Below, piece by piece: positions 1-64,000 of a DNA stretch of 64,000 nucleotides; within the stretch, counting starts at the first letter, position 1; every line of letters begins with the position of its first letter. A program made the position numbers and the translations under genes. The notes below the pieces were generated by a model that saw only the letters and a program-made list of their open reading frames with translations, searched no databases and was not told where the DNA came from. The stretch comes from Rhizobium tropici CIAT 899 (GTDB lineage Bacteria; Pseudomonadota; Alphaproteobacteria; Rhizobiales; Rhizobiaceae), in NCBI RefSeq assembly GCF_000330885.1, contig NC_020061.1, positions 286,717-350,716 on the forward strand, in the 5' to 3' direction.

Positions 1-1
1 T

Positions 2-1102
2 TTCGGCGGCGACAAGAGGTTGGACAAGATCATCGATGAGATCGAGGAATTATTCCCGCTGAACAAAGGCGTCAGCATCCAATCGGAATGCCCGATCGGT
101 CTGATTGGCGATGACATCGAGGCTGTGTCGCGCAAGAAGGCGAAGGAACACGACAAGACGATCGTGCCGGTGCGCTGCGAGGGCTTCCGCGGCGTATCGC
201 AATCACTTGGCCACCATATCGCCAACGATTCCATCCGTGACTGGGTTTTCGAGAAAACGGATGTCGAGTTCGAGGCGAGTCCTTACGACATCAACGTCGT
301 CGGCGATTACAATATCGGCGGCGATGCGTGGGCCACGCGCATCCTCCTGGAGGAGATGGGGTTGCGCGTGGTCGGCAACTGGTCTGGAGACGCCACGCTT
401 GCCGAAGTGGAGCGGGCGCCGAAGGCCAAGCTCAACCTCATCCACTGTTACCGGTCGATGAACTACATCTGTCGGCACATGGAGGAAAAGTACGGCATTC
501 CATGGATGGAATACAATTTCTTTGGTCCGTCGCAGATCGAAGCCTCTTTGCGCAAGCTTGCCAAGCATTTCGGGCCGGAAATTGAGGAAAAGACCGAGAA
601 AGTCATTGCCAAGTACCGGCCTTTGGTCGACGCCATCATCGCCAAATACCGACCACGCCTCCAAAGCAAGACCGTGATGCTCTACGTCGGCGGTTTGCGC
701 CCTCGTCACGTGGTCACGGCCTACGAGGATCTCGGCATGGAGATCGTTGGCACCGGCTACGAGTTCGCCCACAACGACGACTATCAGCGCACCGGCCATT
801 ACGTGAAAAAAGGCACGCTCATCTACGACGACGCGACCGGTTATGAACTGGAAAAATTCATCGAGGGGATCCGCCCCGATCTCGTAGGCTCCGGTATCAA
901 GGAAAAGTACCCGGTGCAGAAGATGGGCATTCCATTCCGCCAGATGCATTCGTGGGACTACTCCGGCCCGTATCATGGCTACGACGGCTTTGCCATCTTT
1001 GCCAAAGACATGGACCTCGCCATCAACAATCCAGTCTGGGATCTTTACGACGCCCCCTGGAAGAGAAAGGTCGCGCCGGCTGAGGCGGTTGCGGCCGAAT
1101 GA
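2..1102 (+). CDS. nifD: Nitrogenase MoFe protein alpha chain, C-terminal part (cut by window start)
   Basis: NifD forms the alpha2beta2 MoFe protein with NifK and carries the FeMo cofactor where N2 is reduced. Only the last 366 codons lie in the window; the frame is open from base 2 and the true start is upstream, so the TTG at base 20 is not a start. Recognisable segments are [16 protein letters not shown] (P-cluster cysteine region, Cys154 in Azotobacter numbering), [11 protein letters not shown] (Cys275, cofactor ligand) and the [12 protein letters not shown] stretch holding the cofactor histidine (His442). NifK follows after 125 bases. Expression is presumably from a NifA/sigma54 promoter ahead of nifH or nifD, outside the window. 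Identification is secure from sequence and gene order. Confidence 0.97.
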
Positions 1103-1227
1103 GGGCCTGGCCTGTCTTGGAGCAGGGGCAGGCTAGGCTCTCGCCGCGGATTTGATCCTGACACCTCGAACATCTCGACGTCCTTTGCCGCCATTGGTGC
1201 GGCACGATGAAACGAAAGGCGATTACC

Positions 1228-2769
1228 ATGCCGCAGTCGGCGGAAAAAATTCTCGACCACGCGCCTCTGTTCCGCGAGCCGGAATACAGGCGAATGCTTG
1301 CCGAAAAGAAGCTGAATTTCGAATGTCCGCACCCGGACCAGGTCGTTGCCGATCAAAGCGAGTTCACCAAGACCTGGGAGTACAGGGAGAAAAATCTTGC
1401 CCGCGAAGCCCTCGTAATAAATCCCGCCAAAGCCTGCCAGCCGCTCGGGGCCGTCTTTGCGGCTGCGGGCTTCGAGCGGACCATGTCCTTCGTCCACGGC
1501 AGCCAGGGCTGCGTTGCCTATTACCGGTCGCACCTTTCGCGACACTTCAAGGAGCCTTCGTCGGCGGTTTCGTCCTCGATGACTGAGGACGCGGCGGTAT
1601 TTGGCGGACTGAAGAACATGGTCGACGGGCTCGCCAACACCTATGCGCTCTACGACCCGTCGATGATTGCCGTCTCGACCACCTGCATGGCGGAGGTTAT
1701 CGGCGACGATTTGCACGGCTTTATCGAAAACGCCAAGAGCGAAGGCTCGGTCCCCTTAGACTTCGATGTTCCTTTCGCCCACACGCCCGCCTTCGTCGGC
1801 AGCCATGTCGATGGCTATGACGGCATGGTCAAGGGCATCCTGGAGCACTTCTGGAAGGGCAGGGAGCGCAAGGAACCGAACGGCACCATCAACATCATAC
1901 CCGGGTTCGACGGCTTCTGCGTCGGCAACAACCGCGAGCTCAAGCGCCTGCTGAACCTCATGGGCGTATCGTATACCCTCATCCAGGACGCATCCGACCA
2001 GTTCGATACTCCCTCGGATGGCATGTATCGCATGTATGATGGCGGCACGACGATCGGAGACGTCAAGGAAGCTCTTGGCGCCGAAGCGACACTATCGCTG
2101 CAGCACTACAACACCCGCAAGACGCTGGAATATTGCAAGGAGTTCGGACAGCCGACGGCTTCCTTCCATTATCCCCTTGGCGTTAAAGCAACCGACGAAT
2201 TGCTGGTGAAAATCTCGGAGATTTCCGGCAAGGAAATCCCTTCCGCGATCGGACTGGAGCGTGGGCGCCTCGTCGACGCCATGGCGGACAGCCAAGCCTG
2301 GCTGCACGGAAAGAAATACGCGATCTACGGCGATCCAGATTTTGTCTATGCGGTGGCCCGGTTCGTGATGGAAACCGGCGGCGAGCCCACACATTGCCTC
2401 GCGACCAACGGCACATCTGCGTGGGAAAGCGAAATGAAGGCATTGCTTGCATCCTCGCCGTTCGGAAAGGATGCCAAGGTCTGGGCGGGCAAGGACCTCT
2501 GGGCACTGCGATCACTGCTTTTCACCGAACCGGTGGACCTGTTGATCGGCAATTCCTATGGCAAATATCTGGAGCGCGACACCGGCACGCCGCTGATCCG
2601 GCTGACGTTTCCGATTTTCGACCGGCACCATCATCATCGCTTCCCGCTGATGGGCTACCAAGGCGGGCTGCGTGTCTTAACGACAATCCTCGACACGATA
2701 TTCGACAAACTCGACCGCGAGACGAGCCAAACAGGTGTCACGGACTATTCCTATGACCTCACACGCTAA
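1228..2769 (+). CDS. nifK: Nitrogenase MoFe protein beta chain
   Basis: NifK pairs with NifD and shares the P-cluster. The start is placed at the ATG giving [15 protein letters not shown], the usual rhizobial N-terminus, giving 513 residues; an ATG 21 bases earlier is in frame but would add an atypical leader. P-cluster cysteines are visible in [20 protein letters not shown] and [12 protein letters not shown]. The histidine-rich [16 protein letters not shown] stretch near the C-terminus is also typical. The 3' end overlaps the start of nifE by 17 bases, pointing to coupled translation. No frameshift or missing key residue is seen. Confidence 0.98.
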
Positions 2770-4327
2770 CGGCAAACGCTCGGCTCCGCCGCCGAGTGTC
2801 TTGCAATCGACATCTAAGGCCGGCGCAAGCCGGTCGCTCGATGCCAGGATCCAGGACGTCTTCGAGGAACCCGCTTGCGAGATGAACCGCGGCAAAGATG
2901 CCAATGTCCGCAAGAAGGGTTGTTCCAAGCCGCTCACCCCCGGGGCGGCAGCCGGTGGCTGCGCGTTCGACGGCGCAAAGATCGTGCTGCAGCCGATCAC
3001 CGACGTCGCGCATCTGATCCATGCTCCGCTCGCCTGCGAAGGCAATTCCTGGGATAACCGTGGTACGGCTTCGTCCGGCCCGATGCTCTGGCGCACGAGC
3101 TTCACCACCGATCTTACCGAACTCGACGTGGTGATGGGCCACGCCGAGCGGAAGCTTTTCAAAGCGATCCGCGAGATCAAGGAAACCTACGCGCCACCGG
3201 CGATCTTCGTCTATTCGACATGCGTTACGGCGCTAATCGGCGACGACATCGAAGCGGTCTGTAAGCGCGCTGCGGAAAAATTCGGCTTGCCGGTGGTGCC
3301 GATCAATGCGCCCGGCTTTTCCGGCTCCAAGAATCTTGGAAACAAGCTCGCCGGCGAGGCGCTGCTCGATCATGTCATCGGCACGGTGGAGCCCGATGAT
3401 GCCGGCCCCTACGACATCAATATCCTCGGCGAATTCAATCTTTCCGGCGAGTTCTGGCTGGTAAAGCCGCTTCTTGATCGGCTTGGCATTCGCGTGCGCG
3501 CCTGCATCCCCGGTGACGCGCGTTATCGTGACATTGCCTCAGCGCATCGTGCCCGGGCAGCGATGATGGTGTGCTCGACCGCACTCATAAATCTTGCCCG
3601 CAAAATGGAGGAACTCTGGGACATTCCGTTCTTCGAAGGGTCCTTCTACGGCATTACCGACACGTCGCAATCGCTGCGGCAGATCGCTGAGCTGCTCGTC
3701 AGGAAGGGCGCCGATCCGGAGATTCTTGAGCGCACCGAGGCGCTGATCGCAGAGCAGGAGGCGATCGCCTGGAAAAAGCTCGCGGCATACCGGTCGCGGC
3801 TTCAAGGCAAGCGTGTGCTGCTTAATACCGGCGGTGTGAAGGCCTGGTCGATTGCCCACGCGCTGATGGAGATCGGCGTCGAAATCGTGGGCACCTCGAC
3901 CAAGAAATCGACGGCCGAAGACAAGGAGCGCATCAAGGAAATTCTGAAGGAGGATCACCGCATGTTCGAGTCGATGGGATCGCGGGAGATGTACGACATT
4001 CTCGCAGAACACAAAGCCGACATCATGCTGTCTGGTGGGCGTACGCAATATGTCGCGCTGAAGGCAAAAACGCCCTGGCTTGATATCAACCAGGAGCGCC
4101 ATCATCCCTATGCCGGCTATGAGGGCATGGTGGAGCTCGTTCGCCAGATCGATCTTGCTATCCACAACCCGATCTGGAGCGAGGTGCGGGAGCCGGCACC
4201 ATGGGACGCCCAGCCCGCAATGAAGGAAGAACTGCAAAGCACGCAAAGCGAGAGCGAGACGTTCCCCGCCTCACAGATCTCGTCGGCGCCTCCGCCGGCG
4301 GCTTCCGCGGGTGGTGAGGAAAGCTGA
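2753..4327 (+). CDS. nifE: FeMo-cofactor scaffold protein NifE
   Basis: NifE with NifN forms the scaffold on which the FeMo-cofactor precursor is matured before insertion into NifDK; it is a paralogue of NifD. The ATG at 2753 gives 524 residues and overlaps nifK; a GTG at 2735 is in frame but less likely. The core shows [20 protein letters not shown], the SWDNRGT stretch, [16 protein letters not shown] and a C-terminal [17 protein letters not shown] segment, all family hallmarks. The last roughly 40 residues are a low-complexity Ser/Pro/Ala/Glu tail that looks dispensable. The stop codon shares one base with the nifN start (TGATG), so nifE and nifN are translationally coupled, as fits two subunits of one complex. 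Confidence 0.97.
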
Positions 4328-5718
4328 TGGCCTGCATTCTCCCGCAGACCAAGTCGGCGGCGGTCAATCCGCTGAAATCGTCGCAGCCCCTCGGTGCCGC
4401 TCTAGCCTATCTTGGCGTCGATGGTGCGATACCGCTGTTCCACGGCAGCCAAGGCTGCACCAGCTTCGCGCTGGTGCTCTTCGTGCGCCATTTCAAGGAA
4501 GCCATCCCCCTGCAGACAACGGCGATGGACGCAGTGGCGACGATCCTCGGCGGCGCCGGCAATTTGGAAGAGGCGCTCCTCAATATCAAAACACGCGCTA
4601 AACCGAAGCTGATCGGGATCTGCACGACGGCGCTGGTGGAAACCCGCGGCGAGAATTTCGAGGGCGATCTTGTCAATATCAAGCTGGAGCGTGCCGAAGA
4701 GCTAGCAGGTACCGAGGTCGTGCTAGCGAGCACACCCGATTTCGACGGTGCGATCGAGGAGGGTTGGGCAAAGGCAGTCACCTCCATGATCGAAGGCATT
4801 ACGACCCCAGGCGGCCGGCCCCGCGATCTGAAGAAGATTGCGATCCTCCCCGGTTGGCACCTGACGGTCGCCGATATTGAGCTTCTGCGCGAAACGGTCG
4901 AAAGCTTTGGTCTGAAGCCGGTGATCCTGCCGGACGTCTCGGGCTCGCTCGACGGCACGGTTCCTGACGACCGTTGGGTGCCGACTACCTATGGCGGCAC
5001 GAAGGTCGAGGAAATCCGCGAACTCGGCACCTGCTTCCAGGCGGTTGCGATTGGCGAGCATATGCGCACGGCCGCCGCGGCCCTGCAGGCGAAGACCGGC
5101 GTGCCTTACGTCCTCTTCGAGCAGCTTGTCGGGTTAAAGGCAATCGACCGTTTCATGACGATGCTGGCCATGATCGCCGGCAATCCGGTGCCGCCCGCTG
5201 TGCGGCGGCGCCGCGCACAATTGCAGGACGCACTCCTCGACGGCCATTTTTATTTCGGCGGCAAACGTATCGCGATTGCCGCAGAGCCAGATCATCTTTT
5301 TCAACTTGCAACGTTCTTCAAGGGTATGGGCGCTGAAATAGTCGCCGCCGTTTCGACCACCGGCACAAGCTGCATTCTGCAGAAGGTGCCGGCCGACGCT
5401 GTGCAGGTCGGCGACCTTTCTGATCTCGAAACCATGGCGCGCCACGCTGGCGGTGATTTGATCGTGACCCATTCCCACGGCCGCCAGGCCGCCGAGCGGC
5501 TTGGCGTCCCGCTGATGAGGGTCGGCTTTCCGATCTTTGATCGGCTCGGCAGCCAGCATAAGAAAACCATTCTCTATGAGGGCGCGCGCAACTTCCTGTT
5601 CGAGGCCGCCAACATTTTTCAGTCGAACTGCCGCCGGCCGAGCCCCGAAGCGCTCAATCCCTTGCAAGACATGGAGGCAAAAAATGACGGCCGTCAGACG
5701 TCTTTCACTCGTCACTGA
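4327..5718 (+). CDS. nifN: FeMo-cofactor scaffold protein NifN
   Basis: NifN is the NifK paralogue that completes the NifEN scaffold. The protein has 463 residues. Cofactor or cluster-associated cysteines appear in PLKSSQPLGAALAYLG (cysteine of the Nif[10 protein letters not shown] replaced by Ser, as expected in NifN), FHGSQGCTSFA and GICTTALVETRGE. The C-terminal FPIFDRLGSQHKK segment aligns with the Nif[13 protein letters not shown] region but lacks the histidine run. The gene starts within the nifE stop codon and its last 35 bases overlap nifX, so the reading frames of this operon are tightly interlocked. Confidence 0.97.
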   Translation: MACILPQTKSAAVNPLKSSQPLGAALAYLGVDGAIPLFHGSQGCTSFALVLFVRHFKEAIPLQTTAMDAVATILGGAGNLEEALLNIKTRAKPKLIGICTTALVETRGENFEGDLVNIKLERAEELAGTEVVLASTPDFDGAIEEGWAKAVTSMIEGITTPGGRPRDLKKIAILPGWHLTVADIELLRETVESFGLKPVILPDVSGSLDGTVPDDRWVPTTYGGTKVEEIRELGTCFQAVAIGEHMRTAAAALQAKTGVPYVLFEQLVGLKAIDRFMTMLAMIAGNPVPPAVRRRRAQLQDALLDGHFYFGGKRIAIAAEPDHLFQLATFFKGMGAEIVAAVSTTGTSCILQKVPADAVQVGDLSDLETMARHAGGDLIVTHSHGRQAAERLGVPLMRVGFPIFDRLGSQHKKTILYEGARNFLFEAANIFQSNCRRPSPEALNPLQDMEAKNDGRQTSFTRH

Positions 5719-6184
5719 GGAGGGGCCAGCCCCTGCGCCAGAGTGCCCGAAGGGAGTTCTGCGCGTTGCCATCGCGACACAGGACCTGAAGAGGCTGAAC
5801 GCACATTTCGGGTCTGCCAAGCTTTTTGCAGTCTATGACGTCACCCCAACCGGTTGGGAGATCGTCGAAGCCGTCGATTTTGGTGAAGCAACTGACGAAA
5901 GCGGCAAGCACACGAACGACGGCGGCACCGATCGCATCGCGATGAGGGTCGAGGCGTTGAAGGGATGTCATCTGCTGTTCTGCCTGGCGATCGGCGGGCC
6001 CTCCGCCGCGAAGGTCGTCTCGGCAAAAATCCATCCGATCAAGGTGCCGGAGCCATCGTCCATCGAAGAGGTACTGATGCGCACCCAGACCATGCTGAAA
6101 ACTGCCCCGCCGCCATGGCTGCGCAAGGTGCTTGCAGACGCCGGCATGGGTCTCGCCAAGCCGTTCTTCGACGACGAAGATTAA
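5684..6184 (+). CDS. nifX: FeMo-cofactor carrier/processing protein NifX
   Basis: NifX belongs to the NifX/NifB C-terminal/NafY family (RNase H-like fold) that binds FeMo-co precursors such as NifB-co and the VK cluster and shuttles them to NifEN. The start is set at the ATG at 5684 (MTAVRRLSLVTEEG), inside the end of nifN; an upstream in-frame extension would only read the nifN tail. Family features are LRVAIATQDLKRLNAHFGSA near residue 30, the VDFGEATDESGKHTNDGGTDRI stretch, and CHLLFCLAIGGPSAAKV. Length of 166 residues is slightly longer than the minimal NifX core of about 130. The next gene is 12 bases downstream with a strong AAAGGAGG ribosome site. Confidence 0.95.
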   Translation: MTAVRRLSLVTEEGPAPAPECPKGVLRVAIATQDLKRLNAHFGSAKLFAVYDVTPTGWEIVEAVDFGEATDESGKHTNDGGTDRIAMRVEALKGCHLLFCLAIGGPSAAKVVSAKIHPIKVPEPSSIEEVLMRTQTMLKTAPPPWLRKVLADAGMGLAKPFFDDED

Positions 6185-6196
6185 AGGAGGTCGGCG

Positions 6197-6685
6197 ATGA
6201 CTTCGCCCAGCAACCTTGCGAACACACTCGCAGATGATGATCGCGACGCAATGGCAACCCCGTTCATGAAGCGCCTGGTTCGCTTGGTCAGGGCGCAGGA
6301 TACTCATGGGTCGTGGGACGGAAAATCGGACACTGACCTGCTTGCCGATTTCATTGTGACGAAGGAGCAGCGCCGGCAAATGCCGATCATCGGCGACCCC
6401 GATCCGGACGTGATTTGGAGGCTTCAAATCTTTTACACCTGCGTTGGGCTTGAAATCGAAGGGCACTCAGGCCTCGTCGCCTCCTCGATCGTGACGATGA
6501 ATCCCGAGGGCTTCGGGCGAGTGGTTCTCACGACAGGGCGTTTGGTCGTTTTGTCGAAGACGCTCAGAGACGTCCATCGGTTCGGCTTTGAGACGCTTCG
6601 CAAACTCACCGAGGCCGGCACGAAATTGGTCGATGATGCTGTCATCGCCATAAAAGCCTACCCCGATGTGGCGCGGGCGCCGTGA
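6197..6685 (+). CDS. NifX-associated nitrogen fixation protein (DUF269 family)
   Basis: This 162-residue protein belongs to the DUF269/NifX-associated family found directly downstream of nifX in many diazotrophs; its biochemical role is unsettled but its association with cofactor assembly is consistent. Family features seen are MATPFMKRLVRLVRAQDTHGSWDGKSD, the FIVTKEQRRQMPIIGDPDPDVIWRL stretch and SGLVASSIVTMNPEGFGRVVLTTGRLVV. The start ATG is preceded by AAAGGAGGTCGGCG. It sits between nifX and a small CCE_0567-type gene, the common order in rhizobia. It is cytoplasmic, with no signal peptide or membrane segment. Confidence 0.92.
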   Translation: MTSPSNLANTLADDDRDAMATPFMKRLVRLVRAQDTHGSWDGKSDTDLLADFIVTKEQRRQMPIIGDPDPDVIWRLQIFYTCVGLEIEGHSGLVASSIVTMNPEGFGRVVLTTGRLVVLSKTLRDVHRFGFETLRKLTEAGTKLVDDAVIAIKAYPDVARAP

Positions 6686-6711
6686 ATTCGGGTTTTTGAG
6701 GAAAGAGATAA

Positions 6712-6915
6712 ATGTCAGACATTGTGCAGCAGCTTCAAAAGGTCCGTAAACTGCAGTCACGAGCGACAACCGCGAAAATGGAGTTGCACGATCTTGCCGA
6801 GGACCTGCCGGTCAACTGGCCCAAGATCAAGACGATCGCAGCAAAGACGTTCGACGCATTCGCGGAGTTGAATGCGGCAAAGAACGAGCTTGCCGCCTTG
6901 GAGGATTCGCGATGA
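6712..6915 (+). CDS. Small nif-associated helical protein (CCE_0567 / DUF683 type)
   Basis: A 67-residue, strongly helical protein of the type placed between the DUF269 gene and fdxB in nif operons. Residues 5-67 can form a helical hairpin: MSDIVQQLQKVRKLQSRATT, a turn around DLPVNW, and KTFDAFAELNAAKNELAALE. Structural work on the CCE_0567 family describes a four-helix metal-binding dimer; I see no cysteine here, so any metal site would use acidic residues or histidine. Its stop overlaps the fdxB start (ATGA). Function in this organism is inferred only from position. Confidence 0.85.
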   Translation: MSDIVQQLQKVRKLQSRATTAKMELHDLAEDLPVNWPKIKTIAAKTFDAFAELNAAKNELAALEDSR

Positions 6916-7241
6916 CGGGGACCTTCGTTACCCGTGATGGATCCACCTGGTTGCCGGAGTATCTGACCGCTATCGATGGCAAAACTTGCATCGGCTGCGG
7001 CCGCTGCTTCAAGGTCTGCTCGCGCGATGTCATGCACCTTTACGGCGCAAGTGAAGCGGGTGAAATCCTCGGCATCTGCGATGACGAAGACGACGACTTC
7101 GATGGCGAACTCAATCGTATGATCATGGTCGTGGACGAAGCAGGGCGATGTATCGGCTGCGGCGCCTGCGCCCGCGTCTGCCCGAAGAACTGTCAGATTC
7201 ATATACCGGCTGACAAGCTCGCTTCATGTGCTGGCGTATAA
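6912..7241 (+). CDS. fdxB: nif-associated ferredoxin III (two 4Fe-4S clusters)
   Basis: FdxB is a bacterial-type ferredoxin co-transcribed with nifENX; it is thought to supply electrons to nitrogenase or to cofactor assembly. The 109-residue protein has two cluster motifs, CIGCGRCFKVC (about residues 29-39) and CIGCGACARVCP (about residues 80-91), separated by an acidic insert (DDEDDDFDGE), the usual arrangement for the nif-specific type III ferredoxins. Start overlaps the preceding stop codon. The start of the following small membrane gene lies 16 bases beyond the stop. Confidence 0.95.
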   Translation: MTGTFVTRDGSTWLPEYLTAIDGKTCIGCGRCFKVCSRDVMHLYGASEAGEILGICDDEDDDFDGELNRMIMVVDEAGRCIGCGACARVCPKNCQIHIPADKLASCAGV

Positions 7242-7257
7242 ACGCGGGAGAACGACT

Positions 7258-7521
7258 GTGCCTTTTGCAATTTTCTGTCGCCTCCTGCAACCAGTCATGT
7301 GCTTCAGCCTTCTAGGCGCTTACTTCGTTTCACATTCAATCCGCAGAGCAATGGTCACGACGGTGGATATTTGGCTCCTTCTTCAGGTGGCCTATTTCGC
7401 AAGCGTGCTTTTTTTGATCTGGCGCGCCAGTTGCGCTTTAAAGAGGAGCCAGCGGGTCTTGCGTTTCGATGATCTCGAGGAAATGCGTTACCGGCCAGAG
7501 CATTGCGAAAAGAAAGACTGA
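7258..7521 (+). CDS. Small inner-membrane protein, ExoX/PsiA-like exopolysaccharide repressor
   Basis: An 87-residue protein with two membrane segments (roughly residues 6-24 and 30-48), followed by a basic, charged tail (KRSQRVLRFDDLEEMRYRPEHCEKKD). Size, two-helix topology and tail resemble the ExoX/PsiA proteins of rhizobia, which lower exopolysaccharide synthesis post-transcriptionally. The GTG at 7258 is preferred because GGGAG lies 7-8 bases upstream; an earlier GTG at 7228 would overlap the end of fdxB and lacks a ribosome site. Placement as last gene of the nif operon suggests that polysaccharide production is turned down as nitrogen fixation begins. The family call comes from remembered similarity. 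Confidence 0.6.
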   Translation: MPFAIFCRLLQPVMCFSLLGAYFVSHSIRRAMVTTVDIWLLLQVAYFASVLFLIWRASCALKRSQRVLRFDDLEEMRYRPEHCEKKD

Positions 7522-7638
7522 ACTACCCCGTTGTCTTCCAGCTCGGCTCGATGGTGGGTTTGTTGCCCTTGAGGGCCGGGAACAGATCAGTTGCGAGCCT
7601 CGGGCTGCCTGGAAGACATTGATCATCGAGCATAACGT

Positions 7639-7654
7639 TGTTGGAACAACTACA
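7639..7654. promoter_or_regulatory. NifA upstream activator site (TGT-N10-ACA) for acdS
   Basis: TGTTGGAACAACTACA matches the NifA site exactly. Its centre contains the near-palindrome GTTGTT-GG-AACAAC. It lies about 100 bases upstream of a -24/-12 element at 7752 and about 240 bases ahead of acdS, the usual geometry for NifA plus IHF-assisted activation. Confidence 0.7.
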
Positions 7655-7751
7655 CGACGTGTCCGTCGGCAATGGCTTCCACGGTGTAGCAACCTAAGGA
7701 GTTTATTGCTGTTCGGTTCCCATTGAAGGGTGCTGTGGCAAACGCAGCGAC

Positions 7752-7767
7752 CGGCCTGTGGGTTGCG
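7752..7767 (+). promoter_or_regulatory. Sigma54 -24/-12 promoter for acdS
   Basis: CGGCCTGTGGGTTGCG has GG and GC separated by exactly ten bases, with a TTGC -12 box; the -24 box is GGCCTG rather than GGCACG. Transcription would start near 7778, giving a leader of about 115 bases before acdS. The match is imperfect but the NifA site upstream supports it. Confidence 0.6.
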
Positions 7768-7894
7768 CCGCCTCGACGACGAACGAAGGCCGATGAAGCA
7801 ATGGGATCTAATCAAACGCCGAGGATTGTTGCCGGGCTTGCCCGCCCACGCGTCGTGAACACGTCTATTTCAGGCGCAAATCACTGGAGAGAAC

Positions 7895-8908
7895 ATGCTG
7901 CAAAACTTCGAACGATATCCCCTTACCTTCGGCCCTACGCCTATCGAAAAGCTTGACCGACTTAGCGAGTATCTAGGGGGCAAGGTGGAGATCTATGCCA
8001 AGCGCGAGGACTGCAACTCGGGGCTGGCGTTCGGCGGCAACAAGCTCCGCAAACTCGAGTACATCATCCCGGACGCGATCGCGTCAAATGCCGACACGCT
8101 TGTTTCCATTGGTGGCGTGCAGTCCAACCATACACGCATGGTCGCCGCAGTAGCCGCCAAGATCGGCATGAAATGCCTTCTGGTGCAAGAGGATTGGGTA
8201 CCATATGAGAACGCTGTTTACGATCAGGTTGGGAATATCCTCTTAAGCCGGATCATGGGAGCGGAGGTGCGACTGGTTGATGACGGCTTCAATATCGGCA
8301 TCCGCAGCAGTTGGGAAAGGGCGCTCGACGACGTCAAGCAAATGGGCGGCAGACCCTACGCGATCCCAGCCGGTGCGTCTGTCCATAAATATGGCGGCTT
8401 GGGTTATGTGAGTTTTGCCGAGGAAGTGCGCGCGCAGGAAAAACAGCTTGGTTTTGCCTTTGACTATATCGTGGTTTGCACTGTGACGGGTTCGACGCAA
8501 GCCGGCATGGTCGTTGGTTTCGCCAAGGATGGACGACAGCGCAATGTGATCGGTATCGATGCTTCGGCAACCCCTCTCCAAGCCCAGTCGCAGGTGCTTA
8601 ACATTGCCCGGCAAACTGCGAAGTTCGTCGAACTCGGAAGAGAAATCGCCAATGATGATGTGGTATTGCTCGCGGACTATGCGCACCCCCGTTATGGCAT
8701 TCCTTCCGAGGAAACAAACGAGGCCATTCGCCTTTGCGCGCGGCTGGAAGGCATAATCACTGATCCCGTCTACGAGGGGAAATCGATGCAAGGGATGATA
8801 GATCTCATCAGCAAGGGCTTCTTTCCGAAAGGATCAAGGCTCCTATTCGCGCATCTCGGCGGCGTGCCGGCAATCAATGCTTACAGCGACACGTTTCGCA
8901 ACGGCTGA
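7895..8908 (+). CDS. acdS: 1-aminocyclopropane-1-carboxylate deaminase
   Basis: AcdS is a PLP enzyme that opens the ring of ACC to give 2-oxobutyrate and ammonia, lowering the plant ethylene precursor in or near nodules. The 337-residue protein has the PLP lysine region [11 protein letters not shown] (about residues 45-55), the substrate loop [12 protein letters not shown] and [11 protein letters not shown]. Two residues that separate true ACC deaminases from D-cysteine desulfhydrases are in the deaminase state: Glu in [11 protein letters not shown] and Leu in [16 protein letters not shown] ribosome site precedes the ATG. A NifA site and sigma54 promoter lie upstream, matching the known NifA control of acdS in Mesorhizobium loti. 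Confidence 0.95.
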
Positions 8909-9171
8909 TCCAAAGGAAGAGCCTCCATAGATGCCCTGGACTTTGAAGGTTCCACGGATGCGCCAATAAGCAATAGTACTGCGGGCGACGGCCCTTCTTG
9001 CCAATCTCAGCAATATGAAGATGGGCTAACATCAGCAACAATGGAATACCGCTGGCAACTAAAAAATCCTCCGCCTGAAAAAGCTGAATATCAAGCGCTG
9101 TTGAATTTGACTGATTAAGACGCCGCCAAATTGGCGCCGCTTACACGGCCAGCTTCACGCCGATCCCGCAA
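8909..9171. other. Intergenic region between convergent acdS and the OmpR-type gene
   Basis: No gene is seen. A short palindromic GCCAAATTGGC at about 9127-9137, flanked by GC-rich sequence, could act as a weak bidirectional terminator; there is no T-run. Confidence 0.3.
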
Positions 9172-9894
9172 TTACGAATCCGGTTTTTCGGAAAGCGCGT
9201 AGCCGACAGTTCTTACAGTCCGTATCAGATCGCGGTCGCTATCCCTATTTAGTGCCGCGCGCAAGTTGCCGATGTGAACATCGATGGTGCGAGGCCCGAT
9301 ATGAACGGCATGGGGCCAAGCTGCATTCTTTAGTTCATCTCGCGAGTAGGCCCGGTATGGGTTCCTCATAAAGTGCTCCAGCAGGCGGAACTGGGTTGGA
9401 GCTACATGAATCGTCCGGCCGTTTCGGCGCACACGATGCGTGGCCACATCCAATTCAATGTCCTGAAAGGCAAGCAGTTCGTGATGCCTGGGAATGGAAC
9501 TCCGACACGAGCCGTCCAAGATTCTGCCGATGCTCGTCAGCGCTATCTCTCGCGATCGGCTAACATGCTCATTGTCATCGAAAGTGACCGTGTCTCCTTG
9601 AGTTACTTCATCAGCAACCGCCGCAATCGCAATGATCGACATTGACCGCGCCCGGCGAGAAAGACGCAGGCGAATACAGAGCGTCTGCTTCTCAACGTCA
9701 GGGAAATGCGTCCTAAGAAACACCACATCTGGCGTCGCCTCTTGGAAGTGTTTGGCGAGGACGTTCCCATGGCTGGTATTGAGGTGCTTACATGCGCATT
9801 CCAAGAACTGACCAGAGCAATCTTCTGGTGCAGTGATCAGCACCGCCGCTGAGTGGAAATCCCGATTAGTCTCGTTCTCCGCCATCGCGTGCAT
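9172..9894 (-). CDS. OmpR/PhoB-family winged-helix regulator with degenerate receiver domain (TtsI-like?)
   Basis: A 240-residue DNA-binding protein. Residues about 140-235 form a clear OmpR-type winged helix: LDVATHRVRRNGRTIHVAPTQFRLLEHFM, SRDELKNAAWP, RTIDVHIGNLRAAL and RTVRTVGYAL. The N-terminal half has receiver-like hydrophobic strands, but where the phosphorylated aspartate should follow PDVVFL the sequence reads RTHFP, so phosphorylation is unlikely. This combination recalls TtsI, the activator of rhizobial type III secretion, but no nod box, tts box or secretion gene is recognisable nearby. It could equally be another atypical regulator. Transcribed alone, convergent with acdS. Confidence 0.65.
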   Translation of the reverse strand: MHAMAENETNRDFHSAAVLITAPEDCSGQFLECACKHLNTSHGNVLAKHFQEATPDVVFLRTHFPDVEKQTLCIRLRLSRRARSMSIIAIAAVADEVTQGDTVTFDDNEHVSRSREIALTSIGRILDGSCRSSIPRHHELLAFQDIELDVATHRVRRNGRTIHVAPTQFRLLEHFMRNPYRAYSRDELKNAAWPHAVHIGPRTIDVHIGNLRAALNRDSDRDLIRTVRTVGYALSEKPDS

Positions 9895-10355
9895 CCTTCA
9901 ATGAAAGTTCGACCGACCTTCAAATTCTTTCGCCAACAAAGTTTTGCACTTATCTCCAAAACCCAGTTTGTTGAACTGCGGCTCGCGCCGAAGCTTTCCA
10001 TTGCGGCACCTCGGCGAATGGGCTTGATCCGGAGGGAGTTCACTCCTCAGTCGGCAATTTTGCGGATAACCATGCACACATCGTGCCAATGAAAAGATCG
10101 TTTTGAAACAGTGCCATGCCTCTAATCTAGAGCGCACATGTTGAAACTCGGACTTGGGCGCTTTGCCACTAAAGCAAAGATACTTCAGCGGATCTGTAGC
10201 CAGCGCGCCCTTGCATTAACACGCGTTTCGGTTCGTGAAGAAATGTATCTGTCAGCGGCAGAAAGAACACCGCATACTCTTGACGCGGACCATCTGTTCG
10301 ACCCTCTGATCTTGATGCTTTCGCCGTCGCCGATGGCTGCGAACAGCGTTTGGAC
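9895..10355. other. Intergenic region between divergent regulator and nucleotidyltransferase-like genes
   Basis: About 460 bases with no convincing gene. I looked for a nod box and for GG-N10-GC elements on both strands and found none that matches well. Confidence 0.4.
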
Positions 10356-11135
10356 ATGCGCCTGGAGGAGGCGCTGATCCACCAGCTAGTCAACTATCTG
10401 ATTAGGGAGTGGACCAAGTACGTTTCGGGGTTAGTCTCAGCTTATGTGCACGATCCGAGGGCACTGCTAATGGAGACATGTGCGATTGTTATCGCAAGCC
10501 CCCGACATACTATGTTAACTGGCAAAGAGCGCTTCCCAGCGCGCGCAGTTATGGTCGGCGGCACGTCCGTTCTGCAACATCTATTATCTCAATTGGCACG
10601 CGTTGGCGTGCAAAAGACGATTATCCTTGGACTAGGAGGCATGGGCGAGGTCGACCATCGTTTCTGTCACGAGCTGTACGGTATGGAGCTCCGCGTACGC
10701 CCACAGCGCACGCCATATCCCGGGCGTCTTATTGATGTGACAGCGGCAGAGGAAGTCGCTGATGTCGATGGAGTAGTTTTGATATTTACCGCGGAAATGG
10801 TGATCAATTTAACTGTGCTGGAGCGCTTGGTACGGTCATCATATCGCAACATTGTCGTTGTGAGCCAGTCACTCGGCAAACGATCGCTACGAGTGCTGAC
10901 GGGCAAAGCGCAACGCCTTACAGCAATTGTACCCGAAGGCTCCGACAGCTATAAAAGTGCGTCTGCAGATTTGAGCCTCGTCGGCATTTATAAATTTGAT
11001 GCGGCGTTAGTTCGGAGGATTGCGCGGAGGCGGAAACGTCGCTCGCATGACGATCCGGAGTTCTTTGAAGCAGCATTTGGTTTTCACGGTCATCCAATCT
11101 ATGTCATGTGTGCCGAACCCGGCGAAATACGATGA
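10356..11135 (+). CDS. Nucleotidyltransferase-like protein (degenerate sugar-nucleotide transferase fold)
   Basis: About 259 residues, not assignable to a named gene. Residues about 42-90 (CAIVIASPRHTML, then FPARAVMVGGTSVLQHLLSQLARVGVQKTIILGLGG) look like the first beta-alpha units of an NTP-transferase/GT-A fold, where the typical glycine-rich nucleotide loop (AAGxGxRL) is replaced by IASPRHTML. Later segments DGVVLIFTAEMVINLTVLERLV resemble the metal-binding strand region, and SLVGIYKFDAALVRRI the end of the fold. The altered loop may mean a different substrate or lost catalysis. The start is uncertain: ATG 10356 is used, and a Met at residue 38 is possible. Base composition looks poorer in G+C than the nif genes, suggesting separate acquisition. 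Confidence 0.5.
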   Translation: MRLEEALIHQLVNYLIREWTKYVSGLVSAYVHDPRALLMETCAIVIASPRHTMLTGKERFPARAVMVGGTSVLQHLLSQLARVGVQKTIILGLGGMGEVDHRFCHELYGMELRVRPQRTPYPGRLIDVTAAEEVADVDGVVLIFTAEMVINLTVLERLVRSSYRNIVVVSQSLGKRSLRVLTGKAQRLTAIVPEGSDSYKSASADLSLVGIYKFDAALVRRIARRRKRRSHDDPEFFEAAFGFHGHPIYVMCAEPGEIR

Positions 11136-11356
11136 ACAACGACATCCATGCAGCAAGATTTTGAGTGCCGCAACTGAAGAATCTGGCCGCAACCCTGTTC
11201 CTTCGGCGCACGCAATCTTTGAGGCCCCAGATGCGTTCCCTGTTGTCAAAATGCAAAGCTTGGTTCCTGACGCCAAATTGCGCGTATGCCAACCAGCGAG
11301 TCGCTCTCTTCTTTCTTCGAGCCCTTTCATACATACGTCACGGCGTAAGTGACTCA
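11136..11356. other. Intergenic spacer upstream of IS5-family copy 1
   Basis: Around 220 bases with no recognisable gene or signal; only short overlapping open frames without family features. Confidence 0.3.
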
Positions 11357-11359
11357 TAA

Positions 11360-12291
11360 GAGTCGGATTCGAAAAGCGTTCAACGATATCCATACCTTGC
11401 TAGCCGTCTGGTGATGAGACGAATGTGGGCGATCATGATCCACGCTTCGGCTGATGCGATGGAGCGTTCGACGTCTTTGGCCAATCTGCGGCATCTGCCA
11501 AGCCAGGCGAAGGTCCGTTCGACCACCCATCGACGCGGCAGAACCTCGAAGCCTTTCGCCTTGTCTGAGCGCTTGATGATCTCGATCGTCCAGCGCCCGA
11601 TCTTTTTCAGTCGCCGCTTCAACTTATCGCCCGCATAGCCACCATCGGCGAAGACATGCAGTAACCATGGCCACCTGTGGCGGATGGATTTCAGGAGATC
11701 GGGAGCACCGTCGCGATCCTGGATGTCGGCGCTGTGCACCATGAGACCGACCATCAGGCCGAGCGTATCGACGATGATATGGCGCTTGCGGCCTTTGGTC
11801 TTCTTGCCCGCGTCATAGCCCCGGATGCCGCCGCTTTCGGTGGTTTTGACGCTCTGGCTATCGATCACACCGGCCGTCGGGCTTGCCTCCTTGCCCTCCA
11901 ACTCGCGCGTTTCCATCACGAGACGATGGTTGATGCGTGGCCAAAGTCCCAACGCTCTCCATTCATAGAAATAGCGCTGGACGGTCGAGCAGGGTGGAAA
12001 ATCCTTCGGCAGCATCCGCCATTGGCAACCAGTTGTGGCGATGTAAAGCAGGGCATTCACCACCTCTCGCAAATCCGTGGTCCGCGGGCGGCCCAAGCGG
12101 CGCGGCATTGGCAGGAAAGGCTGAACCAGACCCCATTCCCGATCCGTCATATCGCTTGCGTAGCGTGCCGTTCGCCGGGCATATTGCCGACGGGTGATTT
12201 TGGTCCAGGCCATCGTGTTCTCCATCGAATCTCGCAAATCCGAAGGAATCATAACCTGTTGAAATCACCCACCTCTTTTTGAGGCAGCCTC
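11360..12291 (-). mobile_element. IS5-family insertion sequence, copy 1 (932 bp)
   Basis: Ends begin GAGTCGGATTCG on the left and, on the complement, GAGGCTGCCTCA on the right, an imperfect inverted repeat. The element is flanked by a 3-base direct repeat TAA (11357-11359 and 12292-12294), typical of IS5-family TNA targets. A second copy of the same length with only a few differences lies at 28731-29662, so the element has been active recently. Confidence 0.88.
11380..12213 (-). CDS. IS5-family DDE transposase (copy 1)
   Basis: The 277-residue protein from MAWTKITRRQYARRT (an upstream in-frame ATG would add 13 residues) contains the DDE triad regions VIDSQSVKTTE, VFADGGYAGDK and VERTFAWLGRCRRL. 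The N-terminal segment DMTDREWGLVQPFLPMPRRLGRPRTTDLREVVNALLYI is the IS5/IS1031-type DNA-binding region. No frameshift is present, so it is probably active. Confidence 0.93.
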   Translation of the reverse strand: MAWTKITRRQYARRTARYASDMTDREWGLVQPFLPMPRRLGRPRTTDLREVVNALLYIATTGCQWRMLPKDFPPCSTVQRYFYEWRALGLWPRINHRLVMETRELEGKEASPTAGVIDSQSVKTTESGGIRGYDAGKKTKGRKRHIIVDTLGLMVGLMVHSADIQDRDGAPDLLKSIRHRWPWLLHVFADGGYAGDKLKRRLKKIGRWTIEIIKRSDKAKGFEVLPRRWVVERTFAWLGRCRRLAKDVERSIASAEAWIMIAHIRLITRRLARYGYR

Positions 12292-12407
12292 TAAGAGAAC
12301 TATTGTCAGGTTTGTCCAACCCAGGGTCGCGACGTACTCGGCTGATTATGCTGCATTTCGCATGCAGTTAAGAAAATTTGGTAGAGGCTCTGTGGGTTCT
12401 TTCAAAT

Positions 12408-12423
12408 TGGCACGACTCTTGAA
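12408..12423 (+). promoter_or_regulatory. Possible sigma54-like element ahead of the luxR-type gene
   Basis: TGGCACGACTCTTGAA has a perfect -24 box and correct spacing, but the invariant GC of the -12 box reads GA. No NifA site is seen between it and the IS5 end at 12291. It may be a decayed promoter. Confidence 0.3.
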
Positions 12424-12471
12424 CTACGGACAGCAATTCCGACCCCTCGGAAAAAACGAGAGGAAAGCAGG

Positions 12472-13440
12472 ATGTCAGCTCTTCCACAGCCCGCTTCCAA
12501 AGCTTTAGCGATAACGTTCGCCGGTGGCCGCTCACGGCCAGCGACTTCATCTGGCGACAGCATGGCGTGCCATTATTTGCCCGAGAGACAGCATCGATTG
12601 TCTCGGGACGGTTGCGGTTCCACTCAAATCAATAAACAGACTGGCCGAGTTACCGATCTGAATTCCTCGGACCTCTCGCCACCTTCTCAAGCTTTAAATC
12701 GAGGGGAACTTGCGGCCGAGTTCGGCCGATTTCTTGACCAGACACATACCGTCGCTCGGTCTAAACAGTTATTTGAGCACTTATCAGCTTTTGCTCTGAA
12801 TCTTGGCTGCACGTGGATAGCCTACGGTCCTCTTACAACCGAGCGCAAGGTTTTACAGCCGGTTCGACGCCCTTCTTTTGAGATCCTGAACTATCCTGAT
12901 GAATGGCAGAAGCGATGTCTCGAAATGGGTTATGATCGGAAAGCTCCTATTATCAAGGAAAGTCGAATGCGATCAGGCCCTATTCAATGGAGGGAGGCAT
13001 ACGTTAGCTCGAGCACAACTCCAAACGAACGGCGCATCTTCGACGAGGCTGCAAGCTTTGGCGTAAGGTCAGGCATTACCATTCCATTGCGCAGCGCGGC
13101 TGGAAGTTTCGCCATCATGAGCTTTGCCCAGCAGATTGAGCGTGAATTCCACCACAGGGCAATCGCCTACTTACAACTAGCGGCGATACATTTCCATCTG
13201 AGACTTGCTAATGTCGGGAGTTCGAATGTCATGGAGAAAGTGCCTGAGCTCTCGCAAAGGGAGAAAGAATGTATTCTCTGGGTAGCACGGGGAAAGTCGT
13301 CATGGGACATTGGAATTATTATGAGTATATCTGAAAATACTGTTAATTTTCACATTAAAAACGTCATGAGAAAATTAGACGCTGCGAGTAGAACCGTCGC
13401 GGCTATTAAGGCGTTAAATTTCGGATTTATCGAGTTGTAG
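12472..13440 (+). CDS. LuxR-family regulator with autoinducer-binding-type domain (LuxR solo)
   Basis: A 322-residue protein. Residues about 80-240 match the acyl-homoserine-lactone domain and residues about 257-322 the LuxR helix-turn-helix (LSQREKECILWVARGKSSWDIGIIMSISENTVNFHIKNVMRKL). Aligned to TraR, the pocket keeps Tyr (Y141), Trp (W145), Pro (P159) and Trp (W173), but the Tyr61 position is Cys149 and the Asp70 that grips the lactone amide is Ala158. This suggests a non-AHL or altered ligand. No luxI-type synthase is in the window. The first 75 residues have no domain match and the true start may be later (for example Met31). An aminotransferase gene follows on the same strand. Confidence 0.85.
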   Translation: MSALPQPASKALAITFAGGRSRPATSSGDSMACHYLPERQHRLSRDGCGSTQINKQTGRVTDLNSSDLSPPSQALNRGELAAEFGRFLDQTHTVARSKQLFEHLSAFALNLGCTWIAYGPLTTERKVLQPVRRPSFEILNYPDEWQKRCLEMGYDRKAPIIKESRMRSGPIQWREAYVSSSTTPNERRIFDEAASFGVRSGITIPLRSAAGSFAIMSFAQQIEREFHHRAIAYLQLAAIHFHLRLANVGSSNVMEKVPELSQREKECILWVARGKSSWDIGIIMSISENTVNFHIKNVMRKLDAASRTVAAIKALNFGFIEL

Positions 13441-13452
13441 GAGGCGATGTTC

Positions 13453-13533
13453 GTTCGTCGCTAAGTGATAGTGCCGCCACTGCCGCAGGCCTGTTTTCCT
13501 GCGACGAACAATAGGCAAGTAGGAACACTATCA
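13453..13533 (+). promoter_or_regulatory. Overlapping inverted repeats between luxR-type and aminotransferase genes
   Basis: GTTCGTCGC (13453-13461) pairs with GCGACGAAC (13501-13509); inside it CGCAGG (13484-13489) pairs with CCTGCG (13498-13503); TGATAGTG (13466-13473) pairs with CACTATCA (13526-13533). The right arms overlap, so the folds exclude one another, as in attenuators or protein-binding palindromes. Confidence 0.45.
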
Positions 13534-13683
13534 TTCTAGGTAGGAGCACAGTTGGCAATGGCCGTATAGAGTTGCGGAAACTTTCAAAATGGAGCCCGCT
13601 TTCGGAGCATTGCTAAGATCTCGCGGTAATTGGCGAGGGGTACAGGCGCTGGTGGGTCATGGCATCTGGTTGAGGAAATAATC

Positions 13684-14958
13684 GTGAGTAATGACAGCAT
13701 TTCCAATTCCCTATTTGCCTTTGAAAACCATGAATCGAACGTGCGATCCTATTCCCGATCATTCCCCGTGGTGTTCACGAAAGCGGCAGGAGCCATCCTC
13801 GAAGACGAAAATGGTTGTGCGTTCATTGATTTTCTTTCCGGCGCGAGTGCCCTTAACTACGGTCACAATGATCCGCACATCCTAAGTGCTGCCGTGGAAT
13901 ACCTGCATTCAAATGGAGTTATTCATGGGTTAGACATGGCTACGCCGGCGAAAAGAGAGTTTATGGAGCTTTTTGACGACCTGATTTTGCGCCCGTGCGG
14001 TCTCTCATACAAATTTCAGTTTGTCGGTCCCACTGGCGCCAATGCCGTCGAGGCAGCTTTGAAACTTGCACGCAAGGTCACTGGACGTCATAGCGTCGTT
14101 TCATTCACCAACGGTTATCATGGGGTGAGCCTGGGCGCGCTTGCTGTAACTGGTAATCGATACTTCCGAAATGCGGCAGGTCTTCCTCCTTCCGGCGCGG
14201 TCTTCATGCCTTACGACGGTTATTGGGGGCCTGATCAGGATACTACGGAATATCTGGACAAAGTGCTTGCGGATGGTAGCAGTGGCGTCGATTTGCCTGC
14301 AGCTGTTATTCTCGAAACCGTTCAGGGTGAGGGCGGCATCAATCCTGCGAGCAGAAACTGGTTGCAGTCGCTAGAGCGGCTTTGCAGGAAGAACGAGATC
14401 CTCCTGATTATTGATGACATTCAAGCGGGCTGCGGACGAACTGGCGATTTTTTCAGCTTTGAGTTTGCGGACATTTCTCCAGACATCGTTCTCTTGTCTA
14501 AGTCTCTCAGCGGTTGTGGGCTGCCGCTGTCGCTCCTGCTGCTCAAACCCGAATTTGACGTATGGCAACCAGGCGAACACAGTGGAACCTTTAGGGGCAA
14601 CAATCTCGCACTCGTGACAGCGACTGCTGCTTTGCGAAAATACTGGACAAATGAAAAGCTATCTAAAGGAGTTGTCGAAACAGGATGCATTCTAAGAGAG
14701 CGCCTTCAGGAAGTCGCCCAAAGCAACCGAAATTCCAACATTACCGTACGTGGAAGGGGCATGATGGTGGGGCTCGACTGCAGTACGGGCAAATTGGCGG
14801 GGGAAATCGTACGGAAAGCCTTTGAAGACGGGCTTGTAGTAGAGCGATGTGGCGCTGAAGATCAGGTTATTAAGCTTCTTCCTCCATTGACAATTGAACG
14901 GCAGATCTTGCAGCGTGGCTTGGACATTCTGGAGAAGTCCGTCCACTCAAGCGTATAA
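13684..14958 (+). CDS. Class III PLP aminotransferase (diaminobutyrate/EctB-like)
   Basis: A 424-residue fold-type I aminotransferase. Visible features: FIDFLSGASALNYGHNDPHI near the N-terminus, GPTGANAVEAALKLARKVTGR, the FTNGYHGVSLGALAVTGN loop, ETVQGEGGINPAS, DDIQAGCGRTGDFFSFE and the PLP lysine in LLSKSLSGCGLPLS. The pattern is closest to diaminobutyrate-2-oxoglutarate aminotransferases (EctB type), but no ectA or ectC lies near, so the product is unknown. The GTG at 13684 follows TGAGGAAA and is preferred over a TTG 54 bases upstream. It lies downstream of the LuxR-type gene across a structured intergenic region and may be its target. Confidence 0.85.
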   Translation: MSNDSISNSLFAFENHESNVRSYSRSFPVVFTKAAGAILEDENGCAFIDFLSGASALNYGHNDPHILSAAVEYLHSNGVIHGLDMATPAKREFMELFDDLILRPCGLSYKFQFVGPTGANAVEAALKLARKVTGRHSVVSFTNGYHGVSLGALAVTGNRYFRNAAGLPPSGAVFMPYDGYWGPDQDTTEYLDKVLADGSSGVDLPAAVILETVQGEGGINPASRNWLQSLERLCRKNEILLIIDDIQAGCGRTGDFFSFEFADISPDIVLLSKSLSGCGLPLSLLLLKPEFDVWQPGEHSGTFRGNNLALVTATAALRKYWTNEKLSKGVVETGCILRERLQEVAQSNRNSNITVRGRGMMVGLDCSTGKLAGEIVRKAFEDGLVVERCGAEDQVIKLLPPLTIERQILQRGLDILEKSVHSSV

Positions 14959-15162
14959 AGCTACGCTTGCCTCTTGGAGGCATGGCAGAGCCAAAGCAAT
15001 GGGGGGAGGGCATTTATCGTAGTTTTGGGCACCGCGGCTCGCACGAACCGGTTCATTCTCCGATCGTGCGGCCGGACGGGCGTCTTCGTTGGCGCCACTC
15101 GTAATGGGTTGCCGCTATTTAAAAAGTACGACCCTTAAGCTTGTTGGGTACTGCGGTTGATT

Positions 15163-15178
15163 TGTCGGATTCATGACA
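15163..15178. promoter_or_regulatory. NifA upstream activator site (TGT-N10-ACA), stranded by IS66 insertion
   Basis: TGTCGGATTCATGACA is an exact match. If the IS66 element (15231-20915) and one target copy are removed, it would lie about 87 bases upstream of the -24/-12 element at 20958, the normal NifA distance. Confidence 0.65.
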
Positions 15179-15238
15179 CGGAGTTCGGCCCTGCGCGTTG
15201 CCCCATCCTCACCTAAATAGTTGAACAGTGGTAAGCGG

Positions 15239-16837
15239 TTAGCCGACGGCGTCTGGTTTGAAGTTCCATGGCATGAGCAGCTCAATATCAGCGGCTGGCC
15301 AGCGATTTGCGATGCGGGTGAGCGTTTGAGATAGCCAGGCAAGCGGATCGACGTTGTTCATTTTTGCCGTCTGCAGAAGTGTGGCGATCGTCGCCCATGT
15401 CTCTCCGCCGCCCTCGCTGCCGGCAAAGAGACTATTCTTCCTCGTAATGGTTTGGGGCCGGATGGCACGCTCGACTATGTTGGAGTCGATTTCGACGCGG
15501 CCGTCCGTCAAGAAGTGCTCCAGCGCCTCCCGGCGTGTCAGGCCGTAGCGTATCGCCTCAGCAGTCTTGGACTTTCCGGAGACTTTGGAGAGTTCCTTCT
15601 CCCACAACTGGAAGAGATCGGCGACAATGCCAGCGGACGTCTCCTGACGGCGCCTCGCGCGCGTTTCGGCATCACTGCCGCGGATCTCGTCCTCGACCTT
15701 CCAAAGTTCCGTCATGGCTGTGATCGACGCCGTTGCAGCGTCATTAATGCCGCCGACATGCAGCTCGTAGAACTTTCGGCGTAAATGTGCCCAGCATCCG
15801 GCAAGCTTGATCGTTTCATTGCTGCCGGACTTGGCGCGCTCCTTGAGCATGCTGGTATAAGCCGAGTACCCATCCACTTGCAGGATGCCGCTGAACCCGG
15901 CGAGATGACGCGCGACACACTTGCCACCCCTGCTGTCTTCGAAGCGATAGGCAACCATCGGCGGGCCAGACCCGCCAAACGGTCGGTCATCGCAAGCGTA
16001 GGCCCATAACCACGCCTTCATCGTTCTACCAGAGCCGGGGACCAGCGTCGGTAAGGTGGTCTCGTCTGCAAAAACCCTCTCTCCGGCTTTAATGCGTTCC
16101 AAGATGTAATCCGCCAAGATCCGCAGCTCGAAGCCCAGATGCCCCATCCATTGGGCCATCAAAGAGCGGCTGAGAACCACGCTGTCGCGCAGATAGATCG
16201 CCTCCTGCCGGTAGAGCGGAAGACCATCGGCGTATTTCGACACGGCGATATAGGCCAGCAACCGTTCGCTCGGCAGCCCACCTTCGATGATATGCGCGGG
16301 CGCCAAAGCCTGCAGCACGCCGTCACGTTCGCGGAAGGCATATTTCGGGCGGCGTGTGACGATGACCCTGAACTTCGGCGGTATGACATCAAGCCGCTCG
16401 GATCGGTCCTCGCCGATCAGAACCTTTTCCAAGCCTTGGCAGTCGTCGGGGATCTCCGGCTCGATCACTTCCTCGATGCGTTCGAGATGGGCGGCAAAAC
16501 CTTTGCGTGGCCGCGCCTCCCTTTTTGGCCGCTCTTTGCCCACTTGGCCGAGCTCGCTGTCAATCGCCGCAAGGCCAGTCTCGACCTCCTCAAAAGCGAA
16601 GTCTATCTGCTCGTCGTTTATCGCCAGCCGCAGTCGCTCGGAGCGCGTACCGTTTTGGGCCCGCTGCAAAACCTTCAAGATCGCCGTCAAAGTGGTGATC
16701 CGCTCGTCGGCTTTCTGTTGGACAGCCTTCATTCGGGCAATTTCGGCGTCAGTCGCAGCCTTCTCTGCGTTCAAAGCGATGATCATCGCTTTCAGCGCAT
16801 CGATGTCGTCAGGAAGGTCGGGACCGGGTAAAATCAT
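15239..16837 (-). CDS. tnpC: IS66-family transposase TnpC
   Basis: The 532-residue protein from MILPGPDLPDDIDALKAM starts with a coiled-coil stretch (about residues 10-60), then the IS66 core: HIIEGGLPSERLLAYIAVSKYADGLPLYRQE, ADETTLPTLVPGSGRTMKAWLWAYACDD, VDGYSAYTSML, CWAHLRRKFYELH and VERAIRPQTITRKNSLFAGSEGGGETWA, and a C-terminal DIELLMPWNF. The reading frame is intact. Mobility of this copy is doubtful because its tnpB is split by the RIT element. Confidence 0.95.
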   Translation of the reverse strand: MILPGPDLPDDIDALKAMIIALNAEKAATDAEIARMKAVQQKADERITTLTAILKVLQRAQNGTRSERLRLAINDEQIDFAFEEVETGLAAIDSELGQVGKERPKREARPRKGFAAHLERIEEVIEPEIPDDCQGLEKVLIGEDRSERLDVIPPKFRVIVTRRPKYAFRERDGVLQALAPAHIIEGGLPSERLLAYIAVSKYADGLPLYRQEAIYLRDSVVLSRSLMAQWMGHLGFELRILADYILERIKAGERVFADETTLPTLVPGSGRTMKAWLWAYACDDRPFGGSGPPMVAYRFEDSRGGKCVARHLAGFSGILQVDGYSAYTSMLKERAKSGSNETIKLAGCWAHLRRKFYELHVGGINDAATASITAMTELWKVEDEIRGSDAETRARRRQETSAGIVADLFQLWEKELSKVSGKSKTAEAIRYGLTRREALEHFLTDGRVEIDSNIVERAIRPQTITRKNSLFAGSEGGGETWATIATLLQTAKMNNVDPLAWLSQTLTRIANRWPAADIELLMPWNFKPDAVG

Positions 16838-16912
16838 GCGCGTAATAGAGCATAAAATCAGCCGATTTCCCAACACTTACAGCAACATGATTCAACTTGC
16901 CGCACGTCGTCA

Positions 16913-17155
16913 TCAGCCGATCGAAAGTGGCCGGCGCACCTTGGCGGGGCGGATCTTTTTCCAATCCATTCCGGCCAGAAGTGCCATCAATTGCGCATGG
17001 TCGAGACGGACGCGGGCAGCAGACGGGACAGGCCAGCAGAAGCCATTTTCTTCGATTATTTTGGCGTAAAGGCAGACCCCACTGCCATCCCACCAAACAA
17101 TGCGGATCCGGTCTGCACGTTTCGAGCGGAATACATAAAGCGCACCGTTAAAGGG
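16913..17155 (-). pseudogene. tnpB: IS66 tnpB, C-terminal part (split by RIT insertion)
   Basis: Minus-strand reading gives NGALYVFRSKRADRIRIVWWDGSG, then LYAKIIEENGFCWPVP and the ending VRRPLSIG, the standard IS66 Orf2 C-terminus. The N-terminal part lies at 20351-20458, on the far side of the 3.2-kb RIT element. Confidence 0.9.
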
Positions 17156-17175
17156 TTATGTGGCGCGCCACATAA
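17156..17175. repeat. Perfect 20-base palindrome at the left end of the RIT element
   Basis: TTATGTGGCGCGCCACATAA is self-complementary. Its half-site TTATGTGGCG recurs at the inner ends of both long inverted repeats (ATTATGTGGCGG and complement), so it may be a recombinase binding or crossover site. Confidence 0.6.
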
Positions 17176-17180
17176 CCATA

Positions 17181-17265
17181 TTTATGCATCGGGTGAGATT
17201 TTGTGGCGGAGCCATTACGGCGCCAGCCGGGGACTGCCAAATCTAGAATTCTCCGCCACATAATA
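17181..17265 (+). repeat. RIT left terminal inverted repeat
   Basis: About 85 bases starting TTTATGCATCGGGTGAG and ending CCGCCACATAAT; its complement recurs at 20267-20350 with only a few mismatches. Confidence 0.88.
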
Positions 17266-17323
17266 TTTCATGCCTCTCTGACGGGCGCGGGATCCCCCTG
17301 CGCCGCAATACTGGAGGGGCAAT

Positions 17324-18326
17324 ATGCTCGACTTCTATTTTTCGTATCGTGGGGTACTCAAGCGTCTGCGTAGCGGTGCGCTCGGCGGCGAGATGGATCG
17401 CTTCGCGGAGCATTTTTTCACGCTCGGTTATAAGCGAGCGTCTGCCAAGATTTACCTGAGCCGGATTGCGCGCTTTAGCCAGTTTGCCGCGAGGCGTTCT
17501 TCTGGGCGGCCGCCGCTTTCTGGATTGGTTCCGCCATCACCATCTCGGCCAGGACCTCGAGCCGTTGACGGCTGAGCAGGTCCTTGCTGCTGTCGAGCAT
17601 CGGCTGTCGCTATCGGCGACCTCCGGCAGCCGCACGGCAGCGACTGCTCACACTCGAACATTTCTTCGGTTTTTGTATTGGGCTGGCTACCATCGCCAAG
17701 ATCTCGCCGGCGTTGTCCCAAGGACGCCCTCTTGGCGTTTGGCACATTTGCCGCCACGCCTTGCATGGGATGACGTTCGGCAGGCGATCGATGCGATCGG
17801 CGCAACGACGCCGGTCGACATCCGCGATCGAGCCGTCCTGCTGCTGCTCGCCACTACGGGCATTCGCAACGGCGAGTTACGCGCCATTCGGCTGAAGGAT
17901 ATCGACTGGCGTACTGGCGAGGTTTTTGTCCGGCGCACCAAGGGCAAGCGTGATCGGGTGGTGCCACTCCTAGAGGAGACCGGCGCCGCACTCGCCGATT
18001 ACATCCTGCGCGCTCGACCGAAGGTGGATAGTCCGTATCTGTTCCTGTCCTTCACGCCGCCGCTGGGGCCGTTCAAGTGCGCGTCGCCTGTTTCGAGGAT
18101 CGTGCGGAAGCGGTTGCGGCATGGCGGGGTCGAACTTGGGCGAGTCGCAGGTGCGCATCTCCTGCGCCACAGCCTTGCCACCCAGCTCGTCAGGCAGCAA
18201 AGGCCAATCAACGAGGTCGCCGATCTTCTTGGCCACCGGAGCATCAACACAACGGCGTTGTACGTGAAGGTTGCGGCCTCGCAACTCGCCGAGGTCGCAC
18301 TCCCCTTTCCGGGAGGCGCCGCATGA
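17324..18326 (+). pseudogene. RIT tyrosine recombinase A, frameshifted
   Basis: Translation begins at ATG 17324 after GGAGGGG (MLDFYFSYRGVLKRL to FSQFAAR), then loses frame near 17490-17505; the rest continues in another frame from about 17498 (GVLLGGRRFLDWFRHHHLGQD) to 18326. The C-terminal catalytic domain keeps the R-H-x-x-R-H-Y set: TTGIRNGELRAIRL, HLLRHSLATQLV, LLGHRSINTTALYVKV. In RIT elements all three recombinases are thought to act together, so the indel probably disables the element unless it reflects programmed frameshifting. The 3' end overlaps recombinase B by four bases (ATGA). Confidence 0.8.
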
Positions 18327-19255
18327 CCGCCTTTGCCCGATTCCTCGGCGAGAAGGTTGAGCGTTACATCGAACTGCGCCACTCGCTCGGCTATGCCTTC
18401 AGTAAGCAAGCTGGTACGTTGCGCGCTTTTGTCCGCTACGTTGAACGCACTCAAATCGACGCGCCCGCCACCCGGACGATGGCGCTGGACTTCGTCCTAT
18501 CGTTCGGCGGGGCCGCCAACAGCCGCACCACTCGTCACGGCGTGCTCCGCAGATTCTACGAGTATCTCGCCGTCTATGACGCCCAAACCGAGAGCTTGGA
18601 GCGTAGGGTCTTTCCCAGATCCAGGGCAATTCCGCCGCCGCGGATCCTCAGCGAGTCAGAGTTGGCGTCGCTCATCGACGCATGTGCGCGCATTTCGCCA
18701 AGCATCCCTCTCAGGGGGCGGACGATGGCAACGCTAATCGGATTGTTGGCAAGCTCGGGACTGCGATCTGGCGAAGTGGTAAGGCTTGATCGTTCCGACG
18801 TCGATCTGACCAACGGGGTTCTTCTCGTTCGGAAGACGAAGTTCCGCAAGGACCGTCTCGTTCCAGTTCACACGACGACCCAGGCTGCCCTTCGCCACTA
18901 CGCCAGTGAGCGTGACGCCGCTTTTCCCACGCCCAAGGACCAGGGCTTCTTCCTCAGCTCTCGTGGCAACCGCCTCTCAGCGACCGGCCTGCAAAACGGT
19001 TTTGCCGAGGTGCGTAAGCTCTCCGGCCTTGATGGCGGTAAGCCCTTAAGGCCGCACGATCTCAGGCACCGGTTCGCCGTGACCCGCCTCAGCTTCTGGC
19101 ATCAACAGCGCGCAGACGTTCAGGCGTTGCTCCCGTTGCTCGCCACCTATCTCGGCCACGCCAGCTACAGCGATACCGCTTACTACCTCACTGGTTCGGC
19201 GGATCTTCTCGCCATTGCGGCGGACCGCGCTTTCCTCGATGGAGGTGCAGCATGA
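18323..19255 (+). CDS. RIT tyrosine recombinase B
   Basis: A 310-residue integrase with an N-terminal SAM-like core-binding domain (about residues 1-95: FARFLGEKVERYIELRHSLGY) and a C-terminal catalytic domain. Catalytic residues are seen in SSGLRSGEVVRLDRSD (Arg), HDLRHRFAVTRL (His-x-x-Arg) and YLGHASYSDTAYYLTG (His and the nucleophilic Tyr). Its start lies in the stop codon of A and its end overlaps the start of C, so the trio is one translational unit. Confidence 0.92.
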   Translation: MTAFARFLGEKVERYIELRHSLGYAFSKQAGTLRAFVRYVERTQIDAPATRTMALDFVLSFGGAANSRTTRHGVLRRFYEYLAVYDAQTESLERRVFPRSRAIPPPRILSESELASLIDACARISPSIPLRGRTMATLIGLLASSGLRSGEVVRLDRSDVDLTNGVLLVRKTKFRKDRLVPVHTTTQAALRHYASERDAAFPTPKDQGFFLSSRGNRLSATGLQNGFAEVRKLSGLDGGKPLRPHDLRHRFAVTRLSFWHQQRADVQALLPLLATYLGHASYSDTAYYLTGSADLLAIAADRAFLDGGAA

Positions 19256-20259
19256 GCGAACATCTGCTCCTGGCGCCGCTCCTGGAATCCTACTTTCGCC
19301 GGCGCCTAACCAAGCAGCGCAACGCCACTCCCGCGACTGTCGCGAGCTATCGCGACGCCTTGCGCATGCTGATCCTCTTTGCCGCCGCCAGGTTGCGGAA
19401 GAGGCCGGCGGCGTTGGTGCTCGAAGATCTCGATCGAGACCTCGTTCTCGCATTTCTCGACGAACTCGAGGAGAAGCGGAACAACACCGTCGCCACGCGT
19501 AATGCCCGACTAGCTGCGATACGATCTTTCTTCCACCATGTGGCAGCCGCCGACCCGGCGTCCTTTGGTGTCGCGCAACGCGTGCTGACGATTCCCACAA
19601 AACGCGCGCACATTGAGGTGACGCACCATCTCACCGACGCAGAAGTGGACACCGTCATTGCGGCGCCCGATCAGAGGACGCCCCGTGGTCGGCGCGACCG
19701 CGCGTTTCTGCTGTTCCTGGCGCGGACCGGCGCGCGGGTCTCCGAAGCCATCGGTGTCAATGCTGACGACCTTCAGTTGGGACGCCCGCACTCGCAGGTG
19801 CTATTGCACGGTAAGGGGCGCAGAGATCGCGTCATCCCCGTTCCTCAGGATCTGGCGAGAGCGCTGGCGGCCTTGTTGCGCGAGCGCGGAATCACCAACC
19901 ACGAACCACGACCGATCTTTATCGGTGCCCACAATGAGCGCCTGACGCGCTTCGGGGCGACCCACATCGTACGACGAGCGGCGGCCAAGGCAGTGGCCAC
20001 AAGGCCGGATTTGGCCGAAAAGCCCATATCGCCACACATCTTCCGGCACTCCCTTGCCATGAAGCTTCTCCAGTCCGGCGTGGATCTTTTGACGATTCAA
20101 GCCTGGCTCGGGCACGCACAGGTCGCCACCACCCACCGCTATGCCGCCGCGGATGTCGAGATGATGCGTAACGGACTCGAAAAGGCGGGCATCAAGGGCG
20201 ATTACGGGACGCGCTTCCGGCCCACCGATGCCGTTCTGCAACTGCTGAACAGCATCTAA
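19252..20259 (+). CDS. RIT tyrosine recombinase C
   Basis: A 335-residue integrase; core-binding domain residues about 5-110, catalytic domain from about residue 125. Motifs are RTGARVSEAIGVNADD (Arg), HGKGRRDRVIPVP (beta-hairpin Lys), HIFRHSLAMKLLQ and WLGHAQVATTHRYAAAD (His, Tyr). It ends seven bases before the right inverted repeat. Apparently intact. Confidence 0.92.
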   Translation: MSEHLLLAPLLESYFRRRLTKQRNATPATVASYRDALRMLILFAAARLRKRPAALVLEDLDRDLVLAFLDELEEKRNNTVATRNARLAAIRSFFHHVAAADPASFGVAQRVLTIPTKRAHIEVTHHLTDAEVDTVIAAPDQRTPRGRRDRAFLLFLARTGARVSEAIGVNADDLQLGRPHSQVLLHGKGRRDRVIPVPQDLARALAALLRERGITNHEPRPIFIGAHNERLTRFGATHIVRRAAAKAVATRPDLAEKPISPHIFRHSLAMKLLQSGVDLLTIQAWLGHAQVATTHRYAAADVEMMRNGLEKAGIKGDYGTRFRPTDAVLQLLNSI

Positions 20260-20266
20260 GCTAAAA

Positions 20267-20350
20267 CATTATGTGGCGGAAGATGCCAGATTTGGCAGTC
20301 CCCGGCTGGCGCCATGACGGCTCCGCCACAAAATCTCACCCGATGCATAA
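20267..20350 (-). repeat. RIT right terminal inverted repeat
   Basis: Complement of the left repeat, reading ATTATGTGGCGG inward-to-outward and ending CACCCGATGCATAA at the IS66 junction. Confidence 0.88.
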
Positions 20351-20458
20351 AAAGGGGTCGAGGCCGCCATCGCGCACCAGGGCCATCAGCGAGGCCGCGC
20401 CTTTGCGGAAGTCGACCGGTTGGCACGACACATAGACCACGACACCCGAAGCGATCAT
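20351..20458 (-). pseudogene. tnpB: IS66 tnpB, N-terminal part (split by RIT insertion)
   Basis: Minus-strand reading from the ATG at 20458 gives MIASGVVVYVSCQPVDFRKG and then AASLMALVRDGGLDPF, the standard Orf2 start, ending at the RIT junction. Its ATG overlaps the tnpA stop. Confidence 0.9.
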
Positions 20459-20838
20459 GCTTGCCGTACCGCCCTGACGATGCCGCTCAGCAGCGCCGGA
20501 TCGATCGAAGCGCTGACGCGAAGTGTCGTGTCGCCCACCTGGATCTCGACAGTGTCCGTCCGCACCGCCTCGAAACGAGTAAAGGCCTCATCGTTTTCGG
20601 TTGCTCTCAACCGCTGAACCGAACCAGATGCAAGGGCTACGCGCCGCCATCCAAAGAGCTGCGATGGGTCCATTCCATGGGCACGCGCGACCGCAGAGAC
20701 ATTTGCGCCCGGAGCCAACGCTTGCTCCAGGATCAGAGCTTTCGCCTCATCTGACCACGACTTCGGTTTCCGCCGCGTTCGCACCGGCTCCGCCGTCAGA
20801 ATTTCGAACGTACGATCATGATTCATATCTTCACTCAT
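20455..20838 (-). CDS. tnpA: IS66-family accessory protein TnpA
   Basis: A 127-residue protein from MSEDMNHDRTFEIL. It has the IS66 Orf1 helix-turn-helix SWSDEAKALILEQALAPGANVSAVARAHGMDPSQLFGWRR and a C-terminal VEIQVGDTTLRVSASIDPALLSGIVRAVRQ segment. An ATG seven codons upstream is in frame. It starts about 77 bases inside the right IS66 end. Confidence 0.9.
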   Translation of the reverse strand: MSEDMNHDRTFEILTAEPVRTRRKPKSWSDEAKALILEQALAPGANVSAVARAHGMDPSQLFGWRRVALASGSVQRLRATENDEAFTRFEAVRTDTVEIQVGDTTLRVSASIDPALLSGIVRAVRQA

Positions 20839-20957
20839 AGGATTCCCAGCATGATTCATGCTGAAAATGAGCGATTTCGCGTCTCCATGCTACGTGGGAT
20901 GGCCTGTCCGCTTACGAACAGTGGAGATAACCCCTTCGTTGGCTAATTCTGCGGAGT

Positions 20958-20973
20958 TGGCACATCTTTTGCT
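20958..20973 (+). promoter_or_regulatory. Sigma54 -24/-12 promoter downstream of the IS66 insertion
   Basis: TGGCACATCTTTTGCT is a near-perfect -24/-12 element (TGGCAC, ten-base GG-GC spacing, TTGCT). It lies 35 bases beyond the IS66 target duplication and reads toward the rpiR-type gene. Its NifA site at 15163 has been displaced by 5.7 kb. Confidence 0.75.
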
Positions 20974-21026
20974 TGCTTCCTATTGCGAAGCAATGGACTG
21001 CCGATCTTAACGTCAAGGACGAGATT

Positions 21027-21092
21027 ATGATGATGAGAAGTAGAAGACAGCGTGCCGCACATCGAGTAATTTCATGTTCGGCGCCGTCCTGA
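21027..21092 (+). CDS. Possible 21-residue arginine-rich micro-ORF behind the sigma54 promoter
   Basis: MMMRSRRQRAAHRVISCSAP plus one residue, preceded by AAGGACGAG at 9-12 bases from the ATG. It is the first start codon with a ribosome site after the promoter at 20958. No family is recognised; it may be a leader peptide or chance. Confidence 0.2.
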   Translation: MMMRSRRQRAAHRVISCSAPS

Positions 21093-21324
21093 TTCTCCTG
21101 ACGATGTTGGTGCGCTTGGGTTGACATCGCCTGATCTTCAAGAAAGTTTCAATCAAACCAGGTCCCGGGGAACGCTTAAGCACGTGGATGCCGTAGGCAA
21201 CACGGGCTGTTTGAGGCATCGCGGAATGGTCACGTTTGTCAACGAAGACGGCGACCTTAATCCATAGACCAAGGAAAAGCCTTTGTCGCTTAAGCATTTG
21301 CCTAATAGACTTCAGGAAGTAAGA

Positions 21325-22218
21325 ATGGATTGTCCCACCACAAGTCTCATAAAGAACAACTATGAGCGATTTCCTCGGCAAATGAAGGTCGCTGCGCGTT
21401 GGTTGGTTGACCATCCGACAGAGGTCGCACTGCTGTCAATGAGGGAGCAGGCACGCCGAGCACGAGTGCCTCCGGCAACATTAACGAGACTTGCAAAACG
21501 CCTTGGCTTCGACGGTTTCGACAAATTAAAGGAGGTATTCGCCGATAGGGTCAGGGAACGGCCGGAAAGCTTCGGTGGGAGTGGAGAGGAGTTATTGGCA
21601 CGAGCGGAGATCGGGGGCGATGGCGTCCTCATATGCGATACAGTGAATGCTTTGCAGGGTCATCTAAGCAGGTTCGCGCAGCCGCCCGCGATTGCCGCGT
21701 TGGCGGCAGCAGCCGACCTAATAGCGGAGGCGAAACAAATTTTTTGCGTCGGCCGCCGTTCAAGCTTTCCCATCGCCTATCTAATGCACCATGTTGGATC
21801 ATTGCTTGGCTCTCCTACAACATTGATCGATGGGATGGGCGGTGCCTCCGATGATGCGCTTCGGTCTGTCGGCCCAGAAGACATTTTGCTAGCGGTCACA
21901 GTCAACCCTTACACTCGCTTCACAGTACAGGCAGCCGAGTTTGCCGTATCCCGTGGTGCAAAACTCGTCGCTTTGACGGACAGCGAACTGTCTCCAATCG
22001 CCAAGATTTCTCAAGCGGTAATCCGCGTTCGCACCGAAGTTCCTTCATTTATTCACACGATGACTCCCGCATTGGCCGCAGTAGAATGTCTCATGGAACT
22101 GGTCGCCGCGAGACGCGGGAGCTTCGCTCTTCGAGCTCTGGCTGACCATGAAGAACAACTTATGGAATTCGAAACTTATGCTCTGAAGAGCGGCGTCGGC
22201 AAGAACTCTCATGACTAA
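21325..22218 (+). CDS. RpiR/MurR-family transcriptional regulator (HTH + SIS), copy 1
   Basis: The 297-residue protein from MDCPTTSLIKNNYERFPRQM (GGAAG ribosome site; a TTG 42 bases upstream is less likely) has an N-terminal RpiR helix-turn-helix, residues about 20-90 (AARWLVDHPTEVALLSMREQARRARVPPATLTRLAKRLGF), and a SIS domain, about 130-260 (FCVGRRSSFPIAYLMHHVG, ILLAVTVNPYTRFTVQAAEFA, KLVALTDSELSPIA). SIS domains bind phosphosugars or similar effectors, but no sugar genes adjoin. It is clearly related to the RpiR protein at 54034-54939 along its length. A sigma54 promoter 350 bases upstream could drive it, suggesting nodule expression before IS66 inserted. Confidence 0.9.
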   Translation: MDCPTTSLIKNNYERFPRQMKVAARWLVDHPTEVALLSMREQARRARVPPATLTRLAKRLGFDGFDKLKEVFADRVRERPESFGGSGEELLARAEIGGDGVLICDTVNALQGHLSRFAQPPAIAALAAAADLIAEAKQIFCVGRRSSFPIAYLMHHVGSLLGSPTTLIDGMGGASDDALRSVGPEDILLAVTVNPYTRFTVQAAEFAVSRGAKLVALTDSELSPIAKISQAVIRVRTEVPSFIHTMTPALAAVECLMELVAARRGSFALRALADHEEQLMEFETYALKSGVGKNSHD

Positions 22219-22705
22219 AGAAGAGCCAGAAATTTGAACCGCTCGTTTCCGCCTAGCAGGTCGCTGAACTCTATCGCATCGAGGCTGAGTTGCGTTTGTT
22301 TCCCCTATCGATTGGCCGGAGGACAGGATCGATCAGCGCCCTTGATAGCGCACATGCGGACCTAGCTGAGCCACCATCTGGCTCGCGTCGCTGGCTGCTC
22401 AACTGTCTAAAGCTCTGTCTCCCGCCCTGCGCAGCCGCTCCAAATACCAGGCCCATAATAAGGAAGGCCGAAGGTTGCACGATTTACCTTTACAATGAAC
22501 ATCAGAGCTCACGTGCGATAACTGGCTATCAAACCGAGTCTTCAAATCCTCTTATGTTCGTTGTCAAGTGGTCTAGGCATGACTGTGTCCCTTCCATCAG
22601 CAGTGATGAAGCCGTGTAGATGAAGCTGATATACAAAGTTGGAGGCAGGGCTTTCGACGACGGTTGGCATACTCTTGTGCGCGGGTTGTTTACCGCATTT
22701 CCGTA
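22219..22705. other. Intergenic region upstream of the IS21 element
   Basis: About 490 bases without a recognisable gene, RNA or promoter. Short open frames here have no family features. Confidence 0.3.
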
Positions 22706-22785
22706 GGTTCTGTCGGGCGAAATGAAAAACTGACCCCCTGACGAACCGAAGAACTGACCCCTCGTGTCAAAACGAGGAATGATGG

Positions 22786-24071
22786 ATGACGAGCACGATT
22801 TTATCGCATCCTGCATTGTCGCGAACGATGCAGGACGGGGATATGCTTCAGGCTGATGAGGTGGTGGCGATGTTGCGGCTGCACGAGCTCGGTTGGGGCG
22901 CCAAACGTCTATCGAAGGAGTTCGGATGCGCCCGCAATACGGTCCGGCGTTATCTTCGAGAAGGCGGAGTTGCACCGTTCAAACAGCCTGTTCGGCGCAC
23001 GGGGTTCGACGGGCTTGATGATTGGCTTCGCGAGCGTTTTTTCCGGCACGACGGCAATGCGGATGTAATCCGCCAGGAGTTGGCGAGCGAGCATGGAATC
23101 ACCATCGGTCTGCGTTCAGTTGAGCTTCGAGTTCGGCAGTGGCGGCGAGAGCTAAAAGCACAGAAGCGGGCGACAGTCCGCTTTGAGACGGCGCCAGGCC
23201 ATCAGATGCAGATCGACTTCGGTGATACGAAGGTATGGATCGGCGGCGAGCGGGCTCGGGTTCATCTGTTCGTGGCGACGTTGGGCTATTCGCGACGGAT
23301 GCACGCTCGCGCGTCACTGAGGGAGCGGCAGGCGGACTGGTTCGAGGGGATGGAAGGCGCCTTTCTGCGGTTTGTTGGATTCCGGCGGAAGTGCTGATCG
23401 ACAATGCGAAAGCCCTGGTCGAGCATCATGATGCGGTGACGCGAGAGGTAAGCTTCAACGCGCGACTGCATACTTTTGCCCGTTATTGGGGCTTCACGCC
23501 GCGGGCCTGTGCACCGTATCGGGCGAGAACGAAAGGCAAAGACGAGCGCGGGGTCGGCTACATCAAGAAGAACGCGATCGCCGGGCGACGCTTCGAGAGC
23601 TGGGCCGAGTTCGAAGCGCACCTGGATCGATGGACACGCGAAGTTGCCGACCAGCGTGAACACGGCACCACCGGTGTCAAACCGGCGGAACGTTTTGCCG
23701 ACGAAGCCAAGGCGCTACGTCCGCTGGCCGGACGGGCACCCTTCGGACAATTGCGGGATCTGGTTCGCAAGGTTCAAGCCGATTGCGCGATCGACCTCGA
23801 TACCAACAGCTACTCGGTCCCTTGGCACCTGATCGGTGAAAGCGTTCAGGTCGTAGTGTTGGCCGGCCGCGTGATTATCCGTCATGCCGGCCAGGTCATC
23901 GCTAACCATCCCCAGTGCCGGGGGCGACGACAACGAATTGTGGACCGGGCGCACTTTGTTGGCGTTACCGGCTTCGACGGGCCGGTTCGTAAGGAGGCCA
24001 TCGAGGCCGCGCCCGCTGCCTTGCTGCGGCCGCTTGCGGAATATGAAGCAGTGGTTGGAGGAGGCTGGTGA
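22786..24071 (+). pseudogene. istA: IS21 transposase IstA, frameshifted
   Basis: The first frame (22786-23397) carries the helix-turn-helix (LHELGWGAKRLSKEFGCARNTVRRYLREGG) and the first catalytic Asp segment (APGHQMQIDFGDTKVW). It breaks near 23370-23390 after GMEGAFLRFVG. The second frame resumes with PAEVLIDNAKALVEHHD (second Asp) and TKGKDERGVGYIKKNAI (Glu) and runs to 24071. A one-base indel is the simplest explanation. The gene is probably inactive, although IstB is intact. The stop overlaps the istB start. Confidence 0.88.
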
Positions 24072-24871
24072 TGACGACTGTGGATCATGACGTGCTGATC
24101 GCAACGCTCGACCGGCTGAAGCTGACGGCGATCCGCGACCAGCTCGATACGTTGCTGGACGAGGCAGCGCGGTCGAAGATGACATTGCGGGAGGCTCTCG
24201 CCTTCCTGGTATCGCGCGAGATCGCCCGGCGCGACGAGCGGCGGATATCAATGTCGAGCAAGCTGGCGCAATTCCCGTTCGTGCGCGAACTGGACGGCTT
24301 CGACTTCGAGGCGCAGCCCTCGCTGGATCAGGGGCAGATCAGGGAACTAGCGACCTGCCGCTGGATCGCCCACGGTGACACTGTTCTGTTCCTTGGACCG
24401 CCAGGTACAGGCAAGACGCATTTGGCGGTGAGCCTCGGCCGCGAGGCGATCCGTCAAAATTACAACGTCCAGTTCGTCACGGCGGCTACCTTGGTGGCGA
24501 TGCTGGCGAAGGCTCACAGCGACGGCTCGCTCGACAAACAGTTGACGATTCTGTCGCGACCGAAATTGTTGATCATTGACGAGCTGGGGTACCTGCCCTT
24601 CGAGGCCAATGCCGCCCACCTGTTCTTCCAACTGGTGTCTCGGCGCTACGAAAAGGGCTCAATCCTGATCACTTCAAATCGCTCTGTGGGCGAATGGGGA
24701 AGTGTTTTTGGGGATCCCGTCGTTGCCACGGCAATATTGGATCGCCTGCTTCACCACTCGACAGTGATCACCATTCGGGGCGATAGCTACCGACTTCGCG
24801 AAAAGCGCCGCTCCGGCCTTCTGCAGAAGGCCGGAGCGGCGCTTGAAACCAACGAAACTGCAAACAAATGA
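24068..24871 (+). CDS. istB: IS21 helper ATPase IstB
   Basis: A 267-residue AAA+ ATPase that assists IstA in target capture. Visible are Walker A GPPGTGKTHLAVSLG (about residues 114-128), Walker B LLIIDELGYLPF, sensor stretch ILITSNRSVGEWGSVFGDPVVATAILDRLLHHS and C-terminal GDSYRLREKR. The start is one of two adjacent ATG codons at 24068/24071 overlapping the istA stop. Confidence 0.95.
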   Translation: MMTTVDHDVLIATLDRLKLTAIRDQLDTLLDEAARSKMTLREALAFLVSREIARRDERRISMSSKLAQFPFVRELDGFDFEAQPSLDQGQIRELATCRWIAHGDTVLFLGPPGTGKTHLAVSLGREAIRQNYNVQFVTAATLVAMLAKAHSDGSLDKQLTILSRPKLLIIDELGYLPFEANAAHLFFQLVSRRYEKGSILITSNRSVGEWGSVFGDPVVATAILDRLLHHSTVITIRGDSYRLREKRRSGLLQKAGAALETNETANK

Positions 24872-24929
24872 GGGGGTCAGTTCTTCAATTCGGCAGAGGG
24901 GTCAATTCCTCGATTCGCTTGACAGGTTC

Positions 24930-25096
24930 GTCTGGGGCTGCCTCTGTCTACGATCGGGCATGGGCTCAACGCTTGCCACTTGGATTTGGCGAGGATTCCC
25001 CACCGGGGCTCTGCCCCCAAGTTTATACATCAGCAGATATATGCGAATGCTGATTAGCTGCTTCCTTTCATGTATTGAGGTTGGCGTTGATCACGC
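24930..25096. other. Spacer between IS21 and the IS110 remnant
   Basis: Around 165 bases with no gene; likely the non-coding end of the IS110-type remnant. Confidence 0.3.
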
Positions 25097-25876
25097 TTAT
25101 GCCGCGGGAGCGACCTCTTGACCGATAGCCCACAGGAACGCCGCCATTTCCCGAGCGATCGCGATGGTGGCTACTGCCTTGAGCTTCCCCGCGCCGATAA
25201 GTTGATGATAGCGTGCGCATAGCCGGATCTGAGCTTTCCAGGCGATTTCGCGGACCGGCTGTGGCAGCCCCTCCAGTCTTGCCTGAATGGCCCGACTTAC
25301 CCGGGCCGGGTAATCTATACGTCCACGCGCCCTCAGAACACGGCGGGCCCGCGTACTTCCCGCCTTGGTGATACCCTTGCGTTTCACCGGTTCGCCAGTC
25401 GAGCTCTCGGACGGCACAAACCCCAGATACGCCATCAGCTGCGGAGCCGTTTCGAAGCGCCTGACGTCGCCGATTTCAACCACGAAAGTCACCGCTGTGA
25501 GGAGCGAGACGCCGCGCATTGCTTGATAGGCTTCGACGACTGGCGCCATCGACCAGGAGACCACAGTCGCGGCGGCCTGTTTGGTCAGCCGCTCTACCCG
25601 AACCTCAGCGTCTTCGATGGTCTGAATGTATTCTGCGAGAACGATGTGGTGGGCGGGATGGGTGAACAACAACTCTGCCAACCATCGCCGATGGACTTGT
25701 GTCCAGGGCGAGCGGCCGCTATAAATATGACCGCGACGCAGCAGGAAAGCCTGCAACTGCTGGCGGGATTTCTTCAGGGCGTCGTTTGCAGCCTCACGAG
25801 CCCGGACCAGATCGCGGATCGCCTCATGGGTCTCATCTGGAACCCAAACTCCCGTCAGTTCCCCCGCCCGGTGCAA
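25097..25876 (-). pseudogene. IS110-family transposase, N-terminally truncated
   Basis: The 259-codon frame covers LHRAGELTGVWVPDETHEAIRDLVRARE to the end, including the C-terminal transposase_20 region (MRGVSLLTAVTFVVEIGDVRRFETAPQLMAYLGFVPSESS and GITKAGSTRARRVLRARG). The N-terminal DEDD catalytic half of IS110 transposases (about 90-100 residues) is missing; upstream codons to 25915 show no match. It starts from a non-ATG codon and should be inactive. Confidence 0.85.
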
Positions 25877-25985
25877 TCGGCTTGTTCGAGCGACCGTCGG
25901 AGGAACAGCTCAGCGGGCAACACCTCACTACCGCAGCAGGTTTGATCTAGCAATCCCGTATGCGAGCTCGTGCGGCTCACTGTTG

Positions 25986-27080
25986 TCAACTCACATAGCT
26001 CAGATAGGGCCGATATAGGGGAAACGTGATAGCTTCCGGTACGTTGCTGATTACCGCCAGCGCGGTGACCGCGTTGTAAAAAATGACCTCTTTCGGCATG
26101 CCCTTGTCTGCCTGCGTTAGCGCATCTAATACGCTGCGATTCGTGTGAAAATCGATGTTGAAGGAAATCGAGGCCGATAAGCTGCGAACGTGATGGAGCG
26201 TTCCGGGCGGCATATAAAGGATGTCACCGGGATTTACCGTGATTACGAGGGGTGTCGCTCGCTTGTACTGCGGAAAGCGCACATAGTCCGGTTGCTCCGG
26301 GTCCACATCAAACCACCGCCAACCTCGGCGTGCACAGCGGGTGGCTTGGCTGGGTGGGAGAATGGTGAACTGCTTCGCACCGAAGATTTGGAAAAATAGG
26401 TTATGGCTAAGCAGCGTATCGAAGTGGAGGGGGGTAACGGTTCCTTCCGGACCCATGAAAAACTGCGTATAGCGCCACCAGTGCCGGCGGTAAGACGAAC
26501 TGACAAAGTTAACCGGGAAGGGCTGACAGTCCTCCGCCAAGCTCTCCACTAAGCCCAGTAGGGGGATGTCGTGGCAGTAGGGTGCCGCTCTCGCGTTCAA
26601 TGAAGAGGCTCCATCGTGGCAAGACGGTGACTCCATTACAAACCGGGCGTATTTTGCTAGTTCCCAAGAAGAGACCTTAATCTCGCTGCCGTCGAGCGTT
26701 TTGGTGGGTACAATCATTGACCCGGCGACTTTCTCAAAATACTCAGGTGACCAGCGCTGACAGGCACTCCAGGCTGCACAGCCTCCACGTAGGAGAACCG
26801 GCCGCATGGGATCTCGGTAGTTCGTCGCAAATTCCCAGTCAAATAGCTCTGTCACTGTAGGAATCGATGACCAGCCAGAGTCTTCTAGCGGCGCCAATGA
26901 GGATGCTACTGTTTCAAGTTCAACCATTTTTAATCTCATATTTTGCGTGAATTCGTTAAGCGACGACTCCCATCGCGACCGTAGCGAATTGGCTAACCAG
27001 CAGCATGCGGTATTAACCTCTTGGACGGGTAAGTAGACCTTGTATTTATGCAGGCGGCGGTCGAAACGTAGACCCGGCAC
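25986..27080 (-). CDS. JmjC/cupin_8-like Fe(II)/2-oxoglutarate-dependent oxygenase
   Basis: A 364-residue protein. Residues about 75-300 carry a cupin_8 (JmjC-like) domain: YRDPMRPVLLRGGCAAWSACQRWSPEYF, FFMGPEGTVTPLHFDTLLSHNLFFQIFGAKQFTILPP, and PLVITVNPGDILYMPPGTLHHVRSL. The probable iron ligands are His219, Asp221 (HFD) and His296 or His297. Such enzymes hydroxylate proteins or small amino-acid metabolites. It is on the same strand as the ATP-grasp, kamA and proB genes further right and could have belonged to that group before insertions separated them; this is speculation. The first 50 residues may not be real, with Met52 as an alternative start. It is flanked by mobile-element debris. Confidence 0.75.
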   Translation of the reverse strand: MPGLRFDRRLHKYKVYLPVQEVNTACCWLANSLRSRWESSLNEFTQNMRLKMVELETVASSLAPLEDSGWSSIPTVTELFDWEFATNYRDPMRPVLLRGGCAAWSACQRWSPEYFEKVAGSMIVPTKTLDGSEIKVSSWELAKYARFVMESPSCHDGASSLNARAAPYCHDIPLLGLVESLAEDCQPFPVNFVSSSYRRHWWRYTQFFMGPEGTVTPLHFDTLLSHNLFFQIFGAKQFTILPPSQATRCARRGWRWFDVDPEQPDYVRFPQYKRATPLVITVNPGDILYMPPGTLHHVRSLSASISFNIDFHTNRSVLDALTQADKGMPKEVIFYNAVTALAVISNVPEAITFPLYRPYLSYVS

Positions 27081-27805
27081 TATCGAACCACTCGGGTCCC
27101 ACTTCCGTATGCTTGCTCACACACTCACGAGCACTTGTCGCGGAAGGTGTCGTTTGCACCGAACTCTCTGAGCTTTGTAAACCGCATGGGATCACTATTC
27201 CCGCAGACGGTGTACATTCATTCCTGTCATTTTCCTGTTAATTTCCGGATAGAAGGATATTCGGAATGTGCCCACCTGCTCAACTATTAGTCTTGGTAGT
27301 TGGTGTATATACATCTGAGCAGACCACCTAGGATGCGTACTGTCGACCGCGGGCATACAACTCGATCACCGCAAATGTCGGGATCTGGAACGATGCGCAC
27401 GAGATAGGTGCTGGTTTCCATTGCTTTTGAGCCGGATGGAGCGTGCTGAAACCAACGCATCAACGGCAGGGCGGCTTTTGCAAAGCAGGTAGAGACGTGG
27501 GGAAGACCTTCTCACCAGCAGCTTTGGGTTCGCACCAGTTGGCGACTTACTTGGCGATCGCGGTTTGCTGAACATCTGGCGTCGGGACGCTCGGCTGACC
27601 GTATGTCGGCGAGGAGATCTTGAAGATCGTCAATCCCATTTTCGGTCAGGCCTTTTGCCATCTTCACTGCCGCCACGGAGATAAACCAGTTTGCCTTCGG
27701 CGATATTGTCCGAGTTGGCGGTTACCTCTCGACTAATTCGAAGTTCTCGCCGATCATGGCGACGACTTCTTGTGAGCAAGATAAAACCTCCACCTTCGGT
27801 GGAGC
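27081..27805. other. Intergenic region, no identified gene
   Basis: About 725 bases. Small open frames such as the minus-strand MAKGLTENGIDDLQDLLADI (from 27663) have no recognised family. No GG-N10-GC promoter or NifA site fits upstream of the JmjC gene. Confidence 0.35.
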
Positions 27806-28230
27806 GTAAGCCCCGTCTGTGTCCCATCGGTTCGGCTGCTTTTTGCAGCATAGGTTCGAATGCGAGAAGGTTTCCAGGCGCATATGGAAGCTGAATGATG
27901 GATGATGGATTTGTTGGTCGGTACGAGGTTGTTGAGCCGCGCCGCGGTAACCGGCGGTCGCCGGATGATGTGAAGGCTCGAATTGTGGCGGAAAGCCTTG
28001 AGCCTGGTGTTCGTGTTGTTGATGTCGCGCGTCGTCACGGCGTAATAGCGAACCAGCTTTCCGATTGGCGGCGTCAGGCTCGCGACTGCATTCTTATACT
28101 GCCGTAACACTGCCGTCAGAGCGCATGGTGTCGAGCCAGCGTTCGTGCCTCTGCCAATCGCTGCGGAGTCGCCTGAGCCTGTCACTCGTTTGGACGCTCC
28201 TTTAATGTGATCCGTGAGGTGCCGCTCCAA
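27806..28230 (+). pseudogene. IS66-family remnant: left end and broken tnpA
   Basis: The left end GTAAGCCCCGTCTG begins at 27806. From ATG 27895 or 27898 the frame reads MDDGFVGRYEVVEPRRGNRR and the Orf1 helix-turn-helix (DDVKARIVAESLEPGVRVVDVARRHGVIANQLSDWRRQAR). After a shift it continues as EPAFVPLPIAAESPEPVTRL to about 28218. It is then fused to the end of an oppositely oriented tnpC fragment. Confidence 0.8.
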
Positions 28231-28689
28231 ATCCGACCTGATCGGCCAACGTCGAGGTCGACAGGTCTATGCCCTCACATTTGAACCTTGTGCTCTGGCG
28301 GTTCAGCGGACTGTGCATCCCAAATTTGTCGAAGACGATCGTCGCCAGCAGATGCGGACCGATGAAGCCGCGCGGCGTGGCATGGAACGGTGCTGGCGCC
28401 TGGCTGATCGCCTCGCAATCGCGGCAGGTAAATTTCTCCCGAACCGTCTCGATCACTTTGAAGCGGCAGCGGTATCTCCTCCAGTGTCTCGTTGACATCC
28501 TCGCCCAGCTTCGACAGGCGCGGCCCGCCGCCGCAGCACAGATGGTCGGGGGATCGATCACCACGCGCTCGCGCTCGGCATCCTCTGGCCAGGGTTTGCG
28601 CACCGGCCGTTTGCGTGTGAACGAACGCACGCTCGACGTTCTGGCGGCAGCAGCCTGGGCCGCCACTTCATCCTCCGTCGCGGCCATCA
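28202..28689 (-). pseudogene. tnpC: IS66 tnpC, second exon (downstream of the group II intron), 3'-truncated
   Basis: Reads ATEDEVAAQAAAARTSSV, the FTRKRPVRKPWPEDAERERVVIDPP segment, the zinc-binding-like FTCRDCEAISQAPAPFHATPRGFIGPHLLATIVFDKFGMHSPLNRQ stretch and LSTSTLADQVG, then ends at a junction near 28230 with another IS66 remnant. It joins in frame to the first exon at 30794 if the intron 28690-30793 is removed. Confidence 0.85.
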
Positions 28690-28730
28690 GTCGGGTAGGC
28701 GCGGCCCGTTTCCGGGCCGCACCCCCCTTA

Positions 28731-29662
28731 GAGTCGGATTCGAAAAGCGTTCAACGATATCCATACCTTGCTAGCCGTCTGGTGATGAGACGAATGTGGG
28801 CGATCATGATCCACGCTTCGGCTGATGCGATGGAGCGTTCGACGTCTTTGGCCAATCTGCGGCATCTGCCAAGCCAGGCGAAGGTCCGTTCGACCACCCA
28901 TCGACGCGGCAGAACCTCGAAGCCTTTCGCCTTGTCTGAGCGCTTGATGATCTCGATCGTCCAGCGCCCGATCTTTTTCAGTCGCCGCTTCAACTTATCG
29001 CCCGCATAGCCACCATCGGCGAAGACATGCAGTAACCATGGCCACCTGTGGCGGATGGATTTCGGGAGATCGGGAGCACCGTCGCGATCCTGGATGTCGG
29101 CGCTGTGCACCATGAGAGCGACCATCAGGCCGAGCGTATCGACGATGATATGGCGCTTGCGGCCTTTGGTCTTCTTGCCCGCGTCATAGCCCCGGATGCC
29201 GCCGCTTTCGGTGGTTTTGACGCTCTGGCTATCGATCACACCGGCCGTCGGGCTTGCCTCCTTGCCCTCCAACTCGCGCGTTTCCATCACGAGACGATGG
29301 TTGATGCGTGGCCAAAGTCCCAACGCTCTCCATTCATAGAAATAGCGCTGGACGGTCGAGCAGGGTGGAAAATCCTTCGGCAGCATCCGCCATTGGCAAC
29401 CAGTTGTGGCGATGTAAAGCAGGGCATTCACCACCTCTCGCAAATCCGTGGTCCGCGGGCGGCCCAAGCGGCGCGGCATTGGCAGGAAAGGCTGAACCAG
29501 ACCCCATTCCCGATCCGTCATATCGCTTACGTAGCGTGCCGTTCGCCGGGCATATTGCCGACGGGTGATTTTGGTCCAGGCCATCGTGTTCTCCATCGAA
29601 TCTCGCAAATCCGAAGGAATCATAACCTGTTGAAATCACCCACCTCTTTTTGAGGCAGCCTC
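28731..29662 (-). mobile_element. IS5-family insertion sequence, copy 2 (932 bp)
   Basis: Same length and ends as copy 1 at 11360-12291, with a handful of base differences. It lies between domains V and VI of the group II intron. The flanks are TTA on the left and TGA on the right, so no clean duplication remains; on the minus strand a TAA occurs on both sides but with five extra bases on one. Confidence 0.9.
28751..29584 (-). CDS. IS5-family DDE transposase (copy 2)
   Basis: Nearly identical to the copy-1 protein; visible changes are ARYA to ARYV, GLMV to ALMV and LLKS to LPKS. The DDE segments VIDSQSVKTTE, VFADGGYAGDK and VERTFAWLGRCRRL are intact. The LLKS-to-LPKS change introduces a proline near the second catalytic segment, which might affect activity. 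Confidence 0.92.
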   Translation of the reverse strand: MAWTKITRRQYARRTARYVSDMTDREWGLVQPFLPMPRRLGRPRTTDLREVVNALLYIATTGCQWRMLPKDFPPCSTVQRYFYEWRALGLWPRINHRLVMETRELEGKEASPTAGVIDSQSVKTTESGGIRGYDAGKKTKGRKRHIIVDTLGLMVALMVHSADIQDRDGAPDLPKSIRHRWPWLLHVFADGGYAGDKLKRRLKKIGRWTIEIIKRSDKAKGFEVLPRRWVVERTFAWLGRCRRLAKDVERSIASAEAWIMIAHIRLITRRLARYGYR

Positions 29663-29670
29663 TGAGCTTA

Positions 29671-29704
29671 GAACTGCACGTGCCAGTTTCCCGGCATGCA
29701 GCTC
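29671..29704 (-). ncRNA. Group II intron domain V
   Basis: On the minus strand the 34 bases start GAGCTGCATGCCGG, have a GAAA loop and end CACGTGCAGTTC. They form the conserved domain V hairpin with the AGC catalytic triad near its base. Domain VI-like sequence (GGTGCGGCCCGG and its pair) lies on the other side of the IS5 copy at about 28690-28726. Confidence 0.8.
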
Positions 29705-29713
29705 AAGCCTCTG

Positions 29714-30172
29714 CTAAGCCCTCAGCGACGAGAGCCACCGGTTCCGGTGATAATAAAAGGGAGTGGGATCGTGGATCGAGCTTATCCGCTCGTGGCGAGG
29801 GTTGGTGTCGCCGTAGGGCGAAGTAACCATCCCACGCCGGATCGAATGGATTGGCGTCAGCCCGTACCCTCGCCGTTTGAGTGACGATAATCCTCCGATG
29901 CATTTCCCGGGTGTGTCCCAGATGGTCCGGTCCACCCCGGGTGTTCTCTTTCCTCTATTTTCCGTTACTCGCTTCACGGCCAATGCCTTGCCGCTGAACG
30001 AGTGGGTCAGCAGCCGTTGTAAGGCTTTTACCTTGCCCCAGCGGCGTTCCCGAACTGCTTTCGCGATACGCACTTGCAGCCGCCGCACGGATTGTCGAAC
30101 CTTGCTCCAGTCAATCTGGTTCCAGTCCGCCGTTCCGCGGGAGGCTGCACCAGTCATTTTCATGACCGCCAT
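29714..30172 (-). pseudogene. ltrA: Group II intron reverse transcriptase/maturase, N-terminal remnant
   Basis: Residues 1-95 match the intron-encoded protein N-terminus: MTGAASRGTADWNQIDWSKV, VRRLQVRIAKAVRERRWGKVKALQRLLTHSFSGKALAVKRVTENRGKRTPGVD and SLKRRGYGLTPIHSIRR. Beyond this the reverse transcriptase, X and endonuclease domains are absent; the frame runs into unrelated intron sequence shortly before domain V. Splicing, if any, would need a maturase in trans. Confidence 0.88.
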
Positions 30173-30793
30173 TTGCTTTTCCTCCTGTAAGGGTTCTGCC
30201 TGTTCTCTCGCGATGAGAGACCAGTCGGAAGTCTGCTCCCTTTCGGGCGGGGTGATGTTGGTTGCCCATAACCCCTATCCGCGCCATTGCAGCACGGCCT
30301 TCGCTTTCTCCAACATCCTTTACCCGCACCTCCGACAGCGTTCCTTGCGGTCGGCCTGCCCGTTGCCGGGCGGGGATACGGGCTTACCGTGTTTCACTTG
30401 AATAACAGGAGCGGGTTAGACCCTGCCTTTTCGCCGGCGGTCATGTTGTCCGTGTGCTTCCAAACTAGCGGGAAGCATCCGACCGTGCACCTTTTGGTTC
30501 AAGCCTGTCAGCATCTTTGGCTTGTTCTCGATGACGACGAGTACAGCAGTTCACTTGAGTTGGTCATACCGCCCAGCCTAGCGCCCGATCCGCGTCGATG
30601 CTCGCAGATGATGCCTCCACCTCACGGCTTCCGCACGGCCCGAGGGCCCGGCTACATTGTCCCGGCAGCTTCACACCGGATTGTTGCCAATCCCGCATGT
30701 GCCGGTAGGCTACAGACGACGGAACGTCAGGTTCTCTGCGTGGTTTTTCTCCTTTCCCTTTCGAACAATTATTCAAGCGACTTCACGTCGCAC

Positions 30794-31063
30794 CGAGCTC
30801 TTCGAGCTGTAATTCAGACGCGCCGTGCGCTCGGACCTCTGACCGCGCAGTTCGCGCCGGAGCTTTTCGATCGCCAGTTCCAGACTGACGATCAGCGCCT
30901 CGCTGTCCGACAGCATGGCCTGTGCATTGGCAGCTTGGGCCACCGCGATGTCCCGCTCGGCGGCAACGACATCGCGTTCGGCCTGAAGGATCGCACGCTC
31001 GGAAAGCAGCGCCCGATAGGCGCTTGTAAGGTCCGCAGGAAGATCGGAGGGCTTCGATACCAT
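30794..31063 (-). pseudogene. tnpC: IS66 tnpC, first exon (5' part, interrupted by the group II intron)
   Basis: Starts MVSKPSDLPADLTSAYRALL, followed by the coiled coil to IEKLRRELRGQRSERTARL. A small deletion then shifts the frame before QLEEL at the intron border. Start at 31063 follows tnpB by 44 bases. Confidence 0.82.
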
Positions 31064-31107
31064 GAGCCATCTGATCAGATTCACTCAACATTTTCAATAT
31101 AATAATG

Positions 31108-31455
31108 CTATCCGACCTTCGTCGGACGAGAGGTTTCCTGCGGATGGCGCCAATCAATTCCGGACAACAAATAAGAAAGCTGCGCAGGCGATATCGCTAT
31201 CGCGCCGCCTTCCGCAGACGGCCAGACGAACCGCCCGCGGTCTAACTTTTTGGCATAAAGCGATAGTCCGACACCGTCATGCCATAGGGCCTTGATCAAT
31301 CGACCATTTCTCCCGCGGAAAACAAAAACGTCGCCCTGGAACGGATTGCGGCTAAGCCCCTCTTGCACGATGAGAGCCAACCCCTGCATACCCTTGCGCA
31401 TATCGCAGTGACCGCTGGCAATCCACACTCTGACGTTCGAACTGATCGGGATCAT
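31108..31455 (-). CDS. tnpB: IS66-family accessory protein TnpB
   Basis: A complete 115-residue Orf2: MIPISSNVRVWIASGHCDMRKGMQGLALIVQE, then GDVFVFRGRNGRLIKALWHDGVGLSLYAKKLDRGRFVWP and the IDWRHPQETSRPTKVG ending. It overlaps the tnpA stop by four bases. Part of the same IS66 copy as the intron-bearing tnpC. Confidence 0.92.
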   Translation of the reverse strand: MIPISSNVRVWIASGHCDMRKGMQGLALIVQEGLSRNPFQGDVFVFRGRNGRLIKALWHDGVGLSLYAKKLDRGRFVWPSAEGGAIAISPAQLSYLLSGIDWRHPQETSRPTKVG

Positions 31456-31793
31456 CGTCCCTCCAGCACATCAAGCACGCGCGACAACGTCGAGGCATCA
31501 AAGTCACGAGTGACCCGCACCGACCGGCCCCGGCCAACATGGATTTCGATCGCAGAAGACGCCGTCGCAGCCGGCATTCCCATTGCCGAGTCCGGCGCCT
31601 GTTGTACCTTCACCGGAACGAAGGCGCGCGGCTCTTCCGCTCTCTCTGCAACACCAAGCTCACGACGCCACCGATAAACCAGTGACCGATCAACGTCGTG
31701 ACGTCGCGCAACCTCCGTCACCGTCATCTCGCCAGTCAGCGTCTCCGAAACGATCGATTCCTTGGAAGTTCGTGTGAACTTCCGGCGCCGCAT
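31452..31793 (-). CDS. tnpA: IS66-family accessory protein TnpA
   Basis: From MRRRKFTRTSKESIVSETL the protein has 113 residues with the Orf1 helix-turn-helix (GEMTVTEVARRHDVDRSLVYRWRREL) and the C-terminal SRVLDVLEGR. An ATG 12 codons upstream is possible. A candidate outer IS end (complement GTGAGCGGTATCGCC) ends at about 31870. Confidence 0.88.
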   Translation of the reverse strand: MRRRKFTRTSKESIVSETLTGEMTVTEVARRHDVDRSLVYRWRRELGVAERAEEPRAFVPVKVQQAPDSAMGMPAATASSAIEIHVGRGRSVRVTRDFDASTLSRVLDVLEGR

Positions 31794-31934
31794 ACTGCCC
31801 GCCAAAATCTCAAGCTGATGGATAGACACGTCGTTATCCTCGTTGTTAGCAACGTGGCGATACCGCTCACCTCAGCAAAACATCGCTATCACCGTGACAA
31901 AGCAAGGCGGTCCTCGGCGTGGGCATACGAATGA

Positions 31935-32161
31935 ACGGGGCATTGCCATGAACCGCCGCAATGCGCTCTTTGCAGGCCATGATGAAGGCGGACGCAACTG
32001 GGCCCAGTTCGCCAGCCTGATTGGCACATGCAAAATGAATGGCGTGGAGCCCTACGCTTATCTGTGGGATCTCTTCACCCGTCTCGCCAATGGCCTCTTG
32101 CCAAAGATATCGACGCTCTGATGCCATGGGCTTATGCCGCTCGCATCAAGACCTCACAATG
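31935..32161 (+). pseudogene. IS66 tnpC C-terminal remnant
   Basis: Reads MNRRNALFAGHDEGGRNWAQ, then FASLIGTCKMNGVEPYAYLWDLFTRLANG, after which a frameshift is needed to reach DIDALMPWAYAARIKTSQ. Plus-strand, from a different IS66 copy than the tnpA just upstream. Confidence 0.8.
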
Positions 32162-32263
32162 AGCTCGTCAGATACTATCCTGAGCTCATATCCGGCCTTA
32201 GGGAACACTATTGAGTCGCTGAAACTGAAAAATCAATGGGGCGTAGACGCCGCACACGGCGGA

Positions 32264-32319
32264 GCCACAATGCACCTGAGAGTCACAAGCTGCGGGTCTT
32301 CACAAGCCACGACAGCGCC
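32264..32319 (+). repeat. 56-base fragment shared with the IS5-type transposase relic at 38935
   Basis: GCCACAATGCACCTGAGAGT and the following 36 bases recur at 38935-38990 with two mismatches. It is a scrap of a second copy of that transposon. Confidence 0.7.
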
Positions 32320-32428
32320 AGCACCGCATCGTCGATATCCCTTGCGAGAGCTTTTGACGAGCAAATACGAAATTAATGCGGTCCTCGCCGAATGCGTACT
32401 GCATCTCAAAAGCTGCTCGAGCAGATGC

Positions 32429-33676
32429 TTACAATTGTTCCTGTTCGCCAATGTTCGGAAAAGGTGTAATCGACCAACTGATTAGGTTAACGGCACGCTC
32501 AAGTATGATCTCGGTCTGACTGCGACTGGGTGAGGTGGCAATGACGTGTCCAATCGAGTCTCGGTCATCGCTTTTCCTGACGAACGGCGTCTTCGGTTTA
32601 AGGTACAGTTCAATCTCGGCGACACCGGGCTCAGCGGCTGCCTGCCTATCGCCATTGATCCAATCGAGGATGCCATCGGTATCAGGAACTAGGAATCGTG
32701 CGGCCGCCGTCTGCGAACGTCTTCGGCTCAAATCCCATTTCTCGCCTATGACAAGCTTGATGTGCTGATTGATAAGATCGACACCATAAGCCAGCTGAAT
32801 CAGCCGAGGAGTGGTCCAACCCGGAAGACGCGGATTGACTTCAATAGCGACTGGACCTCGCTTCGTCCACCGCAATTCAATGTTCGCTGGCCCCCAACCA
32901 AGACCGAGAGCTCGTAAGCAGCTTAGTGAAACATCGGCGATGCACTTACATTGACCATCAGTTAGGGGCGCCGGAAAGATGCTCTCACGAACGACGAAAT
33001 GCGGTGGGCTGCCAAATTTGGCGGTGCCAATTGCAACGACCTCATTCCCCATTGTGTCGACACTATAGTATGGTCCTTGAGCGAACTCTTCGATTAGTAT
33101 CCCTGGCGAAGATCGCCAGATGTGCTTACCGCCCAGCAGATAAGTCGTGTGTTCAGCCACCTCCGTGATGTTGCGGCATAATCGGACCCCGCTGCTGCCG
33201 CTGCCAGTGACTGGCTTAAGTATCACCGGCAGACCAATCTCCTCTGCAGAGCTTTCAACGTCCGTTGCATCCGTTGCCAAGCGGTAGGCAGGTATTGGAA
33301 CGCCCGCCCGTGCGAGGAGTTGACGTTGAACGAATTTGTCGTAGCACTGTTCAATCGATGCTGGGTCTGGTCCGGGTAGATCGAAATGGCGGCAGAGCCT
33401 CCCGACTGTCACATAGACCGATTCATCTCGGCCCGCGAACCCAGTGATGCCCGCGATGTCATAAGTCGCACGTAGCTGGGTACACTCATGAATCATTGCA
33501 TCGAGATCGCCTGTATCGACACGGATCGCTTGTACCCTTTTTGCCGAAATATAGTCGTACTGAGCTGGGTCAACCGATAGAGTAATTGGTTGAATGCCAA
33601 GGCGCTGGGCAGCTTGAATATACAGAGGACCATTACCTCTACTACCTTCAACTAGGATGAGCGCTCTTCTTGCCAT
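32429..33676 (-). CDS. ATP-grasp ligase-like protein, copy 2
   Basis: A 415-residue ATP-grasp enzyme of the kind that ligates a carboxylate to an amine via an acyl phosphate. A preATP domain occupies about residues 1-110; the ATP-grasp fold runs to about 310, with LPVILKPVTGSGSSGVRLC (lysine and glycine-rich loop), GILIEEFAQGPYYSVDTM, NIELRWTKRGPVAIEVNPR (metal-binding Glu and Asn). About 100 more residues form a C-terminal domain. It is paralogous along its whole length to the protein at 41878-43161. The conserved post-metal segment differs (LPGWTTPR here against IAGGTYPR), so specificity may have diverged. Its promoter region aligns with that of copy 1 but the -24/-12 bases are lost. Confidence 0.87.
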   Translation of the reverse strand: MARRALILVEGSRGNGPLYIQAAQRLGIQPITLSVDPAQYDYISAKRVQAIRVDTGDLDAMIHECTQLRATYDIAGITGFAGRDESVYVTVGRLCRHFDLPGPDPASIEQCYDKFVQRQLLARAGVPIPAYRLATDATDVESSAEEIGLPVILKPVTGSGSSGVRLCRNITEVAEHTTYLLGGKHIWRSSPGILIEEFAQGPYYSVDTMGNEVVAIGTAKFGSPPHFVVRESIFPAPLTDGQCKCIADVSLSCLRALGLGWGPANIELRWTKRGPVAIEVNPRLPGWTTPRLIQLAYGVDLINQHIKLVIGEKWDLSRRRSQTAAARFLVPDTDGILDWINGDRQAAAEPGVAEIELYLKPKTPFVRKSDDRDSIGHVIATSPSRSQTEIILERAVNLISWSITPFPNIGEQEQL

Positions 33677-33759
33677 TTACGCGGAGCTCCGACGTTGACG
33701 CTCTGGATGATCTGAGGGCAAATTGCAAAGTCCCTCTCTCACTCAACGCGTTTCTTCAG

Positions 33760-33775
33760 TTTATGTGAGCGTATC
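33760..33775 (-). promoter_or_regulatory. Decayed counterpart of the copy-1 sigma54 promoter
   Basis: Aligns base for base with 43245-43260 within homologous flanks (both followed by AAAGAT and TGTAAA motifs), but the plus-strand GC and CC dinucleotides are TA and TC here. It should not be recognised by sigma54. Confidence 0.5.
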
Positions 33776-33776
33776 A

Positions 33777-34106
33777 TTGTCGGCGGGTTGCTTGTGCAAA
33801 GATTCTGTAAAACTTTTGAAGGGCCTATGCAGCGTCTATTTGAAGTTGAATCTGTCAAGTTCGTCAAACGAGGCCAAGGTAGTCGGCCGTGAATTATCCG
33901 GAAGTAGTTGATGTTTCCGGTACATCGTACGTGTCCCATTAATCGGTGTCGCAAGAAAGCTGTCGCATTGCCTCAGGAACAATGGGAGCCAACAAATGTC
34001 GAGACCTAGTGAACGGCGCGAGACGGGAGCAGGATCCGTTCCGGTCTCGTCTTGATCAGATCATTGATCTGAAGCACGACCTTATCTGGTTGGCGCAGAC
34101 AATCGA
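33777..34106. other. Intergenic region between ATP-grasp copy 2 and mobile-element sequence
   Basis: Contains the part of the upstream region shared with ATP-grasp copy 1 (to about 33810). Beyond that no gene or signal is seen. Confidence 0.35.
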
Positions 34107-34630
34107 TTGGCCGTTCTAGAAGAACGATATGGTGAGATTTATTCCGATGGAGCCGGTATGCCGCCACTACCTCGACAGCCTCTCCAGTATTTCTGCGGCG
34201 GGACATTCTTCCAACACACATTGCCGTTTCGATCGTTCGTCGCTGATGGCAGCGCAAATGCAGTTTGTCGCATGGCTGGCGCCAACGCATGGGCGAGTAG
34301 CGGATAAAGGCGCTTCTGCAGGAGAGCCTCTTGGTGGCGTCAAGACCGGTGCGATGAAGTCGTCGGACACGCGGCAGGCGATCGTCGATACAATAGTCCA
34401 AGAACATGATGTTTCCGACCGCCGCCAAGCTCATTGACCGGGCACGGAGCGGCTCGTGTGGCTGGCTCGCAGGGTGGCGCTCGATCTGCGCCAGACGGCT
34501 GGGAAAATTCGCCCTGATCCAGCACCAGCGGTATCCCCATGCCAAACAGTTCAAGCGGGCTGGGACGGCGCTGCCCAAGCTAAGGACCTATCTCGGGCGA
34601 ACGATCCGCGACATCTCACGCCGACGAAGT
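34107..34630 (+). pseudogene. IS5-type transposase relic, 5' part
   Basis: Degenerate plus-strand pieces in shifting frames read HTLPFRSFVADGS (compare the family's LPFDRSSLTRWR), KTGAMKSSDTRQAIVDTIVQ and YPHAKQFKRAGTALPKLRTYLGRTIRDISRR. The gene continues at 38707 after the IS66 insertion. Confidence 0.7.
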
Positions 34631-34712
34631 GTAAGCGCTCATTTCGTTGCGCCTTTTCGCGTTGAATTCTCTGCCGCATGAAGTGTCCACTTAAAATAGG
34701 TGGACACCAAAT

Positions 34713-35168
34713 ATGAGTGACGAAGAGCAGAAACTGCGAGTGCGGTTGGTGGGACGTGATGGGCGACGCCGCTATGATCCGGGATCAAAGGAGCGGCTTG
34801 TTGCGGCCTGCCTTGAGCCTGGTGTGTCGATATCCGGCCTTGCGCTTACGCATGGGATCAATGCCAACCTACTGCGCAAATGGGTCAAGGATGCCAGGGA
34901 GGCTCGCTTCTCGGCGGGATCTGCAAGCTCGCGGTTTATCCCGGTCGTCGCGGCAGACTGCAGCCTGCCTGTCGGGACCTCCTCGTTGGAGATGCCGGTC
35001 GCGTTTAGGGAAGACCAACCGGCGTCACTGGGGAAGGCCAATCTGTCAGGTTCTTCCAAAATAAGCGCGTTGCTACCAAACGGCGTGAAGCTGACGCTGG
35101 AATCCGGTGATGCTGATGCTTTGAGGACAATCATCGGAGCTTTGGGTCATGTTCAGACTGGGCGCTGA
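34713..35168 (+). CDS. tnpA: IS66-family accessory protein TnpA
   Basis: A 151-residue Orf1 protein with the helix-turn-helix GSKERLVAACLEPGVSISGLALTHGINANLLRKWVKDARE and the C-terminal LPNGVKLTLESGDADALRTIIGAL. Its end overlaps tnpB by 20 bases. Confidence 0.92.
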   Translation: MSDEEQKLRVRLVGRDGRRRYDPGSKERLVAACLEPGVSISGLALTHGINANLLRKWVKDAREARFSAGSASSRFIPVVAADCSLPVGTSSLEMPVAFREDQPASLGKANLSGSSKISALLPNGVKLTLESGDADALRTIIGALGHVQTGR

Positions 35169-35502
35169 TCTCAAGGTCTACCTGCATCGCGAACCGATCG
35201 ACTTCCGCGCCGGCATCAACAGCCTTGCGGTCCTGGTGCAGGAGACTATGGCGCTGGACCCGTTTGCGCCTGCGGTCTTTGCCTTTTGCAATCGCCGCCG
35301 TGACCGGATGAAGCTCCTGTTCTTCGATCGGTCCGGTTTTGTGATGGTGCTGAAGCGATTGTCGGAAGACCGGTTCCGGTGGCCACGTCGGGAGATGATG
35401 GTGGTAACGCTGACGACCGAGCAATTACACTGGATTCTCGACGGCATTGATATCGACGCGATGGTCCGCCATCCGGTTCGGCAATACCAGATCGCCGGCT
35501 GA
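35149..35502 (+). CDS. tnpB: IS66-family accessory protein TnpB
   Basis: A complete 117-residue Orf2: LKVYLHREPIDFRAGINSLAVLVQE, FAFCNRRRDRMKLLFFDRSGFVMVLKRL and FRWPRREMMVVTLTTEQLHWILDGID. Function within IS66 transposition is not resolved in the family. Confidence 0.94.
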   Translation: MFRLGADLKVYLHREPIDFRAGINSLAVLVQETMALDPFAPAVFAFCNRRRDRMKLLFFDRSGFVMVLKRLSEDRFRWPRREMMVVTLTTEQLHWILDGIDIDAMVRHPVRQYQIAG

Positions 35503-35556
35503 CAGTTCGCAACGTCTGCGGTTGACGGGGCGAAACGGTTCAGATTCAAGAATCTG

Positions 35557-36010
35557 ATGATCCGACCCGGCGAACCCACTGTTGAGGAGTTGATGGCGCG
35601 CATTGCGGCGCTGCAGGCGGAAAACCGTCAGCTCACGGAACGCGTGGTCAAGCTCGAGGAAGAGTTGGTGCTGGCGCGGCTGCATCGTTTTGCGCCGAAG
35701 AGCGAAAAGCACGTGGACCGCCTCTTCGATGAAGCCGAGCAGGTTGCCGATGACGACGCCAGCGGAGAAGATGGCGAGGTCGTCCACCTGCCGGACACCG
35801 GCTTGCCATCGACCGAAAGGCCGGAGGGCAAGAAGCGTGGCCGCAAGCCCCTGCCGGAACACCTGCCGCGCGAGCGCGTCGAATATGACATTGCCCACGA
35901 TCAGAAGGCCTGCCCTTGCTGCCGTCACCAGATGCATCGCATGGGTGAGGCGGTCACCGAGCAGCTCCATATCGAGGTGAAGGCCAAGGTCCTGCAGAAT
36001 GTGCGGTTGT
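35557..36010 (+). pseudogene. tnpC: IS66 tnpC, N-terminal part (split by IS110-type insertion)
   Basis: Reads MIRPGEPTVEELMARIAALQ, a coiled coil to about residue 45, ARLHRFAPKSEKHVDRLFDEAEQ, and the zinc-finger-like YDIAHDQKACPCCRHQMHRMGEAV, ending at HIEVKAKVLQNVR. The next bases belong to the inserted element; the gene resumes at about 37504. Confidence 0.9.
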
Positions 36011-37503
36011 CTAATCGCAATCCATTAGTCAAGTTGGTTTGGCCATTCAGTATCGCACCGTATTGCAGCACGCAAAACGGCGTATCAATTCGATAGATCG
36101 GGCCTCAGCGTCGTTTTTTTCTTTACAGCCATCCGGTGCCAGGGGCAGGGTTGTCTTCGCGGTCGACATAGGATCGCCGCATAATGGGTCTTCGCAGGGT
36201 GGACCTTCCTTTGTTCAAAACGCAAGTCTCAACGAGCTGCAGCCGCAACATACGGAATGATCCAACCCACGTCCGTGGCACGGACGCTGAGTACGCCTCA
36301 AATCAGATTTGACGCGTTGAGGTTTAAGGCAGGTACTTTCGCTTTATACGGGAGCGCCAGCCAATGCGTTGAACATTTCTCCTGTTTTGAGCATACTATG
36401 CATGATGACGGCAAGCTTTCGGGCGACCGCCACCGCAGCGCGCTTGAAGCCAAGCCGGTCACGCAGCTTGAGCCCCCAATTCTTCAGACTGCATTCGGTC
36501 CTAGCACTGGTTCTTGTAAGAAGCACCATCGCCGCTTCGTAAAGCAGCCCACGCAGACGGTTGTCGCCTCGTCGCGAGATATGGCCGTCATAATCGACCT
36601 CTCCTGATTGATAACGCCGCGTTGTCAATCCAAGCCAGGCGCCAACGGAGCGCGACTTTTTAAAGTTGTCTGGGTCTTCGATTGCGGCGACATACGAGAT
36701 GGCGGTGACGGCGCCGACCCCTGGGATCGTCATCAAAAGCTTGGTCTCCTGACTTCCCCGTGCTGCCGCGAGCAACTGGTGATCAAGACCGGCAGCGCGT
36801 CTTCGTATGTCGCACCAGGCGTCGAGCAGAGGCAATATGATCTTAGCCAAGGCGTCATTCCCATCCAGGAATTGTCTCACGTTCCCGTCAAATATTCGCC
36901 CCCTCCCTTTCGGGACAATGAGACCGAAAGTCTTCATCAGACCGCGAATTTGATTGCTGAGCTGGGTCGAGATGCTGAGCAACTGATTGCGAGCGGTCAC
37001 CAGCGTGCGTGTCAGCATGCTGTCGAATGCCTTTACCCGAACCGTCTTGTAGAATCCGGCTTCGGCCAAATGAGCTAAGCCATCCGCGTCATTGGCATCC
37101 GTCTTGTTGAGCGTCTCATCCAAAATCCTTTGGGCGTGCCGCGCTTCGATGCAGATCGCCGGCACTCCTTCGGCCGTGAGCGCATGATAGAACCACGTAG
37201 ATAACGGACCCGTCTCGAATACAACGCGCTTGGCGTGAGGGGCGTGCCTGCGGATCATCTCCGACAAAAGTTTTGGGTCGGATGGGCACTTTCCCCGCCA
37301 GATCCGCTTCCCCTCCTGTCGGATCGAGATTGCAGTTTCTTTCAATGAAACGTCCAGCCCTATATATTGGTCCACGGTTGCCTCCATTTGATGTTTGGGC
37401 CCGGTTCCAATCGTGAGCCCGTATTTCCATCTTATCGGGGGCAACCACCCCCGCCAGTAGACATTTCGTGCCTAGCATCGGGTGACGCGCGCCGCGATTA
37501 CCC
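36009..37503 (-). mobile_element. IS110-family element inserted in IS66 tnpC
   Basis: The tnpC reading ...VLQNVR is separated from FKYACRHCDRTG by about 1.5 kb that holds one IS110-type transposase. Borders are placed where tnpC homology stops and resumes, so they are good to within a few bases; the family lacks clear terminal repeats. Confidence 0.82.
36344..37387 (-). CDS. IS110-family DEDD transposase
   Basis: The 347-residue protein from MEATVDQYIGLDVSLKETAIS has the N-terminal DEDD nuclease domain (GLDVSLKE; VVFETGPLSTWFYHAL; NKTDANDADGLAHLAEAG) and the C-terminal transposase_20 domain (LLMTIPGVGAVTAISYVAAIEDPDNFKKSRSVGAWLGLTTRRYQSG, with RRGDNRLRGLLYEAA). An upstream in-frame start would add 19 residues. 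Intact and probably active. Confidence 0.94.
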   Translation of the reverse strand: MEATVDQYIGLDVSLKETAISIRQEGKRIWRGKCPSDPKLLSEMIRRHAPHAKRVVFETGPLSTWFYHALTAEGVPAICIEARHAQRILDETLNKTDANDADGLAHLAEAGFYKTVRVKAFDSMLTRTLVTARNQLLSISTQLSNQIRGLMKTFGLIVPKGRGRIFDGNVRQFLDGNDALAKIILPLLDAWCDIRRRAAGLDHQLLAAARGSQETKLLMTIPGVGAVTAISYVAAIEDPDNFKKSRSVGAWLGLTTRRYQSGEVDYDGHISRRGDNRLRGLLYEAAMVLLTRTSARTECSLKNWGLKLRDRLGFKRAAVAVARKLAVIMHSMLKTGEMFNALAGAPV

Positions 37504-38653
37504 CATGTTCAAGTATGCCTGCCGCCATTGCGACCGCACCGGCATCAACACGCCTGTCATTCTCGCGCCAATGCCCGCGCAGGCCTTGCCGGGCAGCATC
37601 GCCACGGCCTCGACACTGGCCTTCGCGCTCGTCCATAAATATGTCGATGGCACGCCGCTCTACCGCCTGGCCCAGGCCTTCGAGCGTGCCGGTGTTCCCG
37701 TCAGCCGCGGCGCTCTCGGGCATTGGGTGATCGGATCGAGCGAGAGGCATCTCTCCCGAATCTATGACGCCCTGAAATTGCGGCTCAGGGCGCAGCCGCT
37801 CATCCATGGTGACGAGACCACGGTCCAGGTCTTGAAGGAAAAGGACAAGGAAGCCACCAGCACATCCTTCATGTGGGCATACAGGAGCGGGGAAGACAGC
37901 GGCGAGCCAATCGTGCTGCTCGATTATCAACCCGGCCGCGGCCAGATTTATCCGCAGGCCTTCCTCGGCGACTACCGCGGCATCTTGATGAGCGATGGCT
38001 ACACCGCCTGGCGCACATTGAACGGCGCGACCCATGTTGGGTGTATGGCCCATTCCAGGCGTCGCTTCGTCGACGCGCTCAAGGCAAGGAAGAAAGGCGG
38101 CGGTCCGCCGGAGCAGGCGCTCAAGTTCTTCGCGCAGCTCTACCGGATTGAAAGCCAGGCGCGCAATGAGAAGCCGGATAAGGACGAAACGCGAGATCAC
38201 TGCATCCACCGCTTCCGCCAGCAACACAGCGTCCCCATCCTGAACGCTCTCAAGGCATGGCTCGACGACATCGCGCCGAAGGTCTTGCCCGATACCAAGC
38301 TTGGCGATGCCGTGTCCTACACCCTGAACCAATGGGAGTACCTGACGCGCTATACAGAAGACGGCAGGATGCCGATCGACAACAACTTGCTTGAGCGCGA
38401 CATCAGGATTTTTGCCACGGGAAGAAAGAGTTGGCTGTTCAGCGACACCGTGGACGGAGCCAAGGCCAGTGCCGTCATCTACAGCCTCATGCTGACATGC
38501 CGCGCCTGCGGCATCGAACCCTTGGCTTATCTGCGTCACGTCCTTACCGAATTACCGCAGCGTGTCATCGAAGCCGACATCACCGACCTGCTGCCCTTCA
38601 ACTTCGCTGAAACGCTGAAACCGCCGCTGCATGATCCAATGGCAGCCGTCTGA
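37504..38653 (+). pseudogene. tnpC: IS66 tnpC, C-terminal part
   Basis: Resumes at MFKYACRHCDRTGINTPV and covers the catalytic core (FALVHKYVDGTPLYRLAQAFERAGVPVSRGALGHWVI, HGDETTVQVLKEKDKEATSTSFMWAYRSG, DGYTAWRTLNGATHVGCMAHSRRRF, DNNLLERDIRIFATGRKSWLF) to DITDLLPFNF. The frame is open throughout, so precise loss of the inserted element would restore the gene. Confidence 0.92.
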
Positions 38654-38706
38654 CGGCGACCCCGGTCAAACGGGCCGCGTCAACGCGCATGGAAATGAGC
38701 GCTTAC

Positions 38707-39165
38707 GACGAAGTCGAATGCATCCGAAGGCAAGGCGCACAAGCCCTACGAGTTTGGCGTCAAGTCTCGGTGGCCTCGATACTGAACCGCTCTCCAAAGG
38801 CGGCCAGTTCGCCCTCCATGCCATGGCACTGCCAGGAACCCCTATTATGGGCGCACCCTCGAGACCATCATCCCCGACATGGAGGAGACGATCGGCAACG
38901 AGTTGTCCGCACCTGGCCGATGCCGGATATCGCGGCCACAATTCACCTGAGAGTCACAAGCTGCGGGTCTTCACAAGCCACAACAGCGCCGCGTGACGCC
39001 GGCCATCAAACGACAGATGCGACGAGAGCCAGCCGTCGAGCCCGTCATCGGCCACATCAAGAACGAGCATCGGATGGATCGCAATTATCTCGCCGGACAA
39101 AAGGAGATGCCGTCGATGCCGTTCTGGCTGCCGTTGGCTACAACTTCTTGCGCCTGCTCAGGTGA
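38707..39165 (+). pseudogene. IS5-type transposase relic, 3' part
   Basis: Degenerate plus-strand frames read DEVECIRRQGAQALRVWRQVSVA, GGQFALHAMALPGTPIMG, LADAGYRGHNSPESHKLRVF and VEPVIGHIKNEHRMDRNYLAGQK, then VLAAVGYNFLRLLR. It continues the 5' part that ends at 34630. Confidence 0.78.
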
Positions 39166-39346
39166 TTCAGAGACCTTTTATGCCTGCTCACCGTCATGCT
39201 CCTGGCGTCTCTGCTCCAGCGGCGCATGCTTCCTGAAGATCTCAACGTAAAAACTGGTTCTGCCGCACGGCGGGAGAGTTCATCATCGCCGTCCACGGTA
39301 CTTCCACAGGGAATGATTTGGTAGTTTGCATTGGCGCCCTCAGATC
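39166..39346. other. Spacer between transposase relic and kamA-like gene end
   Basis: About 180 bases with no gene or recognisable terminator. Confidence 0.3.
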
Positions 39347-40489
39347 TCATCCTTCGGGCAAATCGTCCAACCAGCAGGCGCCTTCGAGGTTCGGCCGGGA
39401 AAAGATCTTTCCGATCTTTTCTGAAGCCTTGTTTTGGTGATATCGCATATAGACGCGGCCATCAGTTCCAAAGTCGAGAATCTCGATCTTACCAGTGTAA
39501 TGCGACATGATGTATTTAAATGTCTTTTGAATGCCGCTCAGGCGTTGGTTGATGCCATGCGAAATCTCCAGGCCGCGGCGCAGTGGAACCTGAAAATGCG
39601 ATGCACCTTTCACCGGCCTGCCTTGAAATAGGTAATATGGGCGGACACCCATATGGTGACACTTGGCGAAGGTCGCGGCCAAAATGTCGGGGTCATCGTT
39701 GACTTTCGCGAGAAGCACGCACTGGTTTAGGAACTGCGTACCACGCGCCCGCAATGACCGAATGCTTCGCTCCGCATCGGCCGAAATTTCGCCGATATGG
39801 TCAAAATGCGTAACGATCACTGCGGATTTTCCAGCTACATGGATCCGTTCGAACAAGGCCACTAGAGCAGGATCCTCAAACCTTTGGGGCGCGTAGGCGA
39901 GCATTTTTGTGCCAAAACGAATGGAATTCAGATGTGGGAATGGCAGCAGATGATCAAGAATTTCATGGAGGCTGGCGGTGTTGAGCACGAACGGGTCACC
40001 TCCTGATATCAGGACGTTCGTCATCTCAGGATGACCTCCAATGTATCGCGCAATCTGCCCAAGGTCAGCTGCGATTTCATCTGAGTCCTTGCCGACAATG
40101 CGTTTGCGGAAGCAATAACGGCAGTATGAAGCGCAGCGGTCCGTTGCAAGCAACAATCCTGTTTGCGCGTACTTGTGCTGAAACCCGGGCGCGACCGTGT
40201 TTTCGTGCTCTCCGCTGGTATCCAGAGTGCCGGGACCGTCGAACTCTTCGAATGAGGGCTCGACGATGAATTTAAGCTGATCATAATGACCACTGTTGAT
40301 GATCTGTTCACGATAGAATTTTGTAACACGATAACGCGTGATGCTGTTTGCTTCCACCTCGGCGGGGGTGACTGCGCGTGCCCCCTCAATGAAATTTATG
40401 ATCTTGGACGACAACAGCGGGTCCGAACTGATGAGCGGAGCCACTTTTAATTTTGTCGTCTTACCTTGGATAGTTCGAGTGGTCTTCAT
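39347..40489 (-). CDS. KamA-family radical SAM 2,3-aminomutase (lysine- or glutamate-type)
   Basis: A 380-residue radical SAM, PLP-dependent aminomutase of the lysine 2,3-aminomutase family, which moves an amino group from C2 to C3 to give a beta-amino acid. The cluster motif is CASYCRYC (Cys119, 123, 126); further marks are LISGGDPFVLNTASLHEIL, SIRFGTKMLAYAPQRF, FLNQCVLLAKVNDDPDILA and VRPYYLFQ. The two aspartates that hold the lysine side chain in clostridial KamA (Asp293 and Asp330) correspond here to Arg in FQGRPVKG and to a non-acidic residue in KTFKYIMSHYTGK, so lysine is unlikely; a basic residue there suggests an acidic substrate such as glutamate. A NifA site and sigma54 promoter lie just upstream, so expression in nodules is expected. 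Confidence 0.85.
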   Translation of the reverse strand: MKTTRTIQGKTTKLKVAPLISSDPLLSSKIINFIEGARAVTPAEVEANSITRYRVTKFYREQIINSGHYDQLKFIVEPSFEEFDGPGTLDTSGEHENTVAPGFQHKYAQTGLLLATDRCASYCRYCFRKRIVGKDSDEIAADLGQIARYIGGHPEMTNVLISGGDPFVLNTASLHEILDHLLPFPHLNSIRFGTKMLAYAPQRFEDPALVALFERIHVAGKSAVIVTHFDHIGEISADAERSIRSLRARGTQFLNQCVLLAKVNDDPDILAATFAKCHHMGVRPYYLFQGRPVKGASHFQVPLRRGLEISHGINQRLSGIQKTFKYIMSHYTGKIEILDFGTDGRVYMRYHQNKASEKIGKIFSRPNLEGACWLDDLPEG

Positions 40490-40549
40490 CTAGAGCCCTT
40501 AATAAAAAAAGGCGAGAGGCAATTGTCGTACGGTTCTTCGTTATGCACC

Positions 40550-40565
40550 TGCAATCAATGTGCCG
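40550..40565 (-). promoter_or_regulatory. Sigma54 -24/-12 promoter for the kamA-like gene
   Basis: On the minus strand CGGCACATTGATTGCA shows the GGCAC -24 box, ten-base spacing and a perfect TTGCA -12 box. Transcription would start about 50 bases before the kamA start codon. Confidence 0.78.
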
Positions 40566-40641
40566 TCGACGATCTGATTGCTGTCAAAGTGACGCAAAGT
40601 CAGGTTACGCAGGCGTCCACAGAATACAAGGGTCTTCAGTG

Positions 40642-40657
40642 TGTCAGGGCCAGAACA
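40642..40657. promoter_or_regulatory. NifA upstream activator site for the kamA-like gene
   Basis: TGTCAGGGCCAGAACA matches TGT-N10-ACA and is about 76 bases upstream of the -24/-12 element at 40550-40565. Confidence 0.7.
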
Positions 40658-40830
40658 GAAATGGACCCAAGTTGACACGACCAATGTAAGGAATGATTGA
40701 GCCGTTGTTTTTCGAAGCACCATCTGATGTGGTTGCCGCCGCTGTCATGCGCTTGTCTTGCGGCGTGCTGATTTTTTGGCGCGCGTGGCTGGGGCTTGGC
40801 TGGACACCGCTGCTGCGGCGCCCCGACGAT

Positions 40831-40881
40831 GCCAATATCGAGGATCTGCTGCCCTTCAACTTCAAAAGCCAGCCAGCATAA
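40831..40881 (+). pseudogene. IS66 tnpC C-terminal scrap
   Basis: DANIEDLLPFNF followed by a stop matches the end of IS66 TnpC proteins. It lies between kamA and proB and may mark an old insertion that separated them. Confidence 0.5.
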
Positions 40882-40953
40882 GCCGCCGCTCTTCAAAACG
40901 ATTTACAACGTGCACTGAAAAGAGCGCTACCAATAATCAGCAATGCAGGACGA

Positions 40954-41799
40954 TTATTGAGCCTGCGGTAGGTTGTCGCCACAAGTGTGGCGGTCGCTCC
41001 TATCCCTTGCAAACGGGATAAACCAGGTTGATGGGCCACCGTTCTCGATGGCCGACAGCGGGTAAGATTTGTTTCCCTTCGCGATGATCATGTAACACCC
41101 GGCATCCATGGCGATCCTTGCTGCCATCAACTTCGTCAGCATGCCACCCGAACTATGACGAGAGACGGAATGACCGGCCATGGCCTCTATTTGGGGGGTA
41201 ATGCGTCGCACCTCTGTGATCAAACGGGCCGACGGGTTGTCGTGTGGATCTTCCGTGAAGAGGCCATCTATGTTGGAAAGCAAAATAATTATGTCAGCCT
41301 GCACCAACTCTGCGAGCTGGGCCGCCAAACGATCATTGTCGCCAAAACGGGTGTCGGCAGTTGCGGTTGTGTCGTTCTCATTGATAACGGGAACGGCGCC
41401 AACTTTGAGGATTTGTCGAACAGTTGACAGAACATTGAGTCGGCGATGCGGGTTGCGTAGATCTTCGCCCATCAATAGTATTTGTCCGAGTCCAAATCCA
41501 AACCGTTTTAAGCTCTGTTCGAAGGCAAGCATGAGTCGAACTTGACCGATGGCTGCAGCCGCTTGTCGCTCTTCACTTCTCAGAGGAACGTCAAACTCAT
41601 TGAAGTGACGTGACCCAACCGCGACAGCACCGGAGGTCACGATGATCACCTGCTGCCCACGTGAGAAAAATCGGACCACATCTTCTATCATCGTTTCAAG
41701 CCAAGAACCGCGAATGTCTCCGGTTTCTCCGTCGGCAATTAGTGCGGAGCCAATCTTCACGATTATTCGGTGAGCGGAAATTAATTGCGCCGTGGTCAT
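40954..41799 (-). CDS. ProB-like glutamate 5-kinase without PUA domain
   Basis: A 281-residue amino-acid kinase from MTTAQLISAHRIIVKIGSAL. Visible are the AAK fold motifs VKIGSALIAD, VIIVTSGAVAVGSRHF, AAAAIGQVRLMLAFEQ, VPVINENDTTATADTRFGDNDRLAAQLAELVQADIIILLSNIDGLFTEDP and GGMLTKLMAARIAMDAGC. Glutamate 5-kinase makes gamma-glutamyl phosphate for proline; housekeeping ProB of about 370 residues has a C-terminal PUA domain, which is missing here. A second, plasmid-borne, short ProB beside ATP-grasp and aminomutase genes points to a specialised pathway. It lies 78 bases behind ATP-grasp copy 1 and probably shares its sigma54 promoter. Confidence 0.88.
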   Translation of the reverse strand: MTTAQLISAHRIIVKIGSALIADGETGDIRGSWLETMIEDVVRFFSRGQQVIIVTSGAVAVGSRHFNEFDVPLRSEERQAAAAIGQVRLMLAFEQSLKRFGFGLGQILLMGEDLRNPHRRLNVLSTVRQILKVGAVPVINENDTTATADTRFGDNDRLAAQLAELVQADIIILLSNIDGLFTEDPHDNPSARLITEVRRITPQIEAMAGHSVSRHSSGGMLTKLMAARIAMDAGCYMIIAKGNKSYPLSAIENGGPSTWFIPFARDRSDRHTCGDNLPQAQ

Positions 41800-41877
41800 C
41801 AAGTGTTGCCTCGCTAAAAGGAACGCACGTCTCTGCAATCTACACTGGGCAACTCAATATTCATTGCGAATTGCCCT

Positions 41878-43161
41878 TTACCTAGAGCCTTTGAGGCTGC
41901 TGGAGGAGTTTAACGGCACGGCGTGTTCTTCTTCGCCAGAGGTAGAGAATGGCGTGATCGACCAATCGATTAGACCGACCGCATGCTGAAGTATGGCCTT
42001 GGTCTGTGCAAAGCTGGATGAAGCGGCGATCACATGTCCTATGCGGTCCCGGTAGTCACCTTTCCTGACTATCTGCGTCTTAGGCTTAACATAAAATTTG
42101 ACCTCTACAACGCCCGACACGGCAGCCGCCCGACTGTCGCCGTCGATCCAACTGAGGGTGCCATCGCGATCAGGGAGTAGGAATCGCACGGCTGCAGTCT
42201 GGAGATACGTGGTGCGTAAGTCACATTCCACGCCGGTGGCAAGCTTAATGTGCTCGGTTACGAGATCGACACCATAAGCAAGATGAGCCCGCCGAGGATA
42301 GGTTCCGCCCGCAATACGCGGATTGACTTCTATTACAACTGGGCCACGCGTCGTCCACCGCAATTCAATGTTGGTTGGCCCCCACCCAAGTCCCAGAGCT
42401 CCCAAACAGCGCAGCGCCACGTCGGAGATTCGCTCGTGCTCGTCGTTAGTCAGCAGGGCCGGAAAGATGCTCTCACGAAAGAGAAAATGTGGTGGATGAT
42501 CGAAATCGGCGGCGCTAATCCCAATGACCTCATTTCCCATCGTGTCGGCTTCATAGAACGGGCCCTGTGCGAATTCTTCGACCAGGATCTTCGGTGAAGA
42601 CCGCCATGTATGCTTCCCACCTAAAAGATGGGCCGTATGTTCGGCCAACTCGGCGACGTTTCGGCACAGTCGAACACCGATGCCGCCGATACCCCCGATC
42701 GCAGGCTTGACCACCACTGGCAGGCCGATTTCCGCGGCACAGCTTTCAACCTCCGCCGCGTTAGTGGCCAGGCGATAAGCAGGTATCGGAACGCCTCCAT
42801 CAGCGAGCAGGCGACGTTGAATGAATTTGTCGCAACATTGTTCGACCGAAGCGGGGTTTGGTCCCGGTAAATCGAATTGCTGGCAGAGCTTTCCGGCGGT
42901 CGCGTAGACCTTCTCCTCGGCGCTTGTAATGCCAACAATTTCGTAGGTCTTACCCAGCCGAGAGCATTCGTTGATCAGCGCATGGAGATTGTCTGTATCG
43001 ACTTGGATTGCTTCAACACCTCCCGCTGCGAGATAGGGGTACTGAGCTGGATCGGTCGATAGGGTAATTGGATGAAGGCCAAAACTCTTGGCAGCTTGGA
43101 CATATTGCTCACCAGTACCATGTCCGTTGCCTTCAAGCAGGATGAGCGCTCTTCTTGCCAT
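41878..43161 (-). CDS. ATP-grasp ligase-like protein, copy 1
   Basis: A 427-residue ATP-grasp enzyme, expected to form an amide bond through an acyl-phosphate. Visible are LPVVVKPAIGGIGGIGVRLC (ATP-binding Lys and glycine loop, about residues 150-170), KILVEEFAQGPFYEADTM, NIELRWTTRGPVVIEVNPRIAGGTYPR (metal-binding Glu and Asn) and a C-terminal domain of about 100 residues with VEVKFYVKPKTQIVRKGDYRDRIGHVIA. The substrate is unknown. ProB-like gene follows on the same strand, and a sigma54 promoter lies 84 bases upstream. Its paralogue is at 32429-33676. The start ATG is shared in position with that of the paralogue (MARRALIL). Confidence 0.88.
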   Translation of the reverse strand: MARRALILLEGNGHGTGEQYVQAAKSFGLHPITLSTDPAQYPYLAAGGVEAIQVDTDNLHALINECSRLGKTYEIVGITSAEEKVYATAGKLCQQFDLPGPNPASVEQCCDKFIQRRLLADGGVPIPAYRLATNAAEVESCAAEIGLPVVVKPAIGGIGGIGVRLCRNVAELAEHTAHLLGGKHTWRSSPKILVEEFAQGPFYEADTMGNEVIGISAADFDHPPHFLFRESIFPALLTNDEHERISDVALRCLGALGLGWGPTNIELRWTTRGPVVIEVNPRIAGGTYPRRAHLAYGVDLVTEHIKLATGVECDLRTTYLQTAAVRFLLPDRDGTLSWIDGDSRAAAVSGVVEVKFYVKPKTQIVRKGDYRDRIGHVIAASSSFAQTKAILQHAVGLIDWSITPFSTSGEEEHAVPLNSSSSLKGSR

Positions 43162-43244
43162 TGACTGCTGACCCTCCGTTGCGGGATTTGCGGCGGTCCG
43201 AGCGTATCCGCATCAACCTTGCTAGCTACGCCCGGCCACAGATC

Positions 43245-43260
43245 TGCAGTGAACGTACCA
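43245..43260 (-). promoter_or_regulatory. Sigma54 -24/-12 promoter for ATP-grasp copy 1 and proB
   Basis: On the minus strand TGGTACGTTCACTGCA differs from TGGCACG-N4-TTGCA at two positions and keeps both invariant dinucleotides. No exact NifA site is upstream; TGT-N10-GCA at 43325-43340 is a one-base variant. Confidence 0.68.
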
Positions 43261-43774
43261 TCCTCAGCGAATTGCGGACGTAAAGATCTTGTAAATTTTT
43301 TGTTTGACGGATCTAGGTGTGCGATGTTTTGATCGGCGCACGGTGGAATGGAGCATCACCCAGCCTACTGGCGATATCGGTAATCACGCGGTCCGAAGAA
43401 TACTCGTGTACTACCGTCACAATAACGACCGCTCAGACCTTTGCACCCTTGAGTGATCGTAATTGCTTCAGGGATCCTCTCGTTGCCTTGGCTGGCCGGG
43501 GTATTGCATCAGCGATCTAGCAAGAGCGCCGTAGAGCCGGGGGCCGACACAGCTTTTCAGTCGGAGAATGAAGCAATTGACTCATAAAGCATTAATTTGT
43601 ATCAAATGATTTATGCAGGATACTTAGCCTCGACGCGCCGCAATGAATTTGGCTGAGCGGCCTGGCAGCGGAAGGGGAGCCACGACCTGAAAACCAAACG
43701 CTCTCCCACTTCTGACGGCAGCGCCAGCAGTCTCTCCGAAACATACCGACAGTAAGCGGAAAGCAGAGAACTCA
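43261..43774. other. Divergent intergenic region between the ATP-grasp operon and the catabolic block
   Basis: About 510 bases, no gene seen. An imperfect palindrome, GCATTAATTTG-TAT-CAAATGATTTATGC near 43588, could be an operator for the acyltransferase gene; it is only loosely like the repeats at 49285 and 55061. Confidence 0.35.
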
Positions 43775-44821
43775 ATGACAAAAAACCTCATAACCAGTGT
43801 GCACGCCAAGGGCGACGCCTTCTCGATTGGTTGTGCGCTCGGGAAGGCCAATGCCACAAGCTTCCTCGAGTATCGGCTTGGCACGGAGCAATTTCGCGCT
43901 CTAGATGCTCGATGGCGCGGATCGGAATATTTGAAGAATTTGGAAGCTGCAGCCCGCGCGGCATATCCCCGCTACGTGCGCGAAATCGAGGGTATCGCAG
44001 AAGGTGCCGGCAAGGATTTCGAGACCATCTTCCTATTGAATTGCCAGACTGATCTGCAGATTCCAGACGCCGCCTCCGCGGCAAAAGCTGTTGCCGGAAT
44101 GGGCTGCACGACTGTCCTAATACCAGCTGAATGCAATGGGCCGGCGGTTATCGCCCACAATGAGGACGGCGAGCCCGAATCGCTGGGTGCCAATTTCTGG
44201 GTGGAGATTGAGCCCGATGTGGGGCCGGCGTGGAGCAGCTTTATGACCGCGGGCATGCTGCCGGGCGGTACCTTCCGCCTGAACGAGACCGGCCTGGTCC
44301 AGACGATCAACGCGATCACCCCGAACGACCAAAAACCTGGCGTGCCCCGACAGGTTCTTTGCCGCGCCATTCTTGATGCTAAAAGTTTGGACGAAGCGGT
44401 CGGCATTTTGAAGCGCAATGACCGCTCGTGTGGATTCCATCACACTCTTGGCGATGCGAAGACCCGCAAGGTACTCTCTGTCGAAGCGCCGGCCTCAGGC
44501 TGCGTCGTGGTAGAGGTTGCTGAACCGCGAGCGCATGCCAACCATCTGCTCTCCAGCGAGTTCAGTGGGGTGAAGCAGACCATCGGCGCTTCCTCCCGTG
44601 ACCGACAAGCAGCGGCGGATCGAATGATCGGCGAAGGCGCGTTGGCGGGTGGAGCAGAAGCGGTGCTGTTTGACGAGACCACTCTAATCTTCAAGGATTG
44701 GAAAGACTCCCGGACCCTCGCGACGAGTGTTTTCGAGCTTTTTCCAGACCGCATCGAGTGGCGGATACATGCGGCTCGTGACGAGCGAGCTGCACTAAGC
44801 GGAACAATGCGCGTCGTCTAA
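43775..44821 (+). CDS. C45-family acyltransferase/amidohydrolase (penicillin acyltransferase-like Ntn hydrolase)
   Basis: A 348-residue protein of the acyl-CoA:6-aminopenicillanic acid acyltransferase family (C45). These enzymes self-cleave to expose an N-terminal cysteine nucleophile; the candidate is Cys111 in GMGCTTVLIP, preceded by a typical propeptide with EIEGIAEGAGKDFETIFLLNCQTD. AHNEDGEPESLGANFWVEIEP and GGTFRLNETGLVQTINAITPNDQKPGVPRQVLCRAIL fit the core. Bacterial members usually hydrolyse or transfer acyl groups on amino acids or small amides. It heads the catabolic block, followed by a GAF-domain gene, and could release an acyl group from the imported compound. No signal peptide, so cytoplasmic. 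Confidence 0.82.
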   Translation: MTKNLITSVHAKGDAFSIGCALGKANATSFLEYRLGTEQFRALDARWRGSEYLKNLEAAARAAYPRYVREIEGIAEGAGKDFETIFLLNCQTDLQIPDAASAAKAVAGMGCTTVLIPAECNGPAVIAHNEDGEPESLGANFWVEIEPDVGPAWSSFMTAGMLPGGTFRLNETGLVQTINAITPNDQKPGVPRQVLCRAILDAKSLDEAVGILKRNDRSCGFHHTLGDAKTRKVLSVEAPASGCVVVEVAEPRAHANHLLSSEFSGVKQTIGASSRDRQAAADRMIGEGALAGGAEAVLFDETTLIFKDWKDSRTLATSVFELFPDRIEWRIHAARDERAALSGTMRVV

Positions 44822-44986
44822 TGCGGCCTCAAGTCGCCGAGCGGTGCGACGTCGTCGTCCGGGGACCGAACCCACGGGTGCGTCTGGGCAGCGATCAGCC
44901 ACGTCAAAAAAACTGCAGCCGGTCTGTTCAAGGCCCGGCCAGGTGAAAAATCCCACAAACCCCATTGCGAAGTTGCAAGGAAAGAT

Positions 44987-45481
44987 ATGGGCTATCATCT
45001 CAGAGACGATCAGTATCAACGGCTCGTCGTATTTCACGAGCGCGCCGGCCGCCTGTCGGATTCCGAAGCCTTAATGGCATTGGCAGACAACGCTTTCCAG
45101 GAGGAATTTGGCCACAAGCTCTTTACCCTCCTCAAGGTTGATAGAGCCGCAGGCGTTATGCGGCGGATCTACTCGACCGACCTCAATTACAGTCCCCTCG
45201 GAGGAACGAAGCCCCTCGCCGATGACGAGTGGAGTAGGCGTGTCGGCGCTGGTCGGCACTTTCTGGGCAAAGATTGCGAAGACATGAAGCGCTACTTTGC
45301 CGACCACGAAACATTGATCAAAATGGGCCTCGTGGGTGTATTGAATACCGCAGTCGTTTGGCGGAACGAGGTCATTGGTTGGATCAACCTCTTGGATGCT
45401 GCCGAACATTATACCCTCGAGATGTGCGATCTCGCAGGCCTATACGCGCAGGCTCTCGCGCCTTCTTTCCTTGCTAACTGA
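44987..45481 (+). CDS. Small GAF-domain protein
   Basis: A 164-residue single-domain protein; residues about 15-160 form a GAF-like fold (ALADNAFQEEFGHKLFTLLKVDRAAGVMRRIYSTDLNYSPLGGTKPL, SVE-like strand LNTAVVWRNEVIGWINLLDAAEHYT and AGLYAQALAPSFLAN). Such stand-alone GAF proteins accompany amino-acid/amide catabolic clusters and may bind the substrate as a sensor; no output domain is present. Start ATG follows AAGGAAAGAT. It lies 165 bases behind the acyltransferase gene on the same strand. Confidence 0.75.
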   Translation: MGYHLRDDQYQRLVVFHERAGRLSDSEALMALADNAFQEEFGHKLFTLLKVDRAAGVMRRIYSTDLNYSPLGGTKPLADDEWSRRVGAGRHFLGKDCEDMKRYFADHETLIKMGLVGVLNTAVVWRNEVIGWINLLDAAEHYTLEMCDLAGLYAQALAPSFLAN

Positions 45482-45754
45482 AATGCACGGCTCGAAACGC
45501 GTCGATGTATGCCAGACGCTCAGCATGATCTACATTGACGGCCGGTCGGTTTGGGTCCGCATTCTGTATCGGCGCGGACTTTTGTAGGTAGTTCGCCCGA
45601 CGGCGCTCCACCCGCACGAGAGTGAATTCTAAAGCTCTCCGCGGCGCTTCGAGCGAAGATGAGACTATCCCAAGTCGGGTCGGAAACTATCACTTTGCTG
45701 GAGGCGACGCCGAATTAACGACGCCGCTCTCTTTATGGGAGATGAAGACTGCCC

Positions 45755-47536
45755 TCACCGTTCAACAACGGGTAAATCGATGTAGCAACCGTGAGGACCG
45801 CGATGCAACTTGAGCTGCGGCGGTTCTCCGTCAGCGGGTACATTGGCGAAACTCGTGCTCTCGCTTCCCGCTAGACACACCCTCAAGCTATAGTCCGCTG
45901 GTATGAGCGCCGAAATCGGTAACAGTGTAAACGCCAATCTGGTCGGTTCTCCTGGTGTGAGCGGCTCGGCGTCGCTTTCCAAATAGCTTTGTTGTGGTCC
46001 GAGCGCGCCGAAAGGCGAGGCAGTCCATACTTTCCGATGACGCGCACGCAACTGGCCTTCTGTAAGGTAGCAGGAGGTCCCATCAGGTTTAACTGCTTCC
46101 AAATAGACGAAGAAAATACCGTCTTCACGGGTTGAGGTTATGTTCAGATCCACAACTGGATGCCCGGTGATCTCCAAATCATTCTGCAGCGGTTCGCTCG
46201 TATAGGCCAGTCGAGCCGCATCGAACTGTCGCCGATCTCCATAATCGATTTCCCATGTTCCAATGCCACCATTGGTGTCCCATCTGTTTGAGAGGACGTC
46301 CCCCAGTTCACGGTCAACCTGCAGAGTGTCGTAGCCCGTGTCACTCGGCGATGAGCTCAGGCGCGAGCCACTTGCCATATGCCATCGTTGTCGGACGGCC
46401 GGGACTGGCCATGAGCGCGTTGACTTCCAGGATCCCTCGCCGCACGTGTAGTAGTGAATGACTTTATCGGCCTGCAGAGCAGCCTCGCCCGTGAAACAAG
46501 CATCAATGAATCGAATATCATTTGCGTGTTGCGCCGCCATGATCGGAGCGCAGTCCTGAACATCAGCACGCAGTGGGTCATATGGTTTGCGGCCGCCATG
46601 GTTCCACGGACCAAGAATGATGTTCATGGGGTTCGACTGGAGTAGAAATCGCCGGATAGACCCGAGGGGCGACCCAGAATCGAACCAACTGCCCCAATTT
46701 TGAATCGGAACCCCCGATTGCGAGATAAGGTCAGCCGACGCCTGTGGAGAGAAATCGAACCCAGAACGTTTGCTGAGCCAATCGTCAAAGGACGTGGTTT
46801 GCTCGACCGGCTGGAATGACGGCGCGCGGCCGTGTTCTTGCAGCGCGGCCGTCAACTCCGCTTGGCTTCCCACCGGACGAATTCCCGCACGGAGAGTTGA
46901 GGCGCGATCAGCATTGATCTCGCTATTTTCGTCTCTGTTCAACGATTCAACCAGTTGACTCCACCTGTCGAGGGTAAGGTTCGGAACACCTCCTGGATAG
47001 GTTTCGAAAAAGATATCGTAGTCGACATAGCGCGGCACGATGCCTTTCAGGGCGGGATGATTTCTCGAAGCAATAAGGTCTGCAGAGTTGGCGGTGTAGG
47101 ACACGCCGTACGCAAGCACATTGCCCGTCGACCAAGGCTGTGCAGCGATCCAGTCTAACACGTAACTAAAGTCGAGGATTTCTTCGCGCGAGCGGTGACC
47201 TGGCCAAACGCCGAACGAGGCGCCGGTACCGCGAACATCTCCAACCACCACCGCATAGCCTTCTGGAACGAACAAATCCGCATATTGATTGGACGGCTCG
47301 CCCTTCTTTCCGCGCCCATAACAGGTCATAACCAAGATGGTGTTGCGCTTATGATCCGCGCTATCGCCCATCGGACGAACCACGTCCAAAGCGAGCCTGA
47401 CACCTTCGTGCGCATACACATACGTCGATTCCAATGGGCCGAGTTTCTCTCTGCCTGCAGCTTTGGCACTGAGATCAAGGCGGTATACTGGATTTTCGTT
47501 CGGCTCGGCCTGGGCCTGAAAGCGAGAATCGGTCAT
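45755..47536 (-). CDS. CocE/NonD-family serine hydrolase (X-Pro dipeptidyl peptidase S15-like)
   Basis: A 593-residue alpha/beta hydrolase from MTDSRFQAQAEPNENPVYRL; CAGGAGCG lies seven bases before this ATG, while upstream in-frame codons lack a ribosome site. The nucleophile is Ser146 in AYGVSYTA, with the oxyanion DVRGTGASFGVWPG stretch before it; the acid/base part lies in ILGPWNHGGRKPYDP. A C-terminal beta-sandwich (PepX_C: PVVDLNITSTREDGIFFVYLEAVKPDG) follows. CocE-type enzymes cleave esters or amides. It is on the minus strand 251 bases downstream of an M24 gene, likely the same transcription unit. Confidence 0.88.
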   Translation of the reverse strand: MTDSRFQAQAEPNENPVYRLDLSAKAAGREKLGPLESTYVYAHEGVRLALDVVRPMGDSADHKRNTILVMTCYGRGKKGEPSNQYADLFVPEGYAVVVGDVRGTGASFGVWPGHRSREEILDFSYVLDWIAAQPWSTGNVLAYGVSYTANSADLIASRNHPALKGIVPRYVDYDIFFETYPGGVPNLTLDRWSQLVESLNRDENSEINADRASTLRAGIRPVGSQAELTAALQEHGRAPSFQPVEQTTSFDDWLSKRSGFDFSPQASADLISQSGVPIQNWGSWFDSGSPLGSIRRFLLQSNPMNIILGPWNHGGRKPYDPLRADVQDCAPIMAAQHANDIRFIDACFTGEAALQADKVIHYYTCGEGSWKSTRSWPVPAVRQRWHMASGSRLSSSPSDTGYDTLQVDRELGDVLSNRWDTNGGIGTWEIDYGDRRQFDAARLAYTSEPLQNDLEITGHPVVDLNITSTREDGIFFVYLEAVKPDGTSCYLTEGQLRARHRKVWTASPFGALGPQQSYLESDAEPLTPGEPTRLAFTLLPISALIPADYSLRVCLAGSESTSFANVPADGEPPQLKLHRGPHGCYIDLPVVER

Positions 47537-47787
47537 GCAAACGCTCCTGTGAGTGTGCGACATATGTTTCAGTACGTAGTGTTTTGCGGCATTTGTCTTA
47601 CCAGTGCAGGGGCGCCGGCCTGGAGGGTGCGGATTGCGGGGCGCGACCGTGTTAGCCAAGCGATCCCACTAGCAGCTTTATGGTAGGCCGTTCGCGGCTC
47701 TGGGCGTGCCACCGCTCCACCGGAGCGATGACCAAAGGGCAAAGCGGCAAAATCGCGATCGCGACTAGATTCTGTCGGGACGAAGTG

Positions 47788-48978
47788 TCACAGAACAGTC
47801 TGGCTTCTTAGATCCTTAGACGCCCGTGTCAGCACTTCAGGCTTTTCCCCGATGACGACCGTATCGTCTTGTCGGAAGCCGCCGAGTCCATAAACATACA
47901 ATCCGGGCTCGACCGAATAAACTTCGTTTTCGAGCAAGGCACGGTGATTGAATGCCATGTCTCCGGGGTACTCGTGGCACAACAAGCCCATGCCGTGTCC
48001 TGTCCGGTGCATGATGTAGTTTCCAAAACCCGCTTTTTCGATGATTGCCTGCGCTGCTGCATCAATTCCCGACACCGGTCGACCCGCCACAGCGGCTTCA
48101 ATTCCAGCTTCATTTGCAGCGAGCGCGACCTCGAAGAAGCGTTCCTGCCGGGTATCCGGCTTGCCACAGAACCAGGTCCGCTCATTCTCCACGACCACTC
48201 CATTAATGCGGGGGATAATCAAGTTGATCATCACGTGTCCTTTTTCGAGGATCGCACCGGATCGCTTGCCGTCCCCGTGTGGAGCTGCCGACGGTGGACC
48301 CGAGATCGACCACAGGTCGAGCAAGGCAACATCCTGCGCTGGAAAGCGTCGTGCGGCCTCCTGCGCTAACTCGGCTCCCATCATCATATCCAATTCCATC
48401 AGGAGCCGACCCGGACGGATACTCTCCCGGTAGCGATCCTGTAACCAGTCGGTCAAGCTCGCTATCTCGCGCATGAGTGCGATCTCTTCGGGATGCTTGA
48501 CCCAACGAAGCGCTCGAAACTCTTGCGTCTTCATTAGAGGACGGGCCTCAGGTAGCAGCGCGAACGCCTTCTGCAATGGACCGCCACCAACATCGGTCCC
48601 GATGCGAGCTCTCCCGAGACCTGCACTTCGTAGTTTTTCGGCAACCATCTCCGGCCATTCATGCACAAGATGCATTCGATTGGAGAGGACTGGATGCTCC
48701 GCATAAAAGCTTGTGTCGGATACCCAAAGACGCCCGTCTTCGTGCGCATATCGCCAATTGTTTGTCGAAAGCTCATTGAGGACAACAAACGGCGCGCCGT
48801 TCCTCGGGACGACACAGAGAATTGGCCGCTCCCAGGTGGTGACATCCGTCTGGAAGTTGGTCGCGAACTGAAAGAACTCTGTGCTTGCGAAAGCGACAGC
48901 ATCCAGGTTCTCGCGATCCATCAGTTCATTTAGTAGCTTGTACCGATACTCACGCACATTATTGCCCAAGTATGCCAT
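47788..48978 (-). CDS. M24-family peptidase-like protein lacking metal ligands (creatinase-type)
   Basis: A 396-residue pita-bread enzyme with N-terminal creatinase domain (residues about 1-150) and C-terminal catalytic fold. Canonical metallo-aminopeptidases have Asp, Asp, His, Glu, Glu ligands; here the first two sites read MINLIIPRINGVVVENERTWF (Asn and Glu) and the last reads GFRQDDTVVI (Asp), while HRTGHGMGLLCHE keeps the histidines and VEPGLYVY the glutamate. It therefore resembles creatinase and ectoine hydrolase, which act on C-N bonds of small amidines or amides without a dimetal centre. Transcribed divergently from the ABC importer, sharing a 547-base regulatory region with it. Confidence 0.85.
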   Translation of the reverse strand: MAYLGNNVREYRYKLLNELMDRENLDAVAFASTEFFQFATNFQTDVTTWERPILCVVPRNGAPFVVLNELSTNNWRYAHEDGRLWVSDTSFYAEHPVLSNRMHLVHEWPEMVAEKLRSAGLGRARIGTDVGGGPLQKAFALLPEARPLMKTQEFRALRWVKHPEEIALMREIASLTDWLQDRYRESIRPGRLLMELDMMMGAELAQEAARRFPAQDVALLDLWSISGPPSAAPHGDGKRSGAILEKGHVMINLIIPRINGVVVENERTWFCGKPDTRQERFFEVALAANEAGIEAAVAGRPVSGIDAAAQAIIEKAGFGNYIMHRTGHGMGLLCHEYPGDMAFNHRALLENEVYSVEPGLYVYGLGGFRQDDTVVIGEKPEVLTRASKDLRSQTVL

Positions 48979-49525
48979 CTGACCTCTTCTCTTTTCCTGA
49001 AAGCTTACCTGGTGTCTTCGACCGGCGGTTCGCAGAGTGAAATGATGCCGATCAGCGACCGCGCTTACGCGGATGAATCGGCCTCTTTGGAACCGAATGA
49101 AACATATGAGTCGCTATTGTGTCAATGATCCATTTGAATCAGGTACGGTTAAAAACCACGTCCCGGAAGTCCAGAGCCTGCAGGCGCTCCCGTAGGGCTG
49201 GCGTCGGCAGCAGTGTTCGGCAGATGGTAAACTGAGGCGACCAAAGGCTCAGATATCAATAATACGCTTGATGCATATTGAGCGTTATAAAACATTTGTT
49301 GCATTCCTTATCGTGTTGCGTTAGGACATTGATGGTAGCGGTCGAGGAGGCTGCTGCCTGAACACTGCAATCGTTTATGCGCCACCGTCTTGGTGAATGC
49401 GGGACCGAGTGGAAACGCAGGAACCGCGTGCTTTGGTCTGACATCGCCGGCGTCGTGTTCGCCGTACACTGATGAAGTGAGATCCCCGTGCGCCATGAGC
49501 AAGGAATTAACAGAGGGAGAACGAA
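48979..49525. other. Divergent regulatory region between M24 gene and ABC importer
   Basis: About 550 bases, no gene seen. It holds the 20-base motif at 49285-49304 that recurs at 55061. No sigma54 element fits. Confidence 0.5.
49285..49304 (+). promoter_or_regulatory. Candidate RpiR-family operator, copy upstream of the ABC importer
   Basis: TTATAAAACATTTGTTGCAT matches 19 of 20 bases of the site at 55061-55080. Both are preceded by an ATGCAT about 10-15 bases upstream. It is 222 bases before the importer's first start codon. Confidence 0.5.
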
Positions 49526-50629
49526 ATGAGCATTCTGATAAATCGCCGGCGGTTCATGCAGGCTACTTCGACCGCAATTGCGGTAGGCGCGTTGGCTTCC
49601 GCGGCCGGCCGTGCAACGGCCGCCTCCACCGGCGAGCTCAAAGTCAACATGAGCGGCGGCAACTGGGGCGATGCGGTGATGAAGGCTTACGTCGAGTCCT
49701 TTGAGGCCGAGACCGGAGTCAAGGTGACGCGCGTCAATGCGGACTTCTCATCGACACAGATTGCGATGATGGTCGATACCAAAAACGTTTCGGCCGACGT
49801 CGTCAACCTTGGTCAAACCAATGTCGATCCGCTTACTGCCAAGGGCTACCTCGAAAAGATCGATTATTCCATCTGGAAGAAGGAAGACCTGGAAGCAATC
49901 GCAGAAAACTGGAGGCAACCGAACGGCTTTGCTTCGTACGTATACTCGGTGAATATGGTCTGGAACACGAAGAAGTTCCCGGCAGGAAAGCCCCGGCCGA
50001 CCACCTGGGCGGAATTCTGGGACGTCAAGAAGTTCCCTGGCGTTCGCTCCATCAATACCGGCGAATACGGAAGTGGGCCTTGGGAAGAAGCATTGCTCGC
50101 GGATGGCGTTCCGATGGACAAGCTCTACCCGATGGATATCGACCGCGTGTTTGCAAGCTTGGACAAGATCAAGCCGCACATTCGCAAATGGTGGACGAGC
50201 GGGTCGGAAATTCTTCAGATCATGCGAGACAACATCGCCGACATCGTGCAGTCCTATGACGCGCGCGCACTTACCCTTATTGATGAAGGTGGGCCAATCG
50301 AGATCAACCGCAACCAGGCGAAACTGACAACGGACTATTGGTGCATCCCGAAGGGCAGTCCGAATGCCGAAAATGCTCAAAAATTTATTGCGCTGACAAG
50401 CCGCCCGGACCGACAGGCCGAGTTTGCAAAGCTTATCGCGCAGGGCCCAACGAACAAGAACGCCTTCAAATTGATTCCTGACGATGTCGCCCGAAAACTT
50501 GCGTCGCATCCCGACTACGAGGCGATCAGCTTCGCTATGAACGCCAAATGGTATGCCGAGGTTGGATCGGACGGAAAGTCGAACAAGGAGCGGCTTGTGC
50601 AGCGTTGGAATGAGTGGATTCTTCAGTAA
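49526..50629 (+). CDS. ABC importer periplasmic binding protein (spermidine/putrescine type)
   Basis: A 367-residue PotD/PotF-like solute-binding protein. The N-terminus MSILINRRRFMQATSTAIAV contains a twin-arginine motif (RRRFMQA) and an Ala-rich signal ending around ATAAS, so it is probably exported folded by Tat. The mature part shows LKVNMSGGNWGDAVMKAYVESFEAETGVKV, SADVVNLGQTNVDPLTAKGYL, VNMVWNTKKFPAGKPRPTTWAEFWD and YWCIPKGSPNAENAQKFI, standard for the family. The ligand is unknown; family members bind polyamines, and the hydrolase-rich neighbourhood suggests an amine- or amidine-bearing compound. AGAGGGAG precedes the ATG. Confidence 0.9.
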   Translation: MSILINRRRFMQATSTAIAVGALASAAGRATAASTGELKVNMSGGNWGDAVMKAYVESFEAETGVKVTRVNADFSSTQIAMMVDTKNVSADVVNLGQTNVDPLTAKGYLEKIDYSIWKKEDLEAIAENWRQPNGFASYVYSVNMVWNTKKFPAGKPRPTTWAEFWDVKKFPGVRSINTGEYGSGPWEEALLADGVPMDKLYPMDIDRVFASLDKIKPHIRKWWTSGSEILQIMRDNIADIVQSYDARALTLIDEGGPIEINRNQAKLTTDYWCIPKGSPNAENAQKFIALTSRPDRQAEFAKLIAQGPTNKNAFKLIPDDVARKLASHPDYEAISFAMNAKWYAEVGSDGKSNKERLVQRWNEWILQ

Positions 50630-50766
50630 TCCTCTGTCCCCAACGATCTATCGGTGGCGCTCGTCCAGTCGGCGCGGGCCGTCAAAGGTTAGCGCCACCT
50701 CTTCCCACTACCTGCCTTACGGGACTGCATGCCAAAGTTGCTCATCAGTCCTGCTGGAGTATCGTA

Positions 50767-51861
50767 ATGAACTTGAATCTGAAAAATCATCTTCCTGCCG
50801 AGGACGAAGTGTTGCAGAAGCTTCCGGATACCGCTCAAATCGAATTTCGCAATGTTTCCAAGATCTATGGGGCCGTTGCTGCGGTTAAGGATATCTCCCT
50901 TTCTGTTTCGCGCGGCGAGTTCCTTACGATTCTTGGACCGAGCGGTTCTGGCAAAACGACAGCATTGATGCTGCTCGCCGGCTTCACGACCCCTACCGGA
51001 GGAGACATCCTCATTTCCGGCAAGTCCGTGTCCGAAGTCCCGTCTTACCGCCGCGACCAAGGCATTGTCTTCCAGAGCTATGCACTTTTCCCGCACCTTA
51101 CGGTGCATCACAACTTGGAGTTCCCGCTCGAAATGCGCGGCATCAAGGCCTCTGACAGAGCGTCGCGGGTCAAAAGAATGCTTGAGCGTGTTCGCCTGGG
51201 TGAGTTTGGCGAGCGCATGCCATCACAATTGAGTGGGGGCCAGCAACAACGCGTGGCCGTCGCGCGCGCCTTGATTGCAGATCCACCGATTTTGCTGCTG
51301 GACGAACCGCTGGGCGCGCTCGATCGAAATCTGCGCGAGCAGATGCAAGTGGAAATCAAAGAGCTGCACAAGGAGTTTGGGAAAACGACCATCTGCGTCA
51401 CCCACGATCAAGAAGAAGCACTCACGCTTTCGGACCGCATCGTTGTCATGCGCGCCGGTCAAATCGAGCAGATCGATACACCGGAGGCCTTGTACGATCG
51501 CCCCAAAACGCGCTTTGTCGCCAACTTCCTGGGTGAAGCAAATATCCTCGAAAGCGTTGATTTCAAGATTGAATCGGACGTTGTTCCTTCTTCCGGTATG
51601 GTATCGATGCTTCGGCCGGAGCGCATTTGCGTCAGTGTGCCTTCAGCAGCAAGGCGCGCAGATGCGGACCACAGACAGTCCGTCTCGGGGATCGTGGACG
51701 ATATGATCTATGCTGGACCCTTGAGGAAGTACCGGGTGCGGGTTGGGAATGCGACGCTGATCGCGCGCGAACATGTGGCATCGGGCCAGCAAGTCTTCCG
51801 TCCGGGCGAAGAGGTTCGCCTTGATTGGCTTCGATCCGACATCCGGTTTGTCGCTGCGTAA
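50767..51861 (+). CDS. ABC importer ATPase (PotA type)
   Basis: A 364-residue ATPase. Walker A GPSGSGKTTALMLLAG, Q-loop VFQSYALFPHLTV, signature LSGGQQQRVAVARAL, Walker B ILLLDEPLGAL and the H-loop VTHDQEEAL are all present; residues about 285-360 form a TOBE-type C-terminal domain (MLRPERICVS and VSGIVDDMIYAGPLRKYRV). The start is set at ATG 50767; a longer in-frame reading would begin inside the end of the binding-protein gene and has no ribosome site. Confidence 0.93.
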   Translation: MNLNLKNHLPAEDEVLQKLPDTAQIEFRNVSKIYGAVAAVKDISLSVSRGEFLTILGPSGSGKTTALMLLAGFTTPTGGDILISGKSVSEVPSYRRDQGIVFQSYALFPHLTVHHNLEFPLEMRGIKASDRASRVKRMLERVRLGEFGERMPSQLSGGQQQRVAVARALIADPPILLLDEPLGALDRNLREQMQVEIKELHKEFGKTTICVTHDQEEALTLSDRIVVMRAGQIEQIDTPEALYDRPKTRFVANFLGEANILESVDFKIESDVVPSSGMVSMLRPERICVSVPSAARRADADHRQSVSGIVDDMIYAGPLRKYRVRVGNATLIAREHVASGQQVFRPGEEVRLDWLRSDIRFVAA

Positions 51862-51879
51862 AGCGGAAGGACAGCATCC

Positions 51880-53652
51880 ATGACAACACTTCAGAGAATC
51901 CGGTCCACGCCGATGTTGCTAACTTTGCCAGCGTTCGCTGTGCTGTTTGCGATTTTCGGCATACCCATGCTCCTTCTTTTCGCGACCAGCCTCAATGCGC
52001 CAAATCTGTCTTTTGCGAATTATATCGCTTTTTTCGAACAGCGCTCATTTGTCCTGATCCTGATTCAGACCTTCAAGATCAGCTTCATAGCCACGGCACT
52101 TTGTTTGATCATCGGCTACCCGACGGCTTATTTGATTACGATCGCCGGCCGTGCAAGACCAATCCTCCTGGTGCTTGTCTTCCTACCTTGGCTGACGAGT
52201 GCTCTGGTTCGGACCTACGCATGGACTGTCGTCTTGGGTGATAGTGGATTGATCAACCGCGTGTTGCTCAATTCGGGCATAATCGATAGCCCTTTGTCTC
52301 TCATCTATAATCGTTTCGCTGTTTATGTTGGCATGGTGCATATCATGTTGCCCATGATGATTTTGCCGATTGTCAGCGTGATGATGAGCATTGATACTTC
52401 CTTGATGGCAGCCGCTCGCAGCATGGGCGCAAAGCCGTTCACCGCCTTTCTCCGGGTCTTCGTACCTCTTAGTATCCCGGGCGTTCGAAGCGGCTGCATA
52501 TTGGTTTTTGTTGTTTGCCTGGGCTTTTACATCACGCCACAAGCATTGGGCGGCTTGGGCGACACCATGCTTTCAACCCTCATCAATTCGCAGCTTACAA
52601 CATCGTTGAACATTGCGGCGACCGCCGCGGCAGCCTTTATATTGTTGGCGATGGCGCTCGCGGTTCTTTCCGTAGCGGGCGTCAATCTCGCCGGCGCGCA
52701 TGGACAGCCTGCTTCAAGCGAGCAGAACGCCCGACGACGTAAACTGCCTTCATTCGACAAGGCATCCCGCTATCTCAACGAGTTTCTCGTCCCGTATCGG
52801 GCGCGACGCTGGGCAGCAAAGCTCCATCAAGCGCAGCGGGAAACCCCGTGGTCCAAGATTGCGGGGGCAGCATTCCTTGCCGTCGTTGTCATCTATCTAT
52901 TGGCGCCCGGTTTCATCGTGATCATCGTCTCGTTAAATGCAGGGGAGTTCCTCGAGTTCCCACCTAAGGCTGTTTCGCTCAGATGGTACTATTCGTTCTT
53001 CAACGACCCCTCGTGGATCGGCGCATTGTGGAACAGCTTCCAATTCGGCGTAATTGTCAGCGTGGTATCGACCATAGTCGGCACATTGGCAGCGTTTGGC
53101 CTCAGCCGGTGCTCGTCGCGCTTGCGCTCGGGTCTAACCATGGTGATCCTGACGCCGATTACCTTCCCAATCATTGTTGTTGGTGTTGCTGTCTATACCG
53201 GGCTGGCCAAACTAGGATTGGTTGGAACGAACACCGGGATCATCCTGGGCCAGACGATCGGAGCCATCGGCTATGTCGTTGTCATCGTCCTTGCGACACT
53301 CGCAGGATTCGACAGGAGGCTGGAACAGGCGGCAATGAGCATGCGCGCCGGGCCGACCCAGACGTTCATGCGGGTTACTCTCCCGTTAATCCGCTCTGGT
53401 ATCATCGGCGGCGCGCTCTTCGCGTTCTTGGCTTCCTTCGACGAGGTCATCATCACGTCGTTTGTCAGTGGCTATGCGATCCCGACATTGCCATTGAAAA
53501 TGCTGGAAAACCTGAAGCAGCAACTTGACCCGACGATCGCTGCCGTTGGCGCTTTGCTGACAATGTTGCCAATCGTCTGGCTGGTTGCGCTTTATTTCAC
53601 GCTTTGGCGCGGAAGAGGGGCGTTGAAGAGTGCTCCGGTCGCCGCGACCTGA
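51880..53652 (+). CDS. Fused PotB-PotC-like ABC permease
   Basis: A 590-residue membrane protein consisting of two permease domains normally encoded separately. The first half (residues about 1-270) has six membrane segments with the EAA-like loop AARSMGAKPFTAFLRVFVPLSIPG; a hydrophilic linker of about 60 residues follows (SSEQNARRRKLPSFDKASRY); the second half (about 325-580) has six more segments and the EAA loop QAAMSMRAGPTQTFMRVTLPLIRSG. One polypeptide would thus provide the whole transmembrane channel for the ATPase dimer. Starts 18 bases after the ATPase stop with AGCGGAAGGA as ribosome site. Confidence 0.92.
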   Translation: MTTLQRIRSTPMLLTLPAFAVLFAIFGIPMLLLFATSLNAPNLSFANYIAFFEQRSFVLILIQTFKISFIATALCLIIGYPTAYLITIAGRARPILLVLVFLPWLTSALVRTYAWTVVLGDSGLINRVLLNSGIIDSPLSLIYNRFAVYVGMVHIMLPMMILPIVSVMMSIDTSLMAAARSMGAKPFTAFLRVFVPLSIPGVRSGCILVFVVCLGFYITPQALGGLGDTMLSTLINSQLTTSLNIAATAAAAFILLAMALAVLSVAGVNLAGAHGQPASSEQNARRRKLPSFDKASRYLNEFLVPYRARRWAAKLHQAQRETPWSKIAGAAFLAVVVIYLLAPGFIVIIVSLNAGEFLEFPPKAVSLRWYYSFFNDPSWIGALWNSFQFGVIVSVVSTIVGTLAAFGLSRCSSRLRSGLTMVILTPITFPIIVVGVAVYTGLAKLGLVGTNTGIILGQTIGAIGYVVVIVLATLAGFDRRLEQAAMSMRAGPTQTFMRVTLPLIRSGIIGGALFAFLASFDEVIITSFVSGYAIPTLPLKMLENLKQQLDPTIAAVGALLTMLPIVWLVALYFTLWRGRGALKSAPVAAT

Positions 53653-54033
53653 GTCATCATACTCATGCCGGCTCCGTAACTCGCAGCCGTGAAACTGACT
53701 GCCTGTCCCAGAGCGAACTCTGGGGCGGGCTCCTGGCTCGAAGACTGCCCGGCGCATTTACTGCGCAATGGAGCTCATCAATCGCTTGTGCTCAAAGCCG
53801 AAGCCGGTCACGACGGACTTTCTAGGCAAGCTCTGGTTTCATTGACGCATTAGACGGTCATCCCTCGGGTGACGGCGCGTTCCCTATTTGCTGTCAGTCC
53901 GTTCTTTGCGGGACAATTCCGCGGCAACCATCAGGTCCACTCATCGGACATCGACTGATGTGCGAATAACTTCAATTCCGGTTGCAAGGTCAGGAGGCGC
54001 CGTTGGCGCGAGTAGCCGGCCTCGTAAACGTCG
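53653..54033. other. Intergenic region between convergent permease and rpiR genes
   Basis: About 380 bases, no gene. A stem CCCAGAG-CGAA-CTCTGGG at 53707-53724 is a candidate terminator for the importer operon; there is no T-run after it. Confidence 0.4.
53707..53724 (+). terminator. Stem-loop downstream of the ABC importer operon
   Basis: CCCAGAGCGAACTCTGGG forms a 7-bp GC-rich stem with a CGAA tetraloop. Lack of a downstream T-run makes it a weak intrinsic terminator. Confidence 0.4.
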
Positions 54034-54939
54034 CTAAATCTTTCGTCGCGGAATGGACGTCGCATACGTGTTCATTGCAGAAAGATGGCGATCGGCTAGC
54101 TTCAACTCTTTCAAGGCCGCCGCACGATCTCGGCTCGCCAGTAGACCACATAGAACTTCAGAGACGGCCAGCGCTGGCGCCAGCGTGTGAAAGAATGTTT
54201 GGCTTTCAGTCGGAAAGAAGACAACGTGCTCTGCGATCGTCACCAGGGGAGACACTTCGCTGTCGGTGATCGCCAGGATGGACAGTCCCTTCTCACGGGC
54301 GGCCTCGGCAAGCTCAAGCGTCTGAAGCGAATAGGGGTTGATGGAAATCGCCAAAAGCACGTCCTCATGAGTTGCGCGGATGAGGGGGTCGCCGCTTGTT
54401 CCAGCCGGACCATCCAAGTGGACAGTCTTTTCGCCGAGCAATGTCATGACGTAGTGGAAATGCCACGCGACCGAGTGGCACGAACGCAAGCCGAGCACGA
54501 AAATCCGCCTCGCTTTTGCCAGGTGCTCCGCCATTGTATCCAAACGCGAAATCGTATCAGGGTCGCGGAGCCGATCGATCTGCGCGGAGAGACCTTGGAG
54601 CATCCTATAAGCCAAGCCCTCACCATTCGCCGCCCCTTCTTCTCTTTGTAAAGCCCTGGCCGCAAATCCGTCGGCGCTCACCCTGATGACGTCGGCGTGT
54701 TGCTCTCGGAAATCTTCATACCCGGAGAATTCAAGAAACTTCGCCAGCCTCGTCATTGTCGATGGCTGAACACCGGCATTCCGCGCGAGTTCGCGCATCG
54801 AAACGAGCGCCACCTCCTGCGGATGTTCCAATATGTGTCGAGCCGCTTGCTGCAACTGCTCGGACATGTCGTCGAATCGCTCGATGATCCGAGCGTGTAA
54901 TGGGCCTTTTTGCAACATTTGCCTCACATACGATGTCAT
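54034..54939 (-). CDS. RpiR/MurR-family transcriptional regulator (HTH + SIS), copy 2
   Basis: A 301-residue regulator: helix-turn-helix domain about residues 15-80 (AARHILEHPQEVALVSMRELARNAGVQPSTMTRLAKFLEF) and SIS domain about 125-260 (IFVLGLRSCHSVAWHFHYVMTLL, DVLLAISINPYSLQTLELAEAA, SILAITDSEVSPLV). It lies between, and in opposite orientation to, the importer operon and the aminotransferase operon. Two copies of a 20-base motif in their upstream regions are candidate operators, so it probably controls the catabolic block in response to an intermediate. Copy 1 at 21325-22218 shares the same domain layout and many identical stretches. Confidence 0.92.
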   Translation of the reverse strand: MTSYVRQMLQKGPLHARIIERFDDMSEQLQQAARHILEHPQEVALVSMRELARNAGVQPSTMTRLAKFLEFSGYEDFREQHADVIRVSADGFAARALQREEGAANGEGLAYRMLQGLSAQIDRLRDPDTISRLDTMAEHLAKARRIFVLGLRSCHSVAWHFHYVMTLLGEKTVHLDGPAGTSGDPLIRATHEDVLLAISINPYSLQTLELAEAAREKGLSILAITDSEVSPLVTIAEHVVFFPTESQTFFHTLAPALAVSEVLCGLLASRDRAAALKELKLADRHLSAMNTYATSIPRRKI

Positions 54940-55060
54940 AATTCACCTGGACCATCTCTCTCGGGAACTAAAAAGTCAAACAGCCGTCGGCTATCTCACA
55001 TCACAACCGCTCCAAAAATTCTGACTTGAGAGCGGGAAAACAAATGCATCAAAACGTGAT

Positions 55061-55080
55061 TTATAAAACAGTTGTTGCAT
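55061..55080 (+). promoter_or_regulatory. Candidate RpiR-family operator, copy upstream of the aminotransferase
   Basis: TTATAAAACAGTTGTTGCAT differs from the site at 49285-49304 by one base. It lies between divergent rpiR copy 2 and the aminotransferase, 67 bases ahead of the chosen start, and could also mediate autoregulation. Confidence 0.5.
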
Positions 55081-55146
55081 ATTTCGCCAAAACCTGCAAA
55101 TCAATGGATGGAAACGTTCGAAAGCCGGACGGATAAGCACCCCGAG

Positions 55147-56478
55147 ATGACCATGACAAAAATTCTCCATCGAACGATCGGAACAACTCTGCCAACCGCG
55201 GTCGCGGGGGAGGGCATCTACGTCGTGGATAGCGAGGGCAGGAGCTACCTGGATGGGTCGGGGGGCGCCGCCGTCAGTTGCCTCGGGCACAATCATCCAG
55301 AAGTTCTTGACGCAATGAAGCTACAGATGGGTCGGATCAGCTACGCCCATACGTCGTTCTTCACGACCGACGTCGCCGAGCGGCTTGCCGAGCAATTGGT
55401 TGAACTTGCGCCCGAAGGCCTCGATTATGTCTATCTGGTGTCTGGCGGTTCGGAAGCTGTCGAGGCCGCTCTCAAAATGGCGCGCCAGTATTTTGTCGAA
55501 GTCGGGCAGCCGCAGCGGCGCCACATCATCGCACGTCGGCAAAGCTATCACGGCAATACGATCGGTGCCTTGGCAACAGGCGGCAATGCCTGGCGCCGTG
55601 CCCAGTTCAAGCCGATCTTGCCTGAAACGCATCATGTTTCTCCTTGCTATGCCTACCGCGACCTGCAGGTGGGCGAAACGCCGGAGGCTTATGCCGAGCG
55701 TCTTGCTGCGGAACTGGAAGACAAGGTTCTTGAACTTGGCGCGGACAAGGTCATGGCCTTCGTCGCCGAGCCGGTGGTCGGTGCGACGCTGGGTGCCGTT
55801 GGCCCGGTTTCGGACTATTTCAAGCGGGTTCGGCAGGTGTGCGACAAGTATGGCATCTTGCTGATCCTCGACGAGGTCATGTGCGGAATGGGGCGTACCG
55901 GCACAATCTTCGCTATGGAGCAGGAGGGCATTGTCGCGGATCTGGTCACGATTGCGAAGGGACTGGGCGGCGGCTTTCAGCCGATCGGAGCGGTATTGCT
56001 CTCCGAAAAGATCTACCGTGCGTTCGCCGACGGGTCGGGTCTGTTTCAGCATGGACATACCTATATCGGACATCCGATCGCAGCAGCGGCAGCCAGTAAG
56101 GTGGTTGAAATAATCACGCGCGCGGACATGATGGCAAACGTCATCCGGATGGGCAAGCGCCTCCAGGCCGGGCTCGATGAGGCACTTGGACAATCACCCT
56201 ATGTCGGCGACATCCGCGGTCGTGGTCTTTTCCGCGGCGTCGAGATCGTGGCCGACAAAGACACCAAGCAACCTTTCGATCCGGCCCGCAAGATGCATTC
56301 CCGCATCAAGAAGGAAGCCATGCGCAGAGGCCTTATGTGCTACCCAATGGGCGGTACGATCGACGGCGCGCAGGGCGACCACGTGCTGCTAGCACCACCC
56401 TACATCATTCAGCCTGAAGAAATCGATTTGATTGTCGAACGGCTTTCCGACGCCATCCGCGCCGCAGTAGTAGACTGA
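55147..56478 (+). CDS. Class III PLP aminotransferase (omega-aminotransferase type)
   Basis: A 443-residue aminotransferase. Features: AVAGEGIYVVDSEGRSYLDGSGGAAVSCLGHNHPEV, YLVSGGSEAVEAALKMARQY, RRQSYHGNTIGALATGGN, AFVAEPVVGATLGAV, LLILDEVMCGMGRTGTIFAME and the PLP lysine in VTIAKGLGGGFQPIGAVL. It removes an amino group from an omega-amino acid, diamine or similar, and would fit the step after ring opening or deacylation in the neighbouring pathway (compare DoeD of ectoine breakdown), but no partner dehydrogenase is in the window. The start at 55147 is a choice; ATG 55108 and TTG 55072 are also in frame. It differs from the EctB-like enzyme at 13684. Confidence 0.88.
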   Translation: MTMTKILHRTIGTTLPTAVAGEGIYVVDSEGRSYLDGSGGAAVSCLGHNHPEVLDAMKLQMGRISYAHTSFFTTDVAERLAEQLVELAPEGLDYVYLVSGGSEAVEAALKMARQYFVEVGQPQRRHIIARRQSYHGNTIGALATGGNAWRRAQFKPILPETHHVSPCYAYRDLQVGETPEAYAERLAAELEDKVLELGADKVMAFVAEPVVGATLGAVGPVSDYFKRVRQVCDKYGILLILDEVMCGMGRTGTIFAMEQEGIVADLVTIAKGLGGGFQPIGAVLLSEKIYRAFADGSGLFQHGHTYIGHPIAAAAASKVVEIITRADMMANVIRMGKRLQAGLDEALGQSPYVGDIRGRGLFRGVEIVADKDTKQPFDPARKMHSRIKKEAMRRGLMCYPMGGTIDGAQGDHVLLAPPYIIQPEEIDLIVERLSDAIRAAVVD

Positions 56479-56490
56479 GGTTCTCGCGAA

Positions 56491-57027
56491 ATGACAACAT
56501 CGTCCTGTCCGCCTATCGCTGATGAAAACTGGCCCGCGGAAATCGCGGACATGAAAACGGGCTTTGCCGGCGCGCTGAACGTCTATCGCACCATGGCTCA
56601 TCATCCCGCGCTGCTGAGAGCGTGGGCTCCGCTGCGGCAGCATATCGTAAAAGATAGTGCGTTAGGTCCGGTCCGGTCCGAGCTCGTGATTTTGCGCGCG
56701 GCACATCGTATGGGCTCCGCCTATGAGTGGTCCCACCATGTAAGCCGCGCTCGCGCTCTTGGTATTTCCGATGCGCGAATCCGGAGTATGGCTGGAACTC
56801 CCGATGGCGAAGAGGGCGTACTTGCCGGTGCTGTCGACGCGCTATTTGACGGCGCACGTCTGCCTTCGCATCTCGAGCAAGCTATTGCTGCGAGCATAGG
56901 TCGGCAAGCCGTGTTCGACCTTATGGCGACCGTCGGCTTCTATTCGGTGCTCGGTTTCATATTGATGACTTTCGACACGCCGATCGACCAAGACGTTGTC
57001 GACGAGATGGCTGAACACCCAATCTGA
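56491..57027 (+). CDS. Carboxymuconolactone decarboxylase/AhpD-like protein
   Basis: A 178-residue all-helical protein of the CMD family: VYRTMAHHPALLRAWAPLRQHIV, GPVRSELVILRAAHRMGSAYEWSHHVSRARALGISDARI and the C-terminal QAVFDLMATVGFYSVLGFILMTFDTP. The family includes AhpD peroxidases with a CxxC pair; no CxxC is present here (only ERT- and EWSHH-type motifs), so peroxidase activity is unlikely and decarboxylase- or hydrolase-like roles are open. It begins 12 bases after the aminotransferase stop, surely in one operon. Confidence 0.8.
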   Translation: MTTSSCPPIADENWPAEIADMKTGFAGALNVYRTMAHHPALLRAWAPLRQHIVKDSALGPVRSELVILRAAHRMGSAYEWSHHVSRARALGISDARIRSMAGTPDGEEGVLAGAVDALFDGARLPSHLEQAIAASIGRQAVFDLMATVGFYSVLGFILMTFDTPIDQDVVDEMAEHPI

Positions 57028-57199
57028 TGGAGCAAAAAACGAGAGTTCGGCCTTCCGATCCAGCCGTGCCCTTAGGCTGCAGGTTCAAGCGTGGAGCCGA
57101 TCAGGAGCCGATCAATACAGGGATAACGACGGCCCGCTTTGCCCCCTGACAGACGGGGAAATATTGGCGCGGCAGCCGCGGCCGAATGGGAGATCAAGA

Positions 57200-58378
57200 A
57201 TGATAAAAGAATTGCACTTCGCACTGGGAGAATTCCAGACCCGTCTAGCAGCCGTTAAAAAGGAAATGGCGAAGAGAGAGATTGACATCCTCCTCCTCTC
57301 AGAACCGCCGAACCAGAACTACCTTACCGGCTATAATGCGTATTCCTTCTACACACCGCAAATGGTGATTGTGGCGCAAGACCACGCAGAACCGATTTGG
57401 ATCGGCCGTTTCATGGACCGTGTTTCGGCTTCCATGACCACCTATCTGGCCGAGGACAATATCCGAGCCTATCCCGACACCTATGTTCAATCGGCAACGC
57501 TGTCGGCCTATACTTTCATGGCCGATATCGTGAAGGAGCTCGGAGGGGAAAAGGCGCGTATCGGCGTCGAGATGGGGGGATATTACTATCCGGCCCGCGG
57601 CCACGCAGATCTCACGCGAGCCTTGCCGAATGCAGAGTTCGTCGACGCCGATCTTCTTGTTGGATGGATCCGGCTCGTAAAGAGCCCAGCCGAGGTGGCC
57701 ATTATGCATCAAGCTGGCCAGCTTGCGGATGCCGCCATGACGCGCGTCATCGATATGGTGCAAGCCGGGGTCCGTGAGTGCGATATTGCTGCTGCGATCT
57801 ATCACCAGCAGATTTCGGGCACGCCCGAGTTCGGTGGCGACTATCCTTGTTGCCCCCCCGATTTGTGCATTGGCGAACGCTCAATCGCGCCGCATGCCGC
57901 CTGGACGGACGACCCCCTGCCGGAGTCCACCGTTGTCAACCTGGAACTGAACGGTTGCCGGCATCGCTACCAGGTCAACCTGGCGCGCACGATCGTCGTC
58001 GGCCAGCCTTCATCCGCTTTCCTGAACCTGTCGGAAATCGCTGTTGAGGCCTTGAATGCCGGGCTGGAAGCAGTTCGGCCCGGTCGCACCTGCTCGCAGG
58101 TCGATGCCGACTTCCGCAAGGCGCTTGCCCGCCACGGGATCGAGAAAGAGTCTCGCATTGGTTATCCGACCGGCATTGGGTTCCCTCCGGCCTCAGGCGA
58201 ACGAACGGCAAGCATTCGCAAGGGCGACGAAACCGTACTCAAGCCGGGTATGGTGTTCCACATGATGCCTGGCCTGTGGCTCGACAATGTCGGGATCACG
58301 ATCACACAGAGCTTTGCGGTCTCCGAAACGGGTTACGAGCCCCTGACGAAGACGCCGCGCAAGCTCTTCGTCAAATAG
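57200..58378 (+). CDS. M24-family ectoine-hydrolase/creatinase-like protein
   Basis: A 392-residue protein from MIKELHFALGEFQTRLAAVK; the 5' extension of the frame to 56996 has no homology. The N-terminal creatinase domain (about 1-160: LLLSEPPNQNYLTGYNAYSFYTPQMVIVA, WIGRFMDRVSAS) and catalytic pita-bread domain follow the DoeA/EutD pattern. The dimetal ligands are replaced: NLELNGCRHRYQVNLARTIV lacks both aspartates. DoeA hydrolyses the ring amide of ectoine; related proteins act on other cyclic or acylated compounds. It resembles the partial protein at 63227-64000 and is probably a paralogue with a different substrate. Confidence 0.87.
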   Translation: MIKELHFALGEFQTRLAAVKKEMAKREIDILLLSEPPNQNYLTGYNAYSFYTPQMVIVAQDHAEPIWIGRFMDRVSASMTTYLAEDNIRAYPDTYVQSATLSAYTFMADIVKELGGEKARIGVEMGGYYYPARGHADLTRALPNAEFVDADLLVGWIRLVKSPAEVAIMHQAGQLADAAMTRVIDMVQAGVRECDIAAAIYHQQISGTPEFGGDYPCCPPDLCIGERSIAPHAAWTDDPLPESTVVNLELNGCRHRYQVNLARTIVVGQPSSAFLNLSEIAVEALNAGLEAVRPGRTCSQVDADFRKALARHGIEKESRIGYPTGIGFPPASGERTASIRKGDETVLKPGMVFHMMPGLWLDNVGITITQSFAVSETGYEPLTKTPRKLFVK

Positions 58379-58559
58379 AGACTGTATCCGGTGCATACTC
58401 GTCTGGTTCCAGCATGTCTGCTTCGTTTCCGAAATGGCCTAACCAGTTCGGACGAGTATCTGCGCCGGGAACGTCGAAGCAACCGGCCTATGCCAGGTCG
58501 CATCGGCGCTGCAGGCCTCCGCGCGGGCTCCCCAGGTTCTTCTTTCGGGGAGGTAGGTG

Positions 58560-59027
58560 ATGGTTGAACTCGATCGCGCCGACATTGCGCTTCTCCAAGC
58601 CGTTCAGAAAAACAACCGGCTGACCTCTGAAGAACTCGCGGGGATGGTCCACCTCTCGCCGACGGCGTGCCAACGGCGTTTGAGAAGGTTGCGCAACGAG
58701 GGCGTCATCGAGGGAGACGTTTCCATCGTCTCGCCCAAAGCAGTCGGACGACACATCACCATGATCGTCATGGTGTCCCTTGAACGGGAAAGGGCCGACA
58801 TCGTCGATCGATTCAAGGCTGCGATACGAAATACGCGTGAGGTGATGATGGGTTTCTACGTAACGGGAGATGCCGACTTCATGCTCGTGATTACCGCGAA
58901 AGATATGCAGGACTACGAGCACTTCACGCGCCGGTTTTTCTATGAAAACGCAGATATCAAAGGCTTCAAGACCATGGTTGTGATGGACCGTCTCAAGGCC
59001 AGCTTCGCTATCCCGCTCGAGGTGTAG
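58560..59027 (+). CDS. Lrp/AsnC-family transcriptional regulator
   Basis: A 155-residue Lrp-type regulator: winged helix-turn-helix residues about 3-60 (LDRADIALLQAVQKNNRLTSEELAGMVHLSPTACQRRLRRLRNEGVI) and RAM effector domain about 70-150 (TMIVMVSLERERADIVDRFKAAI, VMMGFYVTGDADFMLVITAKDMQDYEHF). ATG 58560 is chosen with GGGAGGTAG upstream. Its place among ectoine-hydrolase-like genes recalls DoeX, the Lrp-type regulator of ectoine degradation; the effector is likely an amino-acid intermediate of this pathway. Confidence 0.92.
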   Translation: MVELDRADIALLQAVQKNNRLTSEELAGMVHLSPTACQRRLRRLRNEGVIEGDVSIVSPKAVGRHITMIVMVSLERERADIVDRFKAAIRNTREVMMGFYVTGDADFMLVITAKDMQDYEHFTRRFFYENADIKGFKTMVVMDRLKASFAIPLEV

Positions 59028-59168
59028 TGATGATGTCGCAGCGACGGATCCAGTGTCACCTCCATTTATGCAGGGACCCTGCGTGATGTGCATTCGAATC
59101 GACGGGCCGCGCAGCTCCGCTGCTAGGTGCAACAACAGACACCATGACGACTAGACCAGGAGACCACC

Positions 59169-60353
59169 ATGAACATGCCTACCAACAACTTCCTCTCCGA
59201 GGTCGAGCGTAACGCAGTCGTCGAGATGCGGCACGCCATGCATCGCGAGCCCGAACTTTCCAACAACGAGTGGAAGACCCAGAAGCGGATTATCGAGACC
59301 TTGGCCGCCTTCGGCCTGACCGAAGCAAAGACGTTTCACAAGACCGGTGTCTATGTCGATATCCAGGGCTTGGCCCCAGGCGCAAATCGTTCGATCGCGA
59401 TGCGCGGAGACATCGACGCGCTTCCCATTCAGGAAGCCCGCGACGACCTGCCGTATCGGTCGCAAGTGCCAGGCGTCATGCATGCGTGCGGTCATGACAT
59501 GCATGGCTCAATCGCCTTGGGAACGGCGCTCGCTTTCCATCGCATGCGCGAAAATTTCTCAGGCAGGCTGCGAGTGTTCTTTCAACCCGCTGAAGAAGCA
59601 GAACCACTTGGCGGCCGGACTGTCGTTGAAGAAAACTTGCTAGACGGGTTCGACGCCGCAGTGGGATTTCATGTCCGCACTGACATTCCAGCCGGCTCCT
59701 ATGGCGCCCGTGCGGGCGCCGTAACAAAGTCAGCGGATCAGTTCTCGCTCGAATTTATCGGGACGATGGCACACGGCGCCAAGCCTCACTTGGGCGTGGA
59801 CGCGATCGCGATAGCAGGCGCCTTCATCAACGAAGTTCAGAAGGTGGTGTCGCGCGAAATGCCGGTTGACGATGGCGCTGTCGTTACGATCGGCACGATC
59901 CACGGCGGGGAAGCGACGAACATAATCTGCCCTTCGGTCACAATGACCGGAACGATCCGGACGAGCAGTCCCGAGAGGAGAAAGTTGCTGGTTCAACGGG
60001 TGCGCGAAATTGCCGAGGGCGTTGCTGCGATCCATCGAGGCCGGGCCGAATTTAGCTCACACGCGGGCGAGCCTCCTGTGGTCAACGACAACTCAATGGT
60101 CGAGCGATTCAAGCAGATCGTCGTGCAGTCCGATGGCGAGGACAAATATATCGAGGGTTCGGCAAGCTCCGGCAGCGATGACTTTGGTTTTTACTCCGGC
60201 TGCATCCCGTCAATCTATTTCTGGTTCGGCAGCAAGGAGCCGGGAAACGAATCCGGCGTCCATACGCCGACGTTCGGGGTGTCCGACCAGACTCTCGTCC
60301 CGACAACCGAGCTGGCGATCCGCTACTGCTGGGAACTCTTTCAAAGCGCGTAA
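59169..60353 (+). CDS. M20-family amidohydrolase (N-acyl amino acid hydrolase)
   Basis: A 394-residue zinc amidohydrolase of the hippurate hydrolase/aminoacylase group. Metal and catalytic segments: MRGDIDALPIQE, HACGHDMHGSIALGTA, FFQPAEEAEPLGG and the C-terminal SSGSDDFGFY, with the lid-domain GTMAHGAKPHLGVDAIAIAGAFI. Such enzymes release a free amine or amino acid from an N-acylated one, for example N-acetyl-diaminobutyrate. Located between the Lrp regulator and the eutB-like gene; GGAGACCACC is the ribosome site. It may replace EutE/DoeB in this pathway. Confidence 0.9.
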   Translation: MNMPTNNFLSEVERNAVVEMRHAMHREPELSNNEWKTQKRIIETLAAFGLTEAKTFHKTGVYVDIQGLAPGANRSIAMRGDIDALPIQEARDDLPYRSQVPGVMHACGHDMHGSIALGTALAFHRMRENFSGRLRVFFQPAEEAEPLGGRTVVEENLLDGFDAAVGFHVRTDIPAGSYGARAGAVTKSADQFSLEFIGTMAHGAKPHLGVDAIAIAGAFINEVQKVVSREMPVDDGAVVTIGTIHGGEATNIICPSVTMTGTIRTSSPERRKLLVQRVREIAEGVAAIHRGRAEFSSHAGEPPVVNDNSMVERFKQIVVQSDGEDKYIEGSASSGSDDFGFYSGCIPSIYFWFGSKEPGNESGVHTPTFGVSDQTLVPTTELAIRYCWELFQSA

Positions 60354-60382
60354 CGCGCGGCTGGTGCGGAGGGAGGACCTTG

Positions 60383-61372
60383 ATGATTGACCTCGACGAC
60401 ATTGAAGGCGCAAAACGGCGCATCAAAGATCACATACTCACTACGCCGCTCGCGCATTCTCCGTCTCTGTCGAACTGTTGCGCTGTGCCCGTATATCTAA
60501 AGCTGGAGCACCATCAGACGACAGGCAGTTTCAAGCTGCGCGGCGCCTTCAATGCCATTCTTCAACTGTCCGCGGACGAGCGGGCACGCGGCGTTGTGGC
60601 CGCGTCGACGGGCAATCACGGTCGTGCTCTGTCGTTCGCAGCCAACACGTGTGGTGTGACGGCCACGATCTGCATGTCGAACCTGGTCCCCGAAAACAAG
60701 GTCTCGGAAATTCGCCGGTTAGGTGCCGAGGTCCGTATCGTCGGAAAATCCCAGGATAACGCTCAGGAAGAGGCCGAGAGGTTGGCGGGCGAGGGACGGT
60801 GCCTCGTCCCGCCGTTCGATCACCCGGCAATCATTGCCGGTCAAGGAACGCTAGGGCTAGAAATCGTCGAAGCGTTGCCGGACGTGGCGACTGTGCTCAT
60901 CCAGCTCTCGGGGGGCGGTTTGGCTTCTGGGGTGGCGGCAGCCGTGAAAAGCCAGCGGCCGGATGTGCGTATCATTGGGCTCACGATGGATCGCGGCGCT
61001 GCGATGAAGGCAAGCCTTGATGCAGGTCGCCCGGTGCAGGTCGATGAGTTTGAAAGTCTGGCGGATTCGCTCGGCGGCGGGATTGGCCTCGCCAATCAAT
61101 GGACTTTTCCCATGTGCCGCGACCTCTTGGACGATGTCATTTTGTTGAGCGAAGCCGAAATAGCGGCTGGCATCCGACATGCATACCTCCAGGAGCGCGA
61201 GATCGTCGAAGGCGCAGGGGCGATTGGCATCGCGGCGCTCCTGGCGAACAAAGTGCGCAACCTTCATGGACCCGTCGTGACTGTGCTGTCGGGCCGCAAC
61301 ATCGATATGAATTTACATCGTCGCGTCGTGAGCGATGAGACAGCAGATATTATTGCGAGGACCACGTCATGA
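60383..61372 (+). CDS. eutB: Threonine dehydratase-like PLP enzyme (EutB type)
   Basis: A 329-residue fold-type II PLP enzyme. The PLP lysine is in HHQTTGSFKLRGAFNAILQL; other motifs are VAASTGNHGRALSFAA, the glycine-rich phosphate loop QLSGGGLASGVAAAVKS and the C-terminal VVTVLSGRNIDM. The EutB branch acts as hydroxyectoine-associated dehydratase; classical threonine/serine dehydratase activity is the alternative. ATG 60383 follows GGAGGACC; a TTG three bases earlier is ignored. The stop overlaps the next start (ATGA), so EutB- and EutC-like proteins are translated together. Confidence 0.85.
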   Translation: MIDLDDIEGAKRRIKDHILTTPLAHSPSLSNCCAVPVYLKLEHHQTTGSFKLRGAFNAILQLSADERARGVVAASTGNHGRALSFAANTCGVTATICMSNLVPENKVSEIRRLGAEVRIVGKSQDNAQEEAERLAGEGRCLVPPFDHPAIIAGQGTLGLEIVEALPDVATVLIQLSGGGLASGVAAAVKSQRPDVRIIGLTMDRGAAMKASLDAGRPVQVDEFESLADSLGGGIGLANQWTFPMCRDLLDDVILLSEAEIAAGIRHAYLQEREIVEGAGAIGIAALLANKVRNLHGPVVTVLSGRNIDMNLHRRVVSDETADIIARTTS

Positions 61373-62358
61373 GATCGATGACCATTTTGACTGAACGGCA
61401 ACTGAGAGATCTGGTGACTCTTGATCTGGAGGCTGTGCGTTGCGTGGAAGAGGCATTTCGCACGCTTGCAACAAAAAAAGTGGTGATGCCGCCAATTCTT
61501 CGCCTCGATATTTTGGAGCATCGCGGTGAGGTTGACGTCAAGACGGCCTACGTACCTGGTCTCGATGGCTTCGCCATCAAGATCAGCCCCGGCTTTTTCG
61601 GCAATCCCGAAATTGGCTTGCCCAGTACAAACGGCCTTATGGTTTTGCTGTCAAGCAAGACCGGTTTGGTTCAAGCATTGTTGCTGGATAATGGTTATCT
61701 CACCGATGTTCGGACGGCCGCAGCAGGTGCCGTGGCTGCAATGCACCTCGCTCGCAAAGACGCGTCGGTGGCTGCTGTCTTTGGCGCTGGTATGCAGGCG
61801 CGCCTACAGTTGCAGGCGCTCATGCTGGTCCGACAAATTCGTGAGGCGCGGATTTGGGCGCGTGACGCTGCCAAAGCCAACAAGACGGCCCGAGAACTGT
61901 CTGACCAATTGGGCATCAGCGTCATCGCTTCCGATAGCCGGGAAGCAGCCGTTGCCGGTGCGCATGTGATCATCACCACAACGCCGGCTGATCAGCCGAT
62001 CCTGGAAGCTCGATGGCTCGAACAAGGACAGCACATCACGGCGATGGGCTCCGATGCCGAACACAAGAACGAAGTAGAGGCCGAGGCTATTGCGCGCGCC
62101 GATCTCTACGTGGCTGACAGCCTCGCTCAGACGCGACGCCTCGGTGAGTTGCATCACGCGATTGAGGCGGGGGCTGTCGCGGAAGATCGTGCCCTTCGAG
62201 AACTCGGCCAGATTGTTGCCGGTGCTGTGGCTGGACGCACCGACGATCGCCAGATCACGATCGCCGATCTGACCGGGACGGGTATTCAAGACACTGCCAT
62301 TGCAAATCTTGCTTTCGCAAGAGCGCTGGCCGTCAAAGCCGGAACAACAATAGACTGA
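61369..62358 (+). CDS. eutC: Ornithine cyclodeaminase/mu-crystallin family protein (EutC type)
   Basis: A 329-residue NAD(P)-binding OCD-family protein. Substrate region VKTAYVPGLDGFAIKISPGFFGNPEIGLPSTNGLMVLLS, Rossmann motif AAVFGAGMQARLQLQALMLV and catalytic-loop region ADLTGTGIQDTAIANLAF are present. Members interconvert amino acids, imines and keto acids; in ectoine clusters EutC partners EutB. Alternative start Met at codon 4. A 121-base gap follows before the racemase-like gene. Confidence 0.87.
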   Translation: MRSMTILTERQLRDLVTLDLEAVRCVEEAFRTLATKKVVMPPILRLDILEHRGEVDVKTAYVPGLDGFAIKISPGFFGNPEIGLPSTNGLMVLLSSKTGLVQALLLDNGYLTDVRTAAAGAVAAMHLARKDASVAAVFGAGMQARLQLQALMLVRQIREARIWARDAAKANKTARELSDQLGISVIASDSREAAVAGAHVIITTTPADQPILEARWLEQGQHITAMGSDAEHKNEVEAEAIARADLYVADSLAQTRRLGELHHAIEAGAVAEDRALRELGQIVAGAVAGRTDDRQITIADLTGTGIQDTAIANLAFARALAVKAGTTID

Positions 62359-62479
62359 TGACGTGCCTGGGCCGGCACTGAAGTCGGTGGCCGCCTGGGC
62401 GTGAGGCGCAGTCGAGCAAGTTCACACGTCTTACGATACTCGCATTGACCAAACCCGTCCGAAATCGAGGAACTTCATC

Positions 62480-63196
62480 ATGACTTCGCAAAGCAGCACT
62501 GTTCTTGGACTACTTGAGCTGGATGAAGGCGTGTCACCAGACAGTCCGCTTCTTAGCCCGCGCGAAGGATCCCTATTGCACCCGGCAACGTTTGGCGGGC
62601 CTGTGATCACGGAAATGGTGGAAGGCGCCTTTGCAGAGGTTGTCATTCGAGGTGATGCTTCGCTGGAACACGCCTGCATTGCGGCTGCACAGCGATTGGT
62701 CGATCGAGGTGCCAACGTTGTTGCCGCTGACTGCGGCTTCCTTATCCGCCACCAGTCTGCAATCTCTGCAGCAGTCAATGTACCCGTCATAACCTCAAGC
62801 CTTCTACTCATTCCGACTTTGTTACGTCAGCTATCGCCCGCGAAAAAGCTCGCGGTATTAACAGCGGATTCGCGACATTGCACCGAAGACCTGTTGGGCA
62901 TCCAGCACCCGGCGGATCGGAAGCGCGTGGTCGTCGGAGGCATCGAAGGTGGTGTATACGTGCGCAATGCCGTGGCGCGGCCGTTCGTGCGGACAGCGCT
63001 GGATCAGATCCAGCAGGAGGTCGGTGCCCGTATCGATCAACTGCGCTCCGACCACCCCGAGATTGCGATGATACTCTTCGAGTGCACTGGCTTCCCTGTC
63101 GTTGCAAATGCCCTTCGGCTGAAGACAGGACTGCCCATCTACGACATTACCGACCTCTGCAAACTGACGCTTGCGACTGTGACCGCCCGCGTCTGA
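62480..63196 (+). CDS. eutA: Asp/Glu racemase-superfamily protein (EutA type)
   Basis: A 238-residue protein of the aspartate/glutamate racemase and arylmalonate decarboxylase superfamily. The two catalytic cysteine positions appear as Cys in VVAADCGFLIRHQ and Cys in MILFECTGFPVVANAL. EutA proteins occur in ectoine utilisation operons, where a racemase or isomerase step on an intermediate is assumed. GAGGAAC precedes the ATG. Gene order here is eutB-eutC-eutA-eutD, a rearrangement of the eutABCDE order known from Sinorhizobium meliloti. Confidence 0.83.
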   Translation: MTSQSSTVLGLLELDEGVSPDSPLLSPREGSLLHPATFGGPVITEMVEGAFAEVVIRGDASLEHACIAAAQRLVDRGANVVAADCGFLIRHQSAISAAVNVPVITSSLLLIPTLLRQLSPAKKLAVLTADSRHCTEDLLGIQHPADRKRVVVGGIEGGVYVRNAVARPFVRTALDQIQQEVGARIDQLRSDHPEIAMILFECTGFPVVANALRLKTGLPIYDITDLCKLTLATVTARV

Positions 63197-63226
63197 CTTA
63201 GCGCATCCAAATCTAAAGGAACTGAA

Positions 63227-64000
63227 ATGTCTGACGAGAAACTACGGTTCGAACTTTCTGAATACAGAACACGCCTCGAGAAGGCGCGCAGCGCCATGGA
63301 GCGAGCTGGCATAGACGTACTGGTCGTTACCGATCCCGCTAACATGGGCTGGCTTACCGGTTACGAGGGCAACTCGTTCTACGTGCCACAATGTGTTGTT
63401 GTGTCAAAGGACAAGGATCCCCTCTGGTTCGGCCGTGGTCAGGATGCCAATGGATGCCGTCGCACGGCATATATCGGCGAGGATCGGATCAGGTGGTACG
63501 AGGACCACTACGTTCAGTCAGACACCTTGCACCCCATGACCGTTCTTGGCCAGTTCCTCACGGATGAGGGGCACGGTTCAGCCATAATCGGTCTGGAGAA
63601 GGACAGCTACTATTTCTCACCGGCCGGTTTCGAAGCCCTTACAGCCGCACTTCCCAACGCGCGCTTCAAAAACGCCATGCGCATGATCAACTGGGAACGC
63701 ATCGTCAAATCCCCTCGTGAAATCGAATATATGCGCGGCGCCGGCAAGATTGTCGAAGCGATGTATGAGCGCATCACAGAGGTGCTGCGGCCGGAAGTAA
63801 AACAGTCGGACATAATCGCTGAAATTTCCTATGTTGGCACCCGTGGTGTGGGCGACTACTGGGGAGACTATCCGTCAGCCGTACCCAACCTTGGCGCCGG
63901 TGCCGATGCCTCAGCTCCTCATCTGACGTGGACTGATAAGCCCATTCGCGCGAACGAAAGCATCTTCTTTGAACTTGCTGGTGTACACAAACGGTACCAC
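63227..64000 (+). CDS. eutD: M24-family ectoine hydrolase-like protein (EutD/DoeA type), N-terminal part, cut by window end
   Basis: An open frame of 258 codons runs from ATG 63227 (AAAGGAAC upstream) to the window edge. It reads MSDEKLRFELSEYRTRLEKA, then DVLVVTDPANMGWLTGYEGNSFYVPQCVVVS, WFGRGQDANGCRRTAYIGEDRI, GDYWGDYPSAVPNLGAGADASAPHLTW and FFELAGVHKRYH. This is the DoeA/EutD pattern, closer to true ectoine hydrolases than the paralogue at 57200. The usual metal aspartates are absent (ELAGVHKRYH), as in that branch. It follows the eutA-like gene by 30 bases. Confidence 0.88.
   Translation, partial: MSDEKLRFELSEYRTRLEKARSAMERAGIDVLVVTDPANMGWLTGYEGNSFYVPQCVVVSKDKDPLWFGRGQDANGCRRTAYIGEDRIRWYEDHYVQSDTLHPMTVLGQFLTDEGHGSAIIGLEKDSYYFSPAGFEALTAALPNARFKNAMRMINWERIVKSPREIEYMRGAGKIVEAMYERITEVLRPEVKQSDIIAEISYVGTRGVGDYWGDYPSAVPNLGAGADASAPHLTWTDKPIRANESIFFELAGVHKRYH

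Follow-up and report, generated by a model that had tools for sequence, protein, structure and literature searches.

Radical SAM aminomutases of the KamA family (LAM, GAM, BlsG and EpmB) have in common a CxxxCxxC motif, a carboxylate-binding Arg and a PLP Lys, and the L-amino-acid ligases (LALs; BacD, BL00235 and relatives) combine an ATP-grasp fold with a LAL_C2 domain. In the mos/moc rhizopine systems, an inosamine chemistry, synthesis is controlled by the nodule and the catabolic genes lie on the same plasmid. Related enzymes have been reported from bacteroids. In the excerpts of PMC7950203 consulted, a DABA aminotransferase (RLV_1844), a lysine 2,3-aminomutase (RLV_1884) and a D-Ala ligase (RLV_1846) are abundant pea-bacteroid proteins, none of them detected in vegetative cells; matched by order, size and name, these tags correspond to genes of Rlv UPM791, whose plasmid carries LAL genes beside ectB and a kamA. 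PMC10228743 attributes diaminobutyrate in pea nodules to the DABA aminotransferase Dat, reports DABA in lentil only in a dat mutant, finds no sigma54 site before dat and explains dat by homoserine and pantothenate metabolism; neither ATP-grasp nor aminomutase was found when that paper was searched for them. In nifA bacteroids ectB is reduced (log2FC −7.58) and diaminobutanoate is lower (PMC8305402, in excerpt), and the DABA transaminase gene msi260 depends on NifA2 in nodules (PMC3538637, in excerpt). Among the titles and passages covered by the literature searches, none contained a description of a LAL-KamA nodule pathway.

The window analysed here is a 64,000-nt stretch of the Rhizobium tropici CIAT 899 symbiosis plasmid. 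The initial annotation had placed on its minus strand two ATP-grasp genes, a ProB-like kinase gene and a KamA-type aminomutase gene, and all four ORFs were confirmed. Both ATP-grasp copies carry LAL_C2, the combination that marks L-amino-acid ligases, and their assignment as ATP-grasp enzymes is narrowed here to predicted LAL-type ligases: LAL1 (copy 1, 41878..43161; PF18603, 61.3 bits, cut-off 29.4) and its paralogue LAL2 (copy 2, 32429..33676; PF18603, 51.2 bits), which are 64% identical. LAL1 weakly matches the PDB sequences of L-amino acid ligases 4wd3 and 3vot and of BacD (3vmm); the window LALs resemble the solved ligases little, and they differ also in that symbiosis replicons carry several such paralogues, next to enzymes that modify amino acids. 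The ProB-like glutamate 5-kinase (40954..41838; AA_kinase/ProB, TIGR01027, 250.9 bits, cut-off 186), aligned with solved kinases, is too short to hold the C-terminal PUA domain and is a second copy besides the chromosomal ProB, with 46% identity to the genome's own ProB on contig C1. The 78-base gap described between LAL1 and proB applies with the ATG start of proB, but only 39 bases are left with the listed TTG start. Since the strands of LAL1-proB and kamA (39347..40489) differ in CB3090, CCGE532 and NXC24, the two are probably separate transcription units. The surroundings of the gene set in the window are rich in insertion sequences.

The KamA-type radical SAM/PLP aminomutase keeps the CxxxCxxC motif, the carboxylate-binding Arg and the PLP Lys (K337-equivalent), and with 181.9 bits it falls just under the cut-off of the KamA superfamily model (TIGR00238, 199.2). 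It differs from the described family members in having Arg at the place of Asp293 (hence 'R-type') and MSHYTGK rather than DAPGGGGK, and Ile is aligned to Asp330 of LAM. In LAM, Asp293 and Asp330 are the residues for the lysine side-chain amine; EpmB also has Asp at the 293 place. Arg replaces the side-chain Asp in 120 of 120 KamA relatives, and it is shared by the four non-rhizobial relatives compared, of which two are encoded close to NRPS genes. Judged by these residues, the active site is unlike that of lysine aminomutase; the initial annotation is amended in that the lysine-binding residues are missing. The protein scores under the cut-offs for lysine 2,3-aminomutase (TIGR03820; 160.7 bits, cut-off 525.4) and for glutamate 2,3-aminomutase (TIGR04368; 162.9 bits, cut-off 650), although the enzyme may act on an acidic substrate despite missing the latter cut-off. 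EpmB was rejected (TIGR03821; 174.7 bits, cut-off 369.3). We think it very improbable that KamA modifies proteins in the manner of EpmB or acts as a housekeeping lysine aminomutase, with the cluster incidental: the protein does score against both profiles, but each score lies under the family's cut-off, the Arg substitution is uniform among the relatives, an Asp-type paralogue is encoded separately on contig C1 of the genome, and identity of at least 70% is confined to rhizobia among named records. The KamA of R. leguminosarum bacteroids differs in this respect, since it keeps the lysine-type Asp and is 30% identical to the window protein, and its abundance therefore proves nothing for the latter.

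Both promoter elements described upstream of kamA, a −24/−12 (sigma54) element (CGGCACATTGATTGCA, 40550..40565, minus strand) found by pattern scan and upstream alignments and an exact NifA-type UAS (TGT-N10-ACA, 40642..40657, minus strand) 76 bases further up, are present and conserved in relatives, the UAS at the same place in CB3090 and CCGE532. Alignments of 10 and of 5 upstream regions single out the −24/−12 element, which has the invariant GG and GC of such promoters; the UAS lies at the expected distance of about 100 bp. Within the window alone, neither pattern is more frequent than expected by chance (76 −24/−12 sites with up to two mismatches versus 73 expected; 11 TGT-N10-ACA sites versus 8.6). 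Among 48 distinct kamA genes (one per identical 600-bp core, including the window itself and both kamA of L063), 33 have a −24/−12 element in the 2 kb before them (null 6.7%), which at 22 is accompanied by TGT-N10-ACA (null 4.2%). For the other 15, which include the S. meliloti/medicae operons L046 and L060, no strong −24/−12 was found within 2 kb. Together, these comparisons support a conserved promoter of predicted NifA/sigma54 type for kamA.

The −24/−12 element that had also been claimed before LAL1 (TGGTACGTTCACTGCA, 43245-43260, minus strand) did not hold up. It scores 9/11 and lies at the edge of a different element, a 41-bp block (43255..43295, minus strand; E 2.3e-9) whose 3′ edge overlaps it. 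The same block is found upstream of LAL2 (33772..33811, minus strand; E 6e-7), both copies being members of the 16-sequence set from which the profile was built. It precedes 16 of 43 genes of the LAL ligase family; a search of the UPM791 stretches gave no match to it with a significant E-value. GG and GC are kept in 6 of the 16 block-bearing ligases (including copy 1) and lost in 10 (including copy 2), and because the claimed element is part of a block in which GG or GC is so often lost, we regard it as unsupported. The palindrome TTTGCGNNCGCAAA occurs in three perfect copies, all before LAL genes; as a regulon-wide operator it was rejected, and only the longer block was retained, because the palindrome's 13 near-matches barely exceed the 11 of the best of 25 control palindromes. 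When only genes with a match near the query start and at least 60% coverage were counted, strong sigma54 sites lay within 400 bp upstream for 4 of the 42 ligase genes, a small number that still exceeds what random stretches give (P 0.002), so a minority of ligase genes may have NifA promoters. By the same count, strong sites were found before none of 16 ectB genes, and 5 of 14 RpiR genes have a site scoring at least 10/11 at 306–343 bp, four of them (the window's included) close relatives. In the window, this −24/−12 element (TGGCACATCTTTTGCT, 20958..20973, plus strand; pattern scan) is 325 bp upstream of the RpiR gene.

Within one genus, kamA was present in 16 of 148 genomes and nifK in 64; all 16 kamA genomes have nifK (P 4.5e-7), and the two genes share a contig in 8 of 8 kamA genomes with 7 or fewer contigs. 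An order-level survey (1 of 397) is too thin for use. Neighbour counts, which are biased upwards because the loci were found through kamA, LAL or ProB, gave EctB in 19, LuxR in 16 and RpiR in 14 of 48 kamA loci; 11 records had been left out, namely L001 and L002 (own genome), L019, L043, and L003-L006 and L057-L059 (kamA identical to the window's). Of the co-occurrence whose absence was to refute the four-gene reading, the part that stands is KamA with LAL (22 of 48 loci); for the full set it does not hold, ProB being found at only 3 of 48; in 26 loci no LAL of the window family was found within the stretch examined, several contigs being short. Viewed from 47 LAL genes (the same omissions plus unnamed or control loci and L047), 12 lie no more than 700 bp from a KamA gene of the same strand, 7 (at 6 loci) have ProB beside them, 3 EctC and 3 a GluTR-like gene. 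In one 785-aa ORF, LAL and KamA are fused. Adjacency, this fusion and recurrence support a tie of KamA to the predicted ATP-grasp ligases, and the four-gene pathway first proposed becomes a larger set that adds LuxR, EctB, RpiR, catabolic genes and, elsewhere, exporter genes.

Several of these additions lie in the window. Profile searches placed a LuxR/TraR-type regulator (12472..13440), the diaminobutyrate-2-oxoglutarate transaminase EctB (13630..14958; TIGR02407, 645.5 bits, cut-off 552.2) and a MurR/RpiR-type regulator (21283..22218) on the plus strand. Beyond LAL1 follow a C45 (acyl-CoA:6-APA acyltransferase-like) hydrolase/acyltransferase (43775..44821, plus strand; NF040521, 219.5, cut-off 85), a CocE/NonD-S15 hydrolase (45755-47659) and an M24 peptidase-like protein (47788-48978), the latter two on the minus strand and from profile searches, and on the plus strand an ABC importer (49526..53652) whose solute-binding protein is SBP_bac_8/PotD-like and whose ATPase and fused permeases were read from ORFs. 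Ectoine-utilisation-like genes (55072..63196, plus strand) encode a class III aminotransferase, M24, Lrp (read from its ORF), M20, EutB, EutC and racemase-like proteins. Like EctB, EutB (523 bits, cut-off 413) and EutC (555, cut-off 472) exceed their family cut-offs; the DoeA-like M24 protein scores under the ectoine-hydrolase cut-off. Classical ectoine synthesis was rejected: the scanned proteins of the window include EctB but neither EctA nor EctC, and CIAT 899 and PRF 81 are reported to have ectB but not the other genes for ectoine (PMC3557214, in excerpt).

We favour, with a probability of about 0.6, a NifA-switched specialised-metabolite module of rhizobial symbiosis replicons that makes amino-acid conjugates in bacteroids. 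NifA and sigma54 would activate kamA, joined in some relatives by the gene for the MurR/RpiR regulator, whereas LAL and ectB genes would mostly be switched indirectly, some through the common 41-bp block, in a presumed order of regulation. The LAL-type ligases would link amino acids to each other, giving a small amide, a dipeptide or a pseudo-dipeptide. Candidate building blocks are a 2,3-amino-shifted acid from KamA, acting on an acidic or at least non-lysine substrate, 2,4-diaminobutyrate from EctB and gamma-activated glutamate from ProB; other strains may use beta-alanine from PanD, or cyclised or semialdehyde forms from EctC and Asd. The product may be exported and exchanged with the plant. 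A counter-point is that ProB could merely feed proline synthesis.

More generally, EctB, ProB and their relatives could adjust nodule amino-acid pools (homoserine use, pantothenate, and osmolytes, for example beta-amino acids) as nitrogen or solute metabolism only, with the LALs as unrelated neighbours. Beta-amino acids can act as compatible solutes, and dat has been linked to homoserine and beta-alanine (PMC10228743, in excerpt), but the LAL-KamA fusion and adjacency and the LAL-ProB pairs kept in Rhizobium and Sinorhizobium argue against this explanation, which we regard as rather unlikely. Among relatives, 11 long ORFs fuse a condensation domain to KamA with an apparent adenylation stub between them, and 9 lack HHxxxD. 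Along with the IS-rich surroundings, these fusions might suggest an old NRPS system drifting into decay among insertion sequences. We think such a remnant improbable: dN is below dS for KamA (0.09-0.11 versus 0.5-1.1 in the 14 nearest comparisons), LAL, ProB and EctB, the kamA promoter is conserved, HHxxxD is intact in 2 of the 11 fusions (L012 and L049), and related proteins are abundant in bacteroids (PMC7950203, as excerpted).

The conjugate might also serve as a peptidic or ectoine-like rhizopine, made by bacteroids under NifA, leaving the nodule and feeding free-living kin, which would take it up and use it through the same-plasmid ABC importer and M24/M20/EutBC/aminotransferase genes. 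We raise this possibility, which is doubtful but slightly less so than metabolism only, because one of the window's catabolic genes goes with kamA from plasmid to plasmid: DoeA-like M24 homologues of at least 60% identity occur in 19 of 72,556 plasmid records, and 17 of the 19 are among the 27 kamA-positive records, about 15 to 340 kb from kamA. The hypergeometric P against 249 nifK records (1.5e-17) is too small, because the plasmids are related (no fewer than two pairs of the 17 are near-duplicates) and the nifK records approximate the proper universe only roughly. In 6 of the 17 the match is split into two or three segments, so some of the genes may be disrupted. Similarly, C45 homologues at 60% or more occur on 9 plasmids, all kamA-positive, and the second M24 (47788) at 80% or more in 5 records, all kamA-positive, but the latter has relatives at 56-64% in non-rhizobia, and M20 is found without kamA in 8 of the best 30 of 44 records at 60% or more. 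In UPM791, LAL, ectB and an MFS gene near nif are followed by ABC, M20 and M24 genes, with identities to the window of 57% (SBP), 79% (M20) and only 37% (M24). In M. loti, mutation of msi260 leaves nitrogen fixation normal (PMC3538637, in excerpt), consistent with a rhizopine, whereas the pea dat mutant lowers plant weight (PMC10228743, in excerpt), which goes beyond a purely selfish compound, and the DoeA-like protein misses the ectoine-hydrolase cut-off. The proposed likeness to mos/moc (moc passages in the excerpts of PMC3538637) is nodule-controlled synthesis with catabolic genes on one plasmid; the window system differs in its presumed amino-acid conjugate chemistry.

Published bacteroid data, as far as excerpted, already report ectB/dat, a KamA and a ligase as abundant or NifA-dependent and explain them piecemeal. 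One ligase-based module would be a candidate reason for diaminobutyrate in nodules, and might also explain how partners are rewarded or strains compete, an old question of rhizobial ecology. More tentatively, and with considerable doubt, a second chemical class of rhizopine might consist of conjugates that LALs make from beta-amino acids or diaminobutyrate once NifA is active in bacteroids, the plasmid also carrying ectoine-type catabolic genes to match. If so, strains would diversify by exchanging the enzyme that stands next to each ligase and supplies it, and free-living kin would be rewarded through the same-plasmid catabolic genes.

The four minus-strand genes described in the initial annotation, two encoding ATP-grasp proteins, one ProB-like and one KamA-type, exist as open reading frames with matching family profiles. 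Both ATP-grasp proteins (LAL1, 41878..43161; LAL2, 32429..33676) score above the Pfam cut-off for LAL_C2, the C-terminal domain of L-amino-acid ligases, and LAL1, the copy compared with solved L-amino-acid ligases, matches them weakly in sequence. The ProB-like protein (40954..41838) passes the glutamate-5-kinase cut-off and, at 294 aa, is too short for a PUA domain; a separate ProB (46% identical) is encoded on contig C1 of the 6.69-Mb, four-contig genome, in which the window is G000:C3:286717-350716. The same plasmid encodes another LAL outside the window (G000:C3:369367-370602), the third in number, with 64% identity to LAL1. For KamA, LAL, ProB and EctB, dN is well below dS, and kamA (39347..40489) is 100% identical to kamA of two R. 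lusitanum records, R. leucaenae and R. freirei, which marks the replicon as a symbiosis plasmid of the R. tropici group.

The window opens with nif genes (ORFs 20-6184, nifD/K/E/N/X, read by eye). Across 148 genomes of the genus, kamA (E <= 1e-100) was found in 16, all among the 64 with nifK as probed with the window's NifK protein (Fisher P 4.5e-7); in one of these 16, nifK is interrupted by a stop codon. kamA and nifK lie on a common contig in 8 of 8 kamA genomes having at most 7 contigs, and among named records of contig and plasmid collections kamA at ≥70% identity occurs in rhizobia only.

Neither -24/-12 nor TGT-N10-ACA patterns were commoner in the window alone than in shuffles. Comparison of relatives supported the promoter proposed for kamA (-24/-12 at 40550-40565, minus strand, with an upstream TGT-N10-ACA). 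When upstream regions are aligned, ten from Rhizobium, Sinorhizobium/Ensifer and Microvirga in one set and five from Bradyrhizobium in another, the -24/-12 element is a conserved block, with 8/11 matches in CCGE532 and 9/11 in CB3090; in genes that have a condensation domain fused ahead of kamA, it lies ∼1.6-1.7 kb 5′ of the kamA part, in front of the fused gene. A site of at least 10/11 was present within 2 kb of 33 of 48 distinct kamA genes, compared with 6.7% of random 2-kb stretches from the same loci, and 22 of 48 (null, 4.2%) had in addition a TGT-N10-ACA 70-180 bp further upstream, both counts being uncorrected for kinship of the loci. The 15 genes with no such site within 2 kb include the accessory-plasmid operons of S. 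meliloti and S. medicae (L046, L060).

The -24/-12 element claimed before LAL1 (43245-43260, minus strand) is not supported by the same kind of comparison. It is identical in CB3090 and has lost its GC in CCGE532, and it forms the edge of a 41-bp block, ending ∼95 bp before the start codon, that is present in 16 of 43 ligase upstream regions; GG and GC are both kept at that place in 6 of these 16 but not in the other 10, LAL2 included. A profile built from the 16 regions found beyond them a single strong match, 39 bp before ectB of locus L018 (E 1.1e-8), four weak matches with no gene attached (E 0.003-0.9), and nothing better than E 0.33 in the UPM791 stretches. Sites of at least 10/11 within 400 bp precede 16 of 49 kamA genes, 5 of 14 RpiR genes, of which four belong to close relatives, and 4 of 42 ligase genes (P 0.002 against random stretches), and none of 16 ectB or 7 proB genes. 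S. meliloti T073 pSymA (L054) and AK83 pSINME01 (L056) carry 11/11 sites, TGGCACGCCTTTTGCA and TGGCACGACTTTTGCA, 330-336 bp upstream of LAL genes, which we take to resemble nifH-type promoters. We guess that NifA might act on the ligases and ectB through RpiR. Such a relay would fit the text of PMC3538637, in the part used here, where the diaminobutyrate transaminase gene msi260 has no NifA-regulated promoter yet needs NifA2; a table in the same source disagrees, placing msi260 under genes with NifA/RpoN promoters.

The window KamA retains the cysteines of the cluster, the carboxylate-binding Arg (LAM 134) and the PLP Lys. At the position of LAM Asp293 it has Arg, as do 120 of 120 proteins retrieved. 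The same Arg is seen in the relatives compared from Paenibacillus, Streptomyces, Mycetohabitans and Burkholderia, of which two are encoded near NRPS genes, whereas Asp is retained in LAM, BlsG and a paralogue from this genome. Glutamate 2,3-aminomutase has a basic residue there, so an acidic substrate would be a first guess by analogy. The Arg-type proteins outside rhizobia (L074, L075, L076, L079) are annotated, where at all, as lysine 2,3-aminomutase or 4Fe-4S protein, and are probably a misnamed subfamily. In L042, L013, L016 and other loci, an NRPS condensation domain and apparent adenylation stub precede a fused KamA, with HHxxxD intact in 2 of 11 fusions. The window KamA N-terminus resembles the start of these fusions, which suggests an origin through loss of the condensation domain.

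The expected co-occurrence of all four genes in other rhizobia held for KamA with LAL (LAL in the surrounding stretch of 22 of 48 kamA records, window excluded) but not for ProB (3); other company was EctB (19), LuxR (16), RpiR (14), D-Ala-ligase-like ATP-grasp (9) and gamma-glutamyltransferase (6). LuxR, EctB and RpiR genes also occur in the window (12.5-22.2 kb), with insertion sequences between them and kamA. Among 47 ligase genes from 28 loci, same-strand partners within 700 bp were R-type KamA (11), Asp-type KamA (1), ProB (7), EctC (3) and a glutamyl-tRNA-reductase-like gene (3), and 16, LAL2 among them, had none of the families tried; as the loci were retrieved via these same genes, neighbor counts express association, not frequency. 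Ligase and KamA form one 785-aa ORF in a single case, Bradyrhizobium sp. WSM3983. The UPM791 KamA keeps Asp at the place of LAM Asp293, so the same ligase family is adjoined by two different aminomutases. Glutamyl-tRNA-reductase-like paralogues on the UPM791 symbiosis plasmid (L080:12929-13876, L081:19539-20477) each lie beside a LAL gene.

Parts of the module are already known, from bacteroid and NifA reports on single components, of which sections were used here; our literature search did not find the module as a whole. Diaminobutyrate aminotransferase (RLV_1844), lysine 2,3-aminomutase (RLV_1884) and D-Ala ligase (RLV_1846) are abundant in pea bacteroids and not detected in vegetative cells (PMC7950203), and an abundant 'glutamyl-tRNA reductase' from the same source, RLV_1848, matches such a LAL-adjacent gene of UPM791 in size and place. 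Genes of these kinds lie beside LAL genes on the UPM791 plasmid, with an MFS transporter, ABC importer, M20 and M24 nearby. This aminotransferase makes diaminobutyrate in pea nodules, and its mutant is less competitive; metabolites higher with it include dipeptides and those higher without it tripeptides, while in lentil diaminobutyrate was detected in the mutant only, and the authors' account invokes homoserine and pantothenate (PMC10228743). In P. phymatum nifA bacteroids ectB changes by log2FC -7.58 and a symbiotic-plasmid ATP-grasp gene in the opposite direction (+2.26) (PMC8305402). bll8232-bll8230 are among genes changing in soybean nodules (PMC8632152).

A NifA-switched bacteroid pathway to amino-acid conjugates would best explain these results. 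The boldest case, a rhizopine-like system with its own catabolic genes, is unlikely and not our verdict. The window encodes, at 49.5-63.2 kb, an ABC importer together with a run of genes whose EutB and EutC exceed their cut-offs and whose DoeA-like and M20-like proteins fall short of the ectoine-specific ones. The rhizopine-like reading is founded on this gene content and on the co-occurrence of several catabolic genes of the window with kamA across plasmid records, although related plasmids inflate all such figures. DoeA-like genes at least 60% identical occur in 19 of 72,556 records, 17 of them among the 27 with kamA, at about 15 to 340 kb from it, but 6 of these 17 show a fragmented match, which slightly lowers the odds. 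C45 homologues (≥60%) occur in 9 records, 9 with kamA, and the second M24 (≥80%) in 5, 5 with kamA, with relatives at 56-64% outside rhizobia; the M20 tie is looser (22 with kamA among the best 30 of 44 records at ≥60%). Contig C4 carries a further EutB gene (63% identity), so an ordinary ectoine operon may be present in this genome as well. A 164-aa ORF (44987-45481, plus strand) reads like a small sensor protein and has no match in Pfam or NCBIfam; CB3090 and CCGE532 have homologues of it (83-85% identical) close to their C45 genes. That LAL-made conjugates with matching catabolic genes would constitute a second chemical class of rhizopine is a shade more doubtful again.
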